The notes under the pieces were generated by a model. It made no database searches, was not told where the DNA came from, and saw only the letters and a list, made by a program, of their open reading frames with translations. DNA of 64,000 nt from Nitrosopumilus zosterae. GTDB lineage: Archaea; Thermoproteota; Nitrososphaeria; Nitrososphaerales; Nitrosopumilaceae. A program made the position numbers and the translations under genes. Where the stretch lies: positions 434,001 to 498,000 of the forward strand of contig NZ_AP026695.1 of the NCBI RefSeq assembly GCF_025998175.1, given 5' to 3'. The stretch's first letter is position 1, and each line of letters opens with the position of its first letter. Below, piece after piece: positions 1 to 64,000 of this stretch.

Positions 1-232
1 TGGATGTATCGGTAGCTGAATCTACTGAAACTAGGACAATTGCACTCGTTGCATTTTCCTCGCCAAGTTCCAGGGTGAATTTCTTGATTGTACCACTGTC
101 TACTAAATTTTTTACACGCCTTCTGACTGCTGACTCAGAAAGTTTTAATTTTTTACCGATATCGACAAACGATTCTCTAGCGTCTTCTTTCAGGTATCCG
201 ATAATTTTCTCGTCTACTTTATCCTTGTACAT
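1..232 (-). CDS. Lrp/AsnC-family transcriptional regulator (LysM-like), truncated by window edge
   Basis: The first 77 residues of an Lrp/AsnC regulator are visible and the rest lies beyond the window edge. The start MYKDKVDEKIIGYLKEDAR is followed by a helix-turn-helix with LSESAVRRRVKNLVDSG as recognition segment, then the linker into the RAM ligand-binding domain. The ATG overlaps the end of lysJ by 14 bases, so it is the last visible gene of the lysine/arginine operon. In Sulfolobus the Lrp-like LysM controls a LysW-type lysine operon, so a similar lysine- or arginine-responsive role is inferred from context. The effector cannot be read from this fragment. Confidence 0.85.
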   Translation of the reverse strand, partial: MYKDKVDEKIIGYLKEDARESFVDIGKKLKLSESAVRRRVKNLVDSGTIKKFTLELGEENATSAIVLVSVDSATDTS

Positions 233-1400
233 CTCTTTTTTGCTCCTCTTCAGTAAGTACGGAATCTAGAGCATGTAAAACTTTTGTTATGTCATCTTCG
301 GAAATCACTAGTGGAGGAAGCACTCTGAGTATGTTTCTTCCTGAATATAACATAAGGACGCCTTTGTCTATTAATCCCATCAAGATGTCTCTTACTTCAA
401 ATTTTAATTCTATTCCTATCATCAGTCCCTTTCCGCGAATTTCTCTAATTATGGTGTGCTTTTCTTTTAATTTCTCTAAACCTTCTCTGAATATCTTGCC
501 CATTTTTTCAGAATTTTCTATTAACCCATCTTCTGTCAGTGCTTTAAGAGCTGCAGTCCCTGCAGCACATGATAGCGGGTTTCCGCCAAATGTCGAAGAA
601 TGTTCTCCTTTGCTCATTGCAGCAAGAATGTCTGGTCTAACAAGAGTTGCACCCATTGGAACGCCACCTGCGATTCCTTTTGCTAGACACAAAATATCTG
701 GTGCAGTATTCCAATGCTCGCATGCCCATAATCGTCCTGTTCGTCCCAAACCAGCTTGTATTTCGTCAAAAATTAACAGAATTCCTTTTTCATCACATAG
801 TTTTCGCACATCTTGCAAAAATCCCTCTGGTGCAACAATTATCCCGCTTTCGCCTTGAATTGGTTCCAAAATCACAAATGCAGTATCATCATCAATTGCT
901 GCACGAACTGATTCAATGTCTCCAAAGGATGCAAATGAAACTTTTTCGACCAATGGTTCGAATGCCTTTTTGTATTTTGGATTAAATGTTAATGATAATG
1001 CTCCAAGTGATTTACCGTGATATGATCCCTTCATTGCAACCATTCCTTTTTTACCTGTGAACTTTCTTGCAAACTTTATTGCTGCTTCAATTGCTTCTGC
1101 ACCGCTGTTGTTTAGATGAACTTGCGTGAGTCCTTTGGGTGCTAATCCGATTAATGTTTTCAAAAACTCTTCTCTTGTTTTGTTGTATAGGGAACTATGT
1201 ACTGTAATTATTTTATCAACTTGTTCTTTTATTGCATTGTTGACTCTTTGATTTTGATGGCCTACTAGTGCAACTCCGTATCCTCCCATACAATCGATGT
1301 ATTCTTTTCCATTACTATCCCATACATGAGATCCTACTCCTCTTTCAACTGTAACTGGAAATCTCTGATAGAGACTTCCCATAAATTGATCTTCACTCAT
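219..1400 (-). CDS. lysJ: LysW-gamma-lysine / LysW-ornithine aminotransferase (LysJ)
   Basis: A class III PLP aminotransferase of about 393 residues. It interconverts the semialdehyde and amino group of the LysW-bound intermediate in lysine synthesis, and probably in arginine synthesis. Visible landmarks are GGYGVALVGH near the N-terminus, NNSGAEAIEAA (phosphate binding), FDEIQAGLGRTG (PLP Asp) and CLAKGIAGGVPMGA with the Schiff-base lysine. A TTG two codons upstream (1406) extends the frame, but the ATG at 1400 gives the usual N-terminus and is preferred. It overlaps lysZ by a few bases upstream and the Lrp gene downstream, which indicates one polycistronic unit. Bacterial ArgD is the closest relative outside the LysW system. 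Confidence 0.93.
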   Translation of the reverse strand: MSEDQFMGSLYQRFPVTVERGVGSHVWDSNGKEYIDCMGGYGVALVGHQNQRVNNAIKEQVDKIITVHSSLYNKTREEFLKTLIGLAPKGLTQVHLNNSGAEAIEAAIKFARKFTGKKGMVAMKGSYHGKSLGALSLTFNPKYKKAFEPLVEKVSFASFGDIESVRAAIDDDTAFVILEPIQGESGIIVAPEGFLQDVRKLCDEKGILLIFDEIQAGLGRTGRLWACEHWNTAPDILCLAKGIAGGVPMGATLVRPDILAAMSKGEHSSTFGGNPLSCAAGTAALKALTEDGLIENSEKMGKIFREGLEKLKEKHTIIREIRGKGLMIGIELKFEVRDILMGLIDKGVLMLYSGRNILRVLPPLVISEDDITKVLHALDSVLTEEEQKRDVQG

Positions 1401-2196
1401 GCTCAATCACCGTGCAACTATCCTCTGCAATTGCTGAAGATATGGGGTTTTCTTTTTGACCATTTGCAATTAGGGCTTTTTTTACTCCCATATCTAATGC
1501 TTCTGTTGATGCCAAAATCTTTTTTTCCATTCCAGGCCCAATTTTTGGTCTGATCTCTTTTGCTTCTGCTAAAGTTAATTTTGGAACAAGTTTGTCATCC
1601 ATTAGCAATCCATCTACATTTGTAATGAATAGTACCTTGTCACACCCTACTTTACCTGCAATGTATGCTGCAGCTCTATCCCCATCAACATTGAGAAATT
1701 CTGATTCTTCGCTAATTGCTATGGGTGAGATAACTGGGGTTAATCCCTGTTCTAGGAGTAATTTGATGAAATTAGAGTTGATATCGGTAATTTTTCCTGT
1801 ATATCCGCCATCAATTGCCTGTTTTCTGCCTTTTTCGTTAACAATGAGAAGTTTCTTTTTTCTGTCAGCTTGAATGATTTTGGCATCTACACCTGAAAGA
1901 CCAATCGCATTAATTCCGTTTTTTTGAAGCATCTGAACAATTGTTTTGTTTATTCTGCCTGACATTACCATTGTAAAAATTTCTGCAGTTTCTTTGTCAG
2001 TATATCTGCTCTTTATTCCACTAGGAGATGTCACAAATTTTGGTTCTTTTCCAAGTTCTTCACAAACTTTTGTAACCTCTTTTCCTCCACCGTGAACTAA
2101 AATCAATCCTTCTGACTCTGCTACTTTTTTAATATCTGAAATTGTTGATGGATGTAAATTATCTACTACACTTCCACCAATCTTGATTGTGATCAT
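1393..2196 (-). CDS. lysZ: LysW-aminoadipate / LysW-glutamate kinase (LysZ)
   Basis: An amino-acid kinase of the acetylglutamate kinase family, 267 residues. It phosphorylates the side-chain carboxylate of LysW-attached aminoadipate or glutamate. The N-terminus MITIKIGGSVVDN and the following LVHGGGKEV are the ATP and substrate glycine loops of the family. VDGDRAAAYIAGKVGCDKV and FITNVDGLL form the C-terminal nucleotide-binding half. The gene starts two bases after lysY ends and overlaps lysJ. Because lysW sits in the same operon, the LysW-bound substrate is preferred over free N-acetylglutamate. Confidence 0.93.
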   Translation of the reverse strand: MITIKIGGSVVDNLHPSTISDIKKVAESEGLILVHGGGKEVTKVCEELGKEPKFVTSPSGIKSRYTDKETAEIFTMVMSGRINKTIVQMLQKNGINAIGLSGVDAKIIQADRKKKLLIVNEKGRKQAIDGGYTGKITDINSNFIKLLLEQGLTPVISPIAISEESEFLNVDGDRAAAYIAGKVGCDKVLFITNVDGLLMDDKLVPKLTLAEAKEIRPKIGPGMEKKILASTEALDMGVKKALIANGQKENPISSAIAEDSCTVIEHE

Positions 2197-2198
2197 TT

Positions 2199-3245
2199 CT
2201 ATACTGGAGTCAATGGGGTGTTCCTTAGTCCGTCCATTTCATCAAAACCACACATTACATTCATGTTTTGAATGGCAGAACCTGCGGCACCTTTCATCAA
2301 GTTATCTGATGCAGACAATGCGATTAATCTATTATTGTCTTCATCTAAATCAAATCCGATGTCACAAAAGTTTGAACCAACTAAGAATTTTGGATCTGGG
2401 AATTTGTATAATCCTTTTTTATCTCGAATTAATCTGATGAATCTTTCTTCACCATAAGCTTGACGATATAATTTCCATAATTCTTTTTCTTCAATATCTT
2501 TTTTCAAGAATGTGTGATTTGTACACAAAATTCCACGAACCACATCCACTGCATGTGGGCTCATTGAAACACGAATTTTATGTCCTGCAATTTCACTAAG
2601 CTCCTGTTCTATTTCGCCAGTGTGTCTGTGTTTTGCAGGTTTGTATGGTCTGATGACTCCAGCTCTCATTGCATGTGCGGTCCCTGAACCAGAACCTGCG
2701 CCAGAAGAGCCGATTTTAGAATCTACTACAATATGTTCTGTATCGATTATGTCATTTCGAATTAATGGTGCAAGAGCTAACATTGATGTAACTGCCATGC
2801 ATCCCGGACAGGAGACAAGCTGTGCTTTTTTGATTGCCTCTCTATGTAATTCAGGTACTCCGAAAACTGATTTTGCTAGGTAATCTGGGTGTGGATGTTC
2901 CCAACCATACCATTTGTCATATGCATCCTGATTGTGCAATCTATAATCTGCACTCAGATCTATCACTTTGATTCCTCTGTCATACAGTGCCTTTACAATT
3001 TCAGTTGCAGTTCCATGAGGAACGGCAGTGAAAACTAAATCGCATTGATCTGTTAATTTATCATAGTCTAATTCTGAAAACATTAGATCTGTAAATCCTT
3101 TCAAACTTGGTTGAACTCTGTGGAGATACTCTCCTACATGTTGCCTTGATGTAACCATGGCAATTTCAACATCTGGATGATTGACAAGTAGACGAAGCGT
3201 TTCTCCACCTACATATCCTGATGCTCCAACAACACCTACTTTCAT
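2199..3245 (-). CDS. lysY: LysW-aminoadipyl/glutamyl phosphate reductase (LysY)
   Basis: A 348-residue NADPH-dependent semialdehyde dehydrogenase of the ArgC/LysY family that reduces the acyl phosphate made by LysZ. The Rossmann motif GVVGASGYVGGETLRLL is at the N-terminus. The catalytic cysteine lies in VSCPGCMAVTSMLAL, around residue 148. The conserved HRHTGEIEQEL segment and the SPHAVDVVRG substrate loop follow. It is the fourth gene of the argG-lysW-lysX-lysY-lysZ-lysJ order, 28 bases after lysX and 2 bases before lysZ. Confidence 0.93.
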   Translation of the reverse strand: MKVGVVGASGYVGGETLRLLVNHPDVEIAMVTSRQHVGEYLHRVQPSLKGFTDLMFSELDYDKLTDQCDLVFTAVPHGTATEIVKALYDRGIKVIDLSADYRLHNQDAYDKWYGWEHPHPDYLAKSVFGVPELHREAIKKAQLVSCPGCMAVTSMLALAPLIRNDIIDTEHIVVDSKIGSSGAGSGSGTAHAMRAGVIRPYKPAKHRHTGEIEQELSEIAGHKIRVSMSPHAVDVVRGILCTNHTFLKKDIEEKELWKLYRQAYGEERFIRLIRDKKGLYKFPDPKFLVGSNFCDIGFDLDEDNNRLIALSASDNLMKGAAGSAIQNMNVMCGFDEMDGLRNTPLTPV

Positions 3246-3273
3246 GATAAGTCTCCTCGCAAAGGAGTATAAT

Positions 3274-4131
3274 TTATTTCCTAACGTAGTTTAGGGCAAA
3301 TTCTACTATTTCTTTTGGTATGTTTCGTTTAGAAACTCTTGCCAATCCTTTGAATTCTACTGTGTTGTTCACTTCGTGGACTATGAGTCCCTTTTGATCG
3401 TCTTCCATCATATCAATTCCCAAAATTCCTCCGCCCATGGCTTTGGATGCTTTTACGGCCATATCTTCCATCTCTTTTGAGATCTCACAAAGTTCAGGAT
3501 CTGCACCAAGTGCAATGTTTGTTTTAAAACCTCCTGAAGATTTTCTGTACATGGCCGCAATGGGCTGATCCCCTACTGTGATTACTCTGATATCTCTTGG
3601 TGGTCTTTTGATTAACTCTTGCAAATAGTAAATTCTATCATGTGGACTATCCGTAATGTCTCTAATTTCAAAAACTGCCTCCATGGTGTCCTTGTCCTTT
3701 AATGGCATTACTCCTCTTCCCCAGCTTCCAATTACAGGTTTAATCACCAGGGGAAACCCAACTTTTTCTAGATTCTCAGCTGCGCTTTGACTGGAAAATG
3801 AAAAATATGTTCTTGGTGTTGGAACATTGTTTTTCTTTAGTAGCAATGTCATGAACATTTTATTTCCACAAATGTTTGCAACTTCGAATTTGTTTAAAAC
3901 TGGAACATCTAAAAATTCTAAACTTGCTGTAAAATGCAGGCCTCTGAAATAGCTGACGCATCGTTCTAAAACAACGTCGCCAAAATCATAATCGTCTTTT
4001 TTACTATCTGTGTTTATTTGGGTGATTTTTGCATCAAGCATTACTGCATCATGTCCTAGATCTGATGCTTCTTTTTGGAGCATCTTCTCTTCCGCTCTTA
4101 GGCGGTCAAACACGATACAGACTTTTGACAT
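3274..4131 (-). CDS. lysX: LysW-aminoadipate/glutamate ligase (LysX), ATP-grasp
   Basis: A 285-residue ATP-grasp ligase of the RimK family. It attaches alpha-aminoadipate (and probably glutamate) to the C-terminal Glu of the carrier LysW. Visible are PLVIKPVIGSWGRGV (ATP-grasp lysine and glycine loop), YYLQELIKRPPRDIRV and the metal-binding end IVHEVNNTVEFKGL. Its ATG shares one base with the lysW stop (TAATG), so the pair is translationally coupled. Only one LysX-type ligase and one set of pathway enzymes are present here, so the enzyme may serve both lysine and arginine routes. The sequence alone does not settle its substrate preference. Confidence 0.92.
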   Translation of the reverse strand: MSKVCIVFDRLRAEEKMLQKEASDLGHDAVMLDAKITQINTDSKKDDYDFGDVVLERCVSYFRGLHFTASLEFLDVPVLNKFEVANICGNKMFMTLLLKKNNVPTPRTYFSFSSQSAAENLEKVGFPLVIKPVIGSWGRGVMPLKDKDTMEAVFEIRDITDSPHDRIYYLQELIKRPPRDIRVITVGDQPIAAMYRKSSGGFKTNIALGADPELCEISKEMEDMAVKASKAMGGGILGIDMMEDDQKGLIVHEVNNTVEFKGLARVSKRNIPKEIVEFALNYVRK

Positions 4132-4298
4132 TACTCTCCCCAGTCTTCGCCTACGCTTTCTGCTTGTTTAAGCTCAACATTTGATCCGTCTTTTTTAGAT
4201 ATTTCAAAGTCAGCGCCACAATCAGGACAGGAGACAATTTCTCCTACTGAGGCATCGTCCGGGATGTTTAGTGTTGCATCACATTCTGGGCAGTTCAT
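4131..4298 (-). CDS. lysW: Amino-group carrier protein LysW
   Basis: A 55-residue acidic carrier protein. The N-terminus MNCPECDATLNIPDD and VSCPDCGADFEI supply the two CxxC pairs of the zinc knuckle typical of LysW. The C-terminus ends in EDWGE, the conserved tail whose terminal glutamate gamma-carboxylate carries the growing amino acid. It overlaps argG by four bases (ATGA) upstream and lysX by one base downstream. The tail motif and the operon make the assignment firm despite the small size. Confidence 0.95.
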   Translation of the reverse strand: MNCPECDATLNIPDDASVGEIVSCPDCGADFEISKKDGSNVELKQAESVGEDWGE

Positions 4299-5494
4299 GT
4301 TTTTGTTGACCTTTTCTTTTGTAATTTATTAGCTTCTGTTGACTGCATTCCCCACAATTCTACAAATCCTTTGGCTAATCTTTGATCAAATGTTGATTCT
4401 GTGCCATATGTGGCGATCTCATGACTGTATAATGAAAAATCTGATTTTCTTCCAACAACTCTGAGACTTCCTTTGTACATCTTGAGTTTCACGGTTCCGG
4501 AAACTGGTTTTTGTGATTCCTCGATAAATCCGTCAAGATCTCTTCTTAGCGGATCCTGCCAGAGACCTGAATACACCAAATATGCCCATTCGTCATCAAT
4601 TAGCGATTTGAACTTGTTTTCATGCTTTGTATGGACCATTTTTTCTAAATCTGAATGAGCTTCAATTAGGCAGGTTGCAGCTGGTGTTTCATAAACCTCT
4701 CTGGATTTAATTCCAACAACTCTGTCTTCAATATGATCGACAATTCCTACCCCTGCATTGCCTGCTTTTTTGTTTATGTATTCAATAAGTTTCTGCGACT
4801 CTAATTTTTTTCCGTCAACTGCAACTGGAATTCCACTCTCAAATTTGATTTCCAAATATGATGCTTTTTCAGGCAAGTTTTTTGTCTTAACCCAAATGAA
4901 TGCATCATCTGGTGGTTCATTGTATGGATCTTCTAGCACTCCGCCTTCAATTGCGCGTCCCCACAAATTTTGATCAATACTGAATCTTTTTGCCACTGCA
5001 TCAATTTCAATTCCATGTTTCTTTGCAAATTTCAATTCAGTTTCTCTGTCCAAGTTCTTGTCTCTGATAGGAGCTATGATCGGAAGATCTGAACCCGAAC
5101 GTAAAGTGATGTCAAAACGTACCTGATCATTTCCTTTGCCTGAACATCCATGTGCAAGTGATGTTACTTTTTCTTTTTTTGCAATCTCTAAAACTTTTTC
5201 AGCAATTAACGGTCTGGCAAGAGCTGTTGCAAGACAATATTTTTTTTGATAAAGTGCATTTGCTTTGATTGATCGAAAAATGTACTTGTTGACAAATTCC
5301 TTTCTGGCGTCTATGTTGTAGTGTTTTTTTACACCAAGTTTTTTTGCTTTGGCTGCAATTTTTTTAGCATCATCACCTTGACCCACATCTACAGTTACTG
5401 TAATGACATCCATGTCGTGTTCTTCCTGCAAATATTTCACAACTACCGAAGTATCCAAGCCTCCAGAAAATGCAAGAATACCTTTTTGAGTCAT
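4295..5494 (-). CDS. argG: Argininosuccinate synthase
   Basis: ATP-dependent ligation of citrulline and aspartate, the penultimate step of arginine synthesis, 399 residues. The N-terminal PP-loop ILAFSGGLDTSVV (AFSGGLDTS) identifies the N-type ATP pyrophosphatase fold. LAHGCSGKGNDQVRFD and the PYNEPPDDAFIW segment are family blocks. As first gene of the operon it places arginine synthesis under the same promoter as the LysW genes. This fits LysW being used for both amino acids. The divergent importer starts 132 bases away, so promoters for both directions lie in between. Confidence 0.96.
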   Translation of the reverse strand: MTQKGILAFSGGLDTSVVVKYLQEEHDMDVITVTVDVGQGDDAKKIAAKAKKLGVKKHYNIDARKEFVNKYIFRSIKANALYQKKYCLATALARPLIAEKVLEIAKKEKVTSLAHGCSGKGNDQVRFDITLRSGSDLPIIAPIRDKNLDRETELKFAKKHGIEIDAVAKRFSIDQNLWGRAIEGGVLEDPYNEPPDDAFIWVKTKNLPEKASYLEIKFESGIPVAVDGKKLESQKLIEYINKKAGNAGVGIVDHIEDRVVGIKSREVYETPAATCLIEAHSDLEKMVHTKHENKFKSLIDDEWAYLVYSGLWQDPLRRDLDGFIEESQKPVSGTVKLKMYKGSLRVVGRKSDFSLYSHEIATYGTESTFDQRLAKGFVELWGMQSTEANKLQKKRSTKT

Positions 5495-5594
5495 AAAACA
5501 ACTTTCCCGTTGTATTTTGGAATTTATCTTTTGTGATAGCCTGAGTTCTAATTATTTTTGAAAAATTTCTGACTAGCTTGAGCTAAAATTCGAT

Positions 5595-5604
5595 GATTAT
5601 TTAA
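5595..5604 (+). promoter_or_regulatory. TATA-like box for the ABC importer operon
   Basis: GATTATTTAA is centred about 27 bases before the ATG at 5627. This is the spacing expected for a leaderless archaeal transcript, and no ribosome-binding sequence is seen before the ATG. Confidence 0.5.
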
Positions 5605-5626
5605 CCGCCAAATATAACGCTGTTTT

Positions 5627-6652
5627 ATGAAAACTCGATCAATTATCTCCGCAGGTATTGCCGGAATAATTTTGCTGACAATAATGGGAATTGCTCTTAA
5701 TTCTAGCGTTGCCACACATGAAAATAAAATCCGTATTGCATATTTCCCAAATATTGGGCATTCAATTCCAATAGTTGGAATGGAAAAAGGCTTTTTTCAA
5801 AAAAGTGTTGGAGATGAAATAAAAATTGAACCGCGTATTTTTGATAGCGGTCCGCAAGCAATTGAATCCTTGTTTGCAAATTCTGTTGATCTTGCATATG
5901 TGGGACCTGGTCCTGCAATTAACGGATTTCTGAATTCTGAAAATCACAATGTAAAGATTCTTGCAGGAGCTGCAAGTGGAGGTTCAAGCTTTATAGTTCA
6001 TCCTTTGTCTGAAATAAAGTCTGCATCTGACTTTGCAGGAAAAAAGATTGCTGCACCTCAAATTGGAAATACTCAGGATGTATCTCTTCGGAATTATCTC
6101 TCAGAAAATGGATTGAAACCTGCTGAAAAAGGCGGTTCTGTAATAGTTTACAACATTCCAAATCCTGACATTTACACATTATTTGTAAAGGGCGATATTG
6201 ATGGCGCTTGGGTTGCAGAACCTTGGGCAACAATTTTGGAAACTGAACTTGGAGGAAAAAGATTGTTCCATGAGGAAGAATTGTGGCCAAATAATGAATT
6301 TGCATCTGTTCTTTTAATTGCAAATGTGGATTATGTTGAAAAAAATCACAAATCAGTTTCTGATCTGTTAGCTTCGCATCATGAAACTGCCGACTGGATA
6401 AATCAAAATCCAACTGAAACAAGAATTGTTTTTAATAATTTCCTGAAATCACATTTAGGAAAATCACTGTCTGATGAAGTTGTTGATGTAGCATTATCAA
6501 ATGTTGTTATTACGTCAGATCCCCTGCTTGATTCTGTTTACTCTTTTGCAAAAAAATCAGACGCATTAGGATATTTGGGACGAAATGGATATGACTTATC
6601 TGGAATCTTTTACCCTGTTGATTCAAATTCTATCTTGGAGGAAAGCAAGTGA
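5627..6652 (+). CDS. ABC transporter substrate-binding protein, SsuA/TauA/NMT1-like
   Basis: A 341-residue extracytoplasmic solute receptor of the nitrate/sulfonate/taurine/thiamine-precursor superfamily. Residues 5-24 form a hydrophobic signal or anchor. No lipobox cysteine follows it, so it is probably membrane-tethered by the uncleaved helix. IRIAYFPNIGHSIPIVGMEKG is the typical first strand and helix, and DLAYVGPGPAINGF the ligand-pocket loop. DGAWVAEPWATILE matches the second lobe of the family. It overlaps the ATPase gene by four bases. The substrate cannot be read from the sequence. A sulfonate, a pyrimidine thiamine precursor or bicarbonate are all plausible. Confidence 0.85.
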   Translation: MKTRSIISAGIAGIILLTIMGIALNSSVATHENKIRIAYFPNIGHSIPIVGMEKGFFQKSVGDEIKIEPRIFDSGPQAIESLFANSVDLAYVGPGPAINGFLNSENHNVKILAGAASGGSSFIVHPLSEIKSASDFAGKKIAAPQIGNTQDVSLRNYLSENGLKPAEKGGSVIVYNIPNPDIYTLFVKGDIDGAWVAEPWATILETELGGKRLFHEEELWPNNEFASVLLIANVDYVEKNHKSVSDLLASHHETADWINQNPTETRIVFNNFLKSHLGKSLSDEVVDVALSNVVITSDPLLDSVYSFAKKSDALGYLGRNGYDLSGIFYPVDSNSILEESK

Positions 6653-7416
6653 TGGCTAAACTCGAGGCAAAAAATATTGTAAAATATTTCAGCCATGATT
6701 CACACAAACTGAAGGCACTTGGTGGAGTTAACCTCAAAGTTGAGGCAGGTGACTTTGTATGTTTAGTGGGACCATCCGGATGTGGTAAATCGACATTTTT
6801 ACGCATAGTTGCTGGCCTGGAAACTCCTGACGATGGCCAAATTCTGTTTGATGGACACCCTGTTGCAGAAACAGGACCTGAAAGAATTATGGTCTTTCAG
6901 GAAGGAGCTCTGTTCCCATGGCTCAAGGTTCAAGATAATGTGGAATTTGGATTAAAGATGGCAGGTATTCCAAAAGAAGAACGTGCAAAGATATCTCATA
7001 GATATCTTGACATGATGCAACTCACCAAATTTGCAGATTCTTATACGTATCAACTTTCAACTGGAATGAAACAACGTGTAGCTATAGCTAGAGCACTTGT
7101 AATGGATCCTGACATTCTACTTATGGATGAACCATTTGCAGCACTTGATGCACAAACTCGTGATCTGTTGTTAGTTGAGATGCAGTTAATTTGGGAAAAG
7201 ACAAAAAAGACAATTCTTTTTGTAACTCATAATGTTTCAGAAGCTGCAGTTCTTGGAACTAAGGTTGCAATTTTTAGTAACCGTCCATCAATTATCAAAA
7301 AAGAAGTTGATAATAATTTTCCACATCCAAGAGTAACTGAGGATGAGTCACTACTTAAATTTCAACAAGATATTTTGGCAGAATTAAGACCTGAGGTAAA
7401 GAAAAGTAAAGGGTGA
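6649..7416 (+). CDS. ABC transporter ATPase, SsuB/TauB-like
   Basis: A 255-residue nucleotide-binding subunit that powers import by the neighbouring permease. Walker A is GPSGCGKST (about residues 44-52). The Q-loop lies in MVFQEGALFPW, the signature in LSTGMKQRVAIARAL (Thr and Met replace the usual GG-Q spacing) and Walker B in DILLMDEPFAALD. The switch His is in VTHNVSEA. EGALFPW is characteristic of the nitrate/sulfonate/taurine branch. The gene is ATGA-coupled to the binding protein and four bases from the permease. Confidence 0.93.
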   Translation: MMAKLEAKNIVKYFSHDSHKLKALGGVNLKVEAGDFVCLVGPSGCGKSTFLRIVAGLETPDDGQILFDGHPVAETGPERIMVFQEGALFPWLKVQDNVEFGLKMAGIPKEERAKISHRYLDMMQLTKFADSYTYQLSTGMKQRVAIARALVMDPDILLMDEPFAALDAQTRDLLLVEMQLIWEKTKKTILFVTHNVSEAAVLGTKVAIFSNRPSIIKKEVDNNFPHPRVTEDESLLKFQQDILAELRPEVKKSKG

Positions 7417-7420
7417 CAGG

Positions 7421-8179
7421 ATGGCGAAAAACTTTACTCCTCACAGAATTGCTTTTTACATTGGAATAGTTGCAGTCTGGCAAATAGTTGCAATGACTGG
7501 AGTGTGGCCAGATAATGTTTTCCCATCTCCGTATGAGGTAGCTGAAGATTTGGCATATAGTGCATCTGACGGTAGTCTGTTTTATGGAATTGCAACAAGT
7601 ATGTGGAGATTAATCCTTGGATTGGCAATTGCAATTGCTGGTGGTGTTGTACTGGGAATTTTTATGGCCAGAGTTGAAGTGATCAACAAAACAGTCGGCT
7701 CACTAGTTTTAGGATTGCAATCAATCCCTTCGATTGCTTGGGTTCCACTTGCAATACTCTGGTTTGGATTGACTGATGGAGGAATTATTTTCGTTACTGC
7801 GATTGGAGCTATTTTTGCAGTTACAATAAACACCTACACTGGAGTCAAAAACATAGATCCTCACTTTATTGAGGCTGCAAGAAATATGGGTGCAAAGGGC
7901 AGTCAGCTAATCACTGCTGTATTGATTCCGGCCGCATTTCCATATATGATTACTGGCTTCAAGCAAGGTTGGGCGTTTGCCTGGAGAGGTGTGATTGGTG
8001 CTGAAATCCTATTTTCATTTCTGGGTCTTGGATTTTTACTAAATGCCGGACGTTCTCTTACTGATGTCTCACAAGTAATTGCCATAATGATAATAATTAT
8101 GGGAATCGGACTGGTAATTGACGGAGTCGTATTTACCCGATTAGAAAATAAGGTGATGTCTCGTTGGGGATTGAGATGA
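7421..8179 (+). CDS. ABC transporter permease, SsuC/TauC-like
   Basis: A 252-residue inner-membrane permease of the binding-protein-dependent type with about six hydrophobic segments. The coupling EAA loop appears as EAARNMGAKGSQLITAVLIPAAFPYMITG and contacts the ATPase. QSIPSIAWVPLAILWFGL is a typical block of SsuC/TauC permeases. It is the last gene of the three-gene importer operon. Its stop is three bases from the stop of the convergent MFS gene. Confidence 0.93.
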   Translation: MAKNFTPHRIAFYIGIVAVWQIVAMTGVWPDNVFPSPYEVAEDLAYSASDGSLFYGIATSMWRLILGLAIAIAGGVVLGIFMARVEVINKTVGSLVLGLQSIPSIAWVPLAILWFGLTDGGIIFVTAIGAIFAVTINTYTGVKNIDPHFIEAARNMGAKGSQLITAVLIPAAFPYMITGFKQGWAFAWRGVIGAEILFSFLGLGFLLNAGRSLTDVSQVIAIMIIIMGIGLVIDGVVFTRLENKVMSRWGLR

Positions 8180-8182
8180 TTT

Positions 8183-9283
8183 TTATTTTTTAATCTTCAG
8201 TGACACTACAAACGCACAAACAATTATGGCAATTGCAAAATACATGACTGCAGCATAGTCAAAAACAAATGCGATGCTTCCTGCAACCACTGGACCTACT
8301 ACTGTTGCAATTGATAATGTTGAACTAAATATTCCAGTTGATGTCGAACGTGGATTATTTTCCATCAAATGGAAATTTCCGCCAATAAACAAAAACGCCC
8401 ACGTTGCTCCAACAAGTGACATGAATGGCATTACCATCCACCAATCAGTAACTAACACCAGTCCAATAAACACAAATGTTGTAAATCCTATGCCGATTTT
8501 GAATTTAGTTACATTGGATAGGTGTATCTTACTTGCCATTACATTCATCAAGATAAATGCAGTCAGCGTGTTTGCAACATATACGATTGATACCTGATAA
8601 AGCTCTGCACCTAATCTTTCCATTAGCATAATTGGAAGTATAGTCCATACAGCAGCTGCACCAATGTGTCTTAACAGTAATGATGAGAATAGAAATTTGT
8701 TTTTTGCAATGACATTTTTTGTAGTTCCTGGTTTTAGCTCTTTTTCTTGTTGTGGATTTGGAAGCTTGATTGTAAATAACAATCCAATGACAAACGATGC
8801 TGCACTGATTAAGAAAATTAATTTTAGATCATTTGCAATCCCGGCAGCTGCAATTCCAGCTAGCCATCCTAATGCATGAAACGAGATTACCGTAGCTGCT
8901 CGTTTTTTGTCAATATTTGCTTCGTAAGTATACGCAATCATTGCAGGAATCATGATTCCACTTGCTACTCCTGCAGCAATTCTGACAATGAAAAACATGG
9001 TGAGATCAGCCGCAAAATAATGCAATCCAAAGGTAATTGCACATCCTATGAAGCCGATTCTGATGAATTTGAGCCTAGTTCCTTTTTTGTCTGAATGTCT
9101 TCCAAAATAAATCTCAGATAAAATCTGAGCAAAACTAAATGATGCCACTAAAAGTCCAATTTCAAAAATAGACTCTGTTACACCTTTTGCAATAATGGGC
9201 ATGAAGACAAAGATAATTGAGATTCCAGCATGCTGAAAAAATGTTGCACTTCTAACTAGGTTGTTTACTTGAAGTTTTTGCAT
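8183..9283 (-). CDS. Major facilitator superfamily transporter
   Basis: A 366-residue polytopic membrane protein with about 11-12 hydrophobic segments. The motif GRHSDKKGTRLKFIRIG between the second and third segments is the MFS loop 2-3 signature. The two halves are separated by a charged loop around residues 175-195 (NPQQEKELKPGTTKN). Transport direction and substrate are unknown. It is a lone gene between the importer operon (convergent) and the methionine synthase genes (divergent). Confidence 0.88.
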   Translation of the reverse strand: MQKLQVNNLVRSATFFQHAGISIIFVFMPIIAKGVTESIFEIGLLVASFSFAQILSEIYFGRHSDKKGTRLKFIRIGFIGCAITFGLHYFAADLTMFFIVRIAAGVASGIMIPAMIAYTYEANIDKKRAATVISFHALGWLAGIAAAGIANDLKLIFLISAASFVIGLLFTIKLPNPQQEKELKPGTTKNVIAKNKFLFSSLLLRHIGAAAVWTILPIMLMERLGAELYQVSIVYVANTLTAFILMNVMASKIHLSNVTKFKIGIGFTTFVFIGLVLVTDWWMVMPFMSLVGATWAFLFIGGNFHLMENNPRSTSTGIFSSTLSIATVVGPVVAGSIAFVFDYAAVMYFAIAIIVCAFVVSLKIKK

Positions 9284-9388
9284 AAATGTACATAAAATCT
9301 CATTTCACCTAATTTCAACATACTCCCACAAATGCATGTGGATTTTTCTGAAAAGAGTTAAACTATCTAATCTCATTTTAAAATCAAG

Positions 9389-10351
9389 TTGCAAGAAAAA
9401 GAACCCTTTCTGACCGCATTGCAAAAAAGAATATTGCTTTTTGATGGCGCAATGGGAACTGAGATTCAAAAATATGATCCAAAACCAGAAGACTTTCCAA
9501 ATAATCAAGATGGATTCAATGATGGTTTAGTAATTACACATCCTGAATGGATTAAGCAGATTCATCGAAATTATCTGGATGCAGGTTCTGATTGCATTGA
9601 AACAAACTCTTTTGGTTCAAATAAAATAAAATTAGACGAATACGGATTTGGTGATCAAACAGTTGAATTCAACAAAAAAATTGCAAAACTCGCATGTGAA
9701 GTTTGCGAAGAATATTCAGACAAACCACGATATGTAATTGGCTCTATGGGGCCATCAGGTTATCTTCCAAGTTCCAATGATCCTGATTTAGGTCAGAAAC
9801 CCCTTGATGAAATCAGGGAAGCGTTTGCGTTACAATCTGAAGGATTGATTCTTGGCGGTGTTGATGCGCTACTCATTGAAACTAGTCAGGATATTCTTGA
9901 AGTGAAATTAGTTATTGAAGCATGTCACAGTGCCATTAAAAAGACTGGCAAGAAAGTTCCGATAATAGCTAATACTACTTTGGATCAATATGGCAAAATG
10001 CTACTTGGAACAGACATCCAAGCTGCATACACTACTGTCTCTGACATGGGAATTGACGTATTTGGATTGAATTGCTCCACTGGTCCAATCGAGATGAGTC
10101 CTAGTGTCAGGTGGCTTGATGAACAAAAAGATCATAACATCTTGGTAGTTCCAAATGCAGGTATGCCTGAAAATGAAGGCGGACAGGCAATTTACAAAAT
10201 GTCTCCTGAAAAAATGGGTGAAGCATTAGGCGATTTTCTTAATCAATATCACAAAGTACGAATCATTGGTGGGTGTTGTGGCACAAATCCAGAACACATT
10301 AGAGCACTAAGAAAAGTAATTGACGAAAAAGCCAACTCTGTCGAGGGTTAA
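9389..10351 (+). CDS. Homocysteine S-methyltransferase domain protein (MetH N-terminal module)
   Basis: A 320-residue TIM-barrel homocysteine methyltransferase module that stands alone here but is fused in bacterial MetH. ILLFDGAMGTEIQKYDP is the family N-terminus. The zinc ligands for homocysteine thiolate are seen as GLNCSTGP and the paired cysteines IIGGCCGTNPEHIRAL near the C-terminus. The start is TTG, immediately before MQEKEPF. The pterin/B12 half follows after 32 bases on the same strand. The two proteins probably form one cobalamin-dependent methionine synthase. Confidence 0.9.
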   Translation: MQEKEPFLTALQKRILLFDGAMGTEIQKYDPKPEDFPNNQDGFNDGLVITHPEWIKQIHRNYLDAGSDCIETNSFGSNKIKLDEYGFGDQTVEFNKKIAKLACEVCEEYSDKPRYVIGSMGPSGYLPSSNDPDLGQKPLDEIREAFALQSEGLILGGVDALLIETSQDILEVKLVIEACHSAIKKTGKKVPIIANTTLDQYGKMLLGTDIQAAYTTVSDMGIDVFGLNCSTGPIEMSPSVRWLDEQKDHNILVVPNAGMPENEGGQAIYKMSPEKMGEALGDFLNQYHKVRIIGGCCGTNPEHIRALRKVIDEKANSVEG

Positions 10352-10383
10352 GTATTTAGAAAAACAATGGTGATTTTTCAACG

Positions 10384-12882
10384 TTGACAGTTCCTAGAGT
10401 GAGTTCTGCATTAAAGGCAGTTGAACTCAAGCAGATTCCTCCACCCCTAATTATCGGGGAGAGAATAAACACTCAAGGATCTCGTAAAGCAAAGCAGCTA
10501 GTTCTTACAGATGACCTTGATGGGTTGGTAGATCTGGGAAGAATGCAAGTTGAAGATGGCGCTCACTGTCTTGATGTCTGTGTGGCAACTACTGAGCGCT
10601 CCGACGAACGCTCCTTCATGCTAAATCTTGTAAAGCGACTGAGCTTAGAAATTGATGCTCCTCTTGTCATTGATTCTACAGATCCTGATGTAATTGAAGC
10701 TGCTGTAACACAAATTCCTGGAAGGCCCATAATCAACTCAATTAATCTTGAAGGTGATGGAAGCAGATTTGAAAAATTAGCTCCACTGATGGCAAAATAC
10801 GGATTACCTGCAATTGCATTGTGTATAGGCCCAAAAGGAATGGCAAAAACACCTCAAGAAAAACTTGAAACTGCTGAGCTTCTCTATGAGACAGGAAAAA
10901 AATACGGACTAAAAATTGAACAGTTTATTTTTGATGTTCTTACTTTTACTTTGGCAACAGGGGAAGATGAATTTCTTGATGCAGGAAAAAACACTCTGGA
11001 AGGAATTCGCCTTGTTAAAGAAAGATTTCCAAACTCCTTTACTACATTGGGTCTTAGTAATATCAGCTTTGGATTAACCCCTTATGCAAGAAAAATTCTA
11101 AACTCTGTATTTTTGTATCATGCAGTTAAAGTTGGACTGGACACCGCAATTGTCAATGCAAAGGAAATCATTCCTTATGGCGAACTTGATGAGAAGGAAA
11201 AAAAACTAGCAGAAGATTTGATTTTTAACGCTCATCCCAACGCACTTTCTGATTTAATCTCTTATTTTGAAAAAGCTGGAACGCAAGAAACCAGCACTTC
11301 TAAAAAAGTGGACGTTGATCCATCTTGGGCACCTGGAAAACGAGCAAATTTCAGAATTGTCAATCGTCTCAAAGATGGCATTCAAAATGATGTGGTATGT
11401 GCAATTGCCGACAAACTAGGAAAAAACGAAATCATCAAAGACAATGATGGGATTCTGTCTTTAGATGCACCTCAAGAAATTACTCACAATGGTGCAATTA
11501 GAACCCTAAACGAGGATCTACTTCCTGCAATGAAGGAGGTTGGTGACAAATTTGGCGCAGGCGAACTCATTTTGCCATTTGTTCTCAAATCTGCTGAATG
11601 CATGAAAGCTGCAGTTGGAGAACTAGAAAAATATTTGGTAAAAGAAGAGGGAACAAGTAAAGGCAAACTTGTCCTGGGTACAGTTTATGGTGACGTGCAT
11701 GATATTGGGAAAAATCTTGTAAAGACAATCTTTCAAAATAATGGCTATACGGTGTATGACTTGGGGAAGCAAGTGCCATTGCAAAAGTTTCTAGAAAAAA
11801 TTGACGAAGTAAATCCTGATGCTATAGGTCTGTCTGCACTGCTTGTTTCGACATCAAAACAAATGAAGTTTTTTGTAGAACACGCAAGAAAAAACAAAAT
11901 GAACATACCTATTCTTTGTGGTGGCGCGGCAATTAACAGCAACTACATCAATCGCATTGCAAAGGAAGACGGAATATATGATCCTGGAGTGTTTTACTGC
12001 AATACCATGTTTGAAGGTCTCAAAACAATGGACATTCTAATTTCAGATGAAAAACCAAAACTATTGTCAGAATGGAAACAAAATTTAGAAAATTGGAAAG
12101 ATAAATCAACCGCATCAATCGATCCATCCACACTTCCCAAAAGTCAAATCAAGCCAGTTGAACCGCCAACACCTAAAGTTATTGGAGAACCCATTCGCCT
12201 AAAGTTAGACCAAATCAAAATGGATGAAGTTTGGTCAATGATTGATAAGAGATCTCTCTTCAAACTATCTTGGGGATTAAGGGGAAAAGCTGGCTCTGAA
12301 TCAGAATCTGACCATGAACAATTACTTACAGAATGGAAAATTAGAATAATTCGAGAAAAACTCTTTGAGCCCGAGATTGTTTATGGGTATTTTAGATGCC
12401 ATAACAAAGATGGTAAATTATTAGTTGAAAATCCCTCCGGTGAAAACGTGGAATTTGACTTTCCTCGCTCAACCAAACCTGAACATCTTTGTTTGACTGA
12501 TTATTTTGGTGCCGATGATGTTGTGGCATTCCAATCTGTAACCGTGGGAAACAAAGTTGCGGAAATTATTGAACAATGGAATAATGAGGACAAGTATACT
12601 GATGCGTACTATCTACATGGATTAGCTGTTGAAGTTGCAGAGGCTTTGGCAGAATGGGTGAATCAGAAAATAAAATCCGAGCTGAATCTAGAAAAAGGCG
12701 GGTTACGATACAGTTGGGGTTTTCCTAGTTGTCCTGATGTCTTGCAACATCATCTAGTATGGAAACTTTTAGACCCTGAAAAATCTGGAATGACTCTGAC
12801 TGAGTCTGGTCAAATTATTCCTGAACAATCAACTGCTGCAATTGTGGTTCATCATCCAAACGCGCAGTATTTTGTACTTTGA
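10384..12882 (+). CDS. metH: Methionine synthase, pterin-binding, cobalamin-binding and activation modules (MetH C-terminal part)
   Basis: An 832-residue protein with the remaining MetH modules. Residues about 15-290 form the pterin-binding barrel (IIGERINTQGSRKAKQLV). Residues about 340-560 are the helical cap and cobalamin domain with the B12 motif GDVHDIGKNLVKTIF and the GLSALLVSTSKQM loop. Residues about 590-832 match the reactivation (AdoMet-binding) domain, with LTDYFGADDVVAFQ, the RYSWGFPSCPD motif and a C-terminal VHHPNAQYFVL. The start is a TTG. A complete activation domain implies reductive reactivation as in MetH. The homocysteine module is the separate upstream gene. Confidence 0.92.
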   Translation: MTVPRVSSALKAVELKQIPPPLIIGERINTQGSRKAKQLVLTDDLDGLVDLGRMQVEDGAHCLDVCVATTERSDERSFMLNLVKRLSLEIDAPLVIDSTDPDVIEAAVTQIPGRPIINSINLEGDGSRFEKLAPLMAKYGLPAIALCIGPKGMAKTPQEKLETAELLYETGKKYGLKIEQFIFDVLTFTLATGEDEFLDAGKNTLEGIRLVKERFPNSFTTLGLSNISFGLTPYARKILNSVFLYHAVKVGLDTAIVNAKEIIPYGELDEKEKKLAEDLIFNAHPNALSDLISYFEKAGTQETSTSKKVDVDPSWAPGKRANFRIVNRLKDGIQNDVVCAIADKLGKNEIIKDNDGILSLDAPQEITHNGAIRTLNEDLLPAMKEVGDKFGAGELILPFVLKSAECMKAAVGELEKYLVKEEGTSKGKLVLGTVYGDVHDIGKNLVKTIFQNNGYTVYDLGKQVPLQKFLEKIDEVNPDAIGLSALLVSTSKQMKFFVEHARKNKMNIPILCGGAAINSNYINRIAKEDGIYDPGVFYCNTMFEGLKTMDILISDEKPKLLSEWKQNLENWKDKSTASIDPSTLPKSQIKPVEPPTPKVIGEPIRLKLDQIKMDEVWSMIDKRSLFKLSWGLRGKAGSESESDHEQLLTEWKIRIIREKLFEPEIVYGYFRCHNKDGKLLVENPSGENVEFDFPRSTKPEHLCLTDYFGADDVVAFQSVTVGNKVAEIIEQWNNEDKYTDAYYLHGLAVEVAEALAEWVNQKIKSELNLEKGGLRYSWGFPSCPDVLQHHLVWKLLDPEKSGMTLTESGQIIPEQSTAAIVVHHPNAQYFVL

Positions 12883-13014
12883 TTTACTGTTGCGGCAAAT
12901 GTGATCAAAGACTATTCTCCTCTCCTGCATTCTTGTGAATGTGGATTAGATTGGGAATGTCTGTGTCCTTACGTAGATTACCGTCTGAAAATGCATGGCA
13001 GTGCAATCTGACTG
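12880..13014 (+). pseudogene. Possible degraded cysteine-rich (zinc-ribbon-like) mini-gene
   Basis: Two overlapping short frames just after metH both read as cysteine-rich peptide. The first (TTG at 12880) gives MIYCCGKCDQRLFSS and then stops. The second frame (GTG at 12901) continues with HSCECGLDWECLCPYVDYRLKMHGSAI. Joined by a one-step frameshift they would form a CxxC...CxC small protein of about 43 residues. It could be a decayed gene, a sequencing error or chance. Confidence 0.22.
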
Positions 13015-13043
13015 CATAAATATATTCTAGAATAAATTGCAGT

Positions 13044-13376
13044 ATGTCAGAAGTAGAAATTCATTATAATGATTTTTTATCCTCACTTGGACAATTAATC
13101 ACAAATGTTGATGTTAATCTGATGATGAAGGTTATGTATTTGGAGAGAAAATTGCCCGACGTAGACCCCAAAGTAGAATTGCACATAGATTACAAATCAG
13201 GAGTTGATCTAATGAAGAAACAAGAGCAAATGCGAGGAAAGTATGGATTTCCAACACAGACAGGTGATCATGCATTAACAGTAGTAGGACGTATGAACAT
13301 TGATCTTATTGAAGAGATTTCTAAAGATCAGGACATAGAGCATGTTTCAGGCAATGCAACTCCAGCATCGTACTAG
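13044..13376 (+). CDS. Conserved hypothetical protein
   Basis: An unrecognised 110-residue soluble protein with no signal peptide. Visible features are an acidic N-terminus, LITNVDVNLMMKVMYLERKLP, and a C-terminus rich in short beta-like stretches (HALTVVGRMNIDLIEEISKD). The repeated Met residues and charged helices suggest a small alpha/beta protein. A TATA-like AAATATATT about 27 bases before the ATG supports a leaderless gene. Two further small genes follow on the same strand. No function is assigned. Confidence 0.7.
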   Translation: MSEVEIHYNDFLSSLGQLITNVDVNLMMKVMYLERKLPDVDPKVELHIDYKSGVDLMKKQEQMRGKYGFPTQTGDHALTVVGRMNIDLIEEISKDQDIEHVSGNATPASY

Positions 13377-13444
13377 ATGTCCCATGCTACTGCATTGCAG
13401 TGTATACCAACAAGTTATCTTCTCGCTTAACAATCAGATTTGAC

Positions 13445-13594
13445 ATGAAACCCGTAAAAGTGAAATTTAATTGGGAGCATCCAAGTATTGAAGAAAACCA
13501 CGGTCATACACAAAGTGAATGGGGCAAACCTATCTTACATAACGAAAAAGAACCATCAGTCATCTATTCTTATAAAATGAAATGGGAGATCTGA
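13445..13594 (+). CDS. Small hypothetical protein
   Basis: A 49-residue frame starting MKPVKVKFNWEHPSIEENHGHTQ and ending SYKMKWEI. The open frame extends 15 codons further upstream to an ATG at 13400, but the internal ATG gives a more compact start. It is charged, aromatic-rich and has no cysteine. It lies between two other small plus-strand genes with short gaps. It is included because the frame, codon use and neighbours are consistent with coding. Function unknown. Confidence 0.4.
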   Translation: MKPVKVKFNWEHPSIEENHGHTQSEWGKPILHNEKEPSVIYSYKMKWEI

Positions 13595-13606
13595 TTACCA
13601 ACTATC

Positions 13607-13813
13607 ATGAGCTGTAATGGAATTTGCCATAGATACAAGAACTTAGTACCTGTTGGAATTCAGAGATATCGAGAAGGAAGAAAACGATGTAACACTTGTG
13701 GAATTTTCATTGTATGGGATGGATTGTTTTGCCCCTGTTGCAACATGCAATTAAGAGTACATTCTCGTCACAGAAAATACAATGAAAAATTTCAAGAGTT
13801 CCAACGAATTTAA
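13607..13813 (+). CDS. Small zinc-finger-like protein
   Basis: A 68-residue basic protein with a four-cysteine cluster RKRCNTCGIFIVWDGLFCPCC (CxxC, about 16 residues, CxxC-like), a rubredoxin/zinc-ribbon-type knuckle. Another pair (SCNGICHRY) is at the N-terminus. The C-terminus is strongly basic (RVHSRHRKYNEKF), so nucleic-acid or ribosome binding is possible but not demonstrated. Confidence 0.7.
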   Translation: MSCNGICHRYKNLVPVGIQRYREGRKRCNTCGIFIVWDGLFCPCCNMQLRVHSRHRKYNEKFQEFQRI

Positions 13814-13835
13814 AATACTATGATCTCTTGACAAG

Positions 13836-14585
13836 TTAATCTTTAGAATGATTAGAAAATTTTTCTAAAAACTCATTCAATCCATTGAAATCACTAGGTG
13901 ATGTAATCAATATGTCTCCCGTAACATCATGAACTCTTTTTACAAATTCTTCAAATCCGTGACTATATGATGTTAAATCCAAATTCAAAAATTTTGCAGA
14001 TTTTTCGTTTTTTTCTGAAGGAAATAATATGATTGGAATTACTAAAAACTCCTTTAGGTTGTCTGCTAGGTTTTTGACTTGTTCTATGTTTTGTACAACC
14101 TGAGTCATGAAACCTTTGGGTTTTGATTCTAATTTCTTTCCAATTTTGGAAAAATCAGGCTTGTTTGAAATTGAAAGATACAAATCAATTTTTGAATCCA
14201 GTTTCATCTCTCTCAATTTTTTTACAATTCTGCTTGGAATTTGACCCGAATCTTGTTTTCCTGATTGCGATGGATCCCCCATTAGGACAAGAATTCCTGA
14301 AAAACCTACATCAATGCAACTTTCTACAAACTCTAAAATTTCATCTTCACTCTTGTCTCTGACCCTAAGACTTACTGTAATTGGTAAATCTGGAATTTGC
14401 TTTCTAATTATTTTGCCAACCTCAATTGGTGAAACACGTTGATACCCCAAAACGTTTTCCGTAAGATGAATTGCATCGCATTTTTTTGAAATAATTTTTA
14501 TTTTTTCTATGAATTTTGAAATTGATTCATTTGTATCGACATCAGGTAATATTTTTGGCGGATTTGCTTCGTATCTGATTGTCAT
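13836..14585 (-). CDS. Methylenetetrahydrofolate reductase-like protein
   Basis: A 249-residue TIM-barrel protein resembling MetF. It has the N-terminal TIRYEANPPKI (compare FEFFPPK of MTHFR), the LTENVLGYQRVSPIEVG segment and GILVLMGDPSQSGKQDSG, which matches the LRGDPP-type flavin/folate loop of the family. It is shorter than bacterial MetF (about 290 residues). It may generate methyl-tetrahydrofolate or methyl-tetrahydromethanopterin for the methionine synthase genes about 1 kb upstream. The pterin and the electron donor are not evident from sequence. Confidence 0.72.
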   Translation of the reverse strand: MTIRYEANPPKILPDVDTNESISKFIEKIKIISKKCDAIHLTENVLGYQRVSPIEVGKIIRKQIPDLPITVSLRVRDKSEDEILEFVESCIDVGFSGILVLMGDPSQSGKQDSGQIPSRIVKKLREMKLDSKIDLYLSISNKPDFSKIGKKLESKPKGFMTQVVQNIEQVKNLADNLKEFLVIPIILFPSEKNEKSAKFLNLDLTSYSHGFEEFVKRVHDVTGDILITSPSDFNGLNEFLEKFSNHSKD

Positions 14586-14658
14586 GTTCTCATTTCTTTT
14601 ACACTTGGTTAAAACCTTTGAATACCAAAACCCCTATGAAATTGTAGGAAAGATTGAA

Positions 14659-15207
14659 ATGAATTTAGATGAATTAAAATCCGTACTCTCCAAACCTGTA
14701 AATTTGAAAATCGATTATGATGAACGTTATAGTTTGGCATCCGTACTTGTAGTGATTCATGGAAAAGAACCGCAAATTGTGATGACTGAAAAACCCAAAC
14801 ATATGAAATTTCATGCTGGGGAGATTTCATTTCCGGGTGGAAAACTGGAAGATGCTGATTCTGATCTTCTGGATACTGCATTACGTGAAACTAGTGAGGA
14901 GATTGGATTGCATCTTTCTCGTGAACAGGTAATTGGTCAACTTGAACCGGTTGTTACATTGAATTCTGGATTTTTAATTTTGCCATTTATCTCAGTAATT
15001 AATGAGATTCCTCCTCTTTTAGCAAATCCTGAGGTTGAAAAAATTTTTCACATTCCCTTGAAATCCTTTTTGAAAACTATGTCTAAAGATCCAGATCCTT
15101 CCCATAACATCATACAAGAAATGTATACGTTTGAATATCAAAATCAAATTGTCTGGGGTGCATCTGCTAGAATCCTTAAACAGATTAGAAATCTTGTCGG
15201 ATTCTGA
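14659..15207 (+). CDS. Nudix hydrolase, CoA pyrophosphatase-like
   Basis: A Nudix protein of 182 residues from the ATG at 14659. The open frame runs back to 14509 but overlaps the divergent MTHFR-like gene and lacks family similarity there. The Nudix box reads GGKLEDADSDLLDTALRETS followed by EEIG, with the catalytic REXXEE glutamates present. The preceding HAGEISFPGG is the UPF0035 motif of the CoA-diphosphatase branch (NudL/YeaB type). It probably hydrolyses CoA derivatives or another nucleoside diphosphate compound. Confidence 0.87.
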   Translation: MNLDELKSVLSKPVNLKIDYDERYSLASVLVVIHGKEPQIVMTEKPKHMKFHAGEISFPGGKLEDADSDLLDTALRETSEEIGLHLSREQVIGQLEPVVTLNSGFLILPFISVINEIPPLLANPEVEKIFHIPLKSFLKTMSKDPDPSHNIIQEMYTFEYQNQIVWGASARILKQIRNLVGF

Positions 15208-15244
15208 GATTCATTTAAAAAGAGCTCTTCGTGCCTGAAAAACT

Positions 15245-15403
15245 ATGGCTGCACGCAAGTCATCTCCAAGGAAAATACGTCTCTTAAAAAAGACAAGACA
15301 AGCATCACCTGTACCCGCTTGGATTATTCTTAAAACAAAGAGAAGTGTTAGAACAAACCCAAAACGTAGAGCTTGGAGATCAACTGATGTGGAGGTAGGA
15401 TAG
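15245..15403 (+). CDS. rpl39e: 50S ribosomal protein L39e
   Basis: A 52-residue very basic protein. The sequence MAARKSSPRKIRLLKKTRQA followed by SPVPAWIILKTKRSVR and the end NPKRRAWRSTDV is characteristic of L39e, which lines the exit tunnel of the archaeal/eukaryotic large subunit. Its stop codon is directly followed by the ATG of the L31e gene, so the two are cotranscribed and probably coupled. Confidence 0.96.
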   Translation: MAARKSSPRKIRLLKKTRQASPVPAWIILKTKRSVRTNPKRRAWRSTDVEVG

Positions 15404-15988
15404 ATGTCTCAAGAATTAGAACGCGTTTATACGATTAATCTAGGTAAAGCTTTACTTTCACAGTCTCAACACAGAGCTGTTAGAGCAATTAACATGATCA
15501 AAGAATTTGCTCGTCATCATATGAAAGTGGAGGATATCAAAATAGAAGAAGAACTGGCTCATCAGATTTGGGCAAGAGGAATTAGAAGTCCTCCAAGAAA
15601 AGTTAGAGTTCGAATGAGTAAGACTGATGAAGGATTTGTTCTTGTTTCACAATACACCGATGAAGTAGAATCCAAAGTCACTCCTGAAAAAGAAACCAAA
15701 AAAGTTTCAGACAAAGCAGAACCAACTAAAGAAGCTCCAAAGAAAGAACCATCCGATGTAGAATCCAAAGTCACTCCTGAAAAAGAAACCAAAAAAGTTT
15801 CAGACAAAGCAGAACCAACTAAAGAAGCACCAAAGAAAGAACCAACTAAAGAAGCACCAAAGAAAGAACCAACTAAAGAAGCACCAAAGAAAGAACCAAC
15901 TAAAGAAGCACCAAAGAAAGAACCAACTAAAGAAGCACCAAAGAAAGAACCAACTAAAGAAGCTCCAAAGAAAGAACCAAAAGAATAA
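15404..15988 (+). CDS. rpl31e: 50S ribosomal protein L31e with long repetitive Lys/Glu/Pro tail
   Basis: Residues about 1-85 are a normal L31e (ERVYTINLGKALLSQSQHRA, HHMKVEDIKIEEELAHQIWA, PRKVRVRMSKTDEGFVLV). L31e lies near the tunnel exit of the large subunit. Unlike the usual 80-95 residues, the protein runs to 194. The extra about 108 residues consist of a roughly 31-residue block present twice (VESKVTPEKETKKVSDKAE) and then six copies of PTKEAPKKE ending PKE. The tail is charged, low complexity and surely disordered. It starts immediately after the L39e stop. Confidence 0.93.
   Translation: MSQELERVYTINLGKALLSQSQHRAVRAINMIKEFARHHMKVEDIKIEEELAHQIWARGIRSPPRKVRVRMSKTDEGFVLVSQYTDEVESKVTPEKETKKVSDKAEPTKEAPKKEPSDVESKVTPEKETKKVSDKAEPTKEAPKKEPTKEAPKKEPTKEAPKKEPTKEAPKKEPTKEAPKKEPTKEAPKKEPKE
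15665..15976 (+). repeat. Tandem repeats in the L31e tail (93-bp block twice, 27-bp unit six times)
   Basis: Two near-identical blocks begin at 15665 and 15758 (offset 93 bases). They are followed from 15815 to 15976 by six in-frame 27-base units encoding PTKEAPKKE. The units differ only by silent changes such as gct/gca in the alanine codon. Such near-identity suggests recent expansion by slippage or unequal recombination. Confidence 0.9.
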
Positions 15989-16354
15989 CTTTCAAAAAAT
16001 TATTATTTTAAAACATCGTAAAATGCACGATTGATTTATTCAAAATATTTACAAAGTTTCAAAACACCATTAGTTCTTCAAAAAATTGTCATCATTTTTA
16101 ATAAAAGAAGTACAAATCAGGGGTTACACTAATCCAAATCTCTGCGAGAATATTTCTTTAAGGTTCAAATCTAAACGAGAGCATAAATGCTGAGGGGATA
16201 TAGTTGGAGTCCCCGATTTTGCACTTATTGCTTATTATCAACAAAATCGGATTTGTCTCATTTTAACAGCATTCGTTTAATCTGAATAGATATCCTACAT
16301 CTATTCACAATAACCAAACAAATCATAAGTATTACGAGTAAAAATAGTTGCAAT
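15989..16354. other. Noncoding interval after L31e with candidate structured RNA
   Basis: No convincing gene is seen in these 366 bases. The right half holds a hairpin GGGGA(16194-16198)/TCCCC(16210-16214). It also holds a second perfect 9-bp stem CCGATTTTG(16213-16221)/CAAAATCGG(16242-16250) that shares two bases with the first. The two hairpins therefore compete, as in a switching leader. The AGCA/TGCT pair just before them could form a third short stem. The next gene starts about 100 bases downstream. Confidence 0.4.
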
Positions 16355-16960
16355 ATGCAAGATTTTGAAGTAGAGTTTAAAGTATTAGGAGAATTTCCTA
16401 AATATCTCAAACCTCAAGTTACAGATAAAATAAAAATTGTCAAAGAGAAATTGAATGCAGACGATGATTCTCTCTCGGAAACAATCTTATCTGTATCTAT
16501 AAGTTCAGAATCTGAACTTACTGCAGAGTATTATGCCAGAAAAACACTATCTCGATTTTTGTCATTTTATTCCGTAACTACTTTGAATCACATACGAATA
16601 CTTGATGATTACAATGAACCTATAACGATAAGAAGTATCAAAGACGGAAAAAAAGAATTGCACTACCCTATAGCATATTCACTTGAAGAATATGAGCAAC
16701 AATTTTTTCTTGATCATGTTCTACCTTATTATGATATAATCTTGAAAAAAGGTAATGAATATCTCAAAATAGCCTCGGAGTATCTTTGGAGAGTAAGATT
16801 TGAAGAATCAGTTGAAGTGTGTATGATAAACTGTTTTATTGCATTAGAACAAGATCATCATTGGACTGCAGAAGGTTTAGACGGTATATTTCAACAAATT
16901 AATAGAATGAAAATGTACTTAGACAAAGATTTGCCACGCATTCTCAAAGAATCCTCTTAA
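16355..16960 (+). CDS. Hypothetical protein, 201 residues
   Basis: An unrecognised soluble protein. The first about 60 residues look alpha/beta (MQDFEVEFKVLGEFPKYLKP, then an acidic linker). The rest appears helical, with an aromatic-rich patch YEQQFFLDHVLPYYDIILKK and WRVRFEESVEVCMINCFIALEQ. There is no signal peptide, metal motif or known catalytic motif. It stands alone between noncoding DNA and a convergent membrane-protein gene. Function unknown. Confidence 0.72.
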   Translation: MQDFEVEFKVLGEFPKYLKPQVTDKIKIVKEKLNADDDSLSETILSVSISSESELTAEYYARKTLSRFLSFYSVTTLNHIRILDDYNEPITIRSIKDGKKELHYPIAYSLEEYEQQFFLDHVLPYYDIILKKGNEYLKIASEYLWRVRFEESVEVCMINCFIALEQDHHWTAEGLDGIFQQINRMKMYLDKDLPRILKESS

Positions 16961-16989
16961 GCATTACGACAGTGTCATAAAATCATGAA

Positions 16990-17346
16990 TTAATCATGCG
17001 TCCAATGGTTATGATTCCTATCGCAGTTGGTACATTTACAGCAATTACAATCTGGCTCAAATGCTTTGCCAACTGCTTCCATCCCGCCAGCTAATTGTCC
17101 CTGTCTTTTCTTATTCAAACTAAGCAACAACATTACAACACCAGACACTATTCCAACCATTCCGACAATTAATGCAGGATTGTCATCAAACTTTCCTTCA
17201 CTGTAAATTGCAGGAATGCCCACATAATGAACAAGCAATATTCCAATAGCCAATGAAATTGCACCAATAATTGCTAGTTTGGGACGAGCGTCTCCTTTGC
17301 GTCTGTTGGGTTTGTTGTATCGATTGTTTCTTCGCTTATACCCCAT
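16990..17346 (-). CDS. Small membrane protein with C-terminal Cys/His cluster
   Basis: About 118 residues from the ATG at 17346; an ATG at 17367 would add seven residues. A very basic N-terminus (MGYKRRNNRYNKPNRRKGD) precedes two hydrophobic segments (LAIIGAISLAIGILLVHYVG and PALIVGMVGIVSGVVMLLL). The C-terminal tail FEPDCNCCKCTNCDRNHNHWTHD packs five cysteines and several histidines, suggesting a metal-binding end. Not assignable to a known family. Confidence 0.65.
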   Translation of the reverse strand: MGYKRRNNRYNKPNRRKGDARPKLAIIGAISLAIGILLVHYVGIPAIYSEGKFDDNPALIVGMVGIVSGVVMLLLSLNKKRQGQLAGGMEAVGKAFEPDCNCCKCTNCDRNHNHWTHD

Positions 17347-17415
17347 GATTTTTTGAGATTTGTACAAACTTAAGATTATCTGAATTTAGTGGAAGATAGT
17401 GCAAAATCGAGATAT

Positions 17416-17892
17416 CTAACTACCTTGTTTTTGTACAACATTTAGTATCATTGAATTCACTTCTGGCACTGATACAACATTGCCTAAAACAGCAGTATAA
17501 TCTCTAATCCCCTTAACGTCTCCCCAAAACTCTACAATGTCTCCTTCTAAAACTCTAGATCCTGCATAATTTACCCAAACAACATCATCATAAGCAAATG
17601 TATTCTTAGTAACTCCGATTCGCATAACATACGTATCACCAAAAGTATTCTGTACTTGTAACACCTTTCCCTGATAACTTACAATTTCACCAACGTAGTT
17701 TTCATTATTTCTTAACAAATCATCATATGGGATTTTCAATGCGTTTGTTTTAATTTCAACTTCGCTAAGTTTTGGCGTTTTTAATTTTTCTTCTTGCGCT
17801 TCATATCCGATAGATGCCAATATTGCAACTACAAAAAACACTAGTACGACAATACCTACCCCTATGCCGAATTTCTTGGCTTTACCCAACAT
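17416..17892 (-). CDS. Membrane-anchored protein with OB-fold-like domain
   Basis: A protein of 158 residues from the ATG at 17892; the frame continues upstream into AT-rich noncoding DNA and that part looks spurious. One N-terminal transmembrane helix (about residues 10-29) is followed by a linker. The domain beginning YDDLLRNNENYVGEIVSYQG resembles OB-fold or tRNA_anti-like extracytoplasmic domains (VLQVQNTFGDTYVMRIGV, DIVEFWGDVKGI). Such domains are common in small archaeal surface proteins. Function unknown. Confidence 0.68.
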   Translation of the reverse strand: MLGKAKKFGIGVGIVVLVFFVVAILASIGYEAQEEKLKTPKLSEVEIKTNALKIPYDDLLRNNENYVGEIVSYQGKVLQVQNTFGDTYVMRIGVTKNTFAYDDVVWVNYAGSRVLEGDIVEFWGDVKGIRDYTAVLGNVVSVPEVNSMILNVVQKQGS

Positions 17893-18646
17893 ATGAAATT
17901 CATAATAATAGTTAATGAAGTTATTGTTGAATATTCTGTTTGTATACATCCCTCCTCAAATTAAGAGAATTTGGGGAACGAAATCAGTGCAAAATCTGTG
18001 GTTCTAACTACATCCCCAGTAATATTATGCTCTCAATACAATTTGAACTCTAGGTAGGATATGACCATAAATTAGTTAATTTTAACTAACGAATTTTTGT
18101 TGAATTTGAACCGAAAAATTTGAACATTTGATACTTGAGTGAGATTTATAGAATCAGATCCACACTCTAAGTAAAAAAGATTTGAACCAATCATGCAATT
18201 CCCCTTCAGAGATTTATCTAAAATTATTTTACAATAAATAATTGCACATCATGATTGGATTTATGTACATTAGTTATCAGAATACATCTGTGAATGTTTT
18301 GATTCGTTGAATTTCAGAATTATTTTGAATCACAGTGAATCTTTGAATATTCAAAATTCTAGTCTTTTTTTGCATGCGTGAATATGCTTTGAATACTTAC
18401 TTTATTCAGGCACAATTTTTGAATAAATGAGTTGTCACTAGTTGTCAAGCCTGAATCATCAAGTTGCCACAATTTCTATTCAGAAAAGTTGTCAGCAGTT
18501 GTCAAATGTCTCACATTGATTCACGCATGGCATTCAAAAGTATGTGTAATCTGGACTAAAATTTTCCTTATCGTGCATCTTATCGTACACTTTTTGTACG
18601 ATTACAGGAATAAAACATTCAATAATTTAGATTTTAAAAAATTATT
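17893..18646. other. 754-bp noncoding region with dyads and repeat array
   Basis: No credible gene is seen. Besides the GTTGYCA array, it contains a 14-bp perfect palindrome TTTGAATATTCAAA at 18342-18355. It also contains ATTCAGGC/GCCTGAAT arms around 18403 and 18449, and CATGCGTGAAT near 18374 matched by its inverse ATTCACGCATG near 18520. A hairpin ATCGTAC/GTACGAT lies at 18582-18602. It sits downstream of the FtsZ-like gene and upstream of the 17892 gene. Confidence 0.6.
18431..18504 (+). repeat. GTTGTCA repeat array (five copies, two pairs at 10-bp spacing)
   Basis: GTTGTCA occurs at 18431, 18441, 18488 and 18498, with a GTTGCCA variant at 18463. The outer copies form two pairs with exact 10-base (one helical turn) spacing, and the pairs are 57 bases apart. 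This looks like a protein-binding array. Confidence 0.6.
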
Positions 18647-19591
18647 TTATTCCAATTGGTATAAATCAAGTTTGCAATCAATACTGCAATCTGGTGTAGA
18701 CCAATCAAGTGTGTCTTCTTGTGGAATCATTCCAAGTGGATCATAATTATCAAATTTTGTCATTCCTTGAATTGATGATAACATTACAACTTTGGATTCT
18801 TCAGAAGTCGAACTCATATCTATCTGAGAGTTGGCATCATTTAGAATTCCGCCAGTTATGTTTGTAATTGAATTGAGTATTCCTACCGGAATGTTGCCTC
18901 CACCAACTACATACAACATTGAACGTTTAACTGCGTTTGGTGGCGCATTTCCATATAGCATTTTTAGTGAATCTCTTAAGGAATCTTCAATGTTTTGTCC
19001 AGCTTTACTTGTAGTTAGTATGTTAGTTTCATTAGATATTTCAGATGAGCCTATTGATTCAACAACGTGCATGATTGCTGAATTTGCAATGTCATAACAT
19101 GTTTTTGGGCTCAAATCTGGGTTGCTCTCAAGTAATGAGTCATTATCTAAAACAACTGTGCATTTTGAATTTTCTCTGATTCTTTTCAGAGATATTCCTG
19201 AATTGAAAATTCTATCTTTTTCGTATTTGAAAGGCATTATTGCAAATGAAACTAGTCCTTTGTCTTTACACATTTCTGATACGACAGGGGCTATAGCTGA
19301 GCCTGCTTTACCTGCCAAATTACTCATCAGAATAATTGTGGAATACTCTTCTATCTTTGATTTAATTTCATCTGATACATTGTATGCTGAGCCTCTGATT
19401 AATTGGACTGATGGATTGACTACTCCTTTGGTAGATACATGGACTGATGGATTTCCTGAAGTGAAATCTTTTTCGTCATTGCTAATTAATAGACAATCTG
19501 AATTAAGAGAATCTTTAGCCTTGATTGCTAATTTTGAGCCTATGCCGCCCAAGCCTATTACTAAAATTGGTTCTTTTACTTGAAAACTCAT
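18647..19591 (-). CDS. ftsZ: Divergent thaumarchaeal FtsZ/tubulin-like protein
   Basis: A 314-residue protein with the FtsZ layout. The N-terminal nucleotide-fold strand is ILVIGLGGIGSKLAIKA, followed by LLISNDEKD. In place of the tubulin signature GGGTGTG it has MSNLAGKAGSAIAPVVSE at about residues 89-106. The later IMPFKYEKDRI (the P-F-x-F/Y-E region) and NDANSQIDMS fit the C-terminal half. Thaumarchaea carry a divergent FtsZ alongside Cdv division proteins, and this fits that lineage. Loss of glycines in the signature loop makes normal GTP hydrolysis doubtful. The fold call rests on these motifs. Confidence 0.68.
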   Translation of the reverse strand: MSFQVKEPILVIGLGGIGSKLAIKAKDSLNSDCLLISNDEKDFTSGNPSVHVSTKGVVNPSVQLIRGSAYNVSDEIKSKIEEYSTIILMSNLAGKAGSAIAPVVSEMCKDKGLVSFAIMPFKYEKDRIFNSGISLKRIRENSKCTVVLDNDSLLESNPDLSPKTCYDIANSAIMHVVESIGSSEISNETNILTTSKAGQNIEDSLRDSLKMLYGNAPPNAVKRSMLYVVGGGNIPVGILNSITNITGGILNDANSQIDMSSTSEESKVVMLSSIQGMTKFDNYDPLGMIPQEDTLDWSTPDCSIDCKLDLYQLE

Positions 19592-19664
19592 TTCTGATCC
19601 TATTTTCTGATTTACATAAAAAACCTTCTTACGTTTTTTTAATCAAATCTTAGATCTAAAAAAT

Positions 19665-20933
19665 TTAGCTTGCGATCTTTCCGACAAGTCTCTTTACAGA
19701 GGCATCTGTGATTTCAACTATGTGTGAATCCCCAATGTCTACTTTATCTGCAACTGCTACAGGCTTGTAAGCAAAGTTTCTGCCTTTAATTCCCTCGTCT
19801 GTATTTTCGTCAAACAGAACTCTGCCTTTCCAACCGATCCATTTTTTGTTGCTTTCCATCGATAGTTTACTGATCTGTTCAAAAATTATCTTGGTTCTAC
19901 GTTTCACTTCTGCTGCGTCTAACTGCTTTAATTCTGCAGCGTCTGTACCTGGTCTTGCACTGAATCTGGATAGATTCACAACATCGGGTTTTGTCTCATC
20001 CAGCAAAGCAATTGTTTCCTGAAAATCTTCCTCGGTCTCTGTAGGGAATCCTACTATGATGTCTGTGGAAATTGTAAACTGTTCGAATCTCTCTCTTGCT
20101 TTTTTTACTATGTCTCTAAAGGTTCCAGATGTATGGCCTCTCTTCATATCATGTAGAACCTTATCACTTCCACTTTGTACCGGAATGTGCAGGAATTTGA
20201 AGACTTTGTTATTATCAAAAGATTTGATTAATTTGTCTTTGATTCTAGGCATGTACATTGGATTCATCATGCCAACTCTTACCATGAAATTATTTGGGAT
20301 TTCTACAACTGCGTCAATCAATGATGGCAAATCCGTCCCTATGTCGAATCCATAACATCCATTGTCTGTTGAAGTCAACCATACTTCTTTACATCCCTCT
20401 TTGATCTCTGTTTGGATTTGTCTGACAATGTCCCCCAATCTATAACTTGAAAGATCTCCCTTGGATAGTTTTGTCTGACAAAATGTACATTCACTCAAAC
20501 ATCCACTTGCAATCTCTACAATTCCTACAGTTGGATTGAGTCTGACTTTTGGAAGTCCGACTTTGGATAAATCAGAATCTTCTAAAGCAATTTGCTTTCT
20601 CCCTTTCAGGGTTGAATTGATTATCTGAATTGTTTTGCCTAATGAATTGGGTCCTAAAAGACTGGCTTTTTCTGAAAATTTTTCAACAACGCTCTGTTCT
20701 GCTTTTGGTAAGCATCCTGCAACAATTAGTGGCTTTGTCTTTAACGATTTTATTCTGTGCATCATTTTGTTTGCAGTAGAATCTTTGACAGAGCATGTGA
20801 CAACTATGTTGAGATCTGATTCTGAAGAACTTCCTACCAGAGTGTGCCCTCCGTTCTGAATCAGTCCTGAAATCATCTCCGAGTCTGCAAAGCTTGCGGA
20901 ACATCCATAAGCTTCTACGTAAATTTTTGCCAT
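19665..20933 (-). CDS. tRNA methylthiotransferase, MiaB/e-MtaB family
   Basis: A radical-SAM methylthiotransferase of 422 residues that probably adds a 2-methylthio group to t6A37 of tRNA (archaeal e-MtaB branch). The N-terminal UPF0004 domain has its three cluster cysteines at C11, C47 and C74. The radical-SAM triad CLSECTFC is at C145, C149 and C152. The C-terminal end GDSHIVEITDASVKRLVGKI is a TRAM-type RNA-binding domain. The gene begins 4 bases after the fumarase stop, so the two are cotranscribed. Confidence 0.9.
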   Translation of the reverse strand: MAKIYVEAYGCSASFADSEMISGLIQNGGHTLVGSSSESDLNIVVTCSVKDSTANKMMHRIKSLKTKPLIVAGCLPKAEQSVVEKFSEKASLLGPNSLGKTIQIINSTLKGRKQIALEDSDLSKVGLPKVRLNPTVGIVEIASGCLSECTFCQTKLSKGDLSSYRLGDIVRQIQTEIKEGCKEVWLTSTDNGCYGFDIGTDLPSLIDAVVEIPNNFMVRVGMMNPMYMPRIKDKLIKSFDNNKVFKFLHIPVQSGSDKVLHDMKRGHTSGTFRDIVKKARERFEQFTISTDIIVGFPTETEEDFQETIALLDETKPDVVNLSRFSARPGTDAAELKQLDAAEVKRRTKIIFEQISKLSMESNKKWIGWKGRVLFDENTDEGIKGRNFAYKPVAVADKVDIGDSHIVEITDASVKRLVGKIAS

Positions 20934-20936
20934 GCT

Positions 20937-22298
20937 CTATCCGAAGAGAGAATCAATCTCTTTGTTGCTCATTAGCTTCTTTGAAACAACAAGTTCTCTG
21001 ATAGTTTTCCCAGTTTTTAGAGATTCTTTGAAAAGTTCTGCCGATTTTAGATATCCTATTTTTGGAGTTAGCAATGTGACTATTACTGGACTGTTTTCAA
21101 TGTCTGCACGAAGTTTTTCTTTGTTGGCAGTAAGTCCGTCAATTAGATTTGCAGAAAATATTGGCAAGAAATTTTTAAGCATGTCAGTTGATTCTAGCAT
21201 GCATTTTAGCATTCCAGGCAACATCACATTAAGTTCAAACTGTCCACTCTGTGCAGCATAAGATACTGCCGTATCATTTCCAATTATGTTAAAGCAAATC
21301 ATGTTCATGCATTCAGCTAAAGACGGGTTTACTTTTCCTGGCATGATTGATGACCCTGCATGAACTGCGGGAATTCCGAGTTCTGCCAATCCTGCAATTG
21401 GACCAGATGCCATTAGTCTGATATCATTTGCCAGTTTTCCAATCTCTAAAGCCAAATTTCTTAAAGCACTTGATGCATTTGCAACTGCGAATTTACTTTG
21501 CAAACCATGCTGCATGTCTCTTTCTGGTTTCAATGCAAGTTTTGAAATTTTTGAAAGTTCGGAAATTGCAATCTTTCTATAACCTTTGGGAGTGTTTGCC
21601 CCAGAACCTACAGCCGTACCACCCAGTGCCACGTTTTGTAGTTCCTTTTGGGATGAAACGATTTCATTTCTTGCTTTTGTGATTGATGTCACATATGCTC
21701 CAAATTCACTTCCCAATGTAACTGGCAATGCGTCCATTAGATGGGTTCTCCCAATTTTCTTAAATGATGAAAACTGTTTCGCCTTTTTTGATAGTGATTT
21801 TATTAAAACATCGATTGCAGGAATTGTGTCTTTTAGGTTCATCAAAATTGCAACATGCATTGCAGTTGGGTATGTGTCGTTACTTGATTGCGACATGTTA
21901 ACATGGTCATTTGGATGAAGGAATTCGTATTGTCCTTTCTTTTTGTGCAATACTTCTAGCGCTACATTTGCAATCACCTCATTAGAATTCATGTTAAATG
22001 CAGTTCCTGCTCCGGAATTTATCATGTCCACTACAAACTGATCTATGTATTTTCCAGAGATTATTTTGTCACATGCCGAAACTATGGCTTTTCCTCGTTT
22101 TGCATCAATAGCTTTGGTCTTCATGTTTGCAACCGCTGCTGAGCGCTTGATCATTACAAATGATTTTATTAAATTCTCATGGCTTTTGTTTCCAGTAACG
22201 TGGTATTGTTTGATTGCTCTTCCAGTAAATGCTCCATAATATGCATCAGATGGAATTTTGATTTTTCCAAGTGAATCTTGATCCAGCCTGAATTTCAT
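20937..22298 (-). CDS. fumC: Class II fumarate hydratase (fumarase/aspartase superfamily)
   Basis: A 453-residue homotetrameric lyase that interconverts fumarate and malate. The superfamily signature GSSIMPGKVNP is at about residues 315-325. GRTHLMDALPVTLGSEF has the fumarase-type His (TH) rather than the TQ of aspartase. The C-terminus (GLTANKEKLRADIENSP) has some aspartase-like character, so aspartate ammonia-lyase is the alternative. It fits the dicarboxylate steps of thaumarchaeal central carbon metabolism. The methylthiotransferase gene follows four bases downstream. Confidence 0.85.
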   Translation of the reverse strand: MKFRLDQDSLGKIKIPSDAYYGAFTGRAIKQYHVTGNKSHENLIKSFVMIKRSAAVANMKTKAIDAKRGKAIVSACDKIISGKYIDQFVVDMINSGAGTAFNMNSNEVIANVALEVLHKKKGQYEFLHPNDHVNMSQSSNDTYPTAMHVAILMNLKDTIPAIDVLIKSLSKKAKQFSSFKKIGRTHLMDALPVTLGSEFGAYVTSITKARNEIVSSQKELQNVALGGTAVGSGANTPKGYRKIAISELSKISKLALKPERDMQHGLQSKFAVANASSALRNLALEIGKLANDIRLMASGPIAGLAELGIPAVHAGSSIMPGKVNPSLAECMNMICFNIIGNDTAVSYAAQSGQFELNVMLPGMLKCMLESTDMLKNFLPIFSANLIDGLTANKEKLRADIENSPVIVTLLTPKIGYLKSAELFKESLKTGKTIRELVVSKKLMSNKEIDSLFG

Positions 22299-22375
22299 GT
22301 TGACTTTATTGAATTTCTACCCATTATTCATTCTTTTTCAGATGTTTTCATAATTTCACAACATTCCAATGGGAA

Positions 22376-22386
22376 TTATTATATAG
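22376..22386 (+). promoter_or_regulatory. TATA box of nirK
   Basis: ATTATTATATA is centred about 27 bases before the nirK ATG with no Shine-Dalgarno sequence in between, so this is a strong leaderless promoter. It lies in the 110-base gap between divergent fumC and nirK. Confidence 0.6.
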
Positions 22387-22408
22387 GATTTGCTAGTCAT
22401 CGTGCTTA

Positions 22409-23821
22409 ATGAATAAGCGTGTTAGTATGCTCTTTACAATTGCAGCAGTAGCTGTAATGGGGGCAACCTTATTCGGAAGCACATACACACAAACCCAAAT
22501 CAGTGGACAATCACTTGATATCTCCAAAATGGATGTCAATGTAATTGAACAAATCCACCAGATGGGCGGTTTACAGCTTGTAATGCCTCAAGCATTCGCA
22601 GAAACTGATTGTGGTGCATTAGAAAGCTCTGGACGTACAGTAGTTGAGTTTAACTTGACTGGTGAAAGTGTTGAACTTCCAATCATGGGAGGAAAAACTT
22701 ACAACGCCATGACCTTTAGTGGACAAGTCCCAGGACCAACACTAAGAGTTACACAAGGTGATGTTGTAAAAATGACACTTACAATTCCAGACGATGAAGT
22801 TACTGGACACGGTAACGACATGCACGCATCACAAATGTCAGCATCAAACTTTGAATCAGTTAATCCTGGTGAAACAAGTCAATACTGTTACATTGCTGAA
22901 TCTGCAGGTGTTTTCAAATACCATTGTTCTGGTGTCAAACTAATTGGTATGGACCAACACGTTCTTTCCGGCATGTACGGAATTGCAATCGTTGATCCAG
23001 CTAATGGATACAAGAAATTAATGGTAGAGAAAACCAGCGGCAGCGGTGAATTAGACAGAAAATTCTACGATGCAGATGCATTAGAGTTCCAACTCCAATA
23101 CAACCAATTGTACCTTACACCTGAAGGCAATTATGATGCAGGAGCAATGTTCATGCATCACAACACTGCAACAGTTGTTAATGGAATGCAATTCGGTTAT
23201 GTACCAAACATGGCTCACAACTTACTCGTCAATGGCGATGTAAAGAAGAACATCTTTGTTGCACAACCATGGAATGGAATTGAACACAAGCAATACCAAT
23301 CACAACTCTTGTTTGTTGAAAATGATCAACACGTGAGACTCTTTATCGAAAACCACGGTAACGAACCAGTCTTCTTCCACATTGTAGGAGAAATCTTGGA
23401 CAGAGTTACTCAAGGTAACAGAGTACAATCCGGAGCAACTGAAACATGGTTACTCGGAGGTTCACAGAACATGATTGTTGACTTGGTCTTTGATGAACCA
23501 GGTGCATACGCAGCAGTAAACCATGATTATGCAGCAATTTACACTGGCGCAGCTACAGTCTTTGTAGCAGGTGATCCATTCGGCTTGAACCCAGTTCTAG
23601 TTGAGAAAGGAGTCATCCCAGCACCAGTTGCATCTTATGCATATGCTTTAGGCAATCCAAGTGATGCTGTCCCACCAATGGGAGCAAACAGTATTGCTCA
23701 TCCTGCAATAAACATTCACGGTTTGTATACTGATGAAGTAGCTTCTGAAATGCAAGCAAGTGGCGATTATGTCGCATTATGGGAAGTAATTCCTGTAGTG
23801 GCAGAGATCCTTACTTCTTGA
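22409..23821 (+). CDS. nirK: NirK-type two-domain copper oxidase (putative nitrite reductase)
   Basis: A 470-residue exported multicopper protein. Residues 1-25 are a signal peptide (VSMLFTIAAVAVMGATLFG). The copper motif H134-G-N-D137-M-H139 and YHC (H172, C173) with H184 and M189 (QHVLSGMYG) give complete type 1 ligands and two type 2 ligands. H372 (VNHDY) is the third type 2 ligand. D137 matches the catalytic Asp. In the second domain the segment from H324, HIVGEILD, has Ile where bacterial NirK has the second-shell His255. Codon use is richer in C-ending codons (aac, tac, ttc) than its neighbours, suggesting high expression. In ammonia oxidisers it may reduce nitrite to NO. Confidence 0.9.
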   Translation: MNKRVSMLFTIAAVAVMGATLFGSTYTQTQISGQSLDISKMDVNVIEQIHQMGGLQLVMPQAFAETDCGALESSGRTVVEFNLTGESVELPIMGGKTYNAMTFSGQVPGPTLRVTQGDVVKMTLTIPDDEVTGHGNDMHASQMSASNFESVNPGETSQYCYIAESAGVFKYHCSGVKLIGMDQHVLSGMYGIAIVDPANGYKKLMVEKTSGSGELDRKFYDADALEFQLQYNQLYLTPEGNYDAGAMFMHHNTATVVNGMQFGYVPNMAHNLLVNGDVKKNIFVAQPWNGIEHKQYQSQLLFVENDQHVRLFIENHGNEPVFFHIVGEILDRVTQGNRVQSGATETWLLGGSQNMIVDLVFDEPGAYAAVNHDYAAIYTGAATVFVAGDPFGLNPVLVEKGVIPAPVASYAYALGNPSDAVPPMGANSIAHPAINIHGLYTDEVASEMQASGDYVALWEVIPVVAEILTS

Positions 23822-23832
23822 TCTTTTAACAT

Positions 23833-23852
23833 CTTTTTTTCTTTTTATTTTA
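23833..23852 (+). terminator. Poly-T terminator after nirK
   Basis: A run of mostly T lies directly after the nirK stop codon, interrupted by single c and a bases. This is typical of archaeal intrinsic termination without a stem. The next gene starts 35 bases later. Confidence 0.55.
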
Positions 23853-23886
23853 ATGAATTATATTCCGTAGCTCCTTTTCTGATGTT

Positions 23887-24819
23887 ATGGGATTTGACGA
23901 TTCAGTGTTGATCTGTGATGAAATAGATCCTATCTTGAATAAAATTTTAGAAGATAATGGACTGAAAATCTCTTATGAACCTGAGATAACTCCTGAACAA
24001 ATAATAGAAAAAATTTCAAATTTCAATATCGTGATTGTCAGAAGCAGGACTACCATAACAAAAGAGATGATCGACAAGGCAGATAATTGTAAGATCATAG
24101 CACGTGTTGGAGTTGGACTTGATAATGTAGATCAAGTGGCTGCCAAAGCAAAAAACATTCGTGTAATTAATGCAGTAGAAGGTGCAATGAATGCAGTTGC
24201 GGAATTAGTTTTGGGCTTGATGCTTTCGCTTGCAAGACAAACTGCAAGAGGTGATAGGGCAATAAGAAACGGACAGTGGCTCAAAAAAGAACTAAAGGGA
24301 ACTGAGCTCAGGGGAAAATATCTTGGAATAATTGGTTTGGGGAATATAGGAAAAAGATTGGGCAGATTAGCACGTGCATTAAACATGAATATCATCGGAT
24401 ATGATGTCATTCCAATTGATGAAGAATTCTCAAAAGAAGTAGGACTGATGAAAGCCGACTTGAATACTCTTTTGCAAAGTTCTGACTACGTCTCAATACA
24501 TGTGCCTTTATTGGATTCCACACATCATCTTTTAGATGCACAGAAAATGTCCACGATGAAAAATACCGCAAAAATCATCAACACCTCTAGAGGCGGTGTC
24601 GTTGACGAGGATGCACTTTATGACGCTCTTAAAAATGGAAAATTAGGTGGAGCAGCTTTGGATGTTTTTGAAAAGGAACCTGCGATTGGAACCAAATTGG
24701 CAGAACTTGACAATGTGATCTTGACCCCTCATATCGGTGCTCAAACAAAGGAGGCGCAATCTTTGGCTGCAAACGTAATTGGTGAAAAGATTATTCAAAT
24801 CCTTCGTGGCGTTATCTAG
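23887..24819 (+). CDS. serA: D-2-hydroxyacid dehydrogenase, probable D-3-phosphoglycerate dehydrogenase
   Basis: A 310-residue NAD-dependent dehydrogenase of the SerA family. The Rossmann motif GIIGLGNIGKRLGRLAR is at about residues 142-158. The catalytic Arg is in NTSRGGVVDEDAL, the Glu in DVFEKEPA and the His in LTPHIGAQTKEAQ. IVRSRTTITKEM and ARVGVGLDNVD are the substrate-binding start. It is short (no C-terminal ACT/serine-feedback domain), so it is the unregulated form. It probably makes phosphohydroxypyruvate for serine synthesis. Other 2-hydroxyacids cannot be excluded. Confidence 0.85.
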   Translation: MGFDDSVLICDEIDPILNKILEDNGLKISYEPEITPEQIIEKISNFNIVIVRSRTTITKEMIDKADNCKIIARVGVGLDNVDQVAAKAKNIRVINAVEGAMNAVAELVLGLMLSLARQTARGDRAIRNGQWLKKELKGTELRGKYLGIIGLGNIGKRLGRLARALNMNIIGYDVIPIDEEFSKEVGLMKADLNTLLQSSDYVSIHVPLLDSTHHLLDAQKMSTMKNTAKIINTSRGGVVDEDALYDALKNGKLGGAALDVFEKEPAIGTKLAELDNVILTPHIGAQTKEAQSLAANVIGEKIIQILRGVI

Positions 24820-24930
24820 AAATCGCATTATTTCTGCCTGAACTTTAAAATAAGCAAAAAAGCTTGACTTTTACGTGATTTATTGTCGCCTCTTCATTTT
24901 TAACGTCCATCTGGAGGTTAAAATATCGTA

Positions 24931-25797
24931 ATGAACAATGTAAATAAGTTGCAATCTGACAGATTGAAGCCTTTTCCTAATGTAAGTTCCCTATTGAAAA
25001 TTTCGCTTGGACTCGTTTTGTTTACTATAATTTCCACTGCTCTTGTTTATGCTGAAACGATTTCTGTTGATGTTGGCGGTACTTCGTACAATGTTGACTA
25101 TACTGCAACGGGAATGACTCTTGATGCTATTGAGGCTGACCTGGATTTTGTTTCATTGATTCTTGCAGTTAGTGTTCCTGATTCTGACGCAACTCTGGAT
25201 ATTACATTTGAGCGCTCTTTCTTTGATTCTACATTTGATGGACTGGATGATGATTTTATTATTCTAGTTGATGGTGACGAGCCAACTTTCACTGAAACTG
25301 AAACAACTACCCAAAGTAGGACTCTGAGTATTGATTTGCCTGCAGGAACTGAAGAAATAGAAATTATTGGTTCTTCTTTTGGTGAGTCTGCATCAGTTCC
25401 AGAAGAGACACCGGTTGAGGAACCTGTTGAAGAAACGCCTGTTGAGGAACCTGTCGAAGAGACACCAGTTGAGGAGCCGGTAGTTGAAGAGACACCAGTT
25501 GTAACTACACCCAAAGTTGAAGAAAAGCCGGTTGTAACCACGCCAAAAGTCCAGTGTGGACCCGGAACCATTCTCAAAGACGGAACATGTGTACTTGATG
25601 AAAGATGTGGACCCGGAACCGTTCTCAAAGATGGAGCATGTGTGCTTGATTCTCCTCCAGTTCTAGTTCCAGCTGAAACTTCTGTAAAGGGAATGGGTAA
25701 GGAAACTATAGTTGCATTTGTTGCTGCATTTGTAATTGCAGGAACTGTTGGTGTAATTTTGGCACTAATTTCTAAAGCAAGCAAGAGCTCAAACTAA
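24931..25797 (+). CDS. Secreted beta-domain protein with Pro/Glu repeats and C-terminal membrane anchor
   Basis: A 288-residue surface protein with a hydrophobic signal at about residues 24-44. The N-terminal domain (TISVDVGGTSYNVDYTATGM to GTEEIEIIGSS) is a beta-sandwich type shared with three other proteins in the window. Next comes an extended stretch of about seven EETPVEEPV-like repeats, then two copies of CGPGT-[IV]-LKDG-[TA]-CVLD. A membrane anchor near the C-terminus (IVAFVAAFVIAGTVGVILAL) ends in a short basic tail. The repeat layout suggests a stalk lifting the domain away from the membrane. Confidence 0.78.
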   Translation: MNNVNKLQSDRLKPFPNVSSLLKISLGLVLFTIISTALVYAETISVDVGGTSYNVDYTATGMTLDAIEADLDFVSLILAVSVPDSDATLDITFERSFFDSTFDGLDDDFIILVDGDEPTFTETETTTQSRTLSIDLPAGTEEIEIIGSSFGESASVPEETPVEEPVEETPVEEPVEETPVEEPVVEETPVVTTPKVEEKPVVTTPKVQCGPGTILKDGTCVLDERCGPGTVLKDGACVLDSPPVLVPAETSVKGMGKETIVAFVAAFVIAGTVGVILALISKASKSSN

Positions 25798-26309
25798 TCA
25801 CAAGACAAATTTTCTGAGTTCATCATTTTATCAAAATCGAAGCCAGACATCTGAGTAGTGGTTGAATATGGAATTAGTCCGATAATTGGCGTATCAATCT
25901 GGACTAAAATTATGAATTTGTTAGGATCCAGTCTTATGTCTCCCCCGTCAAACTCAAAATCCAATGTCATGAAGATGTGCTGTGATGCTTGAATCTCCTC
26001 TGATGAAAAAATCCCTTCTTGCACATGTGATGATAAAGGATTAATTGCTGCCGGTTTTACCACAAAAGACCCTATGTTTTTTGAATCATAAAATGCGCCT
26101 ATCTCAAATTTCTGAAAATTTGTCCAGAATGGCATTGTATTGCAAAATTCCATCTCGCCGTGATTGGACATTGTAAAGAACTTGAATTCTCCCGGGTTGT
26201 TCCATCTGTATTCTAATTGCTGTGCTCCAAGAATGTTTAATCCTGAAACTGCAAATGGAATAACAATCACGATTATTGCAATTCCTGTAATGATTGAATG
26301 TTTGTTCAT
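25794..26309 (-). CDS. Hypothetical exported protein
   Basis: A 171-residue protein with a hydrophobic N-terminus (IITGIAIIVIVIPFAVSGL) likely to be a signal or anchor. The rest is beta-rich with no recognisable motif. FEFDGGDIRLDPNKFIILV and a single Cys pair (EFCNTMPFW, SCD) are visible. It overlaps the upstream gene by four bases (ATGA) and its stop overlaps that of the convergent beta-domain gene. It probably acts at the cell surface with its neighbour. Function unknown. Confidence 0.68.
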   Translation of the reverse strand: MNKHSIITGIAIIVIVIPFAVSGLNILGAQQLEYRWNNPGEFKFFTMSNHGEMEFCNTMPFWTNFQKFEIGAFYDSKNIGSFVVKPAAINPLSSHVQEGIFSSEEIQASQHIFMTLDFEFDGGDIRLDPNKFIILVQIDTPIIGLIPYSTTTQMSGFDFDKMMNSENLSCD

Positions 26310-26989
26310 ATTTCATCTATTGTGTCTGCTGAAAACGAGATGATTTTTTTGTCAATCAAATAATTTACAGCATTTCCCAGATCTTCATCAGATATCATTC
26401 CTTCAATCCACCAATAGCCAATGTTTTTTGCCCACTGCGGTATTGAAACATCGTAGACATTCTTTTCATTAATCTCAACAGGGATGTTGATTAATTTTTT
26501 ATCGATATATTTCTCAAATGCATCAATTAGAAATCCGTCTGAAATATTTCCAGAAAGCCAGTTTGCCATGATTGGTTTGATTAATTCCGGGATGCAAATT
26601 GCATCTGAATCCACCAAATTAAATTCAGCTGTTGCTTGTGATCCAGAATATTTTACATCTATGAAATATTTTCCCACTGGAAATATTTCCTTTTCAAATG
26701 CAATAAGTGATGGAACTGGAGTTTGTAAATCCGTTATTGGAACTGGAATTGCACTACTGCCCTTGCCTATTTCATCTCTTATGTGGATTATTGCAGGATC
26801 TCCTGTAATTTCTGAAACTTGAATTGTATAGAATAATTTTTCACAATAACTGTATGTTGTTTTCTCCATTGCTATTACAACAGAGGGCTCTGCATGGATG
26901 TCTGGTAGAAAGAATGTCCAGCTCAATGCCACTATTGACATGAATATTAATGACAATTGGGCATTTCTTGTTTTCATATTTTTTTCCAA
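26306..26989 (-). CDS. Exported protein with two WW-type thaumarchaeal repeats
   Basis: A 227-residue protein with an N-terminal signal (about residues 8-31). The mid part is a beta-rich domain. The C-terminal third holds two copies of a short helical repeat common in thaumarchaeal surface proteins: IKPIMANWLSGNISDGFLID and AKNIGYWWIEGMISDEDLGN, each followed by a helix ending in DKKLI or DKKII. A start at Met5 is also possible. It is ATGA-coupled to the gene after it. Function unknown. Confidence 0.72.
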   Translation of the reverse strand: MEKNMKTRNAQLSLIFMSIVALSWTFFLPDIHAEPSVVIAMEKTTYSYCEKLFYTIQVSEITGDPAIIHIRDEIGKGSSAIPVPITDLQTPVPSLIAFEKEIFPVGKYFIDVKYSGSQATAEFNLVDSDAICIPELIKPIMANWLSGNISDGFLIDAFEKYIDKKLINIPVEINEKNVYDVSIPQWAKNIGYWWIEGMISDEDLGNAVNYLIDKKIISFSADTIDEI

Positions 26990-27072
26990 CTTCTGTCCAA
27001 TAAAAATCTCATAATTTCTCAGGAATGCTTTTTAACAACTTGGATTTAGTTAAATTATCGAGTTTTCTGCGG

Positions 27073-27126
27073 AAGCAATTCTTTGAGTGAGTGGAATTCC
27101 TTCACTCAAAGCAATTTTTACTGCTT
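27073..27126 (+). other. Stem-loop upstream of the L15e gene
   Basis: A perfect 10-bp stem CTTTGAGTGA (27081-27090) / TCACTCAAAG (27102-27111) has an 11-base loop. AAGCA (27073-27077) and TGCTT (27122-27126) could close an outer stem. It ends about 60 bases before the L15e start. It may be a leader element, a small RNA or a protein site. Confidence 0.45.
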
Positions 27127-27187
27127 AGCGGTGCTTAGAATGAATAATCGATTTACAGTTATTAATGGGCATTTTTCTATGCCTGAT

Positions 27188-27643
27188 ATGCCTAGTCATC
27201 AAGATAAGACGTGGATCCGACTTTGGAATGAGAATGCTCCTGAATTACGTGAGCGTATTGTCGGATGGCGTAAACAAAATGCTATCACTAGAATTGACAA
27301 ACCAAGTCGAATAGAGAGAGCTAGAAGATTAGGTTACAAAGCAAAACAAGGAATCATTGTTGTCAGAATGAGAGTCGGAACTGGCGGTATGAGAAAACAA
27401 AGACCTACTGGTGGTAGAAGGCCAAAACATCTGGGTGTCACAAGAATCAAGGCCGACGATGATATGAAGACTGTTGCAAATAGAAGAGTTCTTGAACGTT
27501 ACCCAAACATGAAACTTTTAGGTTCATACTTTATCTACAAAGACGGAATGCATTACTGGTTTGAAGTCATTTTAGCAGATCCGCAGCATCCACGAATTGC
27601 CCAGGATAAAGAATTAAACAGACAGATTTCTCAAACTGCATAA
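27188..27643 (+). CDS. rpl15e: 50S ribosomal protein L15e
   Basis: A large-subunit protein of 151 residues from the ATG at 27188. Core blocks are present: RLWNENAPELRERIVGWRKQ, SRIERARRLGYKAKQGIIVV, RVGTGGMRKQRP, GRRPKHLGVTRIKAD and ANRRVLERYPNMKLLGSYF. The frame is open further upstream to 27083, but those residues are not L15e-like. An ATG at 27179 is an alternative. A TTATTAAT box about 27 bases before 27188 favours that start. The exported-protein gene follows one base after its stop. Confidence 0.93.
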   Translation: MPSHQDKTWIRLWNENAPELRERIVGWRKQNAITRIDKPSRIERARRLGYKAKQGIIVVRMRVGTGGMRKQRPTGGRRPKHLGVTRIKADDDMKTVANRRVLERYPNMKLLGSYFIYKDGMHYWFEVILADPQHPRIAQDKELNRQISQTA

Positions 27644-27644
27644 G

Positions 27645-28199
27645 TTGAAAACATTATTTTTGCTTTCACTAGTTTTACTTTTTGCAATTTCACCTGCATA
27701 CGGACAATCACTATCTGATGCAACAGGGTTGGTTACCAGATTGGATGTTAAAACGGGTGGACATACTTTTGAAGTTGAAACGGTTTCAAATTTTAATATT
27801 CCAGATTTTAATTTTGACAAAGACGAAAAGAAACTGTCTCTCTTCATAAATAGCGGATTGGAACGCAATTTGGGGGAGTTGCTCATCCCTCGAGCCCTTT
27901 TGGGAGGAAATTTTACATTCTATCTGAACGAGCAGCCATATTTCCCGAAAGTTCACTCCAATGAAAAAATTTCTTTTGTTACTTTGAATTTTACTGGTTC
28001 TGGTGAAAACAAATTGGAAATTTTCGGAACCACTTATCTTGACGGCTTGACTGCCAAAGATGAAATAACTCCAAAAGAATTACCGCCATTGCAAAAAGGA
28101 GAAACATTGCCTGATTCACTTGGATGGCTGGTGTTGGTCGGATTTCTAGCTGTTGTCTCTGCAATTGTCATTGTAAAAATTAAGAAACAAAAATCCTAG
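27645..28199 (+). CDS. Exported beta-domain protein with C-terminal membrane anchor
   Basis: A 184-residue protein with a TTG start one base after the L15e stop. It has a clear signal peptide (residues 1-20, ending in AYGQS). The domain from about residue 28 to 135 ends in KLEIFGTTY and has the same pattern as three other proteins here. A hinge (PPLQKGETLPD) leads to one membrane helix (LVLVGFLAVVSAIVIV) and a short lysine-rich tail. Its coupling to a ribosomal gene is odd but probably only reflects cotranscription. Confidence 0.75.
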   Translation: MKTLFLLSLVLLFAISPAYGQSLSDATGLVTRLDVKTGGHTFEVETVSNFNIPDFNFDKDEKKLSLFINSGLERNLGELLIPRALLGGNFTFYLNEQPYFPKVHSNEKISFVTLNFTGSGENKLEIFGTTYLDGLTAKDEITPKELPPLQKGETLPDSLGWLVLVGFLAVVSAIVIVKIKKQKS

Positions 28200-28265
28200 T
28201 TTCTATTACTTGAAATCTGATTCTAATACAAAAACTCTAATAATTTAAGATGTGCCATACAATCA

Positions 28266-28628
28266 ATGAATTATGAAAAATTCTGCTCTGAAATTTTAGA
28301 TGCAGATCCAAAAATTAGATTTGCAACAGTTTATGATGAATGGGCAGTCCGCGTTGCAGGCGGGATGAGAGAAGGGATTGAAAATTTACTTTCTGACCAT
28401 GCTGAAAAAGAGTTGGTTAATCTCTCAATCATGGATTGGAAAGCGCGCAAGGATATGTCAAAGTGGCTTGGCATGACAAAATACACTCTGGGTGAATACG
28501 ACAAAGTAAAACGTTTTTCATTTTATCTTGGAGATGATCATCTGCTGCTAGTCAGCGCTGAAAAAGATTCCGACACAAATGTTGTAGTTGATGAAGTGAT
28601 CAAACTTTATTACAAAAATCAAAACTAG
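28266..28628 (+). CDS. Conserved thaumarchaeal protein, DUF6659-like
   Basis: A 120-residue cytosolic protein. The alternation of strands and helices (IRFATVYDEWAVRVAGGMRE, then RFSFYLGDDHLLLVSAEKD) looks like a profilin/roadblock-like small alpha-beta fold. I associate this architecture with a thaumarchaeal family of unknown function. There are no catalytic motifs. It is a single gene with a short downstream mini-ORF. Confidence 0.6.
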   Translation: MNYEKFCSEILDADPKIRFATVYDEWAVRVAGGMREGIENLLSDHAEKELVNLSIMDWKARKDMSKWLGMTKYTLGEYDKVKRFSFYLGDDHLLLVSAEKDSDTNVVVDEVIKLYYKNQN

Positions 28629-28634
28629 TCTTTT

Positions 28635-28715
28635 GTGGATAATGCAAAAATTGCCCTGGTTGGAGGGTTTGTCATAGTTGTTGCTTTATCAATATTGCTT
28701 GTCTTGATTCGCTGA
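28635..28715 (+). CDS. Possible 26-residue membrane peptide
   Basis: A GTG-started frame six bases after the preceding stop encodes one hydrophobic helix (IALVGGFVIVVALSILLVLI). It ends one base before the convergent gene. Such single-helix peptides occur in archaea, but chance is possible. Confidence 0.33.
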   Translation: MDNAKIALVGGFVIVVALSILLVLIR

Positions 28716-28716
28716 A

Positions 28717-29379
28717 TCAGTCTTCTGCAAGTAATTTTTGAATTAACGGCTCTATATGTCCGGTCTGTCCAAAAGACACATTTCTGAGAATTCCTTTTCT
28801 GTCTACTATGATTGTGGAAGGAGTTCCTTGCAATGCAAATTTTTCAAAGGTTTCAGCTGAATATTCTTTTGATTTCATATAGTCCTTGACTCTTTGGATG
28901 ATCTGTTTTTTGTAATCCTCTGATTGAGAATCAAAATCAGGGATTTGCGGATATATGAATTGCATTATCTTTTCTTGACTGATTTCACCCGAAGTCTTTG
29001 TTAAATTGTCCATTCCTAACGGAAATGGAATCTTGTAAGACAGTTTTCCGTCTTTGAGTTGTCCATACATTGATAGTGCGTTCTTTGTCTCGCCAATTAC
29101 CTCTCCAGTTTCTGCAAGCATCTTCAAATTATCAAGCGTATTCTTGTCAAAATCTTCAAACGCCGTGGCAAGACCCAAAACTCTTACTCCTTCATCTTTG
29201 TACTTGTTGTAGATTTCAATTGCCTCTGGAAGTGCATGCATAAAGCATCCTGGGCAATTGACTTGAAACACTTCCAAAATCACAATGTGGTCTTTTTCTT
29301 GGTCAAAGTTGGTTGGGGCTCCCTGAACCCATTCAGAAACCCCGAAATTTGGTACTTTTTCGCCTATCACTGCGCTCAT
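28717..29379 (-). CDS. Thioredoxin-fold (TlpA/redoxin-like) protein
   Basis: A 220-residue protein from the ATG at 29379. A TATTTAAT box about 27 bases upstream supports this start; an ATG at 29403 adds eight residues but lies inside that box. The thioredoxin active site is NCPGC, and the cis-Pro region is QGTPSTIIVDRKG. A long insertion (about residues 70-170) separates them, unlike the usual compact TlpA. No signal peptide is visible, so it is probably cytosolic. It may be a thiol oxidoreductase or a peroxiredoxin-like reductase. Confidence 0.8.
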   Translation of the reverse strand: MSAVIGEKVPNFGVSEWVQGAPTNFDQEKDHIVILEVFQVNCPGCFMHALPEAIEIYNKYKDEGVRVLGLATAFEDFDKNTLDNLKMLAETGEVIGETKNALSMYGQLKDGKLSYKIPFPLGMDNLTKTSGEISQEKIMQFIYPQIPDFDSQSEDYKKQIIQRVKDYMKSKEYSAETFEKFALQGTPSTIIVDRKGILRNVSFGQTGHIEPLIQKLLAED

Positions 29380-29477
29380 GGTTGACTGTTGTATTTTTTC
29401 CATTAAATACTAATTGATCATTATTCGTAATTGAGATCTAAAAATCATCTAAAGTCTCATTGTACTTTTTTGGGTTT

Positions 29478-30596
29478 CTATCTTGTTACTTTTGGAAAAA
29501 CAACCGTAAACTTTGTTGGATTGTTTGTAAAACTAATTTTTCCATTGTGCTGCTCTACGACATTCTTTACACTGGAGAGTCCCAAGCCAGTTCCGTCTTG
29601 TCTCAATGAAACTAGTGGCTCAAAAATTTTCTCACCTACTTCATCTGGCACACCAGATCCTGAATCTTGAACCGTGATTTTAATGGAATCTTCTGTTTCA
29701 CCAAGTTCGATTGCTATTTGTCCTGATTCTGTTCCTATTGCCTGAACTGCATTTAACAAAAGATTTCCAAATATGATTTCCATTTTTATCGAGTCACAGT
29801 TGAATGTGATGTCATTTTTTGGAGTAAGGATTGTTATGTTTGGATTCCTTTGAATTAGTGACAGAGACTTTTGAAGAACTTGTTTTAATGAAACATCTTT
29901 TTTATCAAGTGGAATCTTTTGAACATAATTTAGAACTTGCTCTACTTGATGGTTCATTCTGCTGACAGACTCCTCCATCAATGCCAGTCTTTCCATGACG
30001 AAATTATCAATCTCAGTGCCCTTTCTAAGCTTTAGAACCCCTACAGACCCTTTAATGACAGTCAGCGGCGTACGTAACTCATGTGCAAGACGTCCTGATA
30101 ATTCTCCTATTGCTGCCATTCGTTCAGAATTTACTAGCTGTTTAGTCTTCTCATGTAATTCGTCCTCCAACTGGTTCTTTCTTTTTATAAGTTCGACTTC
30201 TGCGCTTGCAATTTTTGATAAATTTGCATGGAGTTTTCTGTTGAGCTCTTGAGATATCTTTTTCTCTGATTCTAACTGCATGTAGATGATGTCATTTCTT
30301 TGTTTGTCAGCCGCATTCAACGCAGTTAATGAATCTTGAAAGATTCTTTTTGCTTCCGAATTAAGTAATGGTTGACCCTCTTCCAAATCCATCTTTTTAG
30401 TTTGAATCAATGAGGCGGTTGTTTCAATTTCCTCTTCGCTTTCTGAAGACGATTTTTGTGTGTTATGCTCATATGATTTCCTCTCTCTTTCATAAAACAC
30501 TGTTCTGTTAGGCGCGTTCATAGGGTCTGTGTTGTTTTCATCAAAATTCTTCCTGACAAGATATTTGCGCATGGGTGATGTGTACAAAATCAACAT
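29478..30596 (-). CDS. Soluble sensor histidine kinase
   Basis: A 372-residue kinase without a membrane segment. The first about 110 residues are low-similarity and partly coiled-coil. The H-box ELSGRLAHELRTPLTVIKGS has the phospho-His. The ATPase domain has an N-box (IFGNLLLNAVQAIG), G1 (QDSGSGVPD) and G2 (GTGLGLSSVKNVV). The coiled segment LESEKKISQELNRKLHANLS probably dimerises it. No PAS or GAF input domain is visible, so the signal is unknown. A receiver gene lies 100 bases upstream on the same strand. Confidence 0.9.
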   Translation of the reverse strand: MLILYTSPMRKYLVRKNFDENNTDPMNAPNRTVFYERERKSYEHNTQKSSSESEEEIETTASLIQTKKMDLEEGQPLLNSEAKRIFQDSLTALNAADKQRNDIIYMQLESEKKISQELNRKLHANLSKIASAEVELIKRKNQLEDELHEKTKQLVNSERMAAIGELSGRLAHELRTPLTVIKGSVGVLKLRKGTEIDNFVMERLALMEESVSRMNHQVEQVLNYVQKIPLDKKDVSLKQVLQKSLSLIQRNPNITILTPKNDITFNCDSIKMEIIFGNLLLNAVQAIGTESGQIAIELGETEDSIKITVQDSGSGVPDEVGEKIFEPLVSLRQDGTGLGLSSVKNVVEQHNGKISFTNNPTKFTVVFPKVTR

Positions 30597-30696
30597 ATAG
30601 TTTTCTCTTTGTTTATTTCATACAAACATAACTTGTTCTTTTACTAAATGAGATATTCTCAACTGTGATAATCGATGTAGCTAATTATTTAGGGAC

Positions 30697-31281
30697 TTAC
30701 AAAATTATCTCGTAATAATTTCCCATATCCTTAATGTCTTGCATTTGTGATACGATTTTGTCTGCTTCATCATCCTTGTTTACGCTAAGTACAAACTCTC
30801 CGTCATTACTTATTCCGTTTACACTTCCATATGTTACACCGTTGTACATCAGTGGCTTTTTTGTAGAATTGTTTGCCGGTTTTGTTGTTTCCTTTTTCAT
30901 AAGCAGTTGTTTTGAAACTGCCATAACAACCACTCCTGAATTAAATGGCTTGAAAATAAAGTCTTTTGCTCCGCCTGTCTTTATTGCGTCGTCAACCAGT
31001 TCTTTGTTGTCTTTGGTTGACGCAACTATTATTTTTGCATTAGGATCATATTTTCTAATTGCAGCTATTGCAGTCAGGCCATCTACATTGGGCATCAGTA
31101 TGTCCATTATCACGACATGTGGTTTTTTAGAGATGTACTGCTCTACTGCTTCCTTCCCGTCTCTTGCTTCATAAAAATAATATCCTATTTGAGCATCTAT
31201 GAGGATGCTCTTCACCTTCAATCTGAATGCCTCTGAATCATCTACGATGAGGATCTTGCTGAAGCGCAACGGGTTTGCCAT
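30697..31281 (-). CDS. Response regulator, receiver domain with small C-terminal extension
   Basis: A 194-residue protein. The receiver (residues 1-125) has ILIVDDSEAF, the phospho-acceptor Asp in VIMDILMPNVDG and the lysine in KDFIFKPFNSG. The C-terminal about 65 residues (VTYGSVNGISNDGEFVLSV) are not a DNA-binding fold I recognise. They may be a small output or interaction module. It is transcribed in the same direction as, and just before, the histidine kinase, so it is the probable partner. Confidence 0.88.
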   Translation of the reverse strand: MANPLRFSKILIVDDSEAFRLKVKSILIDAQIGYYFYEARDGKEAVEQYISKKPHVVIMDILMPNVDGLTAIAAIRKYDPNAKIIVASTKDNKELVDDAIKTGGAKDFIFKPFNSGVVVMAVSKQLLMKKETTKPANNSTKKPLMYNGVTYGSVNGISNDGEFVLSVNKDDEADKIVSQMQDIKDMGNYYEIIL

Positions 31282-31372
31282 GTTGAATTTGGCAATTTTA
31301 TGTGATATTATGGATTGTTTGTAATGAAATTACAAACAACTCGTAATCTAGCATTTTGGGCTTATACTTGGT

Positions 31373-31762
31373 ATGGGTATTAATCCTCGCGTTGTTGTAA
31401 TAGATGACTCGAAATCCAATTTGGATGTTTTTTGCGAATTCCTGACTCTGAATAACGTGGACGTTGTGGGACAGGGAAAAAACGGCGTTGAGGCAGTCCA
31501 ACTTTTTGAGCAACATGATCCGGATGTCATGTTGGTAGATTTGGCAATGCCTGTCTATGACGGGTATTTTGCGCTAAACAATATTTTGGCAGTGGATAAA
31601 AATGCCAAGGTTGTAATTATCACTGCCTTGGAAGGGAAAAAAGACACGCCAAAATTATTGAAACTTGGCGCAGTTGACGTTCTGCAAAAACCCATTGATC
31701 TGAATCGAGTTGTTGATGTGATAAATAACATATTCAAAGAAAAGAAGCTCCTGCAAGTTTAG
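31373..31762 (+). CDS. Single-domain response regulator (CheY-like)
   Basis: A 129-residue stand-alone receiver with VVVIDDSKSN (acidic pocket), the phospho-Asp in MLVDLAMPVYDG, and Thr/Lys in VVIITALEG and VDVLQKPIDL. It has no output domain, so it probably acts by protein-protein contact. It is divergent from the other receiver gene with 91 bases between the starts. A HEAT protein follows on the same strand. Confidence 0.9.
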   Translation: MGINPRVVVIDDSKSNLDVFCEFLTLNNVDVVGQGKNGVEAVQLFEQHDPDVMLVDLAMPVYDGYFALNNILAVDKNAKVVIITALEGKKDTPKLLKLGAVDVLQKPIDLNRVVDVINNIFKEKKLLQV

Positions 31763-31829
31763 CATTCTAAAATGATTGGACTTTATTTTCAAGTACCCTA
31801 ATATATGACACACAAAGTTTCAAAACAAA

Positions 31830-32318
31830 TTGCAAGCAGTGACTGACGAACGATTGGCTCTTTTTGCTGAAATGGAGTCAAAGTATGAACAAAAAGACAC
31901 TGATTATTTTGTATCTCTTTTGGAGCATCCTGATTATGTAGTTAGAACAAGGGTGGCTTGCATCCTGGTTGACTTTGGTGGGGAAGATAAAGTTCAGTAT
32001 ATTGCCAAAGTTTTAAAAAATGATGACAATGAACTGGTTCGGCATGAAGCGGCATTTGCATTGGGACAGATGAGTTATTCCAGTGCAATACCACCATTGA
32101 CTGATGCGACCCTTAATGACCCAAGCATGTTTGTAAGACATGAAGCGGCAATTGCCTTGGGTGTTGTGGGGAATAAAGACGCAAAAGAAGCTCTTCAAAA
32201 GGCATTAAACGATCCAGACCTGCCAGTCGTAGAATCTGCAGTTGTCGCACTATCTAATATTGAATTTATGGAAAAGTTAAGTAAGAATGAGCAATTTGCA
32301 AAGTTAACGGGTGGATGA
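31830..32318 (+). CDS. HEAT-repeat protein
   Basis: A 162-residue all-helical repeat protein (TTG start; a GTG three codons on is an alternative). Repeats of about 30 residues are marked by HPDYVVRTRVACILVDFG, DDNELVRHEAAFALGQM, DPSMFVRHEAAIALGVVG and DPDLPVVESAVVALSNI. This is the PBS-lyase HEAT pattern and implies a protein-binding scaffold. The gene overlaps the Kazal-plastocyanin gene by four bases (ATGA). That coupling of a cytosolic scaffold to an exported copper protein is unexplained. Confidence 0.87.
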   Translation: MQAVTDERLALFAEMESKYEQKDTDYFVSLLEHPDYVVRTRVACILVDFGGEDKVQYIAKVLKNDDNELVRHEAAFALGQMSYSSAIPPLTDATLNDPSMFVRHEAAIALGVVGNKDAKEALQKALNDPDLPVVESAVVALSNIEFMEKLSKNEQFAKLTGG

Positions 32319-33358
32319 GATTGGACTTTTCGGTTGGAGTTATTGTAATTGTTGGCGTTCTTGCGGCTGTTTCCATTGGATTCATTGCAATGAACCCTGA
32401 TGAAATTATTCAACCAAGAATGGTCTCAGTGGATGAACCCACTGTCTGTACCCTTGAGTGGAATCCAATGTGTGGCGTTGACGGTGAAACCTATGGCAAT
32501 CTGTGCATGTTGAATGCCGCTGATGTGAACCTAGATTATGCAGGTGAATGCATGGTTGCAGAACCAACACCAGAACCTGAACCAACACCAGAACCTGAAC
32601 CAACACCAGAACCTGAACCAACACCAGAACCAACAATGACTATGCCTGTAGCAACAACTGGGGTTCACACTGTAAACATTGCTGAAGGCTCTTCAATTCC
32701 AGGATGTGAAGAGACAAACGAATGTTACTTGCCTTCTCTAATTACAATTTCTGTAGGTGATATCGTAACATGGAATAATCCTGACAGTGCAGCTCATACT
32801 GTAACTAGTGGAAATATTTCCGATGGACATGATGGTGTCTTTGACTCTGGCTTGTTTATGTCTGGTTCAACTTTTGAATTTACTTTTGATGAGTCGGGAA
32901 CTTTTGATTACTTTTGCATGGTTCATCCTTGGATGATTGGTCAAGTTATTGTTAATGATGTTGAAGAGATGGTAGTAATTGAAGAGCCAACTTCTGAACC
33001 AATAATGGAATCCGAACCAACGATGGAGATGGAACCAGAAGTAATTGCAGAACCTGAAAAAACATCTATAGTTTCAATTCCACCTGGTGCTGCAATTCCC
33101 GGATGTGACGAGACAAACGAATGTTACTTGCCTTATGAAATTACAATTTCTGTAGGCCAATCAGTAACTTGGAGCAATGATGATTCGGCAGCTCATACTG
33201 TAACTAGTGGAACTGTTAATGCTGGAGTGACTGGAGTGTTTGACTCTGGCTTGTTCATGTCTGGTTCAACTTTTGAGCATACGTTTGAGAAAGCAGGAAA
33301 ATATGATTACTTTTGTATGGTTCATCCTTGGATGACTGGCAAAGTAATTGTTAGTTAG
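32315..33358 (+). CDS. Membrane-anchored Kazal domain fused to two plastocyanin-like domains
   Basis: A 347-residue surface protein. A signal/anchor helix (residues 7-25) is followed by a Kazal-type protease-inhibitor fold (C45, C53, C64, C79; CGVDGETYGNLC). This four-cysteine form lacks the extra disulfide of classical Kazals. A PTPEPEP linker leads to two plastocyanin-like cupredoxins. The first has H161, C201, H204 and M207 (CMVHPWM), and the second repeats HTVTSG and CMVHPWM. Both keep a full type 1 copper set. Cupredoxins carry electrons in AOA; joining them to a protease inhibitor is unusual. Confidence 0.85.
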   Translation: MRLDFSVGVIVIVGVLAAVSIGFIAMNPDEIIQPRMVSVDEPTVCTLEWNPMCGVDGETYGNLCMLNAADVNLDYAGECMVAEPTPEPEPTPEPEPTPEPEPTPEPTMTMPVATTGVHTVNIAEGSSIPGCEETNECYLPSLITISVGDIVTWNNPDSAAHTVTSGNISDGHDGVFDSGLFMSGSTFEFTFDESGTFDYFCMVHPWMIGQVIVNDVEEMVVIEEPTSEPIMESEPTMEMEPEVIAEPEKTSIVSIPPGAAIPGCDETNECYLPYEITISVGQSVTWSNDDSAAHTVTSGTVNAGVTGVFDSGLFMSGSTFEHTFEKAGKYDYFCMVHPWMTGKVIVS

Positions 33359-33450
33359 ATTCCATCTTAATTGGGCAAACCAGGGTTTGTCTGAAAATAG
33401 TGATTTTTGACCCTCAAAGCTGAATATTTTGTGTTTGATTTAGGCACAAC

Positions 33451-33478
33451 AATATATCTATATGTGTTTCCAGTGAAA
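33451..33478 (+). promoter_or_regulatory. TATA box and ORB-like element of the orc1/cdc6 gene
   Basis: AATATATCTA is centred about 28 bases before the ATG. Between them TTTCCAGTGAAA (33467-33478) resembles the mini-ORB core TTCCAGTGGAAAC with one base missing. Such a site could let Orc1/Cdc6 bind its own promoter. Confidence 0.45.
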
Positions 33479-33482
33479 GTGC

Positions 33483-34775
33483 ATGTCTGATCATGAATTA
33501 GACAATATAGTCAAAAAAGTAAGAAAAGAGAAAAAAGCGTTTTCAAACAAGGCTGCACTGGACACCTCAAATCCTCCACTAGAGATTGTAAGCAGAACAG
33601 ACGAAATTAAGGAAATAGTTGATTATATCATGGACTACGAGCAAGGGCAAGTTGTTCCACTGGTGTCAATTTATGGAAGAAGTGGCACTGGAAAATCCAC
33701 ACTACTAAAACATGTTTGTAATCATCTTCCCAAAGTCAAACTATGTTTTGTAAATCTTCGAAAAGCCAAGACTGTTTTTGGAGGAGTAAATATTATCTTA
33801 AATGAGTTAGGTCAGCAAAGTCTTACCAGTGCACAGGGAATGAATGTTGCAATGGAAAAGATTCAAGAGACACTTTTGAATATGATGGATTTGCAAAAAA
33901 AGAAACTGTTCATACTTGCATTAGATGAGTTTGATGTACTATTTTATGACAAACGTGGAAACCCCTCTGATTTTGTTTACAAGCTGGTAGAACTGATTGC
34001 AGACCTCAAACAGAAAGGTTGTCTTGCAATGATATTTACAATATCCAATAATGTTTTGTCTGACTATGATCTTGATGAAAGGATACGATCAAGGATTGGA
34101 AATTCAGAGATATTCTTCAAGCCATATTCAAAAGACGAGATGCTAATGATATTGCAGCAAAGAGCCAAAGTCGCGTTTGATAAAAAAATAAATGATGAAA
34201 TCTTGGAGGAATGTGCAAAAATTAGTTTTCTGGAACACGGTGATGCCAGACGTGCAGTAGATTTGCTAAGGGTATCTGCAGAAATTGCCGCCAAAGAAAA
34301 AAAAGAGCTTGCAGTAGGACACGTCAAGGTAGCACTGCAAAAAATACAAAAAGACCGGGTGGAAGAAGTGATAGAAAGCTTGTCTCAGCATAGCAAGCTG
34401 ATTTGCCTGGTTATGGCTGCCAAGACATTTTTTCATGATAAAGACTGGCATACAACCATGTCTCTCTATGAAAAATACAAAGAATATTTGGATGCCGAAC
34501 CTGTGAGTTACAGGCGGTTCTCCGAGTTGCTAAAGGATCTTGAAAATACAGGACTCTTGACATCTAAAACAAGCTCAAAGGGGCAGAGAGGATACAGCTC
34601 AGAGTTTCAACTTGTTATGGACCCGCAAATTGTAGGTGACATAATCGATAAAGACTGGTGGAATAAACACGTTGTAGAGCCGAAAATAGCCCTTGATAGA
34701 CTAAATGATGCAGGAATCAAGAAAAACAGTTTGCTAACAGGTCTCACGGACTGGAATATGCCGTATCTCAGCTAA
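33483..34775 (+). CDS. cdc6: Orc1/Cdc6 replication initiator
   Basis: A 430-residue AAA+ origin-binding protein with a C-terminal winged helix. Walker A is GRSGTGKST (65-73) and Walker B LFILALDEFDVL. Sensor 1 is in IFTISNN, and the box VII Arg in LDERIRSRIG. DARRAVDLLRVSAEIA is sensor 2. The region from about 320 (HSKLICLVMAAKTFF) contains the DNA-binding winged helix. Archaeal origins often lie beside this gene, and the 337 bases downstream are noncoding and dyad-rich. It is in single-gene context upstream of the repair operon. Confidence 0.93.
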   Translation: MSDHELDNIVKKVRKEKKAFSNKAALDTSNPPLEIVSRTDEIKEIVDYIMDYEQGQVVPLVSIYGRSGTGKSTLLKHVCNHLPKVKLCFVNLRKAKTVFGGVNIILNELGQQSLTSAQGMNVAMEKIQETLLNMMDLQKKKLFILALDEFDVLFYDKRGNPSDFVYKLVELIADLKQKGCLAMIFTISNNVLSDYDLDERIRSRIGNSEIFFKPYSKDEMLMILQQRAKVAFDKKINDEILEECAKISFLEHGDARRAVDLLRVSAEIAAKEKKELAVGHVKVALQKIQKDRVEEVIESLSQHSKLICLVMAAKTFFHDKDWHTTMSLYEKYKEYLDAEPVSYRRFSELLKDLENTGLLTSKTSSKGQRGYSSEFQLVMDPQIVGDIIDKDWWNKHVVEPKIALDRLNDAGIKKNSLLTGLTDWNMPYLS

Positions 34776-35112
34776 AAGAAAAAGAGTAAATCTGATTTCA
34801 AATCACACCCTTCAAATTTTTAAAGTTGGGATGAATGATGTTAAAAACATCATGTAGAGATTTTATGTAAGAATATGTCTTTCAGACATTTGACAATCCA
34901 TATCTAGTTCTGTTGTCTTAGATCTTGATGTATTTTGATAAGGGTCTATATTTTTATCAAATTCTAAGATACTTGGATTGTATTTACATTTAGGCTGATG
35001 ATCATATTGGATGATAAAACCCACAAGTAGAGCATCACAAATTCTTACACATTGGATGTGTATCTAGAAACTTGTTTGAAGGCGAACAGTTTCATCAAAT
35101 ACAAATTTCAAT
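34776..35112. other. Noncoding dyad-rich interval beside orc1/cdc6 (candidate origin)
   Basis: No gene is seen. Three inverted repeats occur in close order. ATGATGTT/AACATCAT is at 34835-34853 (loop AAA), ATGTCT/AGACAT at 34875-34889, and TTTGATAA/TTATCAAA at 34934-34961. The stretch is AT-rich and lies between the end of orc1/cdc6 and the end of the CARF regulator. It could be an origin with a duplex-unwinding element, or simply terminators. Confidence 0.35.
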
Positions 35113-35856
35113 TTAATCCAATATCTCCAGTACATTTTTTCCTTCAGGAGTTATCTCTACCCATCTTGTTCTTCCAATTTTTTCCTCTCTGATAAAACCC
35201 CAATCATTTTTCAATGGTTGGATAATATTTTTATTCAGACTAGTAAACCTTGCCTGCTCAAAATTCTCTTCAGATCCTACGGTTATGATATTCTCCTTTT
35301 CTGCAGCAATTGCAAGATTTGTTTTGTCTATCCTATTCTTATTTTCTTTGATAATTCGTAATGTTTGAATAAATTTCTTGTCTGGAGTCTTGATATCATA
35401 TTGTGGCATATCTATGATCCTGTCCAATCCTGTTGATATCTGTTCTCCGTCATATTCAAAATAATTCTCTGGCTGTGCATAATATGGTACCAGATCATTC
35501 TTTTTGTTGAACATCATACATGCCATTGTACATGCAACAGCTTGAATTTTAGAACCTGATGAAACATTGATGTAGTAGGTATTGTCCTCTCCCTCATCAT
35601 CTACAATGTTTCTGATGGTCTTGATGTTGCTAAATAGATCTAATCGATCTAATTCTTTGGTAACACATTCAATTCTCTCTTTCTTTAGTCTCTTTTTGAT
35701 ATCATCAAGGTATGATTTTGCCTTGGTCTTCTTTGGGTTATTGTGAATTAGTATCCAAACCTTGTCAGCCTTCATCTCTATGGCAGGTAAGAATATTCTG
35801 TCAGATTCAAAGCCTAATGGGGCAATATGTATGCGTAATTGTGCATGTTTACTCAT
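35113..35856 (-). CDS. CARF-like domain plus winged-helix regulator (DUF6293/HFX_2341-like)
   Basis: A 247-residue protein. Residues about 1-155 look like a CARF/Rossmann-like ligand-sensor: strand starts LRIHIAPLGFESDRI and VWILIHNN, and YYINVSSGSKIQAVA as the nucleotide-ring-binding loop. The C-terminal about 90 residues form a winged helix ending WVEITPEGKNVLEIL, following a helical hinge. The layout resembles the haloarchaeal HFX_2341 (DUF6293) regulators and Csa3-type CRISPR regulators. No CRISPR or cas gene is in the window. The gene follows rad50 by about 160 bases on the same strand with its own promoter-like region. Confidence 0.7.
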   Translation of the reverse strand: MSKHAQLRIHIAPLGFESDRIFLPAIEMKADKVWILIHNNPKKTKAKSYLDDIKKRLKKERIECVTKELDRLDLFSNIKTIRNIVDDEGEDNTYYINVSSGSKIQAVACTMACMMFNKKNDLVPYYAQPENYFEYDGEQISTGLDRIIDMPQYDIKTPDKKFIQTLRIIKENKNRIDKTNLAIAAEKENIITVGSEENFEQARFTSLNKNIIQPLKNDWGFIREEKIGRTRWVEITPEGKNVLEILD

Positions 35857-35901
35857 AATAGTATCTTCATTAAGTATACTATCCTAATAGTATTTAATAC
35901 T
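35856..35901. promoter_or_regulatory. Operator-like repeats between the CARF regulator and a divergent mini-gene
   Basis: TAATAGTAT occurs at 35856-35864 and again at 35885-35893 (29 bases apart). Between and after them are the palindromes AGTATACT (35873-35880) and AGTATTTAATACT (35889-35901). AGTAT half-sites therefore recur four to five times across both promoters. This arrangement suggests autoregulation by the CARF-winged-helix protein. Confidence 0.45.
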
Positions 35902-35922
35902 TACTCTTCATCTATGTTATTT

Positions 35923-36000
35923 ATGAGTGCCCAAATGTTTCCAAGAATCATCAGAGAATTTGATGATGAAAGAGATGAAGAACCAATGGTGTATGGTTAG
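35923..36000 (+). CDS. Possible 25-residue leaderless peptide gene
   Basis: An ATG frame of 25 residues, acidic (MSAQMFPRIIREFDDERDEE...). A TATTTAATA box 28 bases upstream fits a leaderless promoter, and the gene lies divergent from the CARF regulator. It could be a controlled peptide or an accidental frame. Confidence 0.3.
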   Translation: MSAQMFPRIIREFDDERDEEPMVYG

Positions 36001-36015
36001 TTCTAAAAACAATAT

Positions 36016-38436
36016 CTAATTCATTCTTACAATCTTTGATATTCCATCGCTTTTTGAAATCTGAAAAATGTTATCTACATACCCTTCAAGTTCCTTTTCG
36101 TGGGAAACAAGCACTATCTGCTCTGATTTGAGCTCATCAAGTAACTCCCTTACCTTTCCCAACTGATTCTTGGAAAACCCGTCTGTGGGCTCGTCTAAAA
36201 TCAACAAGTTGGACTTCATGGATTCCGTCTCTTTTCTCATAAGGGAATTCAGAGTCAGCCTGTATGCCAATGCAATGCTTGTCTTTTCCCCGCCGGACAA
36301 AAATCCCACTTCTTGATCATATCCGTCCTGATTTACAATTGGCGTAAAGTTCTCATCAATTCGTGATTCTTTTGTAGGATCTTCAACCAGAATGGAATAC
36401 CATCTGGAATAAGTCTCGTTGAAATTTTGTAATATGGATAACAACACCTGCTTTTCAATCTGAGATATTGTTGGAATGAAAAATACCTCCAACCATTCTT
36501 GGAACTGGACAAATTTCTTGTATATTGTTTCCAATTTTCTGGATTCGTTAACCTTGAGTTTGTTTTGTTCGATTTTCTGAGATTCATTGTTTGATTTCTC
36601 TTGAGATGCCGCAATGGTACTTGAAATTCTTGAAATTTCATTTCGAAGCGAATCAAGCTCTTCTTCTTTGCCAGAGATTTCCTTGTCTAAATTTCCAAAT
36701 GATTCCAGTTCCAGTTGAATTTCTTTTAGTTCTGACTCTGTTTGAGTAATTTGCGATTCAGTTAATTCTATTTCTCTTTGATAATTTGAAATTAGTTTCT
36801 CGACTTTCTGTTTTGCTTCCACTATCTGTTTCATTTGCTCCGTTGCATTCTCGTAGATAGTCAGACTGTCTTTGATTTCTGTCAGGTATTCTACTGGATT
36901 ATTCCCTTCAAACTCTGAGAAATTCTCTTTTAATCTACTAATTTTAGCCTCAATTTGCGATATCAGTGCTGTTTTCCTGTAGTATTCTTCAATTCCCGGA
37001 AGGGTTCTCTGTATTTGCTGAATCTCTTGCTCATACGATTCTATCTTTGTCTGGATTTCTTTGGATTTTGAGTTTGATTCAAAAAAAGAATCAGTAATTG
37101 ATTGCAGTTCCAGAGTTAATGCATCCACTTCTTTCTTCTTTTCATCAACCAAACCATGATGGTGTGATTCTGTAATCTCTTGCTTGCAAGTAGGACATGC
37201 ATTTCCCAATGCTGAAAATTTGCCAATATCTGTCTCTAGTGAATTCTTGAGGGTTTCTTTTTGGACTCTGCTGTCTTTTTCTTTGTCTAGTTTTTCTTTA
37301 ATATTTGTAGCAAACTTTTCCAATGATTCTTTCTCTTGAACTAGATCATCTAGTGTTTTTTCAATGGATTCTTTATCAGAGTTTATCTTGTCTCCCAAAC
37401 TCTCTTTCAGTCTTGTAATGTCTGACGTAATGCTGTCTTTCTCAGATTCCAGTTTGATTAATTCGTTGTTTGTTTCCTGGAATTTTTTAATCTCTGATGT
37501 TAATTCAATAATGCTCTTTGCAGTATTTGGTTTTTTTATCTCAATTAATTTCTCCATCTTTTCATTATTATTTTTTAATTCAATCTCAAATGATTCAAAA
37601 TCTTTCTCTATGTTATCAATTCGTTCTTTTCCAGATTCAATCTTTTCTTCCAGGCTTTCTTTTCTTGATTCCAGTTTTATCTTTGCGTTGTTTTTTGTTC
37701 TTAGTTTTCTCAGTTCATCGTTATTCTTTTCTTCTTGTGATTTGAGATTCTTTGACTCTGTTTGTTTTTTGGATATCGCTTCATTGATTTCAGAAATCAT
37801 TTTCTTTGATTCGTTGATCTGGGATTCCAATTCAGAAATGTCGCTGAATTTTACCTGAAAAACTGCAGATTTTGTCTTTATCTCAGAAAGTAATTCACGT
37901 GCATTTGAATGCGCAATACTGTAATCTTCTATCCCGAATGCTTTGCGAATTGTCTCTAGTCTTTTTGCAGAGTCAAAAAGAACCTCCTTCATGGCTTCCT
38001 GAGGCGTAAATATGGCATATCTGAAGATCTTGCTCTCAGCCTTGGGGTCTGCAGGCTCGTTGAATTTTAAAATCTGCAGCACCCGCTGCTTTAGTTCAGA
38101 TGGCGATAGCAGTTCTTTCTCATTTGCAATCTTTATCCAGGAATTTTTTGGATCCTGGTTAATAGCGGATTTCTTTCTCATCAGGGTTCTTTTGATTTCG
38201 TATCTTTCACCATCAACTGAAAAATCCAAAATAACTGATCCTGAATCATACTTTTTTGAAAGCAGCGCCTCTGCTTTCTGAGATCCCAATCCAAACAGTG
38301 CAAATTCAACTGCCATGAGTACTGTTGACTTTCCTGAACCAATATCCCCTTCAAACAGAGATATTCCGCGAGGAAACTCTACCTCTTCGTGTTCATAACT
38401 TCGAATGTTATCAATAATGATACTATTAAGAATCAT
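36016..38436 (-). CDS. rad50: DNA double-strand break repair ATPase Rad50
   Basis: An 806-residue SMC-like ATPase that works with Mre11 in break-end processing. Walker A GDIGSGKST is near the N-terminus. Long heptad coiled coils surround the zinc hook CPTC (about residue 412, CPTCKQE). The signature FLSGGEKTSIALAYRLTLN and Walker B LLILDEPTDGF are C-terminal. Length is a little below the usual archaeal 850-900. The start overlaps mre11 by 11 bases. It is the last gene of nurA-herA-mre11-rad50. Confidence 0.96.
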   Translation of the reverse strand: MILNSIIIDNIRSYEHEEVEFPRGISLFEGDIGSGKSTVLMAVEFALFGLGSQKAEALLSKKYDSGSVILDFSVDGERYEIKRTLMRKKSAINQDPKNSWIKIANEKELLSPSELKQRVLQILKFNEPADPKAESKIFRYAIFTPQEAMKEVLFDSAKRLETIRKAFGIEDYSIAHSNARELLSEIKTKSAVFQVKFSDISELESQINESKKMISEINEAISKKQTESKNLKSQEEKNNDELRKLRTKNNAKIKLESRKESLEEKIESGKERIDNIEKDFESFEIELKNNNEKMEKLIEIKKPNTAKSIIELTSEIKKFQETNNELIKLESEKDSITSDITRLKESLGDKINSDKESIEKTLDDLVQEKESLEKFATNIKEKLDKEKDSRVQKETLKNSLETDIGKFSALGNACPTCKQEITESHHHGLVDEKKKEVDALTLELQSITDSFFESNSKSKEIQTKIESYEQEIQQIQRTLPGIEEYYRKTALISQIEAKISRLKENFSEFEGNNPVEYLTEIKDSLTIYENATEQMKQIVEAKQKVEKLISNYQREIELTESQITQTESELKEIQLELESFGNLDKEISGKEEELDSLRNEISRISSTIAASQEKSNNESQKIEQNKLKVNESRKLETIYKKFVQFQEWLEVFFIPTISQIEKQVLLSILQNFNETYSRWYSILVEDPTKESRIDENFTPIVNQDGYDQEVGFLSGGEKTSIALAYRLTLNSLMRKETESMKSNLLILDEPTDGFSKNQLGKVRELLDELKSEQIVLVSHEKELEGYVDNIFQISKSDGISKIVRMN

Positions 38437-39682
38437 CTTTATCTAATCCTAAAATTGCCAGGGCGTTGTTGCGAATCCTTGGGACGTACTCGTTTTTCTT
38501 TTCATTGACTAAAATTGGCTGTCCCAATTCCTGCAGTAAATTTTTTGCAAGTTTGATTCCCTCGTTTCCTAACAACTCTGCATGATCAAAACGTAATTGC
38601 CCGATGTTTTCTGAAAACACATTCATCTCAATCTCTTCTTTGTTATTCCCCTTTGCTTCTGTAATGGAATACTCTTTTGATGTTAGTCCGTTTTTGCTTA
38701 CGTTAACTACCATTGCATTACGTTCATTCAAACTGTCCCTGATTGCAGAAATATCCACATCTGCAGTCTTGCCTGAAGTTAACTCTCCTCTGACTTTAAT
38801 TATTACAACTTTGTCTGCAGGATCAATGTCTTTTGTTTTCTCTACCAGTTCTTGATTGATAGAGTCAGCTTTTCTGTTATCCGCATTAACTTCAATGATT
38901 TCATATGATGTGTTTGGAATCTCTACAAACTCGACAGACTTTACCACATCATCAAACTCTACTAGAGCAAATCCGCGTCTTTGTCCATTTGCATTATCTT
39001 CCAGATCTGCATGGTACCCTGCAAACGGAGTTCCAGGATATACGACATTAGGATATCCATCAAATGACTGATGATTATACTTGTGCATGTGTCCTCCCGC
39101 ATAGTATGAGAATCCCTTGGGCAGCAAAGAGAGCGGCATATGGTCCCCATCCATGCCTGAATCAGCCTTCATTTCAGAGATTCCCCCGTGAAACAGGAAT
39201 ATCTTAAAGCCAGATTCTGCCTCCAAAGAATCCCTGTCTAGTTTCTCATACCATTCCCTGTCCTTTCCTACCTTGAGTCCGGACAGTCCTGCAATTTTGG
39301 CGCCAGTCTTCTCATCAATTAGAAAATCCAAAGATATGGTGTCATTCTCATTACTTGTGGCTTTTGTCACTTTGGTGATGTATCCTATTTCAGCTAGCAA
39401 GTCAATCACTGAATTGGACACTGGAGAAAAATCATGACTCCCATAAACCACGTATATTGGAATTCCCGCATCATACACTTCACGAAATTTCTTAAATGCA
39501 AATTTCTGAACTCTCATCTCTGGAATGTTCACATGGAATAAATCTCCTGGAATTAAAATAAAATCAACTTTTCTAGATATGCATTCGTCCATTATTTTTT
39601 CGAATACATGCTGCTCTATCTTTTGCAGTGATTCGTGTTTTTGAAAACCTAGGTGAACATCAGACAAATGCGCAAATAACAA
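38426..39682 (-). CDS. mre11: Mre11 nuclease
   Basis: A 418-residue Mn-dependent nuclease/exonuclease partner of Rad50. The five phosphoesterase motifs are present: LAHLSDVHLGFQ, DFILIPGDLFHV, VVYGSHDFSP, FLFHGGI and GGHMHKYN. A cap domain follows, with the C-terminal Rad50-binding helices near GQLRFDHAELLG. It overlaps rad50 and starts two bases after herA ends. Together with HerA-NurA this forms the 3-prime overhang generation machinery for recombination in archaea. Confidence 0.95.
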   Translation of the reverse strand: MLFAHLSDVHLGFQKHESLQKIEQHVFEKIMDECISRKVDFILIPGDLFHVNIPEMRVQKFAFKKFREVYDAGIPIYVVYGSHDFSPVSNSVIDLLAEIGYITKVTKATSNENDTISLDFLIDEKTGAKIAGLSGLKVGKDREWYEKLDRDSLEAESGFKIFLFHGGISEMKADSGMDGDHMPLSLLPKGFSYYAGGHMHKYNHQSFDGYPNVVYPGTPFAGYHADLEDNANGQRRGFALVEFDDVVKSVEFVEIPNTSYEIIEVNADNRKADSINQELVEKTKDIDPADKVVIIKVRGELTSGKTADVDISAIRDSLNERNAMVVNVSKNGLTSKEYSITEAKGNNKEEIEMNVFSENIGQLRFDHAELLGNEGIKLAKNLLQELGQPILVNEKKNEYVPRIRNNALAILGLDKDDS

Positions 39683-39684
39683 AA

Positions 39685-41268
39685 CTAGAACACCTTTGTT
39701 TTTCCAGTGTTAACTGTGCTTTTTCTATTCTTTACTATATCCTCAAACAAAGGAACTTTGATTGGCATTGCAAATGGCACAAATATACTAGTTATGATTG
39801 CCTCGCCTTTATCCAAGCTTGCAATGTTTTTGTCATCTTCAGACAAATCCTGAGATGCAGAAGCTATGATTGCCTCTCTTTCCTGCCTCATCTCGTTTCC
39901 TAAAATTATCTTTGTATTCATGTTAGCTAGAATTGTTTTTGGAATGACACTACTCAATTGTGTAATTGCAGTTAGTCCCACTTTGAACTTGCGTCCTTCT
40001 TTGGCTATGGTGGAATAGATGTTGTCATTTCTTGATGTCAGCACATCCACACCGATGACACGCGGCGCTTCTTCAATTACTATGGTAGCTACCGGCTTTC
40101 TATCCAGTTCTCCCGAAGCTTTGGCATCCTTGTATTTCTGCAATAGTTTGGATGCGATGATGTTCCCTACCAATAATTCTGCCTCATCCCCTAATCGCGA
40201 TGTATCCAAAACTACTACCTTGCCTTGCTCTATATCCCGTACGATATCATCAACTGTGTTGAGCCCCTTTGTCGTACTGTCAAAGACCTCGTGTCTTGAT
40301 ACTATTACCTGCTCTTCATCCACTTCCAGGCTCAAAATCAGGCGCAATTTACGCTGAACCACCATCATCGTACCGACTGCAAACTCGCCCTGTCGTCTTG
40401 TATCCCCGCTGTTCTCAATTGATGCAACATTAGTAATCATCAATTCCCGGATCCAGTTTGCCCTGTGCTGTCTGTGTGCAGTTCTGATTGCCTGGAATTG
40501 AGGATCAGAAAAATCTACAATCCCCTCAAAGTGTTCTGGTCTGATTGATTGCAAATTGATTGTCAGTATGTTTGCGCCGACCGGTGGGTTTGACGGAGTG
40601 TAATACACCATGTTCTCTTTGGCCCTTGGATGGTCCTTGAGTCCTACTCCGTTTCTCCCAAAGTATTCGTCATGCGCATCTAGCACCAACGCGCCAACCT
40701 TGTTGGTATCTAGCACATGCCAGAGAATTGTTTTTACCAAGTTTGATTTTCCACGACCTGTGGTTGCAGGAATTAGTACGTGATGCGAAAACACATCTTC
40801 TGCTGGCAACCAAACTTCGGCTTCCTTAATTATTTTGCTTCCACTTCGGATATATCCTACAAAGATAGAGTCTTTCTCCTTTTGCAAGAATTTTAAATCG
40901 TCTTTGCTAATTAATCGCAATTTGTTAAAAAACGAAGGTAGTGATTTTGGAATCTTTACGTCATTATTTTCTTTGTACACTCGTGCTAATGGCTTGATTC
41001 TAGCTAGGACATAGTTTACAAATTCCGGCTCGTAGAAATTTGCATCGACTATTCCCTGCTCTAAATTAACACCTGACATCATCTGCTGCATCTTGTCTTG
41101 TATCTGACTACCATACTCTAACGCAAACACCTGCAAAATCAAAAACGAACCGTTCTCTTCAGAGACCATCAAATCTCCAATCTCTAGATTGGTCCCGGAC
41201 TTTTGACGAATTACAATATCTCCAAAACTTCCTCCGACTACCTGACCCACTATGGAAATCTCATCCAT
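39685..41268 (-). CDS. herA: DNA translocase/helicase HerA
   Basis: A hexameric ATP-driven DNA pump that works with NurA. The N-terminal HAS-barrel ([20 protein letters not shown]) is about residues 1-90. Walker A is [14 protein letters not shown] (about 170-184), and Walker B is in [34 protein letters not shown] is the sensor region with an Arg-rich finger beyond. The ATG at 41268 overlaps the nurA stop (TGATG); a TTG at 41271 is less likely. It is the second gene of the nurA-herA-mre11-rad50 operon. Confidence 0.95.
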
Positions 41269-42365
41269 CAACTGGTCACTCCGTTTAGTGTGTCATGTGC
41301 AGACAAGCTGGCCGAATACTTTTGCAGTCTCTTCCAAATAGGATCTCGAAGCTTCTCAGACAGAATAAACCCTTGATACATTCCCAGTTCATCGCGCCTG
41401 ACTTGAGCAAATCTGTCTGCATCAATCGCCCCATAGGGATAGCCAATCATGGCTACGTCCTGGGAATTCTCAGCCAAACTGCCAAGAACTGAATTTAGAT
41501 CATCAGGAGTCATTAAAGAAAACTGTTCTCGCAGTATCTCAAATCTAAACACGTATCTTGATTTTTCATGAAACTTTACTGCAAGCATGAATCCTCTATC
41601 GTCTCCCGATACTTCTTCTGCAACTTTTACATACCATCTTCCAAATGGAACATCTTCTGCAATCTCTGCAACTCGCGCTAATAATGGATGGCCTGACTCT
41701 GTGATTAATCGACTTGTCTTTGCCAAACCACACACAATCACTCCCTTGCTAATTGCCAAATCATACAGTCTGTTTGCATACTTTGTCTCATTTTTGAAAC
41801 TTGTCTGCAAAGAGCCGTCCATAACTAACATGTCTCCTTTTTCTAGTTCTGATTCTACTACATGAATTGCTAATTGCCATTCAGCAAAGCGTCTGCCTAA
41901 AGAGTTGAGTCTTGCGCCCTGCAATACACTGGTGCTCTCAGTACTTGAGGTCAAGTCCGATTCATCAGGAAGATATTTCTTGTCCTCTGTGCTGTGTGGG
42001 AACAATCTTGTATTGTAACTGACCTCTTTCTTTCCCTTAACCGTTGTAATGTTTGATGTGACACTTGAGAAAAACTGGACTCGAGGATTCGCTTTTGGCT
42101 TTATTCTCTTTTTGCCCTGGAACAATGAAAAGTATACCCGATTGATTGTGATTAAAAAGTTTGGTGACTCTTCTAGTGGACCGTCCCCTCCATCTACAAA
42201 CGCAATCTTGCGAGGTGAATCAATTGATTTTATTTCGACAAACTCTGAAGGTGCAATGAGAAATTGCTTTCCATTCCCATTATTCAGAACTATGTCTGAA
42301 TGCTCTTTTTGTGAAAGATGAGCACCCAATTCTGCAATCATATTTTTTACTGGATCTTCACTCAT
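41268..42365 (-). CDS. nurA: 5-prime to 3-prime nuclease NurA
   Basis: A 365-residue RNase H-like nuclease and partner of HerA. The metal-binding aspartates are seen in [11 protein letters not shown] and [13 protein letters not shown]. The C-terminal motif [20 protein letters not shown] (third acidic cluster) is also family-like. It is the first gene of the operon, with a promoter in the 84 bases upstream. NurA-HerA resects the ends that Mre11-Rad50 recognises. Confidence 0.93.
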
Positions 42366-42726
42366 GTCTAATTTCTCCCCTCTGTGTTGTATGATATTTT
42401 CCTAGAGTAATAATCTGACTGTTAGCTATCAGAGTTTCAACTTGATTCATGGATCAATCTAAGAGTATTAGGACACATGATTATCTATACAATCGATGCT
42501 CTGATAGGTTCAAAATATCCCTTTATGCACTGATGTTGTCTCTTTTTTTGGTCTCGGGTTTTGTCAGTTCAGTTCAACATCTTGATCTTTTATTTATAAA
42601 GGAAGTTGAACTTGTTTCAAATTTGCAACTTGTTTCTGGCCGCAAATATTTTATAAAAAATACCTCATGAATTTGATACAAAACATCAGAAGCACTTTTC
42701 AATAATAGAATAAGATTTCATATTGT
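42366..42726. other. 361-bp interval before the surface-protein block
   Basis: No convincing gene is seen. A 73-residue frame (42449-42670) is present but its amino-acid composition is unconvincing. The right end is leader copy A of the duplicated element, which ends directly at the ATG at 42727. The nurA promoter lies at the left end. Confidence 0.6.
42671..42726 (+). promoter_or_regulatory. Leader copy A of a duplicated upstream element
   Basis: About 56 bases directly before the 42727 start. It shares a 20-base identical block (ATTTGATACAAAACATCAGA) with copy B at 46324. A following stretch (CAGAAGCACTTTTCAAT ... AATAAGATTTCATA) is shared with copy C at 47586, about 35 of 40 bases identical. 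It leads the five-gene surface operon. Confidence 0.65.
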
Positions 42727-43605
42727 ATGAAGTATGCCTTTATTTTTCTGGTATTAACCGGACTTGTAACATCTCCCTATCTTGTTTCTGATGTTTCTGC
42801 GCTATGCGTGATAAATGAAGACTGGCCTGATCAACCGTGTTTTTCTGGAAGACGTGGGGTGGATCCTAGCCTGAATCAGATGAAACAAGGTTGGGCACCA
42901 TACTATGAATTCAAGGGAGCAGAATTGATGGAATCCCAAAAACAGGAATTACTACAAACAATTCAAAATGGAAATCTACTTGAATGGAAAAAGGGAGATC
43001 CAAGTGGAGCACATCATAACGTCTACATGTATTATTTTTTGATGGGTGATATTCCAAACGAGGATGGGTTGTTTGCCGAAGAATATTACGGAGTTCGACT
43101 ATTATCTCCGCTGCGGCAAAGTGATTCTGGGATTGCATTTGATGAGATACATTGTGGAATTGATTTGATTCTAGTCCAAAAGTATGACGACTCTCCTGCT
43201 TGTGTAACGGAATCAACAAAACAGAAATTAATTGAGAGGGGATGGATCACGACCAAAGATGATTCTGATGTCTTTGATTCGATTCCTGCATTTGATTACG
43301 AAATAAAAACCTCGACTGGCGTCACTCATGGAAGCCAATACTTTATTTCAGGTGCATTAGTTGATGAGATTTCTTATGATGAAGATAGAAATTCATTGAC
43401 TGTCTTGATGACTAGTTCTCAAAGCGGAATCTTGCAGATAGTAATGCCGATTGGACTACTGCACTTACCCACACAGATTCCATCTTATGTTGTTATTGCA
43501 GATGGAGAAGAAATAGAATATGAAAAACTAACTCCAATCCTTCTGAAAATATCCTTTGACAGTGGAACTGAAGAGTTGGAAATTATAGGAACTTTGCCAA
43601 AATGA
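42727..43605 (+). CDS. Exported protein with CV motif and beta-domain
   Basis: A 292-residue secreted protein. A signal peptide (residues 1-25, ending VSALC) is followed by a Cys-rich start and an N-terminal region of unknown fold. IHCGIDLILVQKYDDSPACV and then TKQKLIERGW is a motif repeated in at least four other proteins of the block. The C-terminal beta-domain ends ELEIIGTLPK. It is the first gene of a five-gene operon and overlaps the next by four bases (ATGA). Function unknown; it is probably at the cell surface. Confidence 0.75.
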   Translation: MKYAFIFLVLTGLVTSPYLVSDVSALCVINEDWPDQPCFSGRRGVDPSLNQMKQGWAPYYEFKGAELMESQKQELLQTIQNGNLLEWKKGDPSGAHHNVYMYYFLMGDIPNEDGLFAEEYYGVRLLSPLRQSDSGIAFDEIHCGIDLILVQKYDDSPACVTESTKQKLIERGWITTKDDSDVFDSIPAFDYEIKTSTGVTHGSQYFISGALVDEISYDEDRNSLTVLMTSSQSGILQIVMPIGLLHLPTQIPSYVVIADGEEIEYEKLTPILLKISFDSGTEELEIIGTLPK

Positions 43606-44210
43606 AAATCCGTTTCTTGATGATATTTGCATTTGTAATGATTGTGCCCATTACTGAATCCTTTGCCGAACCAATTGAAATAAAATTTGGTGAAACCGTT
43701 CAATATGAGGATCTGAATTTGTCTTTTTATGACATAGAGGATTCTAGATGCCCTCTGGATGTAACATGTATTTGGGAAGGAAAAGTTACTGCCATGGTTC
43801 ACACTAGCAACCAAACCCACAAAATTGGCGCAGGTTTTGAAATTGGTTATCCTCTAACACACATCACACCCTATACAATTACTCTCCTTGATGTAAAACC
43901 ACATCCAATCAGCACTGAAAAACCAGATTATGTTGCAATTCTTGACATATCAAAAATAGGGCCAGAATCTTATCCGGTTCCAGGTAACTTATGTCCCCCT
44001 GGAAAAGTCTTTGATTGGGATATTTGTGTAGATGAATGCCCCTTTGGACAAATTGAAAGAAATGGAATTTGTCATAGTTTTGAAAATGTTTATGATTCTA
44101 ACGACAAACTACCTTGGTATTTCCTTATTGTTGCTTATTGGCCTGTAAGTATCATCATTGTAGGAATTATTGTTACAGTCATTATTGTAGTTTGGAGAAA
44201 AAGAAAATGA
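43602..44210 (+). CDS. Exported protein with C-terminal membrane anchor (module unit 1, gene a)
   Basis: A 202-residue protein with a signal peptide (MKIRFLMIFAFVMIVPITES) and a domain beginning EIKFGETVQYEDLNLSF. That domain contains the paired cysteines DSRCPLDVTCIWEGKVTAMV, a motif I recognise from several archaeal and bacterial surface proteins. A second cysteine cluster (CPPGKVFDWDICVDECPFG) lies near 125-150. One membrane helix (WPVSIIIVGIIVTVIIVVW) with an RKRK tail ends it. ATGA overlaps on both sides show tight coupling. The next gene pair has the same layout. Confidence 0.72.
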   Translation: MKIRFLMIFAFVMIVPITESFAEPIEIKFGETVQYEDLNLSFYDIEDSRCPLDVTCIWEGKVTAMVHTSNQTHKIGAGFEIGYPLTHITPYTITLLDVKPHPISTEKPDYVAILDISKIGPESYPVPGNLCPPGKVFDWDICVDECPFGQIERNGICHSFENVYDSNDKLPWYFLIVAYWPVSIIIVGIIVTVIIVVWRKRK

Positions 44211-44740
44211 AAAATAAAATTATATTGCATGAAAAAATTCTCATTTTGATAATTTCTGTAATTATGGCATCTCATATTGTAGTACAGGTCATCGTACCTA
44301 CAATAAATTCACAGGTTGCTGAAATAGAACCCATCCCAATGGTGACACTAACCAATGAAACTTTGCATAATGCTAAAAACCCCAATAACGGTCCTCAACC
44401 ACAAATTAACTCTGTTGAGCGAACCATGGTTGTTCCTGAACGACCTACAGTGCTGATGATGCTTGGGGCAACACTGAATCATCTTGCATTTGCATTGTTT
44501 GTTGCATTTGCTGGAATTGGAATTGCGTTGCCTTGGATTGGAATTATAATGTTGCAGTTCCCTTCCGGACCTAATGCAATTCCTTTATTCTTTTTCTGGT
44601 TCTTGTCTATGGCGTCCATACCTTTAGTGTGGTGGTTTTCAAAATCAATCCATCTTTTACGTAGAATGTTGTATCTGTATATGATTCCTGTACTGGTTGC
44701 AGGAATTGGAATTACCTACTTTACCAATTTTGGAGCTTGA
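44207..44740 (+). CDS. Polytopic membrane protein (module unit 1, gene b)
   Basis: A membrane protein of 177 residues. The start at 44207 overlaps the preceding stop (ATGA) and is preferred to the longer open frame. About four hydrophobic segments are visible: LILIISVIMASHIVVQVIV, LAFALFVAFAGIGIAL, IPLFFFWFLSMASIPLVWWF and MLYLYMIPVLVAGIGI. The stretch between SIPLVWWF and the end, with RRMLYLY, is repeated as SIPSVIKF and RRFIYVY in the protein at 45231. The two are therefore paralogues. Function unknown. Confidence 0.72.
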   Translation: MKNKIILHEKILILIISVIMASHIVVQVIVPTINSQVAEIEPIPMVTLTNETLHNAKNPNNGPQPQINSVERTMVVPERPTVLMMLGATLNHLAFALFVAFAGIGIALPWIGIIMLQFPSGPNAIPLFFFWFLSMASIPLVWWFSKSIHLLRRMLYLYMIPVLVAGIGITYFTNFGA

Positions 44741-44742
44741 AC

Positions 44743-45234
44743 ATGAAAACTATCTTTTTGATGATTTTGCCATTGGTTTTATTTTTAATGCCTTTATCAG
44801 ATGCACATGCATCGTGTGATGTGTTTTTTCCTATAATACACAATGTTAGGGCGTATGATGAAGCATCCGTAGTATTTTTTGGAACTGTGACTGATGCACA
44901 TGTACAATCGCCTCCTGTATCAGATCCACATAATTCTGAAATTATACGACCCTCTCCTGAATACACTTCTTTTACAGTACACTATGTTTTGAAAGGAGAA
45001 CTAGATGAAAATAGTGTAATGACACAGCCACATTCTTCTGTAGGGTACCGTGGGTTTGTAGAAGGTGAAACTTATTTTGTTTATGCCTATGGGCCGCAGA
45101 ATGAAGTCAATATTTGCACTGCACCTACAATGTCTCTGCATGGATTGTTCACTTTTATTTTCCATGTGGTATTTTTCTTGATTCCATTGGGCATCGTAAT
45201 CACTGTAATTATTTTTTGGAAAAAAAGAAAATGA
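44743..45234 (+). CDS. Exported NTR/TIMP-like protein with C-terminal anchor (module unit 2, gene a)
   Basis: A 163-residue protein with a signal peptide (IFLMILPLVLFLMPLSDAHA). Cys follows at the mature N-terminus, then ASVVFFGTVTDAHV. An N-terminal Cys with a strand of this form (VVFFGTV) resembles NTR/TIMP-type OB folds, an inference only. A late membrane helix (FFLIPLGIVITVIIF) with KKRK matches the anchor of the 43602 protein. The ATG at 44743 is chosen over an upstream TTG. It is ATGA-coupled to the next gene. Confidence 0.72.
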   Translation: MKTIFLMILPLVLFLMPLSDAHASCDVFFPIIHNVRAYDEASVVFFGTVTDAHVQSPPVSDPHNSEIIRPSPEYTSFTVHYVLKGELDENSVMTQPHSSVGYRGFVEGETYFVYAYGPQNEVNICTAPTMSLHGLFTFIFHVVFFLIPLGIVITVIIFWKKRK

Positions 45235-45749
45235 ACACTAGGTTTCAAAAACAATCAAGGGAGAAAAAAATAATTTTTTTTATCGTAGGTTTGTTTGTCC
45301 TGAATGCGTTTGGGATGGTACCTCTTGGAATAATTGGCGCATATACAACTCCGCCCATGACCATAACGACTACAGAGACATTAGAAGACGGTGCAATACA
45401 AGAAAAAACCAGCAAAAAATATTATCACGAAGGGTTGTATGAAACACTGCAAATTCACATCTACGAGTTTTTCAGATATTCGCTTCCATTGACCATGACG
45501 GGATATTTCCTTGTAGATTTGCCTGAATTTTCGTATGATTACGTCGGTGTGATAGTGTGGGTATTATCATTAGTCTCAATTCCTTCTGTGATAAAATTCA
45601 CTGCGCAATTTCCCGTATGGCGAAGATTCATCTATGTTTACCTTATTGCAGTACAAATAGCTGGAATGTGGGCACTAGGTCGTGTTAATTTTGAATGCAT
45701 CTCATTTATTGACTATCCAATACGACCTGGTCCTCCATGTGGTATTTAG
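45231..45749 (+). CDS. Polytopic membrane protein (module unit 2, gene b)
   Basis: A membrane protein of 172 residues from the ATG at 45231, which overlaps the preceding stop by four bases. Four hydrophobic segments are visible, and VLSLVSIPSVIKFTAQFPVW followed by RRFIYVYLIAVQIAGMW aligns with the 44207 protein. It ends the first operon. The extracellular loop carries YYHEGLYETLQIHIYEFFRY. Function unknown; it probably forms a complex with the anchored exported protein before it. Confidence 0.72.
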   Translation: MNTRFQKQSREKKIIFFIVGLFVLNAFGMVPLGIIGAYTTPPMTITTTETLEDGAIQEKTSKKYYHEGLYETLQIHIYEFFRYSLPLTMTGYFLVDLPEFSYDYVGVIVWVLSLVSIPSVIKFTAQFPVWRRFIYVYLIAVQIAGMWALGRVNFECISFIDYPIRPGPPCGI

Positions 45750-45870
45750 TAAAATGTATGGTTCGAATTCGTTAGAATCTACGTATGCAAACCTGTCAGG
45801 ATCTAAACATCGAATCTCCTAAGTGCAGTAATGTGGTTAATTAAAATATTCTGAATCTTAATTCAATTAA

Positions 45871-46233
45871 ATGTCTAGTCAGATTCACATTAAAGCGGAA
45901 ATTATAATTAAAAAAGAAAAAATTAATGAGTTCAAAAAACTGATTCGGAAAATGAGCAAACTAGTTAAGACCAATGAACCAAATACATTACAATACAGTT
46001 TCTATCTTAGTGATGACAACACAAGATGTATTGTTTATGAGAGATATGCAGATTCAAAGGCAACCATTGAACATAACAATGGTGTGGCATCTAAAACAAT
46101 GCTACCACAAATTTTCCAAATATCAAAGTTAAACAGACTTGAAGTTTATGGAAAACCTAGTAAGGAATTACAAAAAATATTGACAAATTTCAATGCAAAA
46201 ATCTATGACTTTGTTACAGGATTTGATCGTTGA
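45871..46233 (+). CDS. Antibiotic biosynthesis monooxygenase (ABM)-like protein
   Basis: A 120-residue ferredoxin-fold protein matching the ABM/quinol monooxygenase pattern. It has QIHIKAEIIIKKEKINEFKK (first strand and helix), EPNTLQYSFYLSDDN, and IVYERYADSKATIEHNN with the family's Y-E-x-Y core. The extra C-terminal about 20 residues exceed the usual about 100. It probably acts as a dimer on a small aromatic or quinone-like substrate, or as a heme-like degrader. Single gene, cytosolic. Confidence 0.8.
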   Translation: MSSQIHIKAEIIIKKEKINEFKKLIRKMSKLVKTNEPNTLQYSFYLSDDNTRCIVYERYADSKATIEHNNGVASKTMLPQIFQISKLNRLEVYGKPSKELQKILTNFNAKIYDFVTGFDR

Positions 46234-46323
46234 TTGAATTTTGAATCAAAGTAATCTTGTTAATCGAGTTAATTTTATAATTTTTGTAATATGGTTCATG
46301 CTTTAAAATTCAAATCTGTTGGG

Positions 46324-46372
46324 ATTTGATACAAAACATCAGACTTTTCAATGACTGGGTGAAATTTCAATC
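46324..46372 (+). promoter_or_regulatory. Leader copy B, orphan
   Basis: A second copy of the leader (shares ATTTGATACAAAACATCAGA with copy A, then CTTTTCAATGACTG with copy C). It runs into the 3-prime end of a convergent gene and leads no plus-strand gene. It is probably a relic of the duplication that made copies A and C. Confidence 0.5.
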
Positions 46373-46769
46373 AACAACCATCTGTGACTATTTGTTGTGC
46401 CAGTGTGGCATTTTGAGAAAATGAAATTCCTTGTGAGTTTGGACATGTCGCACTGACTTTGATTCCACCATGCAAATTACTCACCTTAACATACATCGAT
46501 GGGCCTTTCTCCACATCAAAATGAATCACTCTCCATCCCAGAAACTCGTTGTGCTGATTGGTGGTATATTCAGGGTAGGATTCAATGTATTGCCTTACTG
46601 TTGGATTTTGTGATGCTTTTTTCACATATTCTTCATCAGAGGTAATTGCGGTTACAAAAGACGAAAACCAGCCACTTGCAGTCATCAGTGTAATTGGAAC
46701 CCAAAGAAACCATGTTGCGCCAAGTAAGCATGCAATTCCAATGATTATGATTTTAGTTCTTTTTTCCAT
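46371..46769 (-). CDS. Membrane-anchored hypothetical protein
   Basis: A 132-residue protein with an N-terminal hydrophobic anchor (IIIIGIACLLGATWFLWVPI). The soluble part contains two cysteines (SATCPNSQG, TDGC), likely a disulfide, and a HFDVEKGPSMYVKVS strand pair. Not assignable. It lies on the opposite strand between the two surface operons. A small membrane-peptide gene follows upstream on the same strand. Confidence 0.65.
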   Translation of the reverse strand: MEKRTKIIIIGIACLLGATWFLWVPITLMTASGWFSSFVTAITSDEEYVKKASQNPTVRQYIESYPEYTTNQHNEFLGWRVIHFDVEKGPSMYVKVSNLHGGIKVSATCPNSQGISFSQNATLAQQIVTDGC

Positions 46770-46826
46770 TTTTCTGTATTTGACAATTCCTTTGGACTAA
46801 AAATCTCATTAAAAGTATTTTTTGCA

Positions 46827-46955
46827 TTATTCCATAATTGTTGAAAGATACCATGTTAGTAGTCCCAATCCAAACAAGCCTCCGATTAAAATCCCTCCAA
46901 ATTTGATAATGTCGTTTAGTTGATCAGATGGAATATGAATTGGCCAAAAAGTCAT
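46827..46955 (-). CDS. Small single-helix membrane protein
   Basis: A 42-residue frame, MTFWPIHIPSDQLNDIIKFG followed by a helix (GILIGGLFGLGLLTWYL). A short periplasmic-side start and one helix suggest a real small membrane protein. A TTTTAGTT box lies about 27 bases upstream. Confidence 0.5.
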   Translation of the reverse strand: MTFWPIHIPSDQLNDIIKFGGILIGGLFGLGLLTWYLSTIME

Positions 46956-47051
46956 GTTATATTGAAACTGAAATTAGAACTAAAACGTATCTAATCCTTG
47001 TCATGATGTGAGTAGAACATTTCACAGTGCGCAGAGATATGTGATCTCTTA

Positions 47052-47273
47052 CTATGCAGAAAGCAGTTTGACTTTCTTTTTCTGTACTTCTGTAAGTGAG
47101 GTTTCCACAGCATCTATCTTTGATGACATTTCACTGAGCATTTTTCCCATTAGATCTTCAGTTCTGGGTTGTTCTCCAACATTCTTTGACTTTTTTTTTG
47201 TTGCTCTGCTGTGATCTCCATGTTTGTTTATGCCCTTCAAAACCGCACGAAAGCCGTGATTTCGTAAGCTCAA
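47052..47273 (-). CDS. Small basic protein downstream of a HicB-like gene
   Basis: A 73-residue basic protein overlapping the HicB-like gene by four bases (ATGA). NHGFRAVLKGINKHGDHSRA has a trace of HicA-type G-F...K-G-x-H pattern, but the HicA catalytic His context is not clear. The C-terminal half is a charged helix (LSEMSSKIDAVETSLTEVQ). It could be a divergent HicA partner or an unrelated protein. Confidence 0.5.
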   Translation of the reverse strand: MSLRNHGFRAVLKGINKHGDHSRATKKKSKNVGEQPRTEDLMGKMLSEMSSKIDAVETSLTEVQKKKVKLLSA

Positions 47274-47500
47274 GCCGTAATTTCAATAATCTTGTTTTTT
47301 TCTTTCTTTGCTTTGTCTTGAATGTATTCTAAAACAAGTTTGATTGCATCTGCCATGTTTATCTTTAATTCTTTGAGGGTTTCGCCTTGGCTTATGGCTC
47401 CTGGCAGTTCCAGACATTTGCCACTATATCCGCCCTCTTTTTCCTTGTTTACCAGTATGGTGAACTTTCTTGATTTTTGAGAAACCTGCATATTTGTCAT
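47270..47500 (-). CDS. HicB-like antitoxin domain protein
   Basis: A 76-residue protein with the HicB fold. KFTILVNKEKEGGYSGKCLE followed by LPGAISQGETLKEL and NMADAIKLVLEYI are the partial RNase H strand-helix pattern of HicB. It lacks the DNA-binding extension of full HicB. It overlaps a small basic protein gene, a position where HicA would sit. A toxin-antitoxin pair is suggested but only the antitoxin-like half is convincing. Confidence 0.72.
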   Translation of the reverse strand: MTNMQVSQKSRKFTILVNKEKEGGYSGKCLELPGAISQGETLKELKINMADAIKLVLEYIQDKAKKEKNKIIEITA

Positions 47501-47585
47501 TACTGTATTATTGTAATTAAAGTATCTGTGCTCATGAAGGTACTTTAGTTTAGATTGTGTAGGTTTTGCACTTGAAAATAATATA

Positions 47586-47631
47586 AAATGTCAGAAGCAC
47601 TTTTCAATGACTGAATAAGATTTCATACAGT
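47586..47631 (+). promoter_or_regulatory. Leader copy C of the duplicated upstream element
   Basis: Copy C lies directly before the 47632 start. It matches copy A across CAGAAGCACTTTTCAAT and AATAAGATTTCATA with a few changes. It starts the six-gene serpin operon, so this operon and the 42727 operon probably share control. Confidence 0.65.
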
Positions 47632-49218
47632 ATGAAACATTTTGTGGTTTTCCTTATCTTGATTGGTTGTATTACATTTGTCCCAGAAGTGTTAGGTGCT
47701 AAACAGAATCTTTTTGAAGGTAGTTCCAGCTTTGAAAGATTGCCTGACACAATAATTCCGGGTGCTCTATATGAGTTTGAACTAAAGTTCCAGATAACTG
47801 ACTCCCCATATTGGTTACGCGGCATGTCTCCAATTGTGGATATTACTCCCAAAACAGATGCAAGTAGTGTACACATAAATTTTGAGAGAATACCAAATGG
47901 TTTTTTTGCCATATATCGAGTTCCAGTAACACTGTATGTAGATCAAAACATCTCTTCAGAAAAAATATTTCTAAACATATCCTTTGTGAGTAAAAATTCT
48001 AGTGGCGATGAACTGAGAAGTGCTTGGTCTGAATCAGCAGTTTTGAATATTTCTCAACTACCGTTGCCTGCCGAGTTACCTAGTAGTCAAGACTATGAAT
48101 TTGCAACAATGAGTGGTGCAAGTTGCACGTATGATTCATCTGTATGTTTTGGCATGTTTCACAACGGAACCACAATTCCAATCCAATGCGACTATCGTCA
48201 CAGCTGTGGGATAGTTTCATTTGACAAAGACGCCTACAAGTTGGAAGAAAAACCGCCACTAAAACAAATCAAACATGGAATTCCAATTGACGAAATACAA
48301 TGCAAAGATGACTTTGTACAAGTTTTCAAAAAATCTAATAATTCTCCAGCATGCGTGAGTCTTGATACGAAAGCAAAACTGATGCAGAGGGGCTGGGCTG
48401 AACCATTAGGAGATATAATAAAACAAAAAACTGTACCTTCTGAACCTGAATTGACACCATTAGATATTGCAAGTATTGAAGACAGATTTGTGCACCTGAA
48501 TCCTACTGACATGTGTGCAACAATCTCACTTCGCCTTCTTTCACATGATGATCTAAAACAAACAAAATCTGGCACAAAAGATGTCGTGTTCTTTGAGCTT
48601 GATGAAAAGTCCCTGAATGAATTTCCCATACTTGGTGAACTGATTAGGGCAACGCACTATATTGAGTCTCCATCAAATGAGCATTCCAAGACAGAGATTG
48701 GGCTAAGAGAGTTGGTAGATTATGAATTTTTTATTATGGAAAAGGCAATTGCAAAATACAATGACACGCAGGATGATTATTTTATGAAACTGGATGGTAA
48801 TCTGGATGAAAAGCTTGCAGATCCCAAAAAACAAGGATTCTCAAATGAGTTTGTTGCCCCACAAATAGTATATCGTGACAAATCATACACGATGGGCTCC
48901 ACCGTGTTTTGGATTGCAGATGAGCATGAGATGCAATCAATATCAATTCGTCTGCAAGATGATCTCAAAGACGAAAAATACATCACATTGACTGACAAGG
49001 ACATGGATTCTGTCCCAAAAATAAAACAGACAATTGAAAAAATTGGAACCGAACTTGAAAGCATCGTGGCATTTAAGGGAGTGCCTGAAAATCCTGACTG
49101 GAACAACTATCGAGAATGGTTTGATCAAAAAAAGACGGCATACAACCTAGACGATGTGTATGTTAAAGGATTTGTACATGACGAGGAATACTATGATTTG
49201 GGATTTCTTATTTGCTAG
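47632..49218 (+). CDS. Large exported protein with CV motif
   Basis: A 528-residue secreted protein with a signal peptide (FVVFLILIGCITFVPEVLG). The N-terminal about 140 residues look like an Ig-type beta-domain (YEFELKFQITDSP). A disulfide-rich linker (SCTYDSSVCFGMFH) precedes the block motif IQCKDDFVQVFKKSNNSPAC and KAKLMQRGW. The C-terminal about 250 residues (from LTPLDIASIEDRFVHLNPTD) are alpha/beta with repeated hydrophobic strands and unknown function. No membrane anchor is visible. It is the first gene of a six-gene operon, followed after 11 bases by the serpin. Confidence 0.75.
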   Translation: MKHFVVFLILIGCITFVPEVLGAKQNLFEGSSSFERLPDTIIPGALYEFELKFQITDSPYWLRGMSPIVDITPKTDASSVHINFERIPNGFFAIYRVPVTLYVDQNISSEKIFLNISFVSKNSSGDELRSAWSESAVLNISQLPLPAELPSSQDYEFATMSGASCTYDSSVCFGMFHNGTTIPIQCDYRHSCGIVSFDKDAYKLEEKPPLKQIKHGIPIDEIQCKDDFVQVFKKSNNSPACVSLDTKAKLMQRGWAEPLGDIIKQKTVPSEPELTPLDIASIEDRFVHLNPTDMCATISLRLLSHDDLKQTKSGTKDVVFFELDEKSLNEFPILGELIRATHYIESPSNEHSKTEIGLRELVDYEFFIMEKAIAKYNDTQDDYFMKLDGNLDEKLADPKKQGFSNEFVAPQIVYRDKSYTMGSTVFWIADEHEMQSISIRLQDDLKDEKYITLTDKDMDSVPKIKQTIEKIGTELESIVAFKGVPENPDWNNYREWFDQKKTAYNLDDVYVKGFVHDEEYYDLGFLIC

Positions 49219-49229
49219 AGGAAGGTATA

Positions 49230-50528
49230 ATGAAAACTAAATTCTTAATACTGCTTATTGTAATTGTTTCAGCAAGCATTACTGTAATCCTTGCACCAAC
49301 TGTACTGTATAGTTTAGACAATACTGATGATGAGAGAAAATTCCTTGAAGAAAATGACGTATCAAACTCAAATTCCATGTTTGATGGTTTGCTCCAAGAT
49401 AGTCCGATTAATCTTTCTGATCATGCTTCATTAAACTCAAATGAGTTTGGTTTCAAATTTTACAAACACCTGTCTACCTCTGATGAAAACTTGTTTTTTT
49501 CACCTATTAGCATCGATATTGTTTTTGCCATAATCTATGAAGCTGCACAAGGCGAGACTAGAGAAAACATGCAGCAATTGTTTTCGTTTGAACAAGATTC
49601 AGAGAAAAGACGACTATCTTACAAAAACACAATTAAAAACCTAAACCAAGCAAACCCTGACTTTGAATTAAATGTCAAAAATGGAATATGGGTTTCAGAC
49701 ATGTATGAGCTAACTCCTGAATATGTAAAAATAGTAACAAATGACTATGCTGCATCCTCCCAAAATGTTGATTTTGTCTTCAATCATGGCGTTCAAACCA
49801 TAAATCAGTGGATTAAAGAAAACACAAACGGTAAAATTGAAAAAATTTTTGAAGACAATAGCACTGGACCCCTAACTTTGATGGCAGCAACTAATACCGT
49901 TTACTTTAATGGATTGTGGGAAAAACAATTTCCTCCCGGCATGACATATGAAAGGAAATTTTTTGTCACTGCTGATAATGTACAAATGATAGATATGATG
50001 AAGATTAAAAATCATCATTTTAATTATTATGAAGATGATGCCGTAAAAATTGTTGAACTTCCTTACAAAGGTAACAGGGCATCCATGTATCTTTTACAAT
50101 CCTTTGAGATGCATCAGCTAAAACAGTTAGAAGACAATCTTACTGCAAATTATTTTAATGAATTAAAATCCAAACTATCTGAAAAAATGGTATCAGTAAT
50201 TATACCAAAATTTTCAATGGAGATGGATTATGATCTCAGGGAGATTCTAACAGAAATGGGGATGATACATCCGTTTTCTCGAGAATTGGCTGATCTAAGC
50301 GGAATGGCAGATTATCCAAACATCTTCATAGATGAGGCAGTTCACAAGACTGCAATTGATCTTCATGAGTTGGGAACAGAGGCTGCTGCTGCAACTGGAG
50401 CAATGGCTGAATTGCAATCAGGTTCTCCATACACGTTTTATGGAAATCATCCGTTTGTCTATATTATACAAGACCATGAAACTGACCAAATATTGTTCAT
50501 GGGAAGATTTGTTAATCCATTGACTTGA
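49230..50528 (+). CDS. Serpin (serine/cysteine protease inhibitor)
   Basis: A 432-residue serpin with an N-terminal signal/anchor (FLILLIVIVSASITVILAP). ENLFFSPISIDIVFAIIYEA is the start of the serpin core, followed by AATNTVYFNGLWEKQF. The hinge and reactive-centre loop are HELGTEAAAATGAMAELQSG with a full P17-P8 consensus. By alignment to alpha-1-antitrypsin numbering P1 would be Gln and P1-prime Ser, a guess. HPFVYIIQDHETDQILFMGR ends the fold. It is the second gene of a six-gene operon. It probably inhibits proteases at the cell surface; archaeal serpins are rare. Confidence 0.93.
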   Translation: MKTKFLILLIVIVSASITVILAPTVLYSLDNTDDERKFLEENDVSNSNSMFDGLLQDSPINLSDHASLNSNEFGFKFYKHLSTSDENLFFSPISIDIVFAIIYEAAQGETRENMQQLFSFEQDSEKRRLSYKNTIKNLNQANPDFELNVKNGIWVSDMYELTPEYVKIVTNDYAASSQNVDFVFNHGVQTINQWIKENTNGKIEKIFEDNSTGPLTLMAATNTVYFNGLWEKQFPPGMTYERKFFVTADNVQMIDMMKIKNHHFNYYEDDAVKIVELPYKGNRASMYLLQSFEMHQLKQLEDNLTANYFNELKSKLSEKMVSVIIPKFSMEMDYDLREILTEMGMIHPFSRELADLSGMADYPNIFIDEAVHKTAIDLHELGTEAAAATGAMAELQSGSPYTFYGNHPFVYIIQDHETDQILFMGRFVNPLT

Positions 50529-50530
50529 AA

Positions 50531-50923
50531 ATGAAAACTAGAAATCTAATAATTACTGGAATTCTGGGAGTTGTCTTGTCATTTTTTGTGATTACTGGTT
50601 TTTTGGTGTTTGTTGTAGCTCCACTTAACAATCAACAAATTACTGATTACCAGTCAAATGAACTAGTAAAACAATTCCATGAAACCTATCCACAATCTGG
50701 AATGACTACAATGTCTGGCACATTGTTTGAAGACCACATTAGTTTCACTTATTTTAAAAATGCAAGATATGTTTCGTTGACTTTTAGTGATGGTATGGAT
50801 GGTCAAAAAATTACTTACAAATGTGAAAGAATTATCTCATCTCAGGAACCTGTTGAGATATTCTACTTTGAAGAGCCAACCATTCAAACCATCAAAGATA
50901 ATGTATGTGGAGAATATGATTAG
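50531..50923 (+). CDS. Membrane-anchored hypothetical protein
   Basis: A 130-residue protein with an N-terminal helix (LIITGILGVVLSFFVITGFL) and a soluble domain with two cysteines (YKCERIISS, DNVCGEYD). It starts two bases after the serpin stop; a TTG two codons upstream is an alternative. The domain (TMSGTLFEDHISFTYFKNA) has no recognisable motif. Operon position alone suggests surface function. Confidence 0.68.
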   Translation: MKTRNLIITGILGVVLSFFVITGFLVFVVAPLNNQQITDYQSNELVKQFHETYPQSGMTTMSGTLFEDHISFTYFKNARYVSLTFSDGMDGQKITYKCERIISSQEPVEIFYFEEPTIQTIKDNVCGEYD

Positions 50924-50926
50924 AAA

Positions 50927-51601
50927 ATGAAACTAGAGCATGCAATAATAATATCTGTTGGAGTTTTGGTTGGTACATCTGGATTGTTGATTTCCATTGA
51001 ACCAAACACAATCCCGCATTGGGAAGCACTGCTTGCCATCAAGCAATTCCATGACCTTGGATGTGATAAGGAATGCAAATTGAAATGGGAATCAGATGGA
51101 TTTGCTTGTGTCAAAACTACAGAAAATGAACATGTTTGCAGACCCCCTAGAGAAATTTTTTATCCAGACCGAGAAGTGCAGGTGCGTACTGCATTTCCAT
51201 CTGAATATGGCGAGTTTTTGTATTTTCCAGACGGTCTCACAACTGATGATGGGAGACTCTTTGATATTCACAAAGTTGATTTGATCAATCATGACACTAA
51301 GCAAATCAGAATAGAATTTGCAAATCACAACACAAGCCCACCAGAACTTCAGTTTGAATACTATGCAAATCTTGTTCAGGGACAAACATTTGTGTCGCAT
51401 TGTACTGGAACTGATAGAAAAATGGGTCATGTGGTCGAATATCTTGATACATTTGAGATTGATGGACAAACATACATAGAGTTTTGGGGAAGTCATGTAA
51501 AGATGCCTGATGCACTGCTTCCATGTCAGATGCCTGAGCTAATTGAGCATTCAATTCCATATGATCTGAGTCTAGGAATACAATTTGAGGAATATAGTTG
51601 A
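50927..51601 (+). CDS. Exported Cys-rich hypothetical protein
   Basis: A 224-residue protein with an N-terminal hydrophobic segment (AIIISVGVLVGTSGLLISI). LGCDKECKLKWESDGFACVK has a weak form of the block's CV motif. The rest is beta-rich (DIHKVDLINHDTKQIRIEFA) with a few further cysteines. It starts three bases after the previous gene and overlaps the next by four. Function unknown. Confidence 0.7.
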   Translation: MKLEHAIIISVGVLVGTSGLLISIEPNTIPHWEALLAIKQFHDLGCDKECKLKWESDGFACVKTTENEHVCRPPREIFYPDREVQVRTAFPSEYGEFLYFPDGLTTDDGRLFDIHKVDLINHDTKQIRIEFANHNTSPPELQFEYYANLVQGQTFVSHCTGTDRKMGHVVEYLDTFEIDGQTYIEFWGSHVKMPDALLPCQMPELIEHSIPYDLSLGIQFEEYS

Positions 51602-52686
51602 AAACTAGATTTTTAACATTAATTGTAGGTCTTGTCATTGCATCATCAATTTCATTTGTGGTTCTTTGGAATGCGCTTGAAGAATGCGATGAGCAATGCG
51701 AGCTTGAAAAAAGACGAATTGAAGCTGGCAGACCAAACATTGGAGTGTTGGAATTGCCAAAAAAACAAGAACCTGTTGAAGACATCACCGTGATGAGACC
51801 AAACAGCATGGAGTTTTTCTACTATCCAAACCCAGAAGATACTGAAAATAGGGATGTCTTTCAGAAATTCATTTTGATTCGTCTTCCAGAAGCACTGGGA
51901 GGTACAGTGGATGACGTCTCTGCATTCAGAGCGTATAGTGCATTATCTGTAGGTGTTCATTGCCAGATAAAATACTGGCCAGATGATGGTCGTCAAAGAA
52001 TGGAGGATCCTTGCTGGGGAAGTATGTATCGACCAACTGATGGCGCAATGATGTATCCGTATCCTGTGATGAATGATTCTCCTTTGGGTTTGCCATATCT
52101 TGATCTGTCCATTGATGAGAACGGCTCTCTGTATGTAGAGCCGCCTGTCTGGACCATGCAGGAAAATGGTGTCATTGGAGTTGGACGCATCATGTCTATG
52201 CAAGAAATTCGTCAGGGCTCTCAAATTCTAATTGACTCGTACAAGAAAACAAACCCCAATCATCCAATGATTCCCGTGGACTTTGCAGGGCTTGTCTTGG
52301 CAGAAATCCATCCTGATCATAACAATGTGAATGCAAGATATACTGATTTTGCATCATCATCCTACCAAAATATCTCCTTTGAGGTAAGAAACGTATCTGC
52401 ACAAGATCAAAAGTCTTTTTTGAATGTTGCAAAACCAAATTCAGAGTTTTGGCAGATTAATGACACAATAATTAGAATTGGAGGCAGTGCAATGGATAAA
52501 AACAGCAGTCTACCCGAAAGCTTTCGCGATTATAACGTTGAATTTATTCTAGATGGATTTACGTTTGTCATTACAGGACCGGATCTGAATTCCATAAAAA
52601 CATCCATAGTTTCAAACTATTTCCCAGAGAATAACTATGATGACTTGTTTTTGGTTTCAAGTACGGTGATGGAAAATGAAAACTAG
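51598..52686 (+). CDS. Exported protein with cluster-less Rieske-like domain
   Basis: A 362-residue protein with a TTG start overlapping the previous stop, and a signal/anchor (LTLIVGLVIASSISFVVL). Residues about 90-185 resemble a Rieske fold: AYSALSVGVHCQIKYW, then DPCWGSMYRPTDGA and LPYLDLSIDENGSLYV. Compared with CTHLGC/CPCHGS, the ligand positions are S117, G119, D137 and W140. The disulfide positions C122 and C139 are kept. The C-terminal part (about 190-362) is unrelated and beta-rich. It probably no longer carries an iron-sulfur cluster. Confidence 0.6.
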   Translation: MKTRFLTLIVGLVIASSISFVVLWNALEECDEQCELEKRRIEAGRPNIGVLELPKKQEPVEDITVMRPNSMEFFYYPNPEDTENRDVFQKFILIRLPEALGGTVDDVSAFRAYSALSVGVHCQIKYWPDDGRQRMEDPCWGSMYRPTDGAMMYPYPVMNDSPLGLPYLDLSIDENGSLYVEPPVWTMQENGVIGVGRIMSMQEIRQGSQILIDSYKKTNPNHPMIPVDFAGLVLAEIHPDHNNVNARYTDFASSSYQNISFEVRNVSAQDQKSFLNVAKPNSEFWQINDTIIRIGGSAMDKNSSLPESFRDYNVEFILDGFTFVITGPDLNSIKTSIVSNYFPENNYDDLFLVSSTVMENEN

Positions 52687-52990
52687 ATTCTTGATCATTA
52701 TCAGTTTAGTCATTATGGGAACTATTCCGTTTGGTACATTTCCAAAATCCTTTTCCGCATGTATTTTTGATGAAGATGCTGGAAGATATTTAGAACCGTG
52801 TCGTGGTCTTCCCATGCCCCCACCTCTATCATTAAAACAACAAATTGCAGATAACGTATCAATGTTTGAAATTAAATGTCCAAATCCAGAACATGTTCTT
52901 ACTCAAAGACCAAATAGCAGTTTAGCATGTGTTTTTCCAGAAACACAGGAAAAATTAAACTGGCAAATTGTCTATTATATCATAAAATGA
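52676..52990 (+). CDS. Short exported protein with CV motif
   Basis: A 104-residue protein with a signal peptide (FLIIISLVIMGTIPFGTFP). Its motif FEIKCPNPEHVLTQRPNSSL is followed by ACVFPETQEKL, the same pattern seen in four other proteins nearby. The expected RGW after it is replaced and the protein stops soon after, so it is either a minimal version or truncated. It overlaps the upstream gene by 11 bases and ends the operon. Confidence 0.68.
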   Translation: MKTRFLIIISLVIMGTIPFGTFPKSFSACIFDEDAGRYLEPCRGLPMPPPLSLKQQIADNVSMFEIKCPNPEHVLTQRPNSSLACVFPETQEKLNWQIVYYIIK

Positions 52991-53048
52991 TTTGTGTAGT
53001 TGTTGGTGTCGTTTTAGTTTGGGAAAGAGGCATTGGTGCTTTTTGAAT

Positions 53049-54020
53049 TTATCCGATTCTTCCCTTGAGAATAATCTTCTCATCTGTTCCAGAAGGTGTA
53101 GACCTGTCGATGTATCTGATTTCATAGCTGTCCCCAATGTGGATAACTTTGCCATCTAACTCTCTTGGAATCTTGATCTTCACCTCAAATGTGCTTGTAT
53201 TGGGGCCTGTCTCAATCAAATAGCTGGAGTTTGCGTCAAATCTTGGATTTGCCAAAGTGGTTCTGATTCCTCCATCCCCTCTATATTCAAGAGAACTTAG
53301 TGGGATTTTGTCTTCATCTTTGGAATCCCTATTTGCATCAGGCTCGTAAATTCTTACGGTAAATTCATGGCCAATTCGCGAACCTCCTCCAGACGATTCT
53401 ACTTTGGCAAACGTCTTTGTTAAAGGAACTGACTTGACCAAAATCCTTTGTTCTCCTGAATAGTCTGATTCATCCAAGTATTTTATCAAGACAATATCGT
53501 CTTGACTCAGCGGTCTTCCATTTATTGTGTCTGGCAGTTCCAATCTGATGTAGAACTCACCGGTGTTCGGTCCTGTCTCAATCATGTTTTTTGGACCCTC
53601 TATTGGAATTCCGTTAATGGTAAATTCAAACAATCCCTGAATGGGAACAACCTCTATTCCACTATGTGCCGTATTCAGGTCCTGATCAGTGATGTAGAAA
53701 TTCACTATTGACATGCTTGATGCAGGGACTGTCTGCATCTCTTTTTCTGATGCCGTAACTGATTGGATGTCTTTTTGCAAATCTGAAAAATTTATCGGAA
53801 TCAATAACATTCCTGCTTTTTTCATTCTCTCTGCAGTATCTGGTTTTACACAGGCGGCATCTCCGTTTGTTCTGATTACTCGTTCTAATCCTGCTTTACA
53901 CATCACGTCTGCAGCTGAAACTCCTCGCTCCATCTGTTTTCTAGGAGATTCCACGTCTCCGTATGATGGTTGAATCATAAGAAACACACTGCAAATAATT
54001 GCTGCATAAACCAAATTCAT
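53049..54020 (-). CDS. Exported protein with CV motif and two S-layer-like Ig repeats
   Basis: A protein of 323 residues from the ATG at 54020; the frame extends to 54179 but those residues look spurious. A TTATTTATG box about 27 bases upstream supports the leaderless start. A signal peptide (YAAIICSVFLMIQPSYG) is followed by DVMCKAGLERVIRTNGDAAC with TAERMKKAG, the block motif. Two domains repeat the surface-layer-like pattern IETGPNTGEFYIRLELP and IETGPNTSTFEVKIKIP, each ending in a YLD/YID strand. It probably attaches to the S-layer. It is divergent from the PEFG gene. Confidence 0.75.
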   Translation of the reverse strand: MNLVYAAIICSVFLMIQPSYGDVESPRKQMERGVSAADVMCKAGLERVIRTNGDAACVKPDTAERMKKAGMLLIPINFSDLQKDIQSVTASEKEMQTVPASSMSIVNFYITDQDLNTAHSGIEVVPIQGLFEFTINGIPIEGPKNMIETGPNTGEFYIRLELPDTINGRPLSQDDIVLIKYLDESDYSGEQRILVKSVPLTKTFAKVESSGGGSRIGHEFTVRIYEPDANRDSKDEDKIPLSSLEYRGDGGIRTTLANPRFDANSSYLIETGPNTSTFEVKIKIPRELDGKVIHIGDSYEIRYIDRSTPSGTDEKIILKGRIG

Positions 54021-54135
54021 TAATATTTTTTGAATTTCTTTACATAAATAATTTGATAACAAGTTGTACTCTTCCGAAAACCACATCTGAGAATTTGCCG
54101 TTTTGTTATATCTGGTAAAATCTATTGATCTTTGA

Positions 54136-54708
54136 ATGATCCGTCTTGCATTCCTGCTTCTTTTGATTGTTCCTACCAACTATGCATTTGCAGAACACAT
54201 CTTCAACCCTGAGGCATATGCCCAATATCTTGATATCTCTCAGTTGGAATCTGAAAAAATTACATTTGATTTTGATGGAAAATCCTATGACATTTACTAT
54301 GGCTTTCACGGAAGTCTTGATGCCATGGGATCCGATGATCCCCTTCCAACATTGCATTCTATGAACATCAACGAGGAAAGAAAATCAATTGAAATTATCA
54401 TGGAAGACGTCCCTGAAAAAACAGATTTTTGGATAAGAACGCCTCAAGACGTTCTTTACGCGGAAGGTGAAAAATTTACAGTTCTGGTTGATGGCGTCGA
54501 TACTGGATATGACTTGATGAAATTTCCAAATGATTACGTGGTTGGATTTATCCTTTCAGAAAATACTACACATATTGAAGTCATTGGAACCAGAGTGATT
54601 CCTGAATTTGGAGGATTGGCAATCTTGATTCTTGCAATATCCGTAACGGGAATAATTTACGTTATACGAAAGAATCCCGTTCTTAATGGTTGGACTAGAA
54701 TCAATTAA
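54136..54708 (+). CDS. PEFG-CTERM surface protein with beta-domain
   Basis: A 190-residue protein with a signal peptide (LAFLLLLIVPTNYAFAE). The beta-domain from about residue 42 to 150 (FDFDGKSYDIYYGF to IEVIGTRV) is shared with three other proteins here. The C-terminus VIPEFGGLAILILAISVTG is a PEFG-CTERM sorting signal: PEFG, a hydrophobic helix and a basic end (VIRKN). It should be processed by a thaumarchaeal archaeosortase. A GTTATATC box about 27 bases before the ATG indicates a leaderless gene. Confidence 0.88.
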   Translation: MIRLAFLLLLIVPTNYAFAEHIFNPEAYAQYLDISQLESEKITFDFDGKSYDIYYGFHGSLDAMGSDDPLPTLHSMNINEERKSIEIIMEDVPEKTDFWIRTPQDVLYAEGEKFTVLVDGVDTGYDLMKFPNDYVVGFILSENTTHIEVIGTRVIPEFGGLAILILAISVTGIIYVIRKNPVLNGWTRIN

Positions 54709-54777
54709 GTGATCATCGATTTCAAACTAATCTATATCCTTAAGTTAAAGATCCTTATGATGTGTATCCGTAGTTAA

Positions 54778-54981
54778 TTGAAAAACAAGTTCTTTACAAA
54801 AAGAACGATTCTGTTATTATTGACAGGTGTCGGTCTTGTGTTATTTTGGAGAGGAATTTGGGAAGTTTCTGCGGAGTATTTTTCTGAATATGTTAGTCTG
54901 ATTGTTGGTTTGATAATTTTAATAGGCATAGCAATCTATCAAAAAAGACAAATTTTTCAGTTTTTTGGCAGTGGGAAATAA
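54778..54981 (+). CDS. Small membrane protein (two helices)
   Basis: A 67-residue frame with a TTG start, basic N-terminus (MKNKFFTKR) and two hydrophobic helices (TILLLLTGVGLVLFWRGIW and VSLIVGLIILIGIAIYQ). The end (KRQIFQFFGSGK) is basic. It lies between the PEFG gene and nadX on the same strand. Function unknown. Confidence 0.55.
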   Translation: MKNKFFTKRTILLLLTGVGLVLFWRGIWEVSAEYFSEYVSLIVGLIILIGIAIYQKRQIFQFFGSGK

Positions 54982-55029
54982 TACCTAAAATTTATTGATT
55001 AATTAAGTGACTCTTTCTAGTGTTATTAA

Positions 55030-55848
55030 TTGAAAAGAATAGGTCTGTTGGGTTGTGGTGCAATTGGAACTCAGATTGCTCTTGCAATTGACACAGGTAA
55101 AATTCCAGGCGTTCTGACTCACATTTATGATAACTCAAAATATGCTGCCACTGAACTTGCATCAAAATTAAACAACAAGCCCTTGATTGTTGAAAATTCG
55201 CATCTCTTGTCTTCAAACCCAATTGACATTATTGTGGAAGCTGCATCCCAGGACGCAGTAAAAGATGTTGCATTAAGCGTATTGCAAAACAAGCGTGATT
55301 TGATGATCATGAGTGTTGGTGCGTTATTGGATGAATCAATTTATGATGTTTTATCAGATGCGTGCAATCATTTTAAAAAAACCATCTATCTTCCATCTGG
55401 CGCAATTGCAGGATTGGATGGCTTAAAATCAGTCAAAGATGAATTAGAGTCCGTATCCATCACAACAACCAAACATCCACGTTCCCTAAAAGGTGCAAAG
55501 TTTTTTGAAACTTCGGACATCAATTTAGACGCAATTGACTCATCAACAATAATTTTTGAAGGAACTGCCAAAGAAGCTGTGTCTATGTTTCCTGCAAACA
55601 TCAATGTCGCTGCTCTTTTATCCTTGTGTGGAATAGGAAGTGAAAAAACAATTGTAAAAATAATTGCAGACCCTAATACTGACAAAAACACACATCACAT
55701 TGAAGCTAAAGGAAAATTTGGAAAAATGACCTTTACAATTGAAAATTTCCCTGATCCTAATAATCCAAAAACCAGCAGGTTGGCAATTTTGTCTGCAATT
55801 GAAACTCTGAGAAAATACTGCTCTGATGATATTCAGATTGGCACCTAA
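55030..55848 (+). CDS. nadX: L-aspartate dehydrogenase (NadX)
   Basis: A 272-residue NAD(P)-dependent enzyme that makes iminoaspartate, the first step of de novo NAD synthesis where L-aspartate oxidase is absent. Rossmann GLLGCGAIGTQIALAI is N-terminal (TTG start). SVGALLDE and PSGAIAGLDGLKS are conserved in NadX. NINVAALLSLCGIG is the family NVA block (NVAATL-like), and GKFGKMTFTIENFPDPNNPK ends it. It is followed by nadA after a palindrome, which supports the pathway role. Confidence 0.92.
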   Translation: MKRIGLLGCGAIGTQIALAIDTGKIPGVLTHIYDNSKYAATELASKLNNKPLIVENSHLLSSNPIDIIVEAASQDAVKDVALSVLQNKRDLMIMSVGALLDESIYDVLSDACNHFKKTIYLPSGAIAGLDGLKSVKDELESVSITTTKHPRSLKGAKFFETSDINLDAIDSSTIIFEGTAKEAVSMFPANINVAALLSLCGIGSEKTIVKIIADPNTDKNTHHIEAKGKFGKMTFTIENFPDPNNPKTSRLAILSAIETLRKYCSDDIQIGT

Positions 55849-55870
55849 TGTGGCAATAATTGCCACATTA
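55846..55870. promoter_or_regulatory. 25-bp palindrome between nadX and nadA
   Basis: Arms TAATGTGGCAAT and ATTGCCACATTA are perfect 12-mers around a single central A. The first arm begins with the nadX stop codon. It lies about 70 bases before the nadA start and 38 bases before its TATA-like box. This could be an operator for a NAD-responsive regulator or a terminator hairpin. Confidence 0.75.
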
Positions 55871-55940
55871 GCTATATTTTCAGAGAATTATGGTCTACTT
55901 CCCATTCTTTAAATTCTCACAAACTCAAATTTCGTGGTCT

Positions 55941-56897
55941 ATGTTAGTCCAACAGTCATCCCAACTCAAAGATGAGATTTTGAGACTCAAGAAGGAAAAA
56001 AACGTGGTAATTTTGGCTCACAATTACCAAATTCCTGACGTACAGGATGTTGCAGACTTTGTTGGTGACTCTCTGGGCCTATCACGACAAGCAGCAAATG
56101 TGGATCAACAAACAATTCTGTTTTGTGGCGTAAATTTTATGGCCGAAACCGCGGCAATAATCAGTCCTGACAAAAAAGTACTGCTTCCTGATTTAGATGC
56201 TGGATGTTCCTTGTCTGATTCTATCACTGTTGATGAACTGCGTAACTGGAAAAACCAACATCCAAATGCTATTGCAGTAGGATATGTCAATACCACTGCA
56301 GAGATCAAAGCGGAGCTTGACTATTGCTGTACTTCTTCGAATGCCGTTAATGTGGTAAAGTCCATTCCTGAAGAAAAAGAGATTTTGTTTCTGCCTGACA
56401 TGTTTCTTGGATCTTATGTAGCAAAAATGACCGGGAGAAAAAATATGCATATTTGGGCAGGCGAATGCCATGTACATGCAGGTATCAGGCCTGAAGATGT
56501 ATCTGAAAAACTAGACTCTATGAAGGATGCCGAATTTATCATTCATCCAGAATGCAGTTGTACAACACCCATGATGTATGACGTTGCAGACGGAAGCTTT
56601 GATGACAAAAAAGTCTCAATTCTTTCAACCGAAGGGATGCTGAATCATGTAAACAAATCAAAATCAAAAAACTTTGTCGTTGCAACTGAAACTGGTATTT
56701 TGTATAGGATGAGACAGCAAAATCCTGGAAAAACATTCGTTCCTGCATCTGAGAAAGCTGAATGTCAATACATGAAGATGATTACTCTTGAAAAAGTACA
56801 TGATGCACTAGTTAATGAAAAAAATATCGTCACTGTTCCAAAAGATATTGCAGATAAGGCTCGCTTAGCAATTAACAGAATGCTTGAAATCAGCTAA
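55941..56897 (+). CDS. nadA: Quinolinate synthase A
   Basis: A 318-residue [4Fe-4S] enzyme that condenses iminoaspartate with dihydroxyacetone phosphate. The start at 55941 is chosen: a CTTTAAATTC box lies about 27 bases upstream and the longer N-terminus (from 55890) looks nonhomologous. VVILAHNYQIPDVQDVADFV is the family start. Cluster cysteines are in DLDAGCSLSD, WAGECHVHAG and KAECQYMKM. HPECSCTTPMM is also conserved. It lies between nadX and a TPR gene, with nadC convergent, so NAD synthesis genes are clustered. Confidence 0.94.
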   Translation: MLVQQSSQLKDEILRLKKEKNVVILAHNYQIPDVQDVADFVGDSLGLSRQAANVDQQTILFCGVNFMAETAAIISPDKKVLLPDLDAGCSLSDSITVDELRNWKNQHPNAIAVGYVNTTAEIKAELDYCCTSSNAVNVVKSIPEEKEILFLPDMFLGSYVAKMTGRKNMHIWAGECHVHAGIRPEDVSEKLDSMKDAEFIIHPECSCTTPMMYDVADGSFDDKKVSILSTEGMLNHVNKSKSKNFVVATETGILYRMRQQNPGKTFVPASEKAECQYMKMITLEKVHDALVNEKNIVTVPKDIADKARLAINRMLEIS

Positions 56898-56902
56898 ACT
56901 AT

Positions 56903-57298
56903 GTGATAATTTTGGTTGGATTGTTCACCCCAAAAGATCCTCAAAAGAAAAAAAATATTGAAAAACTAAAAGAGATCAAAAAATTAGTTAAAGAAAAAAA
57001 ATATGTCGCTGCATTAAAATCCGGCACAGAATATCTGCACAAAGTTCCACATCATCATGATCTTTTGTTTACTTTGGGTGGCATTTACTATTTGCAAAAA
57101 AAGTACAAGACTGCAATAACTTATTTTGAGCGAGCACTTGAAATCGGCTCTTATGATATTGAAGTTTTATTATTAAAAGCATATTCTCACCAAAAATTGG
57201 GCGAAAACAAAAGATCTATTCAATGCTGTGAAAAAATTCAAGAAATTAACCCTAAAAACAAAGCAGTTATTGCATTATTGGAAGAACTGAATCATTAA
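56903..57298 (+). CDS. Tetratricopeptide-repeat (TPR) protein
   Basis: A 131-residue helical repeat protein, GTG start at 56903 (in-frame TTG codons a little downstream are alternatives). KYVAALKSGTEYLHKVPHHH is a partial repeat, followed by LLFTLGGIYYLQKKYKTAIT and LKAYSHQKLGENKRSIQCCE. It probably binds other proteins. It lies five bases after nadA on the same strand and its stop overlaps that of nadC. Confidence 0.8.
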   Translation: MIILVGLFTPKDPQKKKNIEKLKEIKKLVKEKKYVAALKSGTEYLHKVPHHHDLLFTLGGIYYLQKKYKTAITYFERALEIGSYDIEVLLLKAYSHQKLGENKRSIQCCEKIQEINPKNKAVIALLEELNH

Positions 57299-58113
57299 AT
57301 TTCTAAACTCACATCAATTCCTTTAACCGAATTAGTGATGCTTCCAACAGATATGATGTCCACCCCTGTTTTTCCATACTTTGCAATGTTTTTGGAATTG
57401 ATTCCGCCTGATGCCTCCAGCATTACTTTGTTTCGCAGTTTTTGATTTTTTAGCTCTTGAACTGTCTTCTTGATTTGTACTGGTGAGAAATTATCTAACA
57501 TGATTATTGCTGCTCCCTCTTTTGCTGCAAGAATCGCATCAAAAGTATTTTCAACCTCGACCTCAAATTTCTTGTATTTTTTCTTTGTTTTTTTAATTAA
57601 TGATTCCAATGATCCCTCAATTGCAATGTGATTGTCTTTTATCATCACCATCTCATCTAGTCTGAGTCTGTGTTTTTTGCCTCCTCCAATCTCTACTGCT
57701 TCTTTATCAAAATATCTAAGTCCTGGGGCTGTCTTTCTTGTTGCATACAATTTTACATTTTTTGGAATCTTCTTTACAAGATCATTTGTTTGAGTTGCAA
57801 TTCCACTCATCCTTGTAATGAGATTTAACACCGTTCTTTCACACGCTAGAATTTTGCCCGCATCTCCTGAAATGATCATTATTGCTTGATTGGGCTTGAT
57901 TTTTGAGCCGTCTTTTCTCAGAATTTTTGCATTACATCCCTTTAATCTGAAAATCTCTTTCGCATGCGATGCGCCCCCTATCACGGCATTCTCCCTTGAA
58001 ATTATTTTGGCTGTGATCTTTTTCTTTGATAAAAGAGAGCTTGTGATGTCTCCTGTGCCAATGTCTTCTGCAAGAAACTGTGACAATTGTTTTTTAGAAT
58101 TAAATGACAACAT
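57295..58113 (-). CDS. nadC: Nicotinate-nucleotide pyrophosphorylase (quinolinate phosphoribosyltransferase)
   Basis: A 272-residue enzyme that makes nicotinate mononucleotide from quinolinate and PRPP. LAEDIGTGDITSSLLSKKKI is the family start. TRKTAPGLRYFDKEAVEIGG and HRLRLDEMVMIKDNH form the core active site, and VEVENTFDAILAAKEGA and LEASGGINSKNIAKYGKTGV the barrel end. The gene is convergent with the nadA unit. Its promoter contains a CACATTA half-site also found in the nadX-nadA palindrome, which suggests shared control. Confidence 0.94.
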   Translation of the reverse strand: MLSFNSKKQLSQFLAEDIGTGDITSSLLSKKKITAKIISRENAVIGGASHAKEIFRLKGCNAKILRKDGSKIKPNQAIMIISGDAGKILACERTVLNLITRMSGIATQTNDLVKKIPKNVKLYATRKTAPGLRYFDKEAVEIGGGKKHRLRLDEMVMIKDNHIAIEGSLESLIKKTKKKYKKFEVEVENTFDAILAAKEGAAIIMLDNFSPVQIKKTVQELKNQKLRNKVMLEASGGINSKNIAKYGKTGVDIISVGSITNSVKGIDVSLEI

Positions 58114-58156
58114 TACTGTTAAAACGCTAATGTGATTTTAAAGATTTAGAAATTTT

Positions 58157-58345
58157 TTATGTTACTTTGATTGCATACTTGCCCTTTTGGGTGATGCCTA
58201 GAGTTTTTGAAATCTCTGAATTAGTTGGATCAACTACCAGCACTATTCCACTCCAATCCGGAGTCAAATCTGATGATTTACAACCAGGACAGACTTTGCC
58301 TGTGGTAACAAACTTGCATTTTCTGCATGCCATCTCTCGTGCCAT
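58157..58345 (-). CDS. spt4: Transcription elongation factor Spt4 (RpoE2)
   Basis: A 62-residue zinc-binding elongation factor that pairs with NusG/Spt5 on RNA polymerase. MAREMACRKCKFVTTGKVCP plus GCKSSDL gives the four zinc cysteines. SGIVLVVDPTNSEISKTLGI is the typical Spt4 strand pair. Stop-to-start spacing with the Rpo7 gene is one base, as in many archaea. Confidence 0.95.
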   Translation of the reverse strand: MAREMACRKCKFVTTGKVCPGCKSSDLTPDWSGIVLVVDPTNSEISKTLGITQKGKYAIKVT

Positions 58346-58346
58346 T

Positions 58347-58943
58347 TTAACTTGCCTCTACTTCAGCTTCTTTTGCTGGTTTGTCAGAACCGCCACCAGC
58401 TTTCTTTATCTCTTCTGCAATCCAATCATCTGCACCGAGGAATGGCTGTCTGCAAGTAATTCCAATCTTGCCCATTGCGGCAGCTTTGCCTAATGATACT
58501 GCAGTAATTCTTGCACGCAGTGTAGAGCCAACTTTTAGTGTTCTTCCACTTTGATTAGCTAAAATCATTCCAGATTTTACATCACTCTTTAGGTAATCAT
58601 CCATAACTTGTGATAAATGAAGCAATGCATCAGTTGGACCGATTCTTACAAATGCTCCAAAGTCTGTAATGTCTACAATTTCTCCCTGAACAATCTCTTG
58701 TAATTTTGGATAAAACGTCAATGCCTCAAATTGAACTTTATGGAATGTTCCGCCGTCACCTGCAATCATTTTTCCCATTTCATCAACTTTGGCATCTAAA
58801 ATCATGATGATGTACCCTAAATCTGCATTAATCATACTCTCGTACTTTTCTTTGAGTATGTTCACTGCTGCCTTTTTGAGTGTGGTTCCAAACAAGCTAG
58901 GTGGAATCCTAACAACATCAACTAGGGTGGATATAGAAAACAA
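58347..58943 (-). CDS. rpo7: DNA-directed RNA polymerase subunit E-prime (Rpo7)
   Basis: A 198-residue polymerase stalk subunit. The TTG start at 58943 gives MFSISTLVDVVRIPPSLFG, the expected N-terminus. A TTCATAAATTG box about 27 bases upstream supports it, while the longer frame (58967) would place its start within that box. LKEKYESMINADLGYIIMIL is the RNP-like tip. The S1 domain is EIVDITDFGAFVRIGPTDALLHL. The C-terminus is extended beyond the usual about 180 with an acidic/Ala tail (KPAKEAEVEAS). Confidence 0.93.
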   Translation of the reverse strand: MFSISTLVDVVRIPPSLFGTTLKKAAVNILKEKYESMINADLGYIIMILDAKVDEMGKMIAGDGGTFHKVQFEALTFYPKLQEIVQGEIVDITDFGAFVRIGPTDALLHLSQVMDDYLKSDVKSGMILANQSGRTLKVGSTLRARITAVSLGKAAAMGKIGITCRQPFLGADDWIAEEIKKAGGGSDKPAKEAEVEAS

Positions 58944-59070
58944 CTGTGTATTTTGCTTGAATTTCAATTTATGAATGTTTAGGTATTTTAGGCTTGAATT
59001 TCCAAAGATTTTGCTAATTTTTCAAATAAATGACAATTTTTTTGTAATCTAACTTATAGATGCAAGCTGT

Positions 59071-59095
59071 AGTTCACGTTTAAATAAAGTGAACT
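59071..59095. promoter_or_regulatory. Dyad across the TATA box of the Mrp-family ATPase gene
   Basis: AGTTCAC (59071-59077) and GTGAACT (59089-59095) flank the TTTAAATA box (59079-59086), which is about 27 bases before the ATG. A repressor bound here would block TBP. Confidence 0.5.
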
Positions 59096-59109
59096 GACTT
59101 TTTGACACA

Positions 59110-60222
59110 ATGGTGGGGATAGATCAAGTTCTTGAAAAACTTAGCACTGTCATTGATCCTGATTTGAAAAAAGACATTGTATCAATGGGAATGATTAAAG
59201 ATCTGGAACTAAATGACGGTGATTTGAAATTTACTTTAGAATTAACAACTCCTGCATGTCCATTCAATGTCGAAATTGAGGATGATGTAAGAAAGGTAAT
59301 TGGCGAAATAACTGATTTGAAAAATTTTGATTTGAAGGTAACGGCCAAAGTAATGGAAGGTCGTTCACTTGATGCTGATACTGGAATGGCAACTGTCAAA
59401 AATATCATTGGCGTTGCAAGTGGAAAGGGTGGAGTTGGAAAATCAACTGTTTCTCTGAATTTAGCATTAGCTTTATCCGAATCAGGAGCTAAAGTTGGAT
59501 TGCTAGATGCTGATATCTATGGTCCTAGCATTCCGTTGATGTTGGGAATGAAGGATGGATTCATGGAAGTAGAAGACAACAAACTCCAACCTGCAGACTC
59601 TAATGGATTGAAAGTTGTTTCTTTTGGTTTCTTTGCGGACCAGTCCAACCAAGCAGCAATCTATCGTGGTCCAATCATTTCTGGAATCCTGAAACAATTT
59701 TTGGTTGATACTAATTGGTCTGATTTAGATTATCTTATTGTAGATCTCCCACCAGGCACTGGTGACATTCCCCTAACTCTTGCACAAACAATTCCTATTA
59801 CTGGAATTCTTGTTGTTACTACTCCACAAGATGTTGCAAGCAACGTTGCAGTCAAAGCCGTATCCATGTTTGAAAAACTAAACGTTCCAATCATCGGCGT
59901 AGTTGAAAACATGAGTTACTTTGTCTGTCCAAATTGCAATGACAAACATTACATCTTTGGTGAAGGCGGTGCAAAGAAAATTAGCGAACAATTCAACATG
60001 CCTTTCCTTGGTGAGATTCCATTAAACTCTGGAATCATGGCAGGTTCTGATTTGGGAAAACCAATTATGATTACAAGTCCTGATTCTCCAAGTGCACTGG
60101 CTTTTAGAAAGAGCGCAAAAAATATTGCAGCACAATGCAGTATTCTTGCAGCAAAGTTACAAGATGAGATGGCCTCTGAAAGTTCCAGTGAAGAGTCATC
60201 TCCTGAGGCAAGTACTGTCTAG
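59110..60222 (+). CDS. Mrp/ApbC/NBP35-type iron-sulfur cluster carrier with MIP18 domain
   Basis: A 370-residue P-loop scaffold for iron-sulfur assembly. Residues about 1-85 are a MIP18/DUF59 domain (DPDLKKDIVSMGMIKDLELN, TTPACPFN). The ATPase has the deviant Walker A SGKGGVGKSTVSLNLALAL, and DADIYGPSIPLMLG. The paired C-x-x-C is VCPNCN at about residue 275. A Ser/Glu-rich tail ends it. The dephospho-CoA kinase gene follows after 11 bases. Cluster transfer partners are not evident. Confidence 0.93.
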   Translation: MVGIDQVLEKLSTVIDPDLKKDIVSMGMIKDLELNDGDLKFTLELTTPACPFNVEIEDDVRKVIGEITDLKNFDLKVTAKVMEGRSLDADTGMATVKNIIGVASGKGGVGKSTVSLNLALALSESGAKVGLLDADIYGPSIPLMLGMKDGFMEVEDNKLQPADSNGLKVVSFGFFADQSNQAAIYRGPIISGILKQFLVDTNWSDLDYLIVDLPPGTGDIPLTLAQTIPITGILVVTTPQDVASNVAVKAVSMFEKLNVPIIGVVENMSYFVCPNCNDKHYIFGEGGAKKISEQFNMPFLGEIPLNSGIMAGSDLGKPIMITSPDSPSALAFRKSAKNIAAQCSILAAKLQDEMASESSSEESSPEASTV

Positions 60223-60233
60223 TCACGATTAAT

Positions 60234-60728
60234 GTGAAATTACCTGAATCTCTAAGAGACCAATTGAAAGTTCCTTTAGGATTACTTTTACCTGAAAGCC
60301 AAGCTGACAAAACAAATATTCAAAAACATCTTACAGAGAATTCCTACATTATCACTGTTGGTGATAGAACAACTGAAAAAATGATTGAGTTTGGTCTGAT
60401 TCCTTCTCTGCAAATAATTGACAATTTGGAAAAGAGAGCAAAACGAAAACCTCCAAAGTTGGAATCTGCAATTGAATTGACAGTTGATAATCCTCCTGCA
60501 GAAATCACATCAAACAGTATGGATGTAATTAAGAAAGCCTTTGCAATGAAACCTCCGATACGATTAACTGTAAACGGTGAAGAAGATCTTCTGGTCTTGC
60601 CAGTCTGTATTTATGCTCCTGAAAATGCAACTGTTCTGTATGGTCAACCAAACGAAGGACTAGTTATAGTCACGATTACCCCAGAAATTAGAAATAAAGC
60701 ACAATCATTACTTGATTCAATGGAATAA
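60234..60728 (+). CDS. GTP-dependent dephospho-CoA kinase (DUF359)
   Basis: A 164-residue kinase that completes CoA synthesis in archaea using GTP. GTG start. The family blocks are VGDRTTEKMIEFGLIPSLQI (nucleotide-binding GD-x-T), and VNGEEDLLVLPV, the conserved GEEDLL. VLYGQPNEG is a C-terminal family motif. It is 11 bases from the Mrp gene. Confidence 0.9.
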   Translation: MKLPESLRDQLKVPLGLLLPESQADKTNIQKHLTENSYIITVGDRTTEKMIEFGLIPSLQIIDNLEKRAKRKPPKLESAIELTVDNPPAEITSNSMDVIKKAFAMKPPIRLTVNGEEDLLVLPVCIYAPENATVLYGQPNEGLVIVTITPEIRNKAQSLLDSME

Positions 60729-60730
60729 TT

Positions 60731-60790
60731 GGGGTATGATGAGACGGTGGCTGTATGATTGATGATTACTCTACTAAACCTTCTGACCCT
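60731..60790 (+). ncRNA. Candidate C/D box sRNA
   Basis: ATGATGA (box C, 60736-60742), TTGATGA (box C-prime, 60759-60765) and CTGA (box D, 60783-60786), with CTGT (60751-60754) as a weak D-prime. GGGG before box C and CCC after box D can form a terminal stem. The layout fits archaeal methylation-guide RNAs, though the last guide region (17 bases) is longer than usual. It lies in a gene-free gap. Confidence 0.5.
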
Positions 60791-60881
60791 ATTAATTCAT
60801 ATTTTTAAAGAATCAAAATACACCAAACTTCTCACAACAATTGACATTTCAAGATAAACGCATATTGTTGTAGAAAAAATT

Positions 60882-61259
60882 ATGAAACTTGATCCCGAAC
60901 TACGATTACAAATATTAGAAAAAGTTGGAATCTATTCAAACCGTTTCTCTATTCCAGAACCTAGAATTCTATTATCCACAAAAGAAGTTCTTGATGCACC
61001 AAAGGAAATGACTGAGGGCAGACGTACATCTGCATACAAGTATTATGGGGTATCTTATCTTCAGCATAATTTGGTATTCATAAATGTGAGAAAAATTCCT
61101 GATGAGAAAACTCTTGAAAACACTCTTGTCCATGAATTAATCCATATGAGATTTCCATATCTTGCTCATGGCAAGAGATTCAACAAATTAGTAAGACAAG
61201 GACTTGGAGGCAAAACATTTTTGCCTTATAGAAAAAGAAACAAGATCTCTGCTATTTGA
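60882..61259 (+). CDS. SprT-like zinc metallopeptidase
   Basis: A 125-residue metalloprotease-fold protein. HELIHMRFPYLAHGKRF contains the HExxH plus the third His. AYKYYGVSYLQHNLVFINVRKI precedes it, as in the SprT/WLM families. The C-terminal end (KLVRQGLGG) is short. The substrate is unknown; SprT relatives act on DNA-protein crosslinks, or the protein may have a regulatory role. It stands between the C/D candidate and hppA. Confidence 0.8.
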   Translation: MKLDPELRLQILEKVGIYSNRFSIPEPRILLSTKEVLDAPKEMTEGRRTSAYKYYGVSYLQHNLVFINVRKIPDEKTLENTLVHELIHMRFPYLAHGKRFNKLVRQGLGGKTFLPYRKRNKISAI

Positions 61260-61294
61260 TTTATATTTCCAGACTTTGGCAAGCTGAGTATAAC

Positions 61295-63334
61295 ATGGAA
61301 ATATCGGGGATTCTGCCTTTTGCTGCCGGCATTGCATCATTTTTAGTCGCTGGAGGTTTGGTTGCATGGATTTCCAAACAACAAACAGGAACAAAAGAAA
61401 TGATGGATATCTCCAATGCTGTCAAAGAAGGCGCAGCGGCATTTCTGAAAAGAGAGATGAAAATTATCGTTCCTGTTGCTATAGGATTATCAGTAATTAT
61501 TGGTGCTTTTCTTCAACCTTCAAACGGATTGGCATTTGCAGTGGGTGCTACCTTGTCTGCAGTTGCCGGAGTTATTTCATTAAAAATCACAGTAAAAGCG
61601 GCAGTTAGAGCTGCCCATCTAAGTAGCAGTGGACTAGGAAAAACATTTGCCATGGCGTTTAGAGGCGGTGCTACAGTTGGTCTAGCAGTTCCTGCAATGG
61701 CTCTTTTAGCAATTACCGGTCTTTATGTAATATTTCCAGACCCAATCACAATTGCAGGTGTTGGTATTGGCGCAAGTCTCATAGCACTGTTCATTAGAAT
61801 TGGCGGTGGTATTTTCACAAAAGCCGCAGATATGGGTGCCGACTTGGTTGGAAAAGTTGAAGCAAATATTCCTGAAGATGATCCACGAAATCCTGCAACA
61901 ATTGCAGATAATGTAGGAGATAATGTGGGAGATGCCGCTGGAATGGGTTCTGATGTTTATGAATCTTATATTGTCACAATTCTTGCAGCGTTACTTATTG
62001 CAGCATTAATTGGTGCACCAAACTTTTTCCTTTATCCAATTTTGATTGGTTCTTCAGGAATGATTGCATCTATCATTGGTGTTGTAATTGTTGGCTCCAA
62101 GAATATTACTGATGTAATGAAACCGCTTAGCCGTTCATTTTATGTATCTGCAGCTATTGCTATTGCATTAAACTTTGTATTCATTACACAATTCATTGAT
62201 GATTCCTCAACAGCCTATGCCCTGTTCGGCTCTACTGTAATTGGCGTAATTCTAGTTCCAATCATACAAAAAATCACTGATTTCTATACAAGTTACAAAC
62301 AAAGTCCTGTAAAAGAAATTGCAGATTCTGCAAAATGGGGATATGCGTCATTAACATTGATGGGCATTATCAAAGGAATGCAATCTACAGGACCATTTAT
62401 GATTGCACTAGTTGTAGCGATTATTCTATCTTATAGCATTGCTTCTGCAGCGGCTCCTGAAGGCGCAGACCCAGTATTGTATGGAATTTTTGGAACCTCT
62501 TTGACTGCAATGGCAATGCTGAGTCTTGCTGGAATTGTTCTAAGTATTGATGCATTTGGACCAATTGCAGATAATGCTGGTGGAATTGTAGAGATGACTG
62601 GAATGGGCGAGGAAAATCGTAAAGTCACTGATGAAATTGATGCAGTTGGAAATACCACAAAGGCAGTTACAAAGGGATTTGCCATTGCCAGTGCTGCATT
62701 AGCTGCATTAGCTATGATCCAAGCATTCCAATTTGAAGCATCTCACATCTTTGCCGGTATTTTGGTATTGGATTATAGTTTAACAAATCCGGCAATCATA
62801 GTTGGATTGTTAATTGGTGGTTTGATTCCATTTATAATTACAGGCCAACTCATTAACGGAGTATCAAGGGCTGCAGGAAAAATGGTTGATGAAGTAAGAA
62901 GACAATTCAAAGCTGATTCTGGAATTCTTGCTGGAACATCAAAACCTGATTATGCTAAATGTGTAGACATAGCAACTGTTGCATCAATTAAAGAACTCTG
63001 GAAACCCGCAATTGTCGCAATTCTTGCACCAATAATTTTGGGAATCTTGTTAGGTCCAACTGCCGTAGCAGGATTGTTGATGGGTGCTGTTGTAACTGGA
63101 ATCCTCTTAGCATATCACTTGGCAAATACTGGTGGTGCATGGGATAATGCAAAGAAACTGGTAGAAATGAGAGGGGAAAAAGGTTCTGAAATCCATAAAG
63201 TTGCAGTAGTTGGAGACATCATTGGTGATCCTTACAAAGACACTGCGGGACCTGCACTAAACACTGTAATCAAATTACTTAACACAATTGCTATAGTCTT
63301 TGTGTCTGCATTTGTTGCAATTCTTGCAATCTAA
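61295..63334 (+). CDS. hppA: Membrane-bound proton-translocating pyrophosphatase (K+-independent type)
   Basis: A 679-residue integral membrane enzyme (about 16 helices) that couples PPi hydrolysis to ion pumping. The start at 61295 (MEISGILPFAAGIASFLVAG) is supported by a TTTATATTT box about 31 bases upstream. The substrate site is DMGADLVGKVEANIPEDDPR and IADNVGDNVGD. The determinant GNTTKA (about residue 452) carries Lys where K+-dependent enzymes have Ala, so it is of the K+-independent, probably H+-pumping, type. NTGGAWDNAKK and GDPYKDTAGPALN are C-terminal motifs. Confidence 0.95.
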   Translation: MEISGILPFAAGIASFLVAGGLVAWISKQQTGTKEMMDISNAVKEGAAAFLKREMKIIVPVAIGLSVIIGAFLQPSNGLAFAVGATLSAVAGVISLKITVKAAVRAAHLSSSGLGKTFAMAFRGGATVGLAVPAMALLAITGLYVIFPDPITIAGVGIGASLIALFIRIGGGIFTKAADMGADLVGKVEANIPEDDPRNPATIADNVGDNVGDAAGMGSDVYESYIVTILAALLIAALIGAPNFFLYPILIGSSGMIASIIGVVIVGSKNITDVMKPLSRSFYVSAAIAIALNFVFITQFIDDSSTAYALFGSTVIGVILVPIIQKITDFYTSYKQSPVKEIADSAKWGYASLTLMGIIKGMQSTGPFMIALVVAIILSYSIASAAAPEGADPVLYGIFGTSLTAMAMLSLAGIVLSIDAFGPIADNAGGIVEMTGMGEENRKVTDEIDAVGNTTKAVTKGFAIASAALAALAMIQAFQFEASHIFAGILVLDYSLTNPAIIVGLLIGGLIPFIITGQLINGVSRAAGKMVDEVRRQFKADSGILAGTSKPDYAKCVDIATVASIKELWKPAIVAILAPIILGILLGPTAVAGLLMGAVVTGILLAYHLANTGGAWDNAKKLVEMRGEKGSEIHKVAVVGDIIGDPYKDTAGPALNTVIKLLNTIAIVFVSAFVAILAI

Positions 63335-63513
63335 TCTTCCACAATCAATGTCATATCTAATTCGTCAATTTGAGCTTGAATTGCCTTTTGCAAAGTTATA
63401 CTGTGCGTATCACAGAATTTGAAATAATTATCTGATGTTTGAAAACATCCACAAATCCATTTGGTTTTCTTGTCTCCTTCAACAGTCCACTTTGAATACT
63501 TGTGTTCAGACAT
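63331..63513 (-). CDS. Small conserved protein
   Basis: A 60-residue protein with WTVEGDKKTKWICGCFQTSD and a further Cys (YFKFCDTHS). C-x-C plus C-x-x-H could bind zinc. The stop overlaps that of hppA. Function unknown. Confidence 0.6.
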   Translation of the reverse strand: MSEHKYSKWTVEGDKKTKWICGCFQTSDNYFKFCDTHSITLQKAIQAQIDELDMTLIVED

Positions 63514-63567
63514 GTTATTTCTAAAACGATTAATCTAAAAAAGTCTTGTAGAAAAAGGAAAAAATGT

Positions 63568-63825
63568 TTAAGGACAGCCTTCCATCTTTTGGATAAAGTA
63601 GCCTTTCTCCTTAATTGCCTGCTCTACAGGCTCTGGTGCACCTTGTGAATGGCAGAATTGACATTCGTTTGTAGTCATCTCTGCTTGTCCTTCACCTATT
63701 GATTCTAACCACTCTTTACCATATGTTATGGCTTTATCATGATCTTTTTCACCAGTGATTACATCAAAGTGCATGGTATGACCATCTGCTGCTTTGACAT
63801 AAGTGTCGTATACGTGAATTTCCAT
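63568..63825 (-). CDS. DUF2024 family protein
   Basis: An 85-residue protein beginning EIHVYDTYVKAADGHTMHFD and containing AITYGKEWLESIGEG and ECQFCHSQGA, a recognisable DUF2024 pattern. The cysteines near the end (TTNECQFCHSQG) may bind metal or form a disulfide. A TTAAATA box about 27 bases upstream supports the start. Function of the family is unknown. Confidence 0.85.
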   Translation of the reverse strand: MEIHVYDTYVKAADGHTMHFDVITGEKDHDKAITYGKEWLESIGEGQAEMTTNECQFCHSQGAPEPVEQAIKEKGYFIQKMEGCP

Positions 63826-63865
63826 ATAATCAATTAAAAAAAGGGATATTTAATTCAAAATACCC

Positions 63866-64000
63866 CTACAGGCGAGATATATTTATCACTAATTCTATAC
63901 TTGTATAACATGCAGAGAATGCACTAAAACTTGTATCACTATGAACACCTATAATTACGGTGTCAGATTGTTTTGCAAATAAAATTGCCTTATCTAATCC
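63866..64000 (-). CDS. C-terminal end of an unidentified gene, USP-like, truncated by window edge
   Basis: 44 residues are visible: GLDKAILFAKQSDTVIIGVH and a short tail ending ISRL. LDKAI..AKQSD..IIGVH resembles the first helix and second strand of a universal stress protein, but the frame stops about 24 residues later, far too early for that fold. It may be a decayed or truncated USP gene, or an unrelated protein. The upstream part is beyond the window. Confidence 0.4.
   Translation of the reverse strand, partial: GLDKAILFAKQSDTVIIGVHSDTSFSAFSACYTSIELVINISRL

Follow-up and report, generated by a model that had tools for sequence, protein, structure and literature searches.

Operons for exported and membrane proteins in Nitrosopumilus zosterae as probable cassette arrays from a gene pool shared within the Nitrosopumilaceae

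Introduction

What connects two neighboring operons of Nitrosopumilus zosterae that encode exported and membrane proteins and are each introduced by a copy of the same leader? An earlier note on this DNA had interpreted operons A and C as one co-regulated, undescribed extracellular system including a serpin and a modified Rieske protein. The stretch analyzed here, referred to as the window, is 64,000 nucleotides long and corresponds to bases 434001-498000 of the complete 1.775-Mb contig. For comparison, a set of genomes of the same genus was used, which includes Candidatus Nitrosopumilus salaria BD31 (G046) and Nitrosopumilus sp. HKST02 (G015). The main feature that emerged beyond the earlier note is a start word of the inner genes, together with the cassette-like exchange marked by this word.

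Results

The accessory island and its genes

Both operons lie in a 10.6-kb accessory island that is flanked by a NurA-like gene and a gene at 53049 (Table 1). In G013, the same flanking genes enclose an unrelated 2.8-kb insert instead of the 10.6 kb, and synteny resumes beyond it. This insert contains a transposase-like gene and a tRNA-like sequence.

Table 1. Positions of the features described in the window and in related genomes
Feature	Position	Strand	Properties
Accessory island, 10.6 kb	42456..53047	.	absent at the same G013 site
NurA-like flanking gene	41268..42365		
TATA-like box upstream of leader A	42647..42662	+	TATTTTATAAAAAATA; identified by sequence
Leader A	42675..42732	+	box 1 GATACAAAACATCAGAAGCACTTTTCAAT, core 42688-42703, near-palindrome TTTCATATTGTATGAA with start codon
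Operon A gene 1	42727..43605	+	exported, WING-49 domain at residues 128-174
Operon A gene 2	43602..44210	+	exported/membrane; homologues in G084 and G041 arrays
Operon A gene 3	44207..44740	+	membrane protein
Operon A gene 4	44743..45234	+	exported, C-terminal membrane anchor
Operon A gene 5	45231..45749	+	membrane protein, distant paralogue of gene 3
Leader B	46324..46369	+	decayed; AAGC of core missing, no attached gene
Inverted gene beside leader B	46371..46769	-	MEKRTKIIIIG...
Leader C	47586..47637	+	core 47593-47608, palindrome TTTCATACAGTATGAAA at 47621-47637
Operon C gene 1	47632..49218	+	exported, WING-49 at residues 209-256
Operon C gene 2	49230..50528	+	exported serpin, start word ATGAAAACTAAATT
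Operon C gene 3	50531..50923	+	exported, start word ATGAAAACTAGA
Operon C gene 4	50927..51601	+	
Operon C gene 5	51598..52686	+	TTG start, start word TTGAAAACTAGATT, weak Rieske-like similarity
Operon C gene 6	52676..52990	+	short, exported, WING-49-like domain, start word ATGAAAACTAGATT
Gene beyond the island	53049..54086	-	WING-49-like stretch at residues 48-92, syntenic in G013
GTTCAAACCTnTATGGATT-type upstream sequence	L068 14586; L066 694; L070 8188; L009 2559; window 46281		
wHTH/exported pair	L066 17586-19635; L068 7699-9685; L076 1282-3394		
PF01909 protein	L011 5718-6599; L069 17099-17953; G003 and G002 arrays	- (L011)	
Collagen-like repeat protein	L101 11664-13319	+	GPP/GEKG repeats
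G013 insert	L115 (G013:C1:1600401-1620300), 1250-4050	reverse	transposase-like gene, tRNA-like sequence

Operon A comprises five and operon C six genes, all on the same strand; as the earlier note had described, the two have domain types in common but arrange their genes differently. The domain WING-49 (NCBIfam NF058652) was detected in the first genes of both operons with 66.4 and 78.0 bits, compared to a cut-off of 22; in the literature searched, no mention of it was found. Altogether, WING-49 was present in 52 proteins, in which clusters on its N-side pair with several clusters on its C-side and vice versa, a result that may in part be inflated by the loose single-linkage clustering. These varying combinations suggest that WING-49 may be a second, internal joint at which exchangeable N- and C-terminal modules meet. 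The C-terminal module of operon C gene 1 is common to arrays in G000, G084, G015 and G045. Since the gene beyond the island, which is syntenic in G013, also contains a WING-49-like stretch, the domain occurs outside arrays as well.

Gene 2 of operon C matched the serpin family PF00079 (Pfam) with an E-value of 5.1e-101 over residues 70-430, and a hinge of the inhibitory type (GTEAAAATGAM) can be read from the sequence. The product can be predicted with certainty to be a serpin with full fold and inhibitory-type hinge. The proposal of an undescribed extracellular system that includes a true serpin was supported. Relatives of the serpin occur in arrays of G084, G015 and G083. By contrast, the designation of the gene 5 product as a modified Rieske protein turned out to be weak. 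Its best scores were an E-value of 0.15 for a Rieske structure and of 0.056 for the model of the arsenite-oxidase small subunit. In the alignment, the protein lacks all four ligands of the [2Fe-2S] cluster (two Cys, two His; CxH...CxxH) and retains just the disulfide cysteine pair.

Over 134 amino acids, the inverted gene adjoining leader B, the decayed copy, shows 38% identity to a cassette of a G083 array (L068 18202-18630) and may therefore be an inverted cassette.

Sequence and distribution of the leader

Leaders A and C were found where they had been located before. They form the longest direct repeat of the region from 40 to 56 kb (105 nt, 70%), and a genome-wide search with copy A retrieved copy C at an E-value of 1.5e-11. 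The reported close match also held, as 5 of 46 bases differ around the core. The leader consists of box 1 (GATACAAAACATCAGAAGCACTTTTCAATGA), approximately ten variable bases and a near-palindrome (TTTCATACnGTATGAA) that encloses the start codon. Its core, the 16-mer AGAAGCAYTTTTCAAT, occurs six times in the 1.775-Mb contig, in which neither an extra site at one mismatch nor any site for the reversed word was found. Using a profile built from eleven copies, nine copies were detected in the genome at E <= 1.1e-8. Thus, the leader is not a feature of two operons. Clear copies (E <= 1e-5) were identified in 11 of 95 genomes of the genus, often with several copies within ~45 kb. The idea of a single co-regulated pair could not be maintained, since the leader opens many arrays in this genome and in its relatives and often resides without a TATA box inside arrays. 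Nor is it a common genome-wide promoter motif: it is rare and located almost exclusively in front of genes for exported proteins.

In 34 of 43 leader hits, the ATG follows the core at a distance of 37-42 nt, nearly always 39-40 nt, and 33 of these 34 ATGs open a stretch resembling a signal peptide. The array-opening first gene behind the leader begins with MKYFVIFL. The upstream regions of the two operons differ, as operon A has a TATA box, while inspection of the sequence upstream of leader C revealed no canonical one. A TTTTATAAAAAA box (0-1 mismatch) was detected upstream of only seven leaders, A among them. For the other six, the nearest gene on the same strand is at least 300 bp away; the ORF that appears as a same-strand neighbor of leader A, at a distance of 17 bp, lies within the divergent upstream region and is spurious. 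About a dozen leaders without TATA box start 11-63 nt after a same-strand gene, and many copies sit within arrays, directly 3' of another gene and likewise TATA-less. The upstream context switches abruptly at GATACAAAAC, being of the TATA, the GTTCAAAC or the ATGAAAACTA type. A second upstream type, approximately GTTCAAACCTnTATGGATT, lies directly 5' of GATAC and is repeated in TATA-less leaders.

The leader may serve as promoter/5'UTR for co-expression, and co-regulation of the operons carrying it is plausible. A structured RNA element was rejected because the leader has no match to an Rfam family and an ordinary folding energy (one of six sequences gave a z-score of -2.45, the others were near 0 or above). 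A coding function (frame ...YKTSEALFND) was dismissed by inspection, as the changes are not biased towards synonymous ones and the ATG spacing shifts the frame. An origin from viruses was discarded since an exact leader match was absent from the viral contigs searched, and a tRNA-anchored island since no tRNA was detected in the 20 array stretches scanned.

Some genes recur next to the arrays of relatives. A conserved pair composed of an ArsR-type wHTH gene and a gene for an exported protein adjoins arrays in three genomes and is a candidate for regulation through the leader palindrome. A protein with a nucleotidyltransferase domain (PF01909) is repeatedly encoded beside array genes in four genomes, and a collagen-like repeat protein was found near the arrays of G083.

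The start word of the inner genes

Inner array genes open with near-identical DNA, the word AGAAAATGAAAACTAGAnTTTTGATAATT, which extends across the stop/start overlap (consensus of array gene starts: GAGAAATAGAAAATGAAAACTAGACTTTTGATAATTATT). Within the stretches studied, 85 gene starts lay within one mismatch of ATGAAAACTAGA, compared to 1-3 for six shuffled words. The exact 14-mer was detected in 38 of 95 genomes of the genus (reversed control: 0-1 per genome per strand) and a 22-mer form in 21 of 200 genomes of the family, belonging to three genera, with zero control matches. Signal-like N-termini are encoded by 95% of the word-bearing genes. The threonine codon ACT is used in 58 of 61 MKTR starts, compared to 38% elsewhere in the same genes (p ~4e-21), and conserved bases continue upstream of the ATG into the 3' end of the preceding gene, whose stop codon the ATG overlaps as ATGA in 53 of 165 cases. 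Because of the ACT bias and the conserved 5' bases, the constraint must lie on DNA or RNA and not on the signal peptide alone. Upstream of about -13, sequence conservation at the junctions revealed no conserved, attC-like sequence.

Families, gene order and transfer of cassettes

Arrays of 5-20 start-word genes on one strand were identified in G084, G083, G045, G047, G041 and G046. Beyond residue 35, 157 array genes fall into 88 unrelated families, 51 of which are single. A homologous neighbor was found for only 2 of 42 cross-genome homologous pairs of array genes, compared to 16 of 119 pairs of other genes in the same stretches. In the compared regions, which are a biased sample as they were fetched for carrying the leader or the start word, DNA homology ended within -10..+25 of a start word in 71 of 365 cases (random: 4.7; maximum 12 in 500). 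Part of this clustering is to be expected since genes are functional units. Only 5 of 93 homology blocks had both ends at junctions and 36 ends were attracted by other gene starts, so that exchange is not confined to junctions.

Three cassettes common to G047 and G083 showed 96-98% nucleotide identity with ends at -5..+22 of the junctions, and two of them are flanked on both sides by start words in at least one genome. At third codon positions, the three cassettes are 94-99% identical, compared to 65% for rpoB between the same two genomes, which indicates single-gene transfer between these species. Operon C gene 4 corresponds to an 84% identical cassette at two places in G083, with homology covering 50923-51589. 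G084, a sister genome (rpoB 95%), carries an intact leader locus at 1339419 that holds several cassettes. At the same locus of G000, segments have been lost in comparison with G084. The joints of these deletions lie at short imperfect homology, one at the start of the leader gene and one inside a start word. Neither a circular cassette nor a recombination event as such was seen.

Discussion

It is probable that both operons are arrays of cassettes taken from a mobile gene pool for exported and membrane proteins that members of the Nitrosopumilaceae share. The genome comparisons demonstrate that word and leader are shared, that gene bodies are unrelated and their order is scrambled, that homology ends at the word and that single cassettes have been transferred between species. 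More tentatively, the arrays may be the product of an undescribed system for cassette capture and shuffling that differs from integrons: recombination at start words would build translationally coupled arrays of interchangeable surface-protein genes, each of which moves singly between species.

A cassette would comprise the DNA between successive start codons, with the start word (~30-40 bp) as its 5' border. The word would supply the start and the beginning of the signal peptide to the downstream gene and often the stop (ATGA) to the upstream gene, and for this reason an operon would stay translatable after each swap. The leader that opens an array would combine a 5' regulatory element with the first gene. 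Whole cassettes may be swapped in frame by recombination at start words and leaders, most likely of the homologous or short-homology kind, which is favored over a dedicated recombinase because most arrays are without integrase and the deletion joints are imperfect. By this means, one expressed operon could exchange surface proteins while retaining start, stop and secretion signal. The products would act at the cell surface, for instance the serpin against foreign proteases.

There is nearly an even chance that conservation of the leader is purely regulatory, the leader being the promoter of an alternative archaeal TBP/TFB pair or, at the palindrome, the operator of a wHTH repressor. The ATG spacing of 39-40 nt, the rarity of the motif, the palindrome over the start codon, the ArsR-type wHTH genes beside arrays in G084, G083 and G047 and the lack of a stable RNA fold (one of six at z -2.45) agree with such a role. 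However, it accounts for the leader only, not for the inner start word or the transfer of cassettes, and is compatible with a cassette pool rather than exclusive of it.

It is unlikely that a dedicated site-specific recombinase moves the cassettes in trans at the start word, the leader core or both, using the leader as acceptor site in the manner of integrons or phase-variable surface genes. Short conserved borders, same-strand arrays and the abrupt upstream switch at GATACAAAAC would suit such an enzyme, and each array-rich genome has at least one tyrosine recombinase (PF00589; present in 57 of 95 genomes and in 38 of 56 good-quality ones). However, the gene is not located beside most arrays. 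Linkage was seen only in G083 (~12 kb away) and G046 (same contig), and the sole hit in G000, at 1186041, is far from any leader or array. Moreover, the recombinases of G000 and G083 look unlike each other by eye, the junctions have no attC-like conserved sequence beyond about -13, and the deletion joints fit imperfect short homology. Tandem duplication with fast divergence of secreted paralogues, in which the common start is an old signal peptide and the leader a regulon promoter, is highly improbable: it matches the signal-like starts of 95% of the word-bearing genes, the TATA box at array starts, the fixed leader-ATG distance and some true paralogues (operon A genes 3 and 5), but the bodies are unrelated (88 families including the serpin), conservation extends to synonymous and 5' non-coding bases, and near-identical single cassettes with differing neighbors in different species indicate single moves.

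If the arrays are read as cassettes from a common pool, they invite comparison with integrons (IntI, attI, attC), including those of archaea (PMC9668308), which likewise line up unrelated small genes on one strand behind a common 5' element and share single genes between species with changed neighbors. Unrelated, singly mobile genes on the same strand are a trait of the arrays described here as well. What separates them from integrons is a border formed by a start-codon word instead of attC, the stop/start overlap of the genes and the fact that nearly all cassettes encode exported proteins; attC-like conservation was not seen at the junctions, and the PF00589 search, which linked a tyrosine recombinase to arrays only in G083 and G046, identified no IntI. 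Borrelia vls and mycoplasma vsa/vsp also reshuffle surface proteins by joining a constant promoter/signal-peptide end to variable bodies. By contrast, many operons appear to be expressible at once here, and the bodies are unrelated families, not alleles. For exported serpins of thaumarchaea, an action on proteases of the cell itself or of other organisms has been proposed; they were reported almost exclusively from sponge symbionts, frequently adjacent to S8 proteases (PMC6790972), whereas the serpin described here is one cassette among many. In the openly accessible journal literature searched, no description of a cassette system of this kind was found. Papers on archaeal integrons, thaumarchaeal mobile elements and populations of Ca. 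N. brevis refer to cassettes or integrons but describe no comparable system.

Few cells in the sea are as abundant as ammonia-oxidizing archaea. How their surface varies in response to viruses, grazers and hosts is, to our knowledge, a largely open question. A cassette pool with a readable border would allow the exported accessory proteins of these archaea to be listed directly and their exchange to be traced, and any genome or metagenome can readily be searched with the border word. If the proposed mechanism is true, integron-like modularity may be possible without attC sites.
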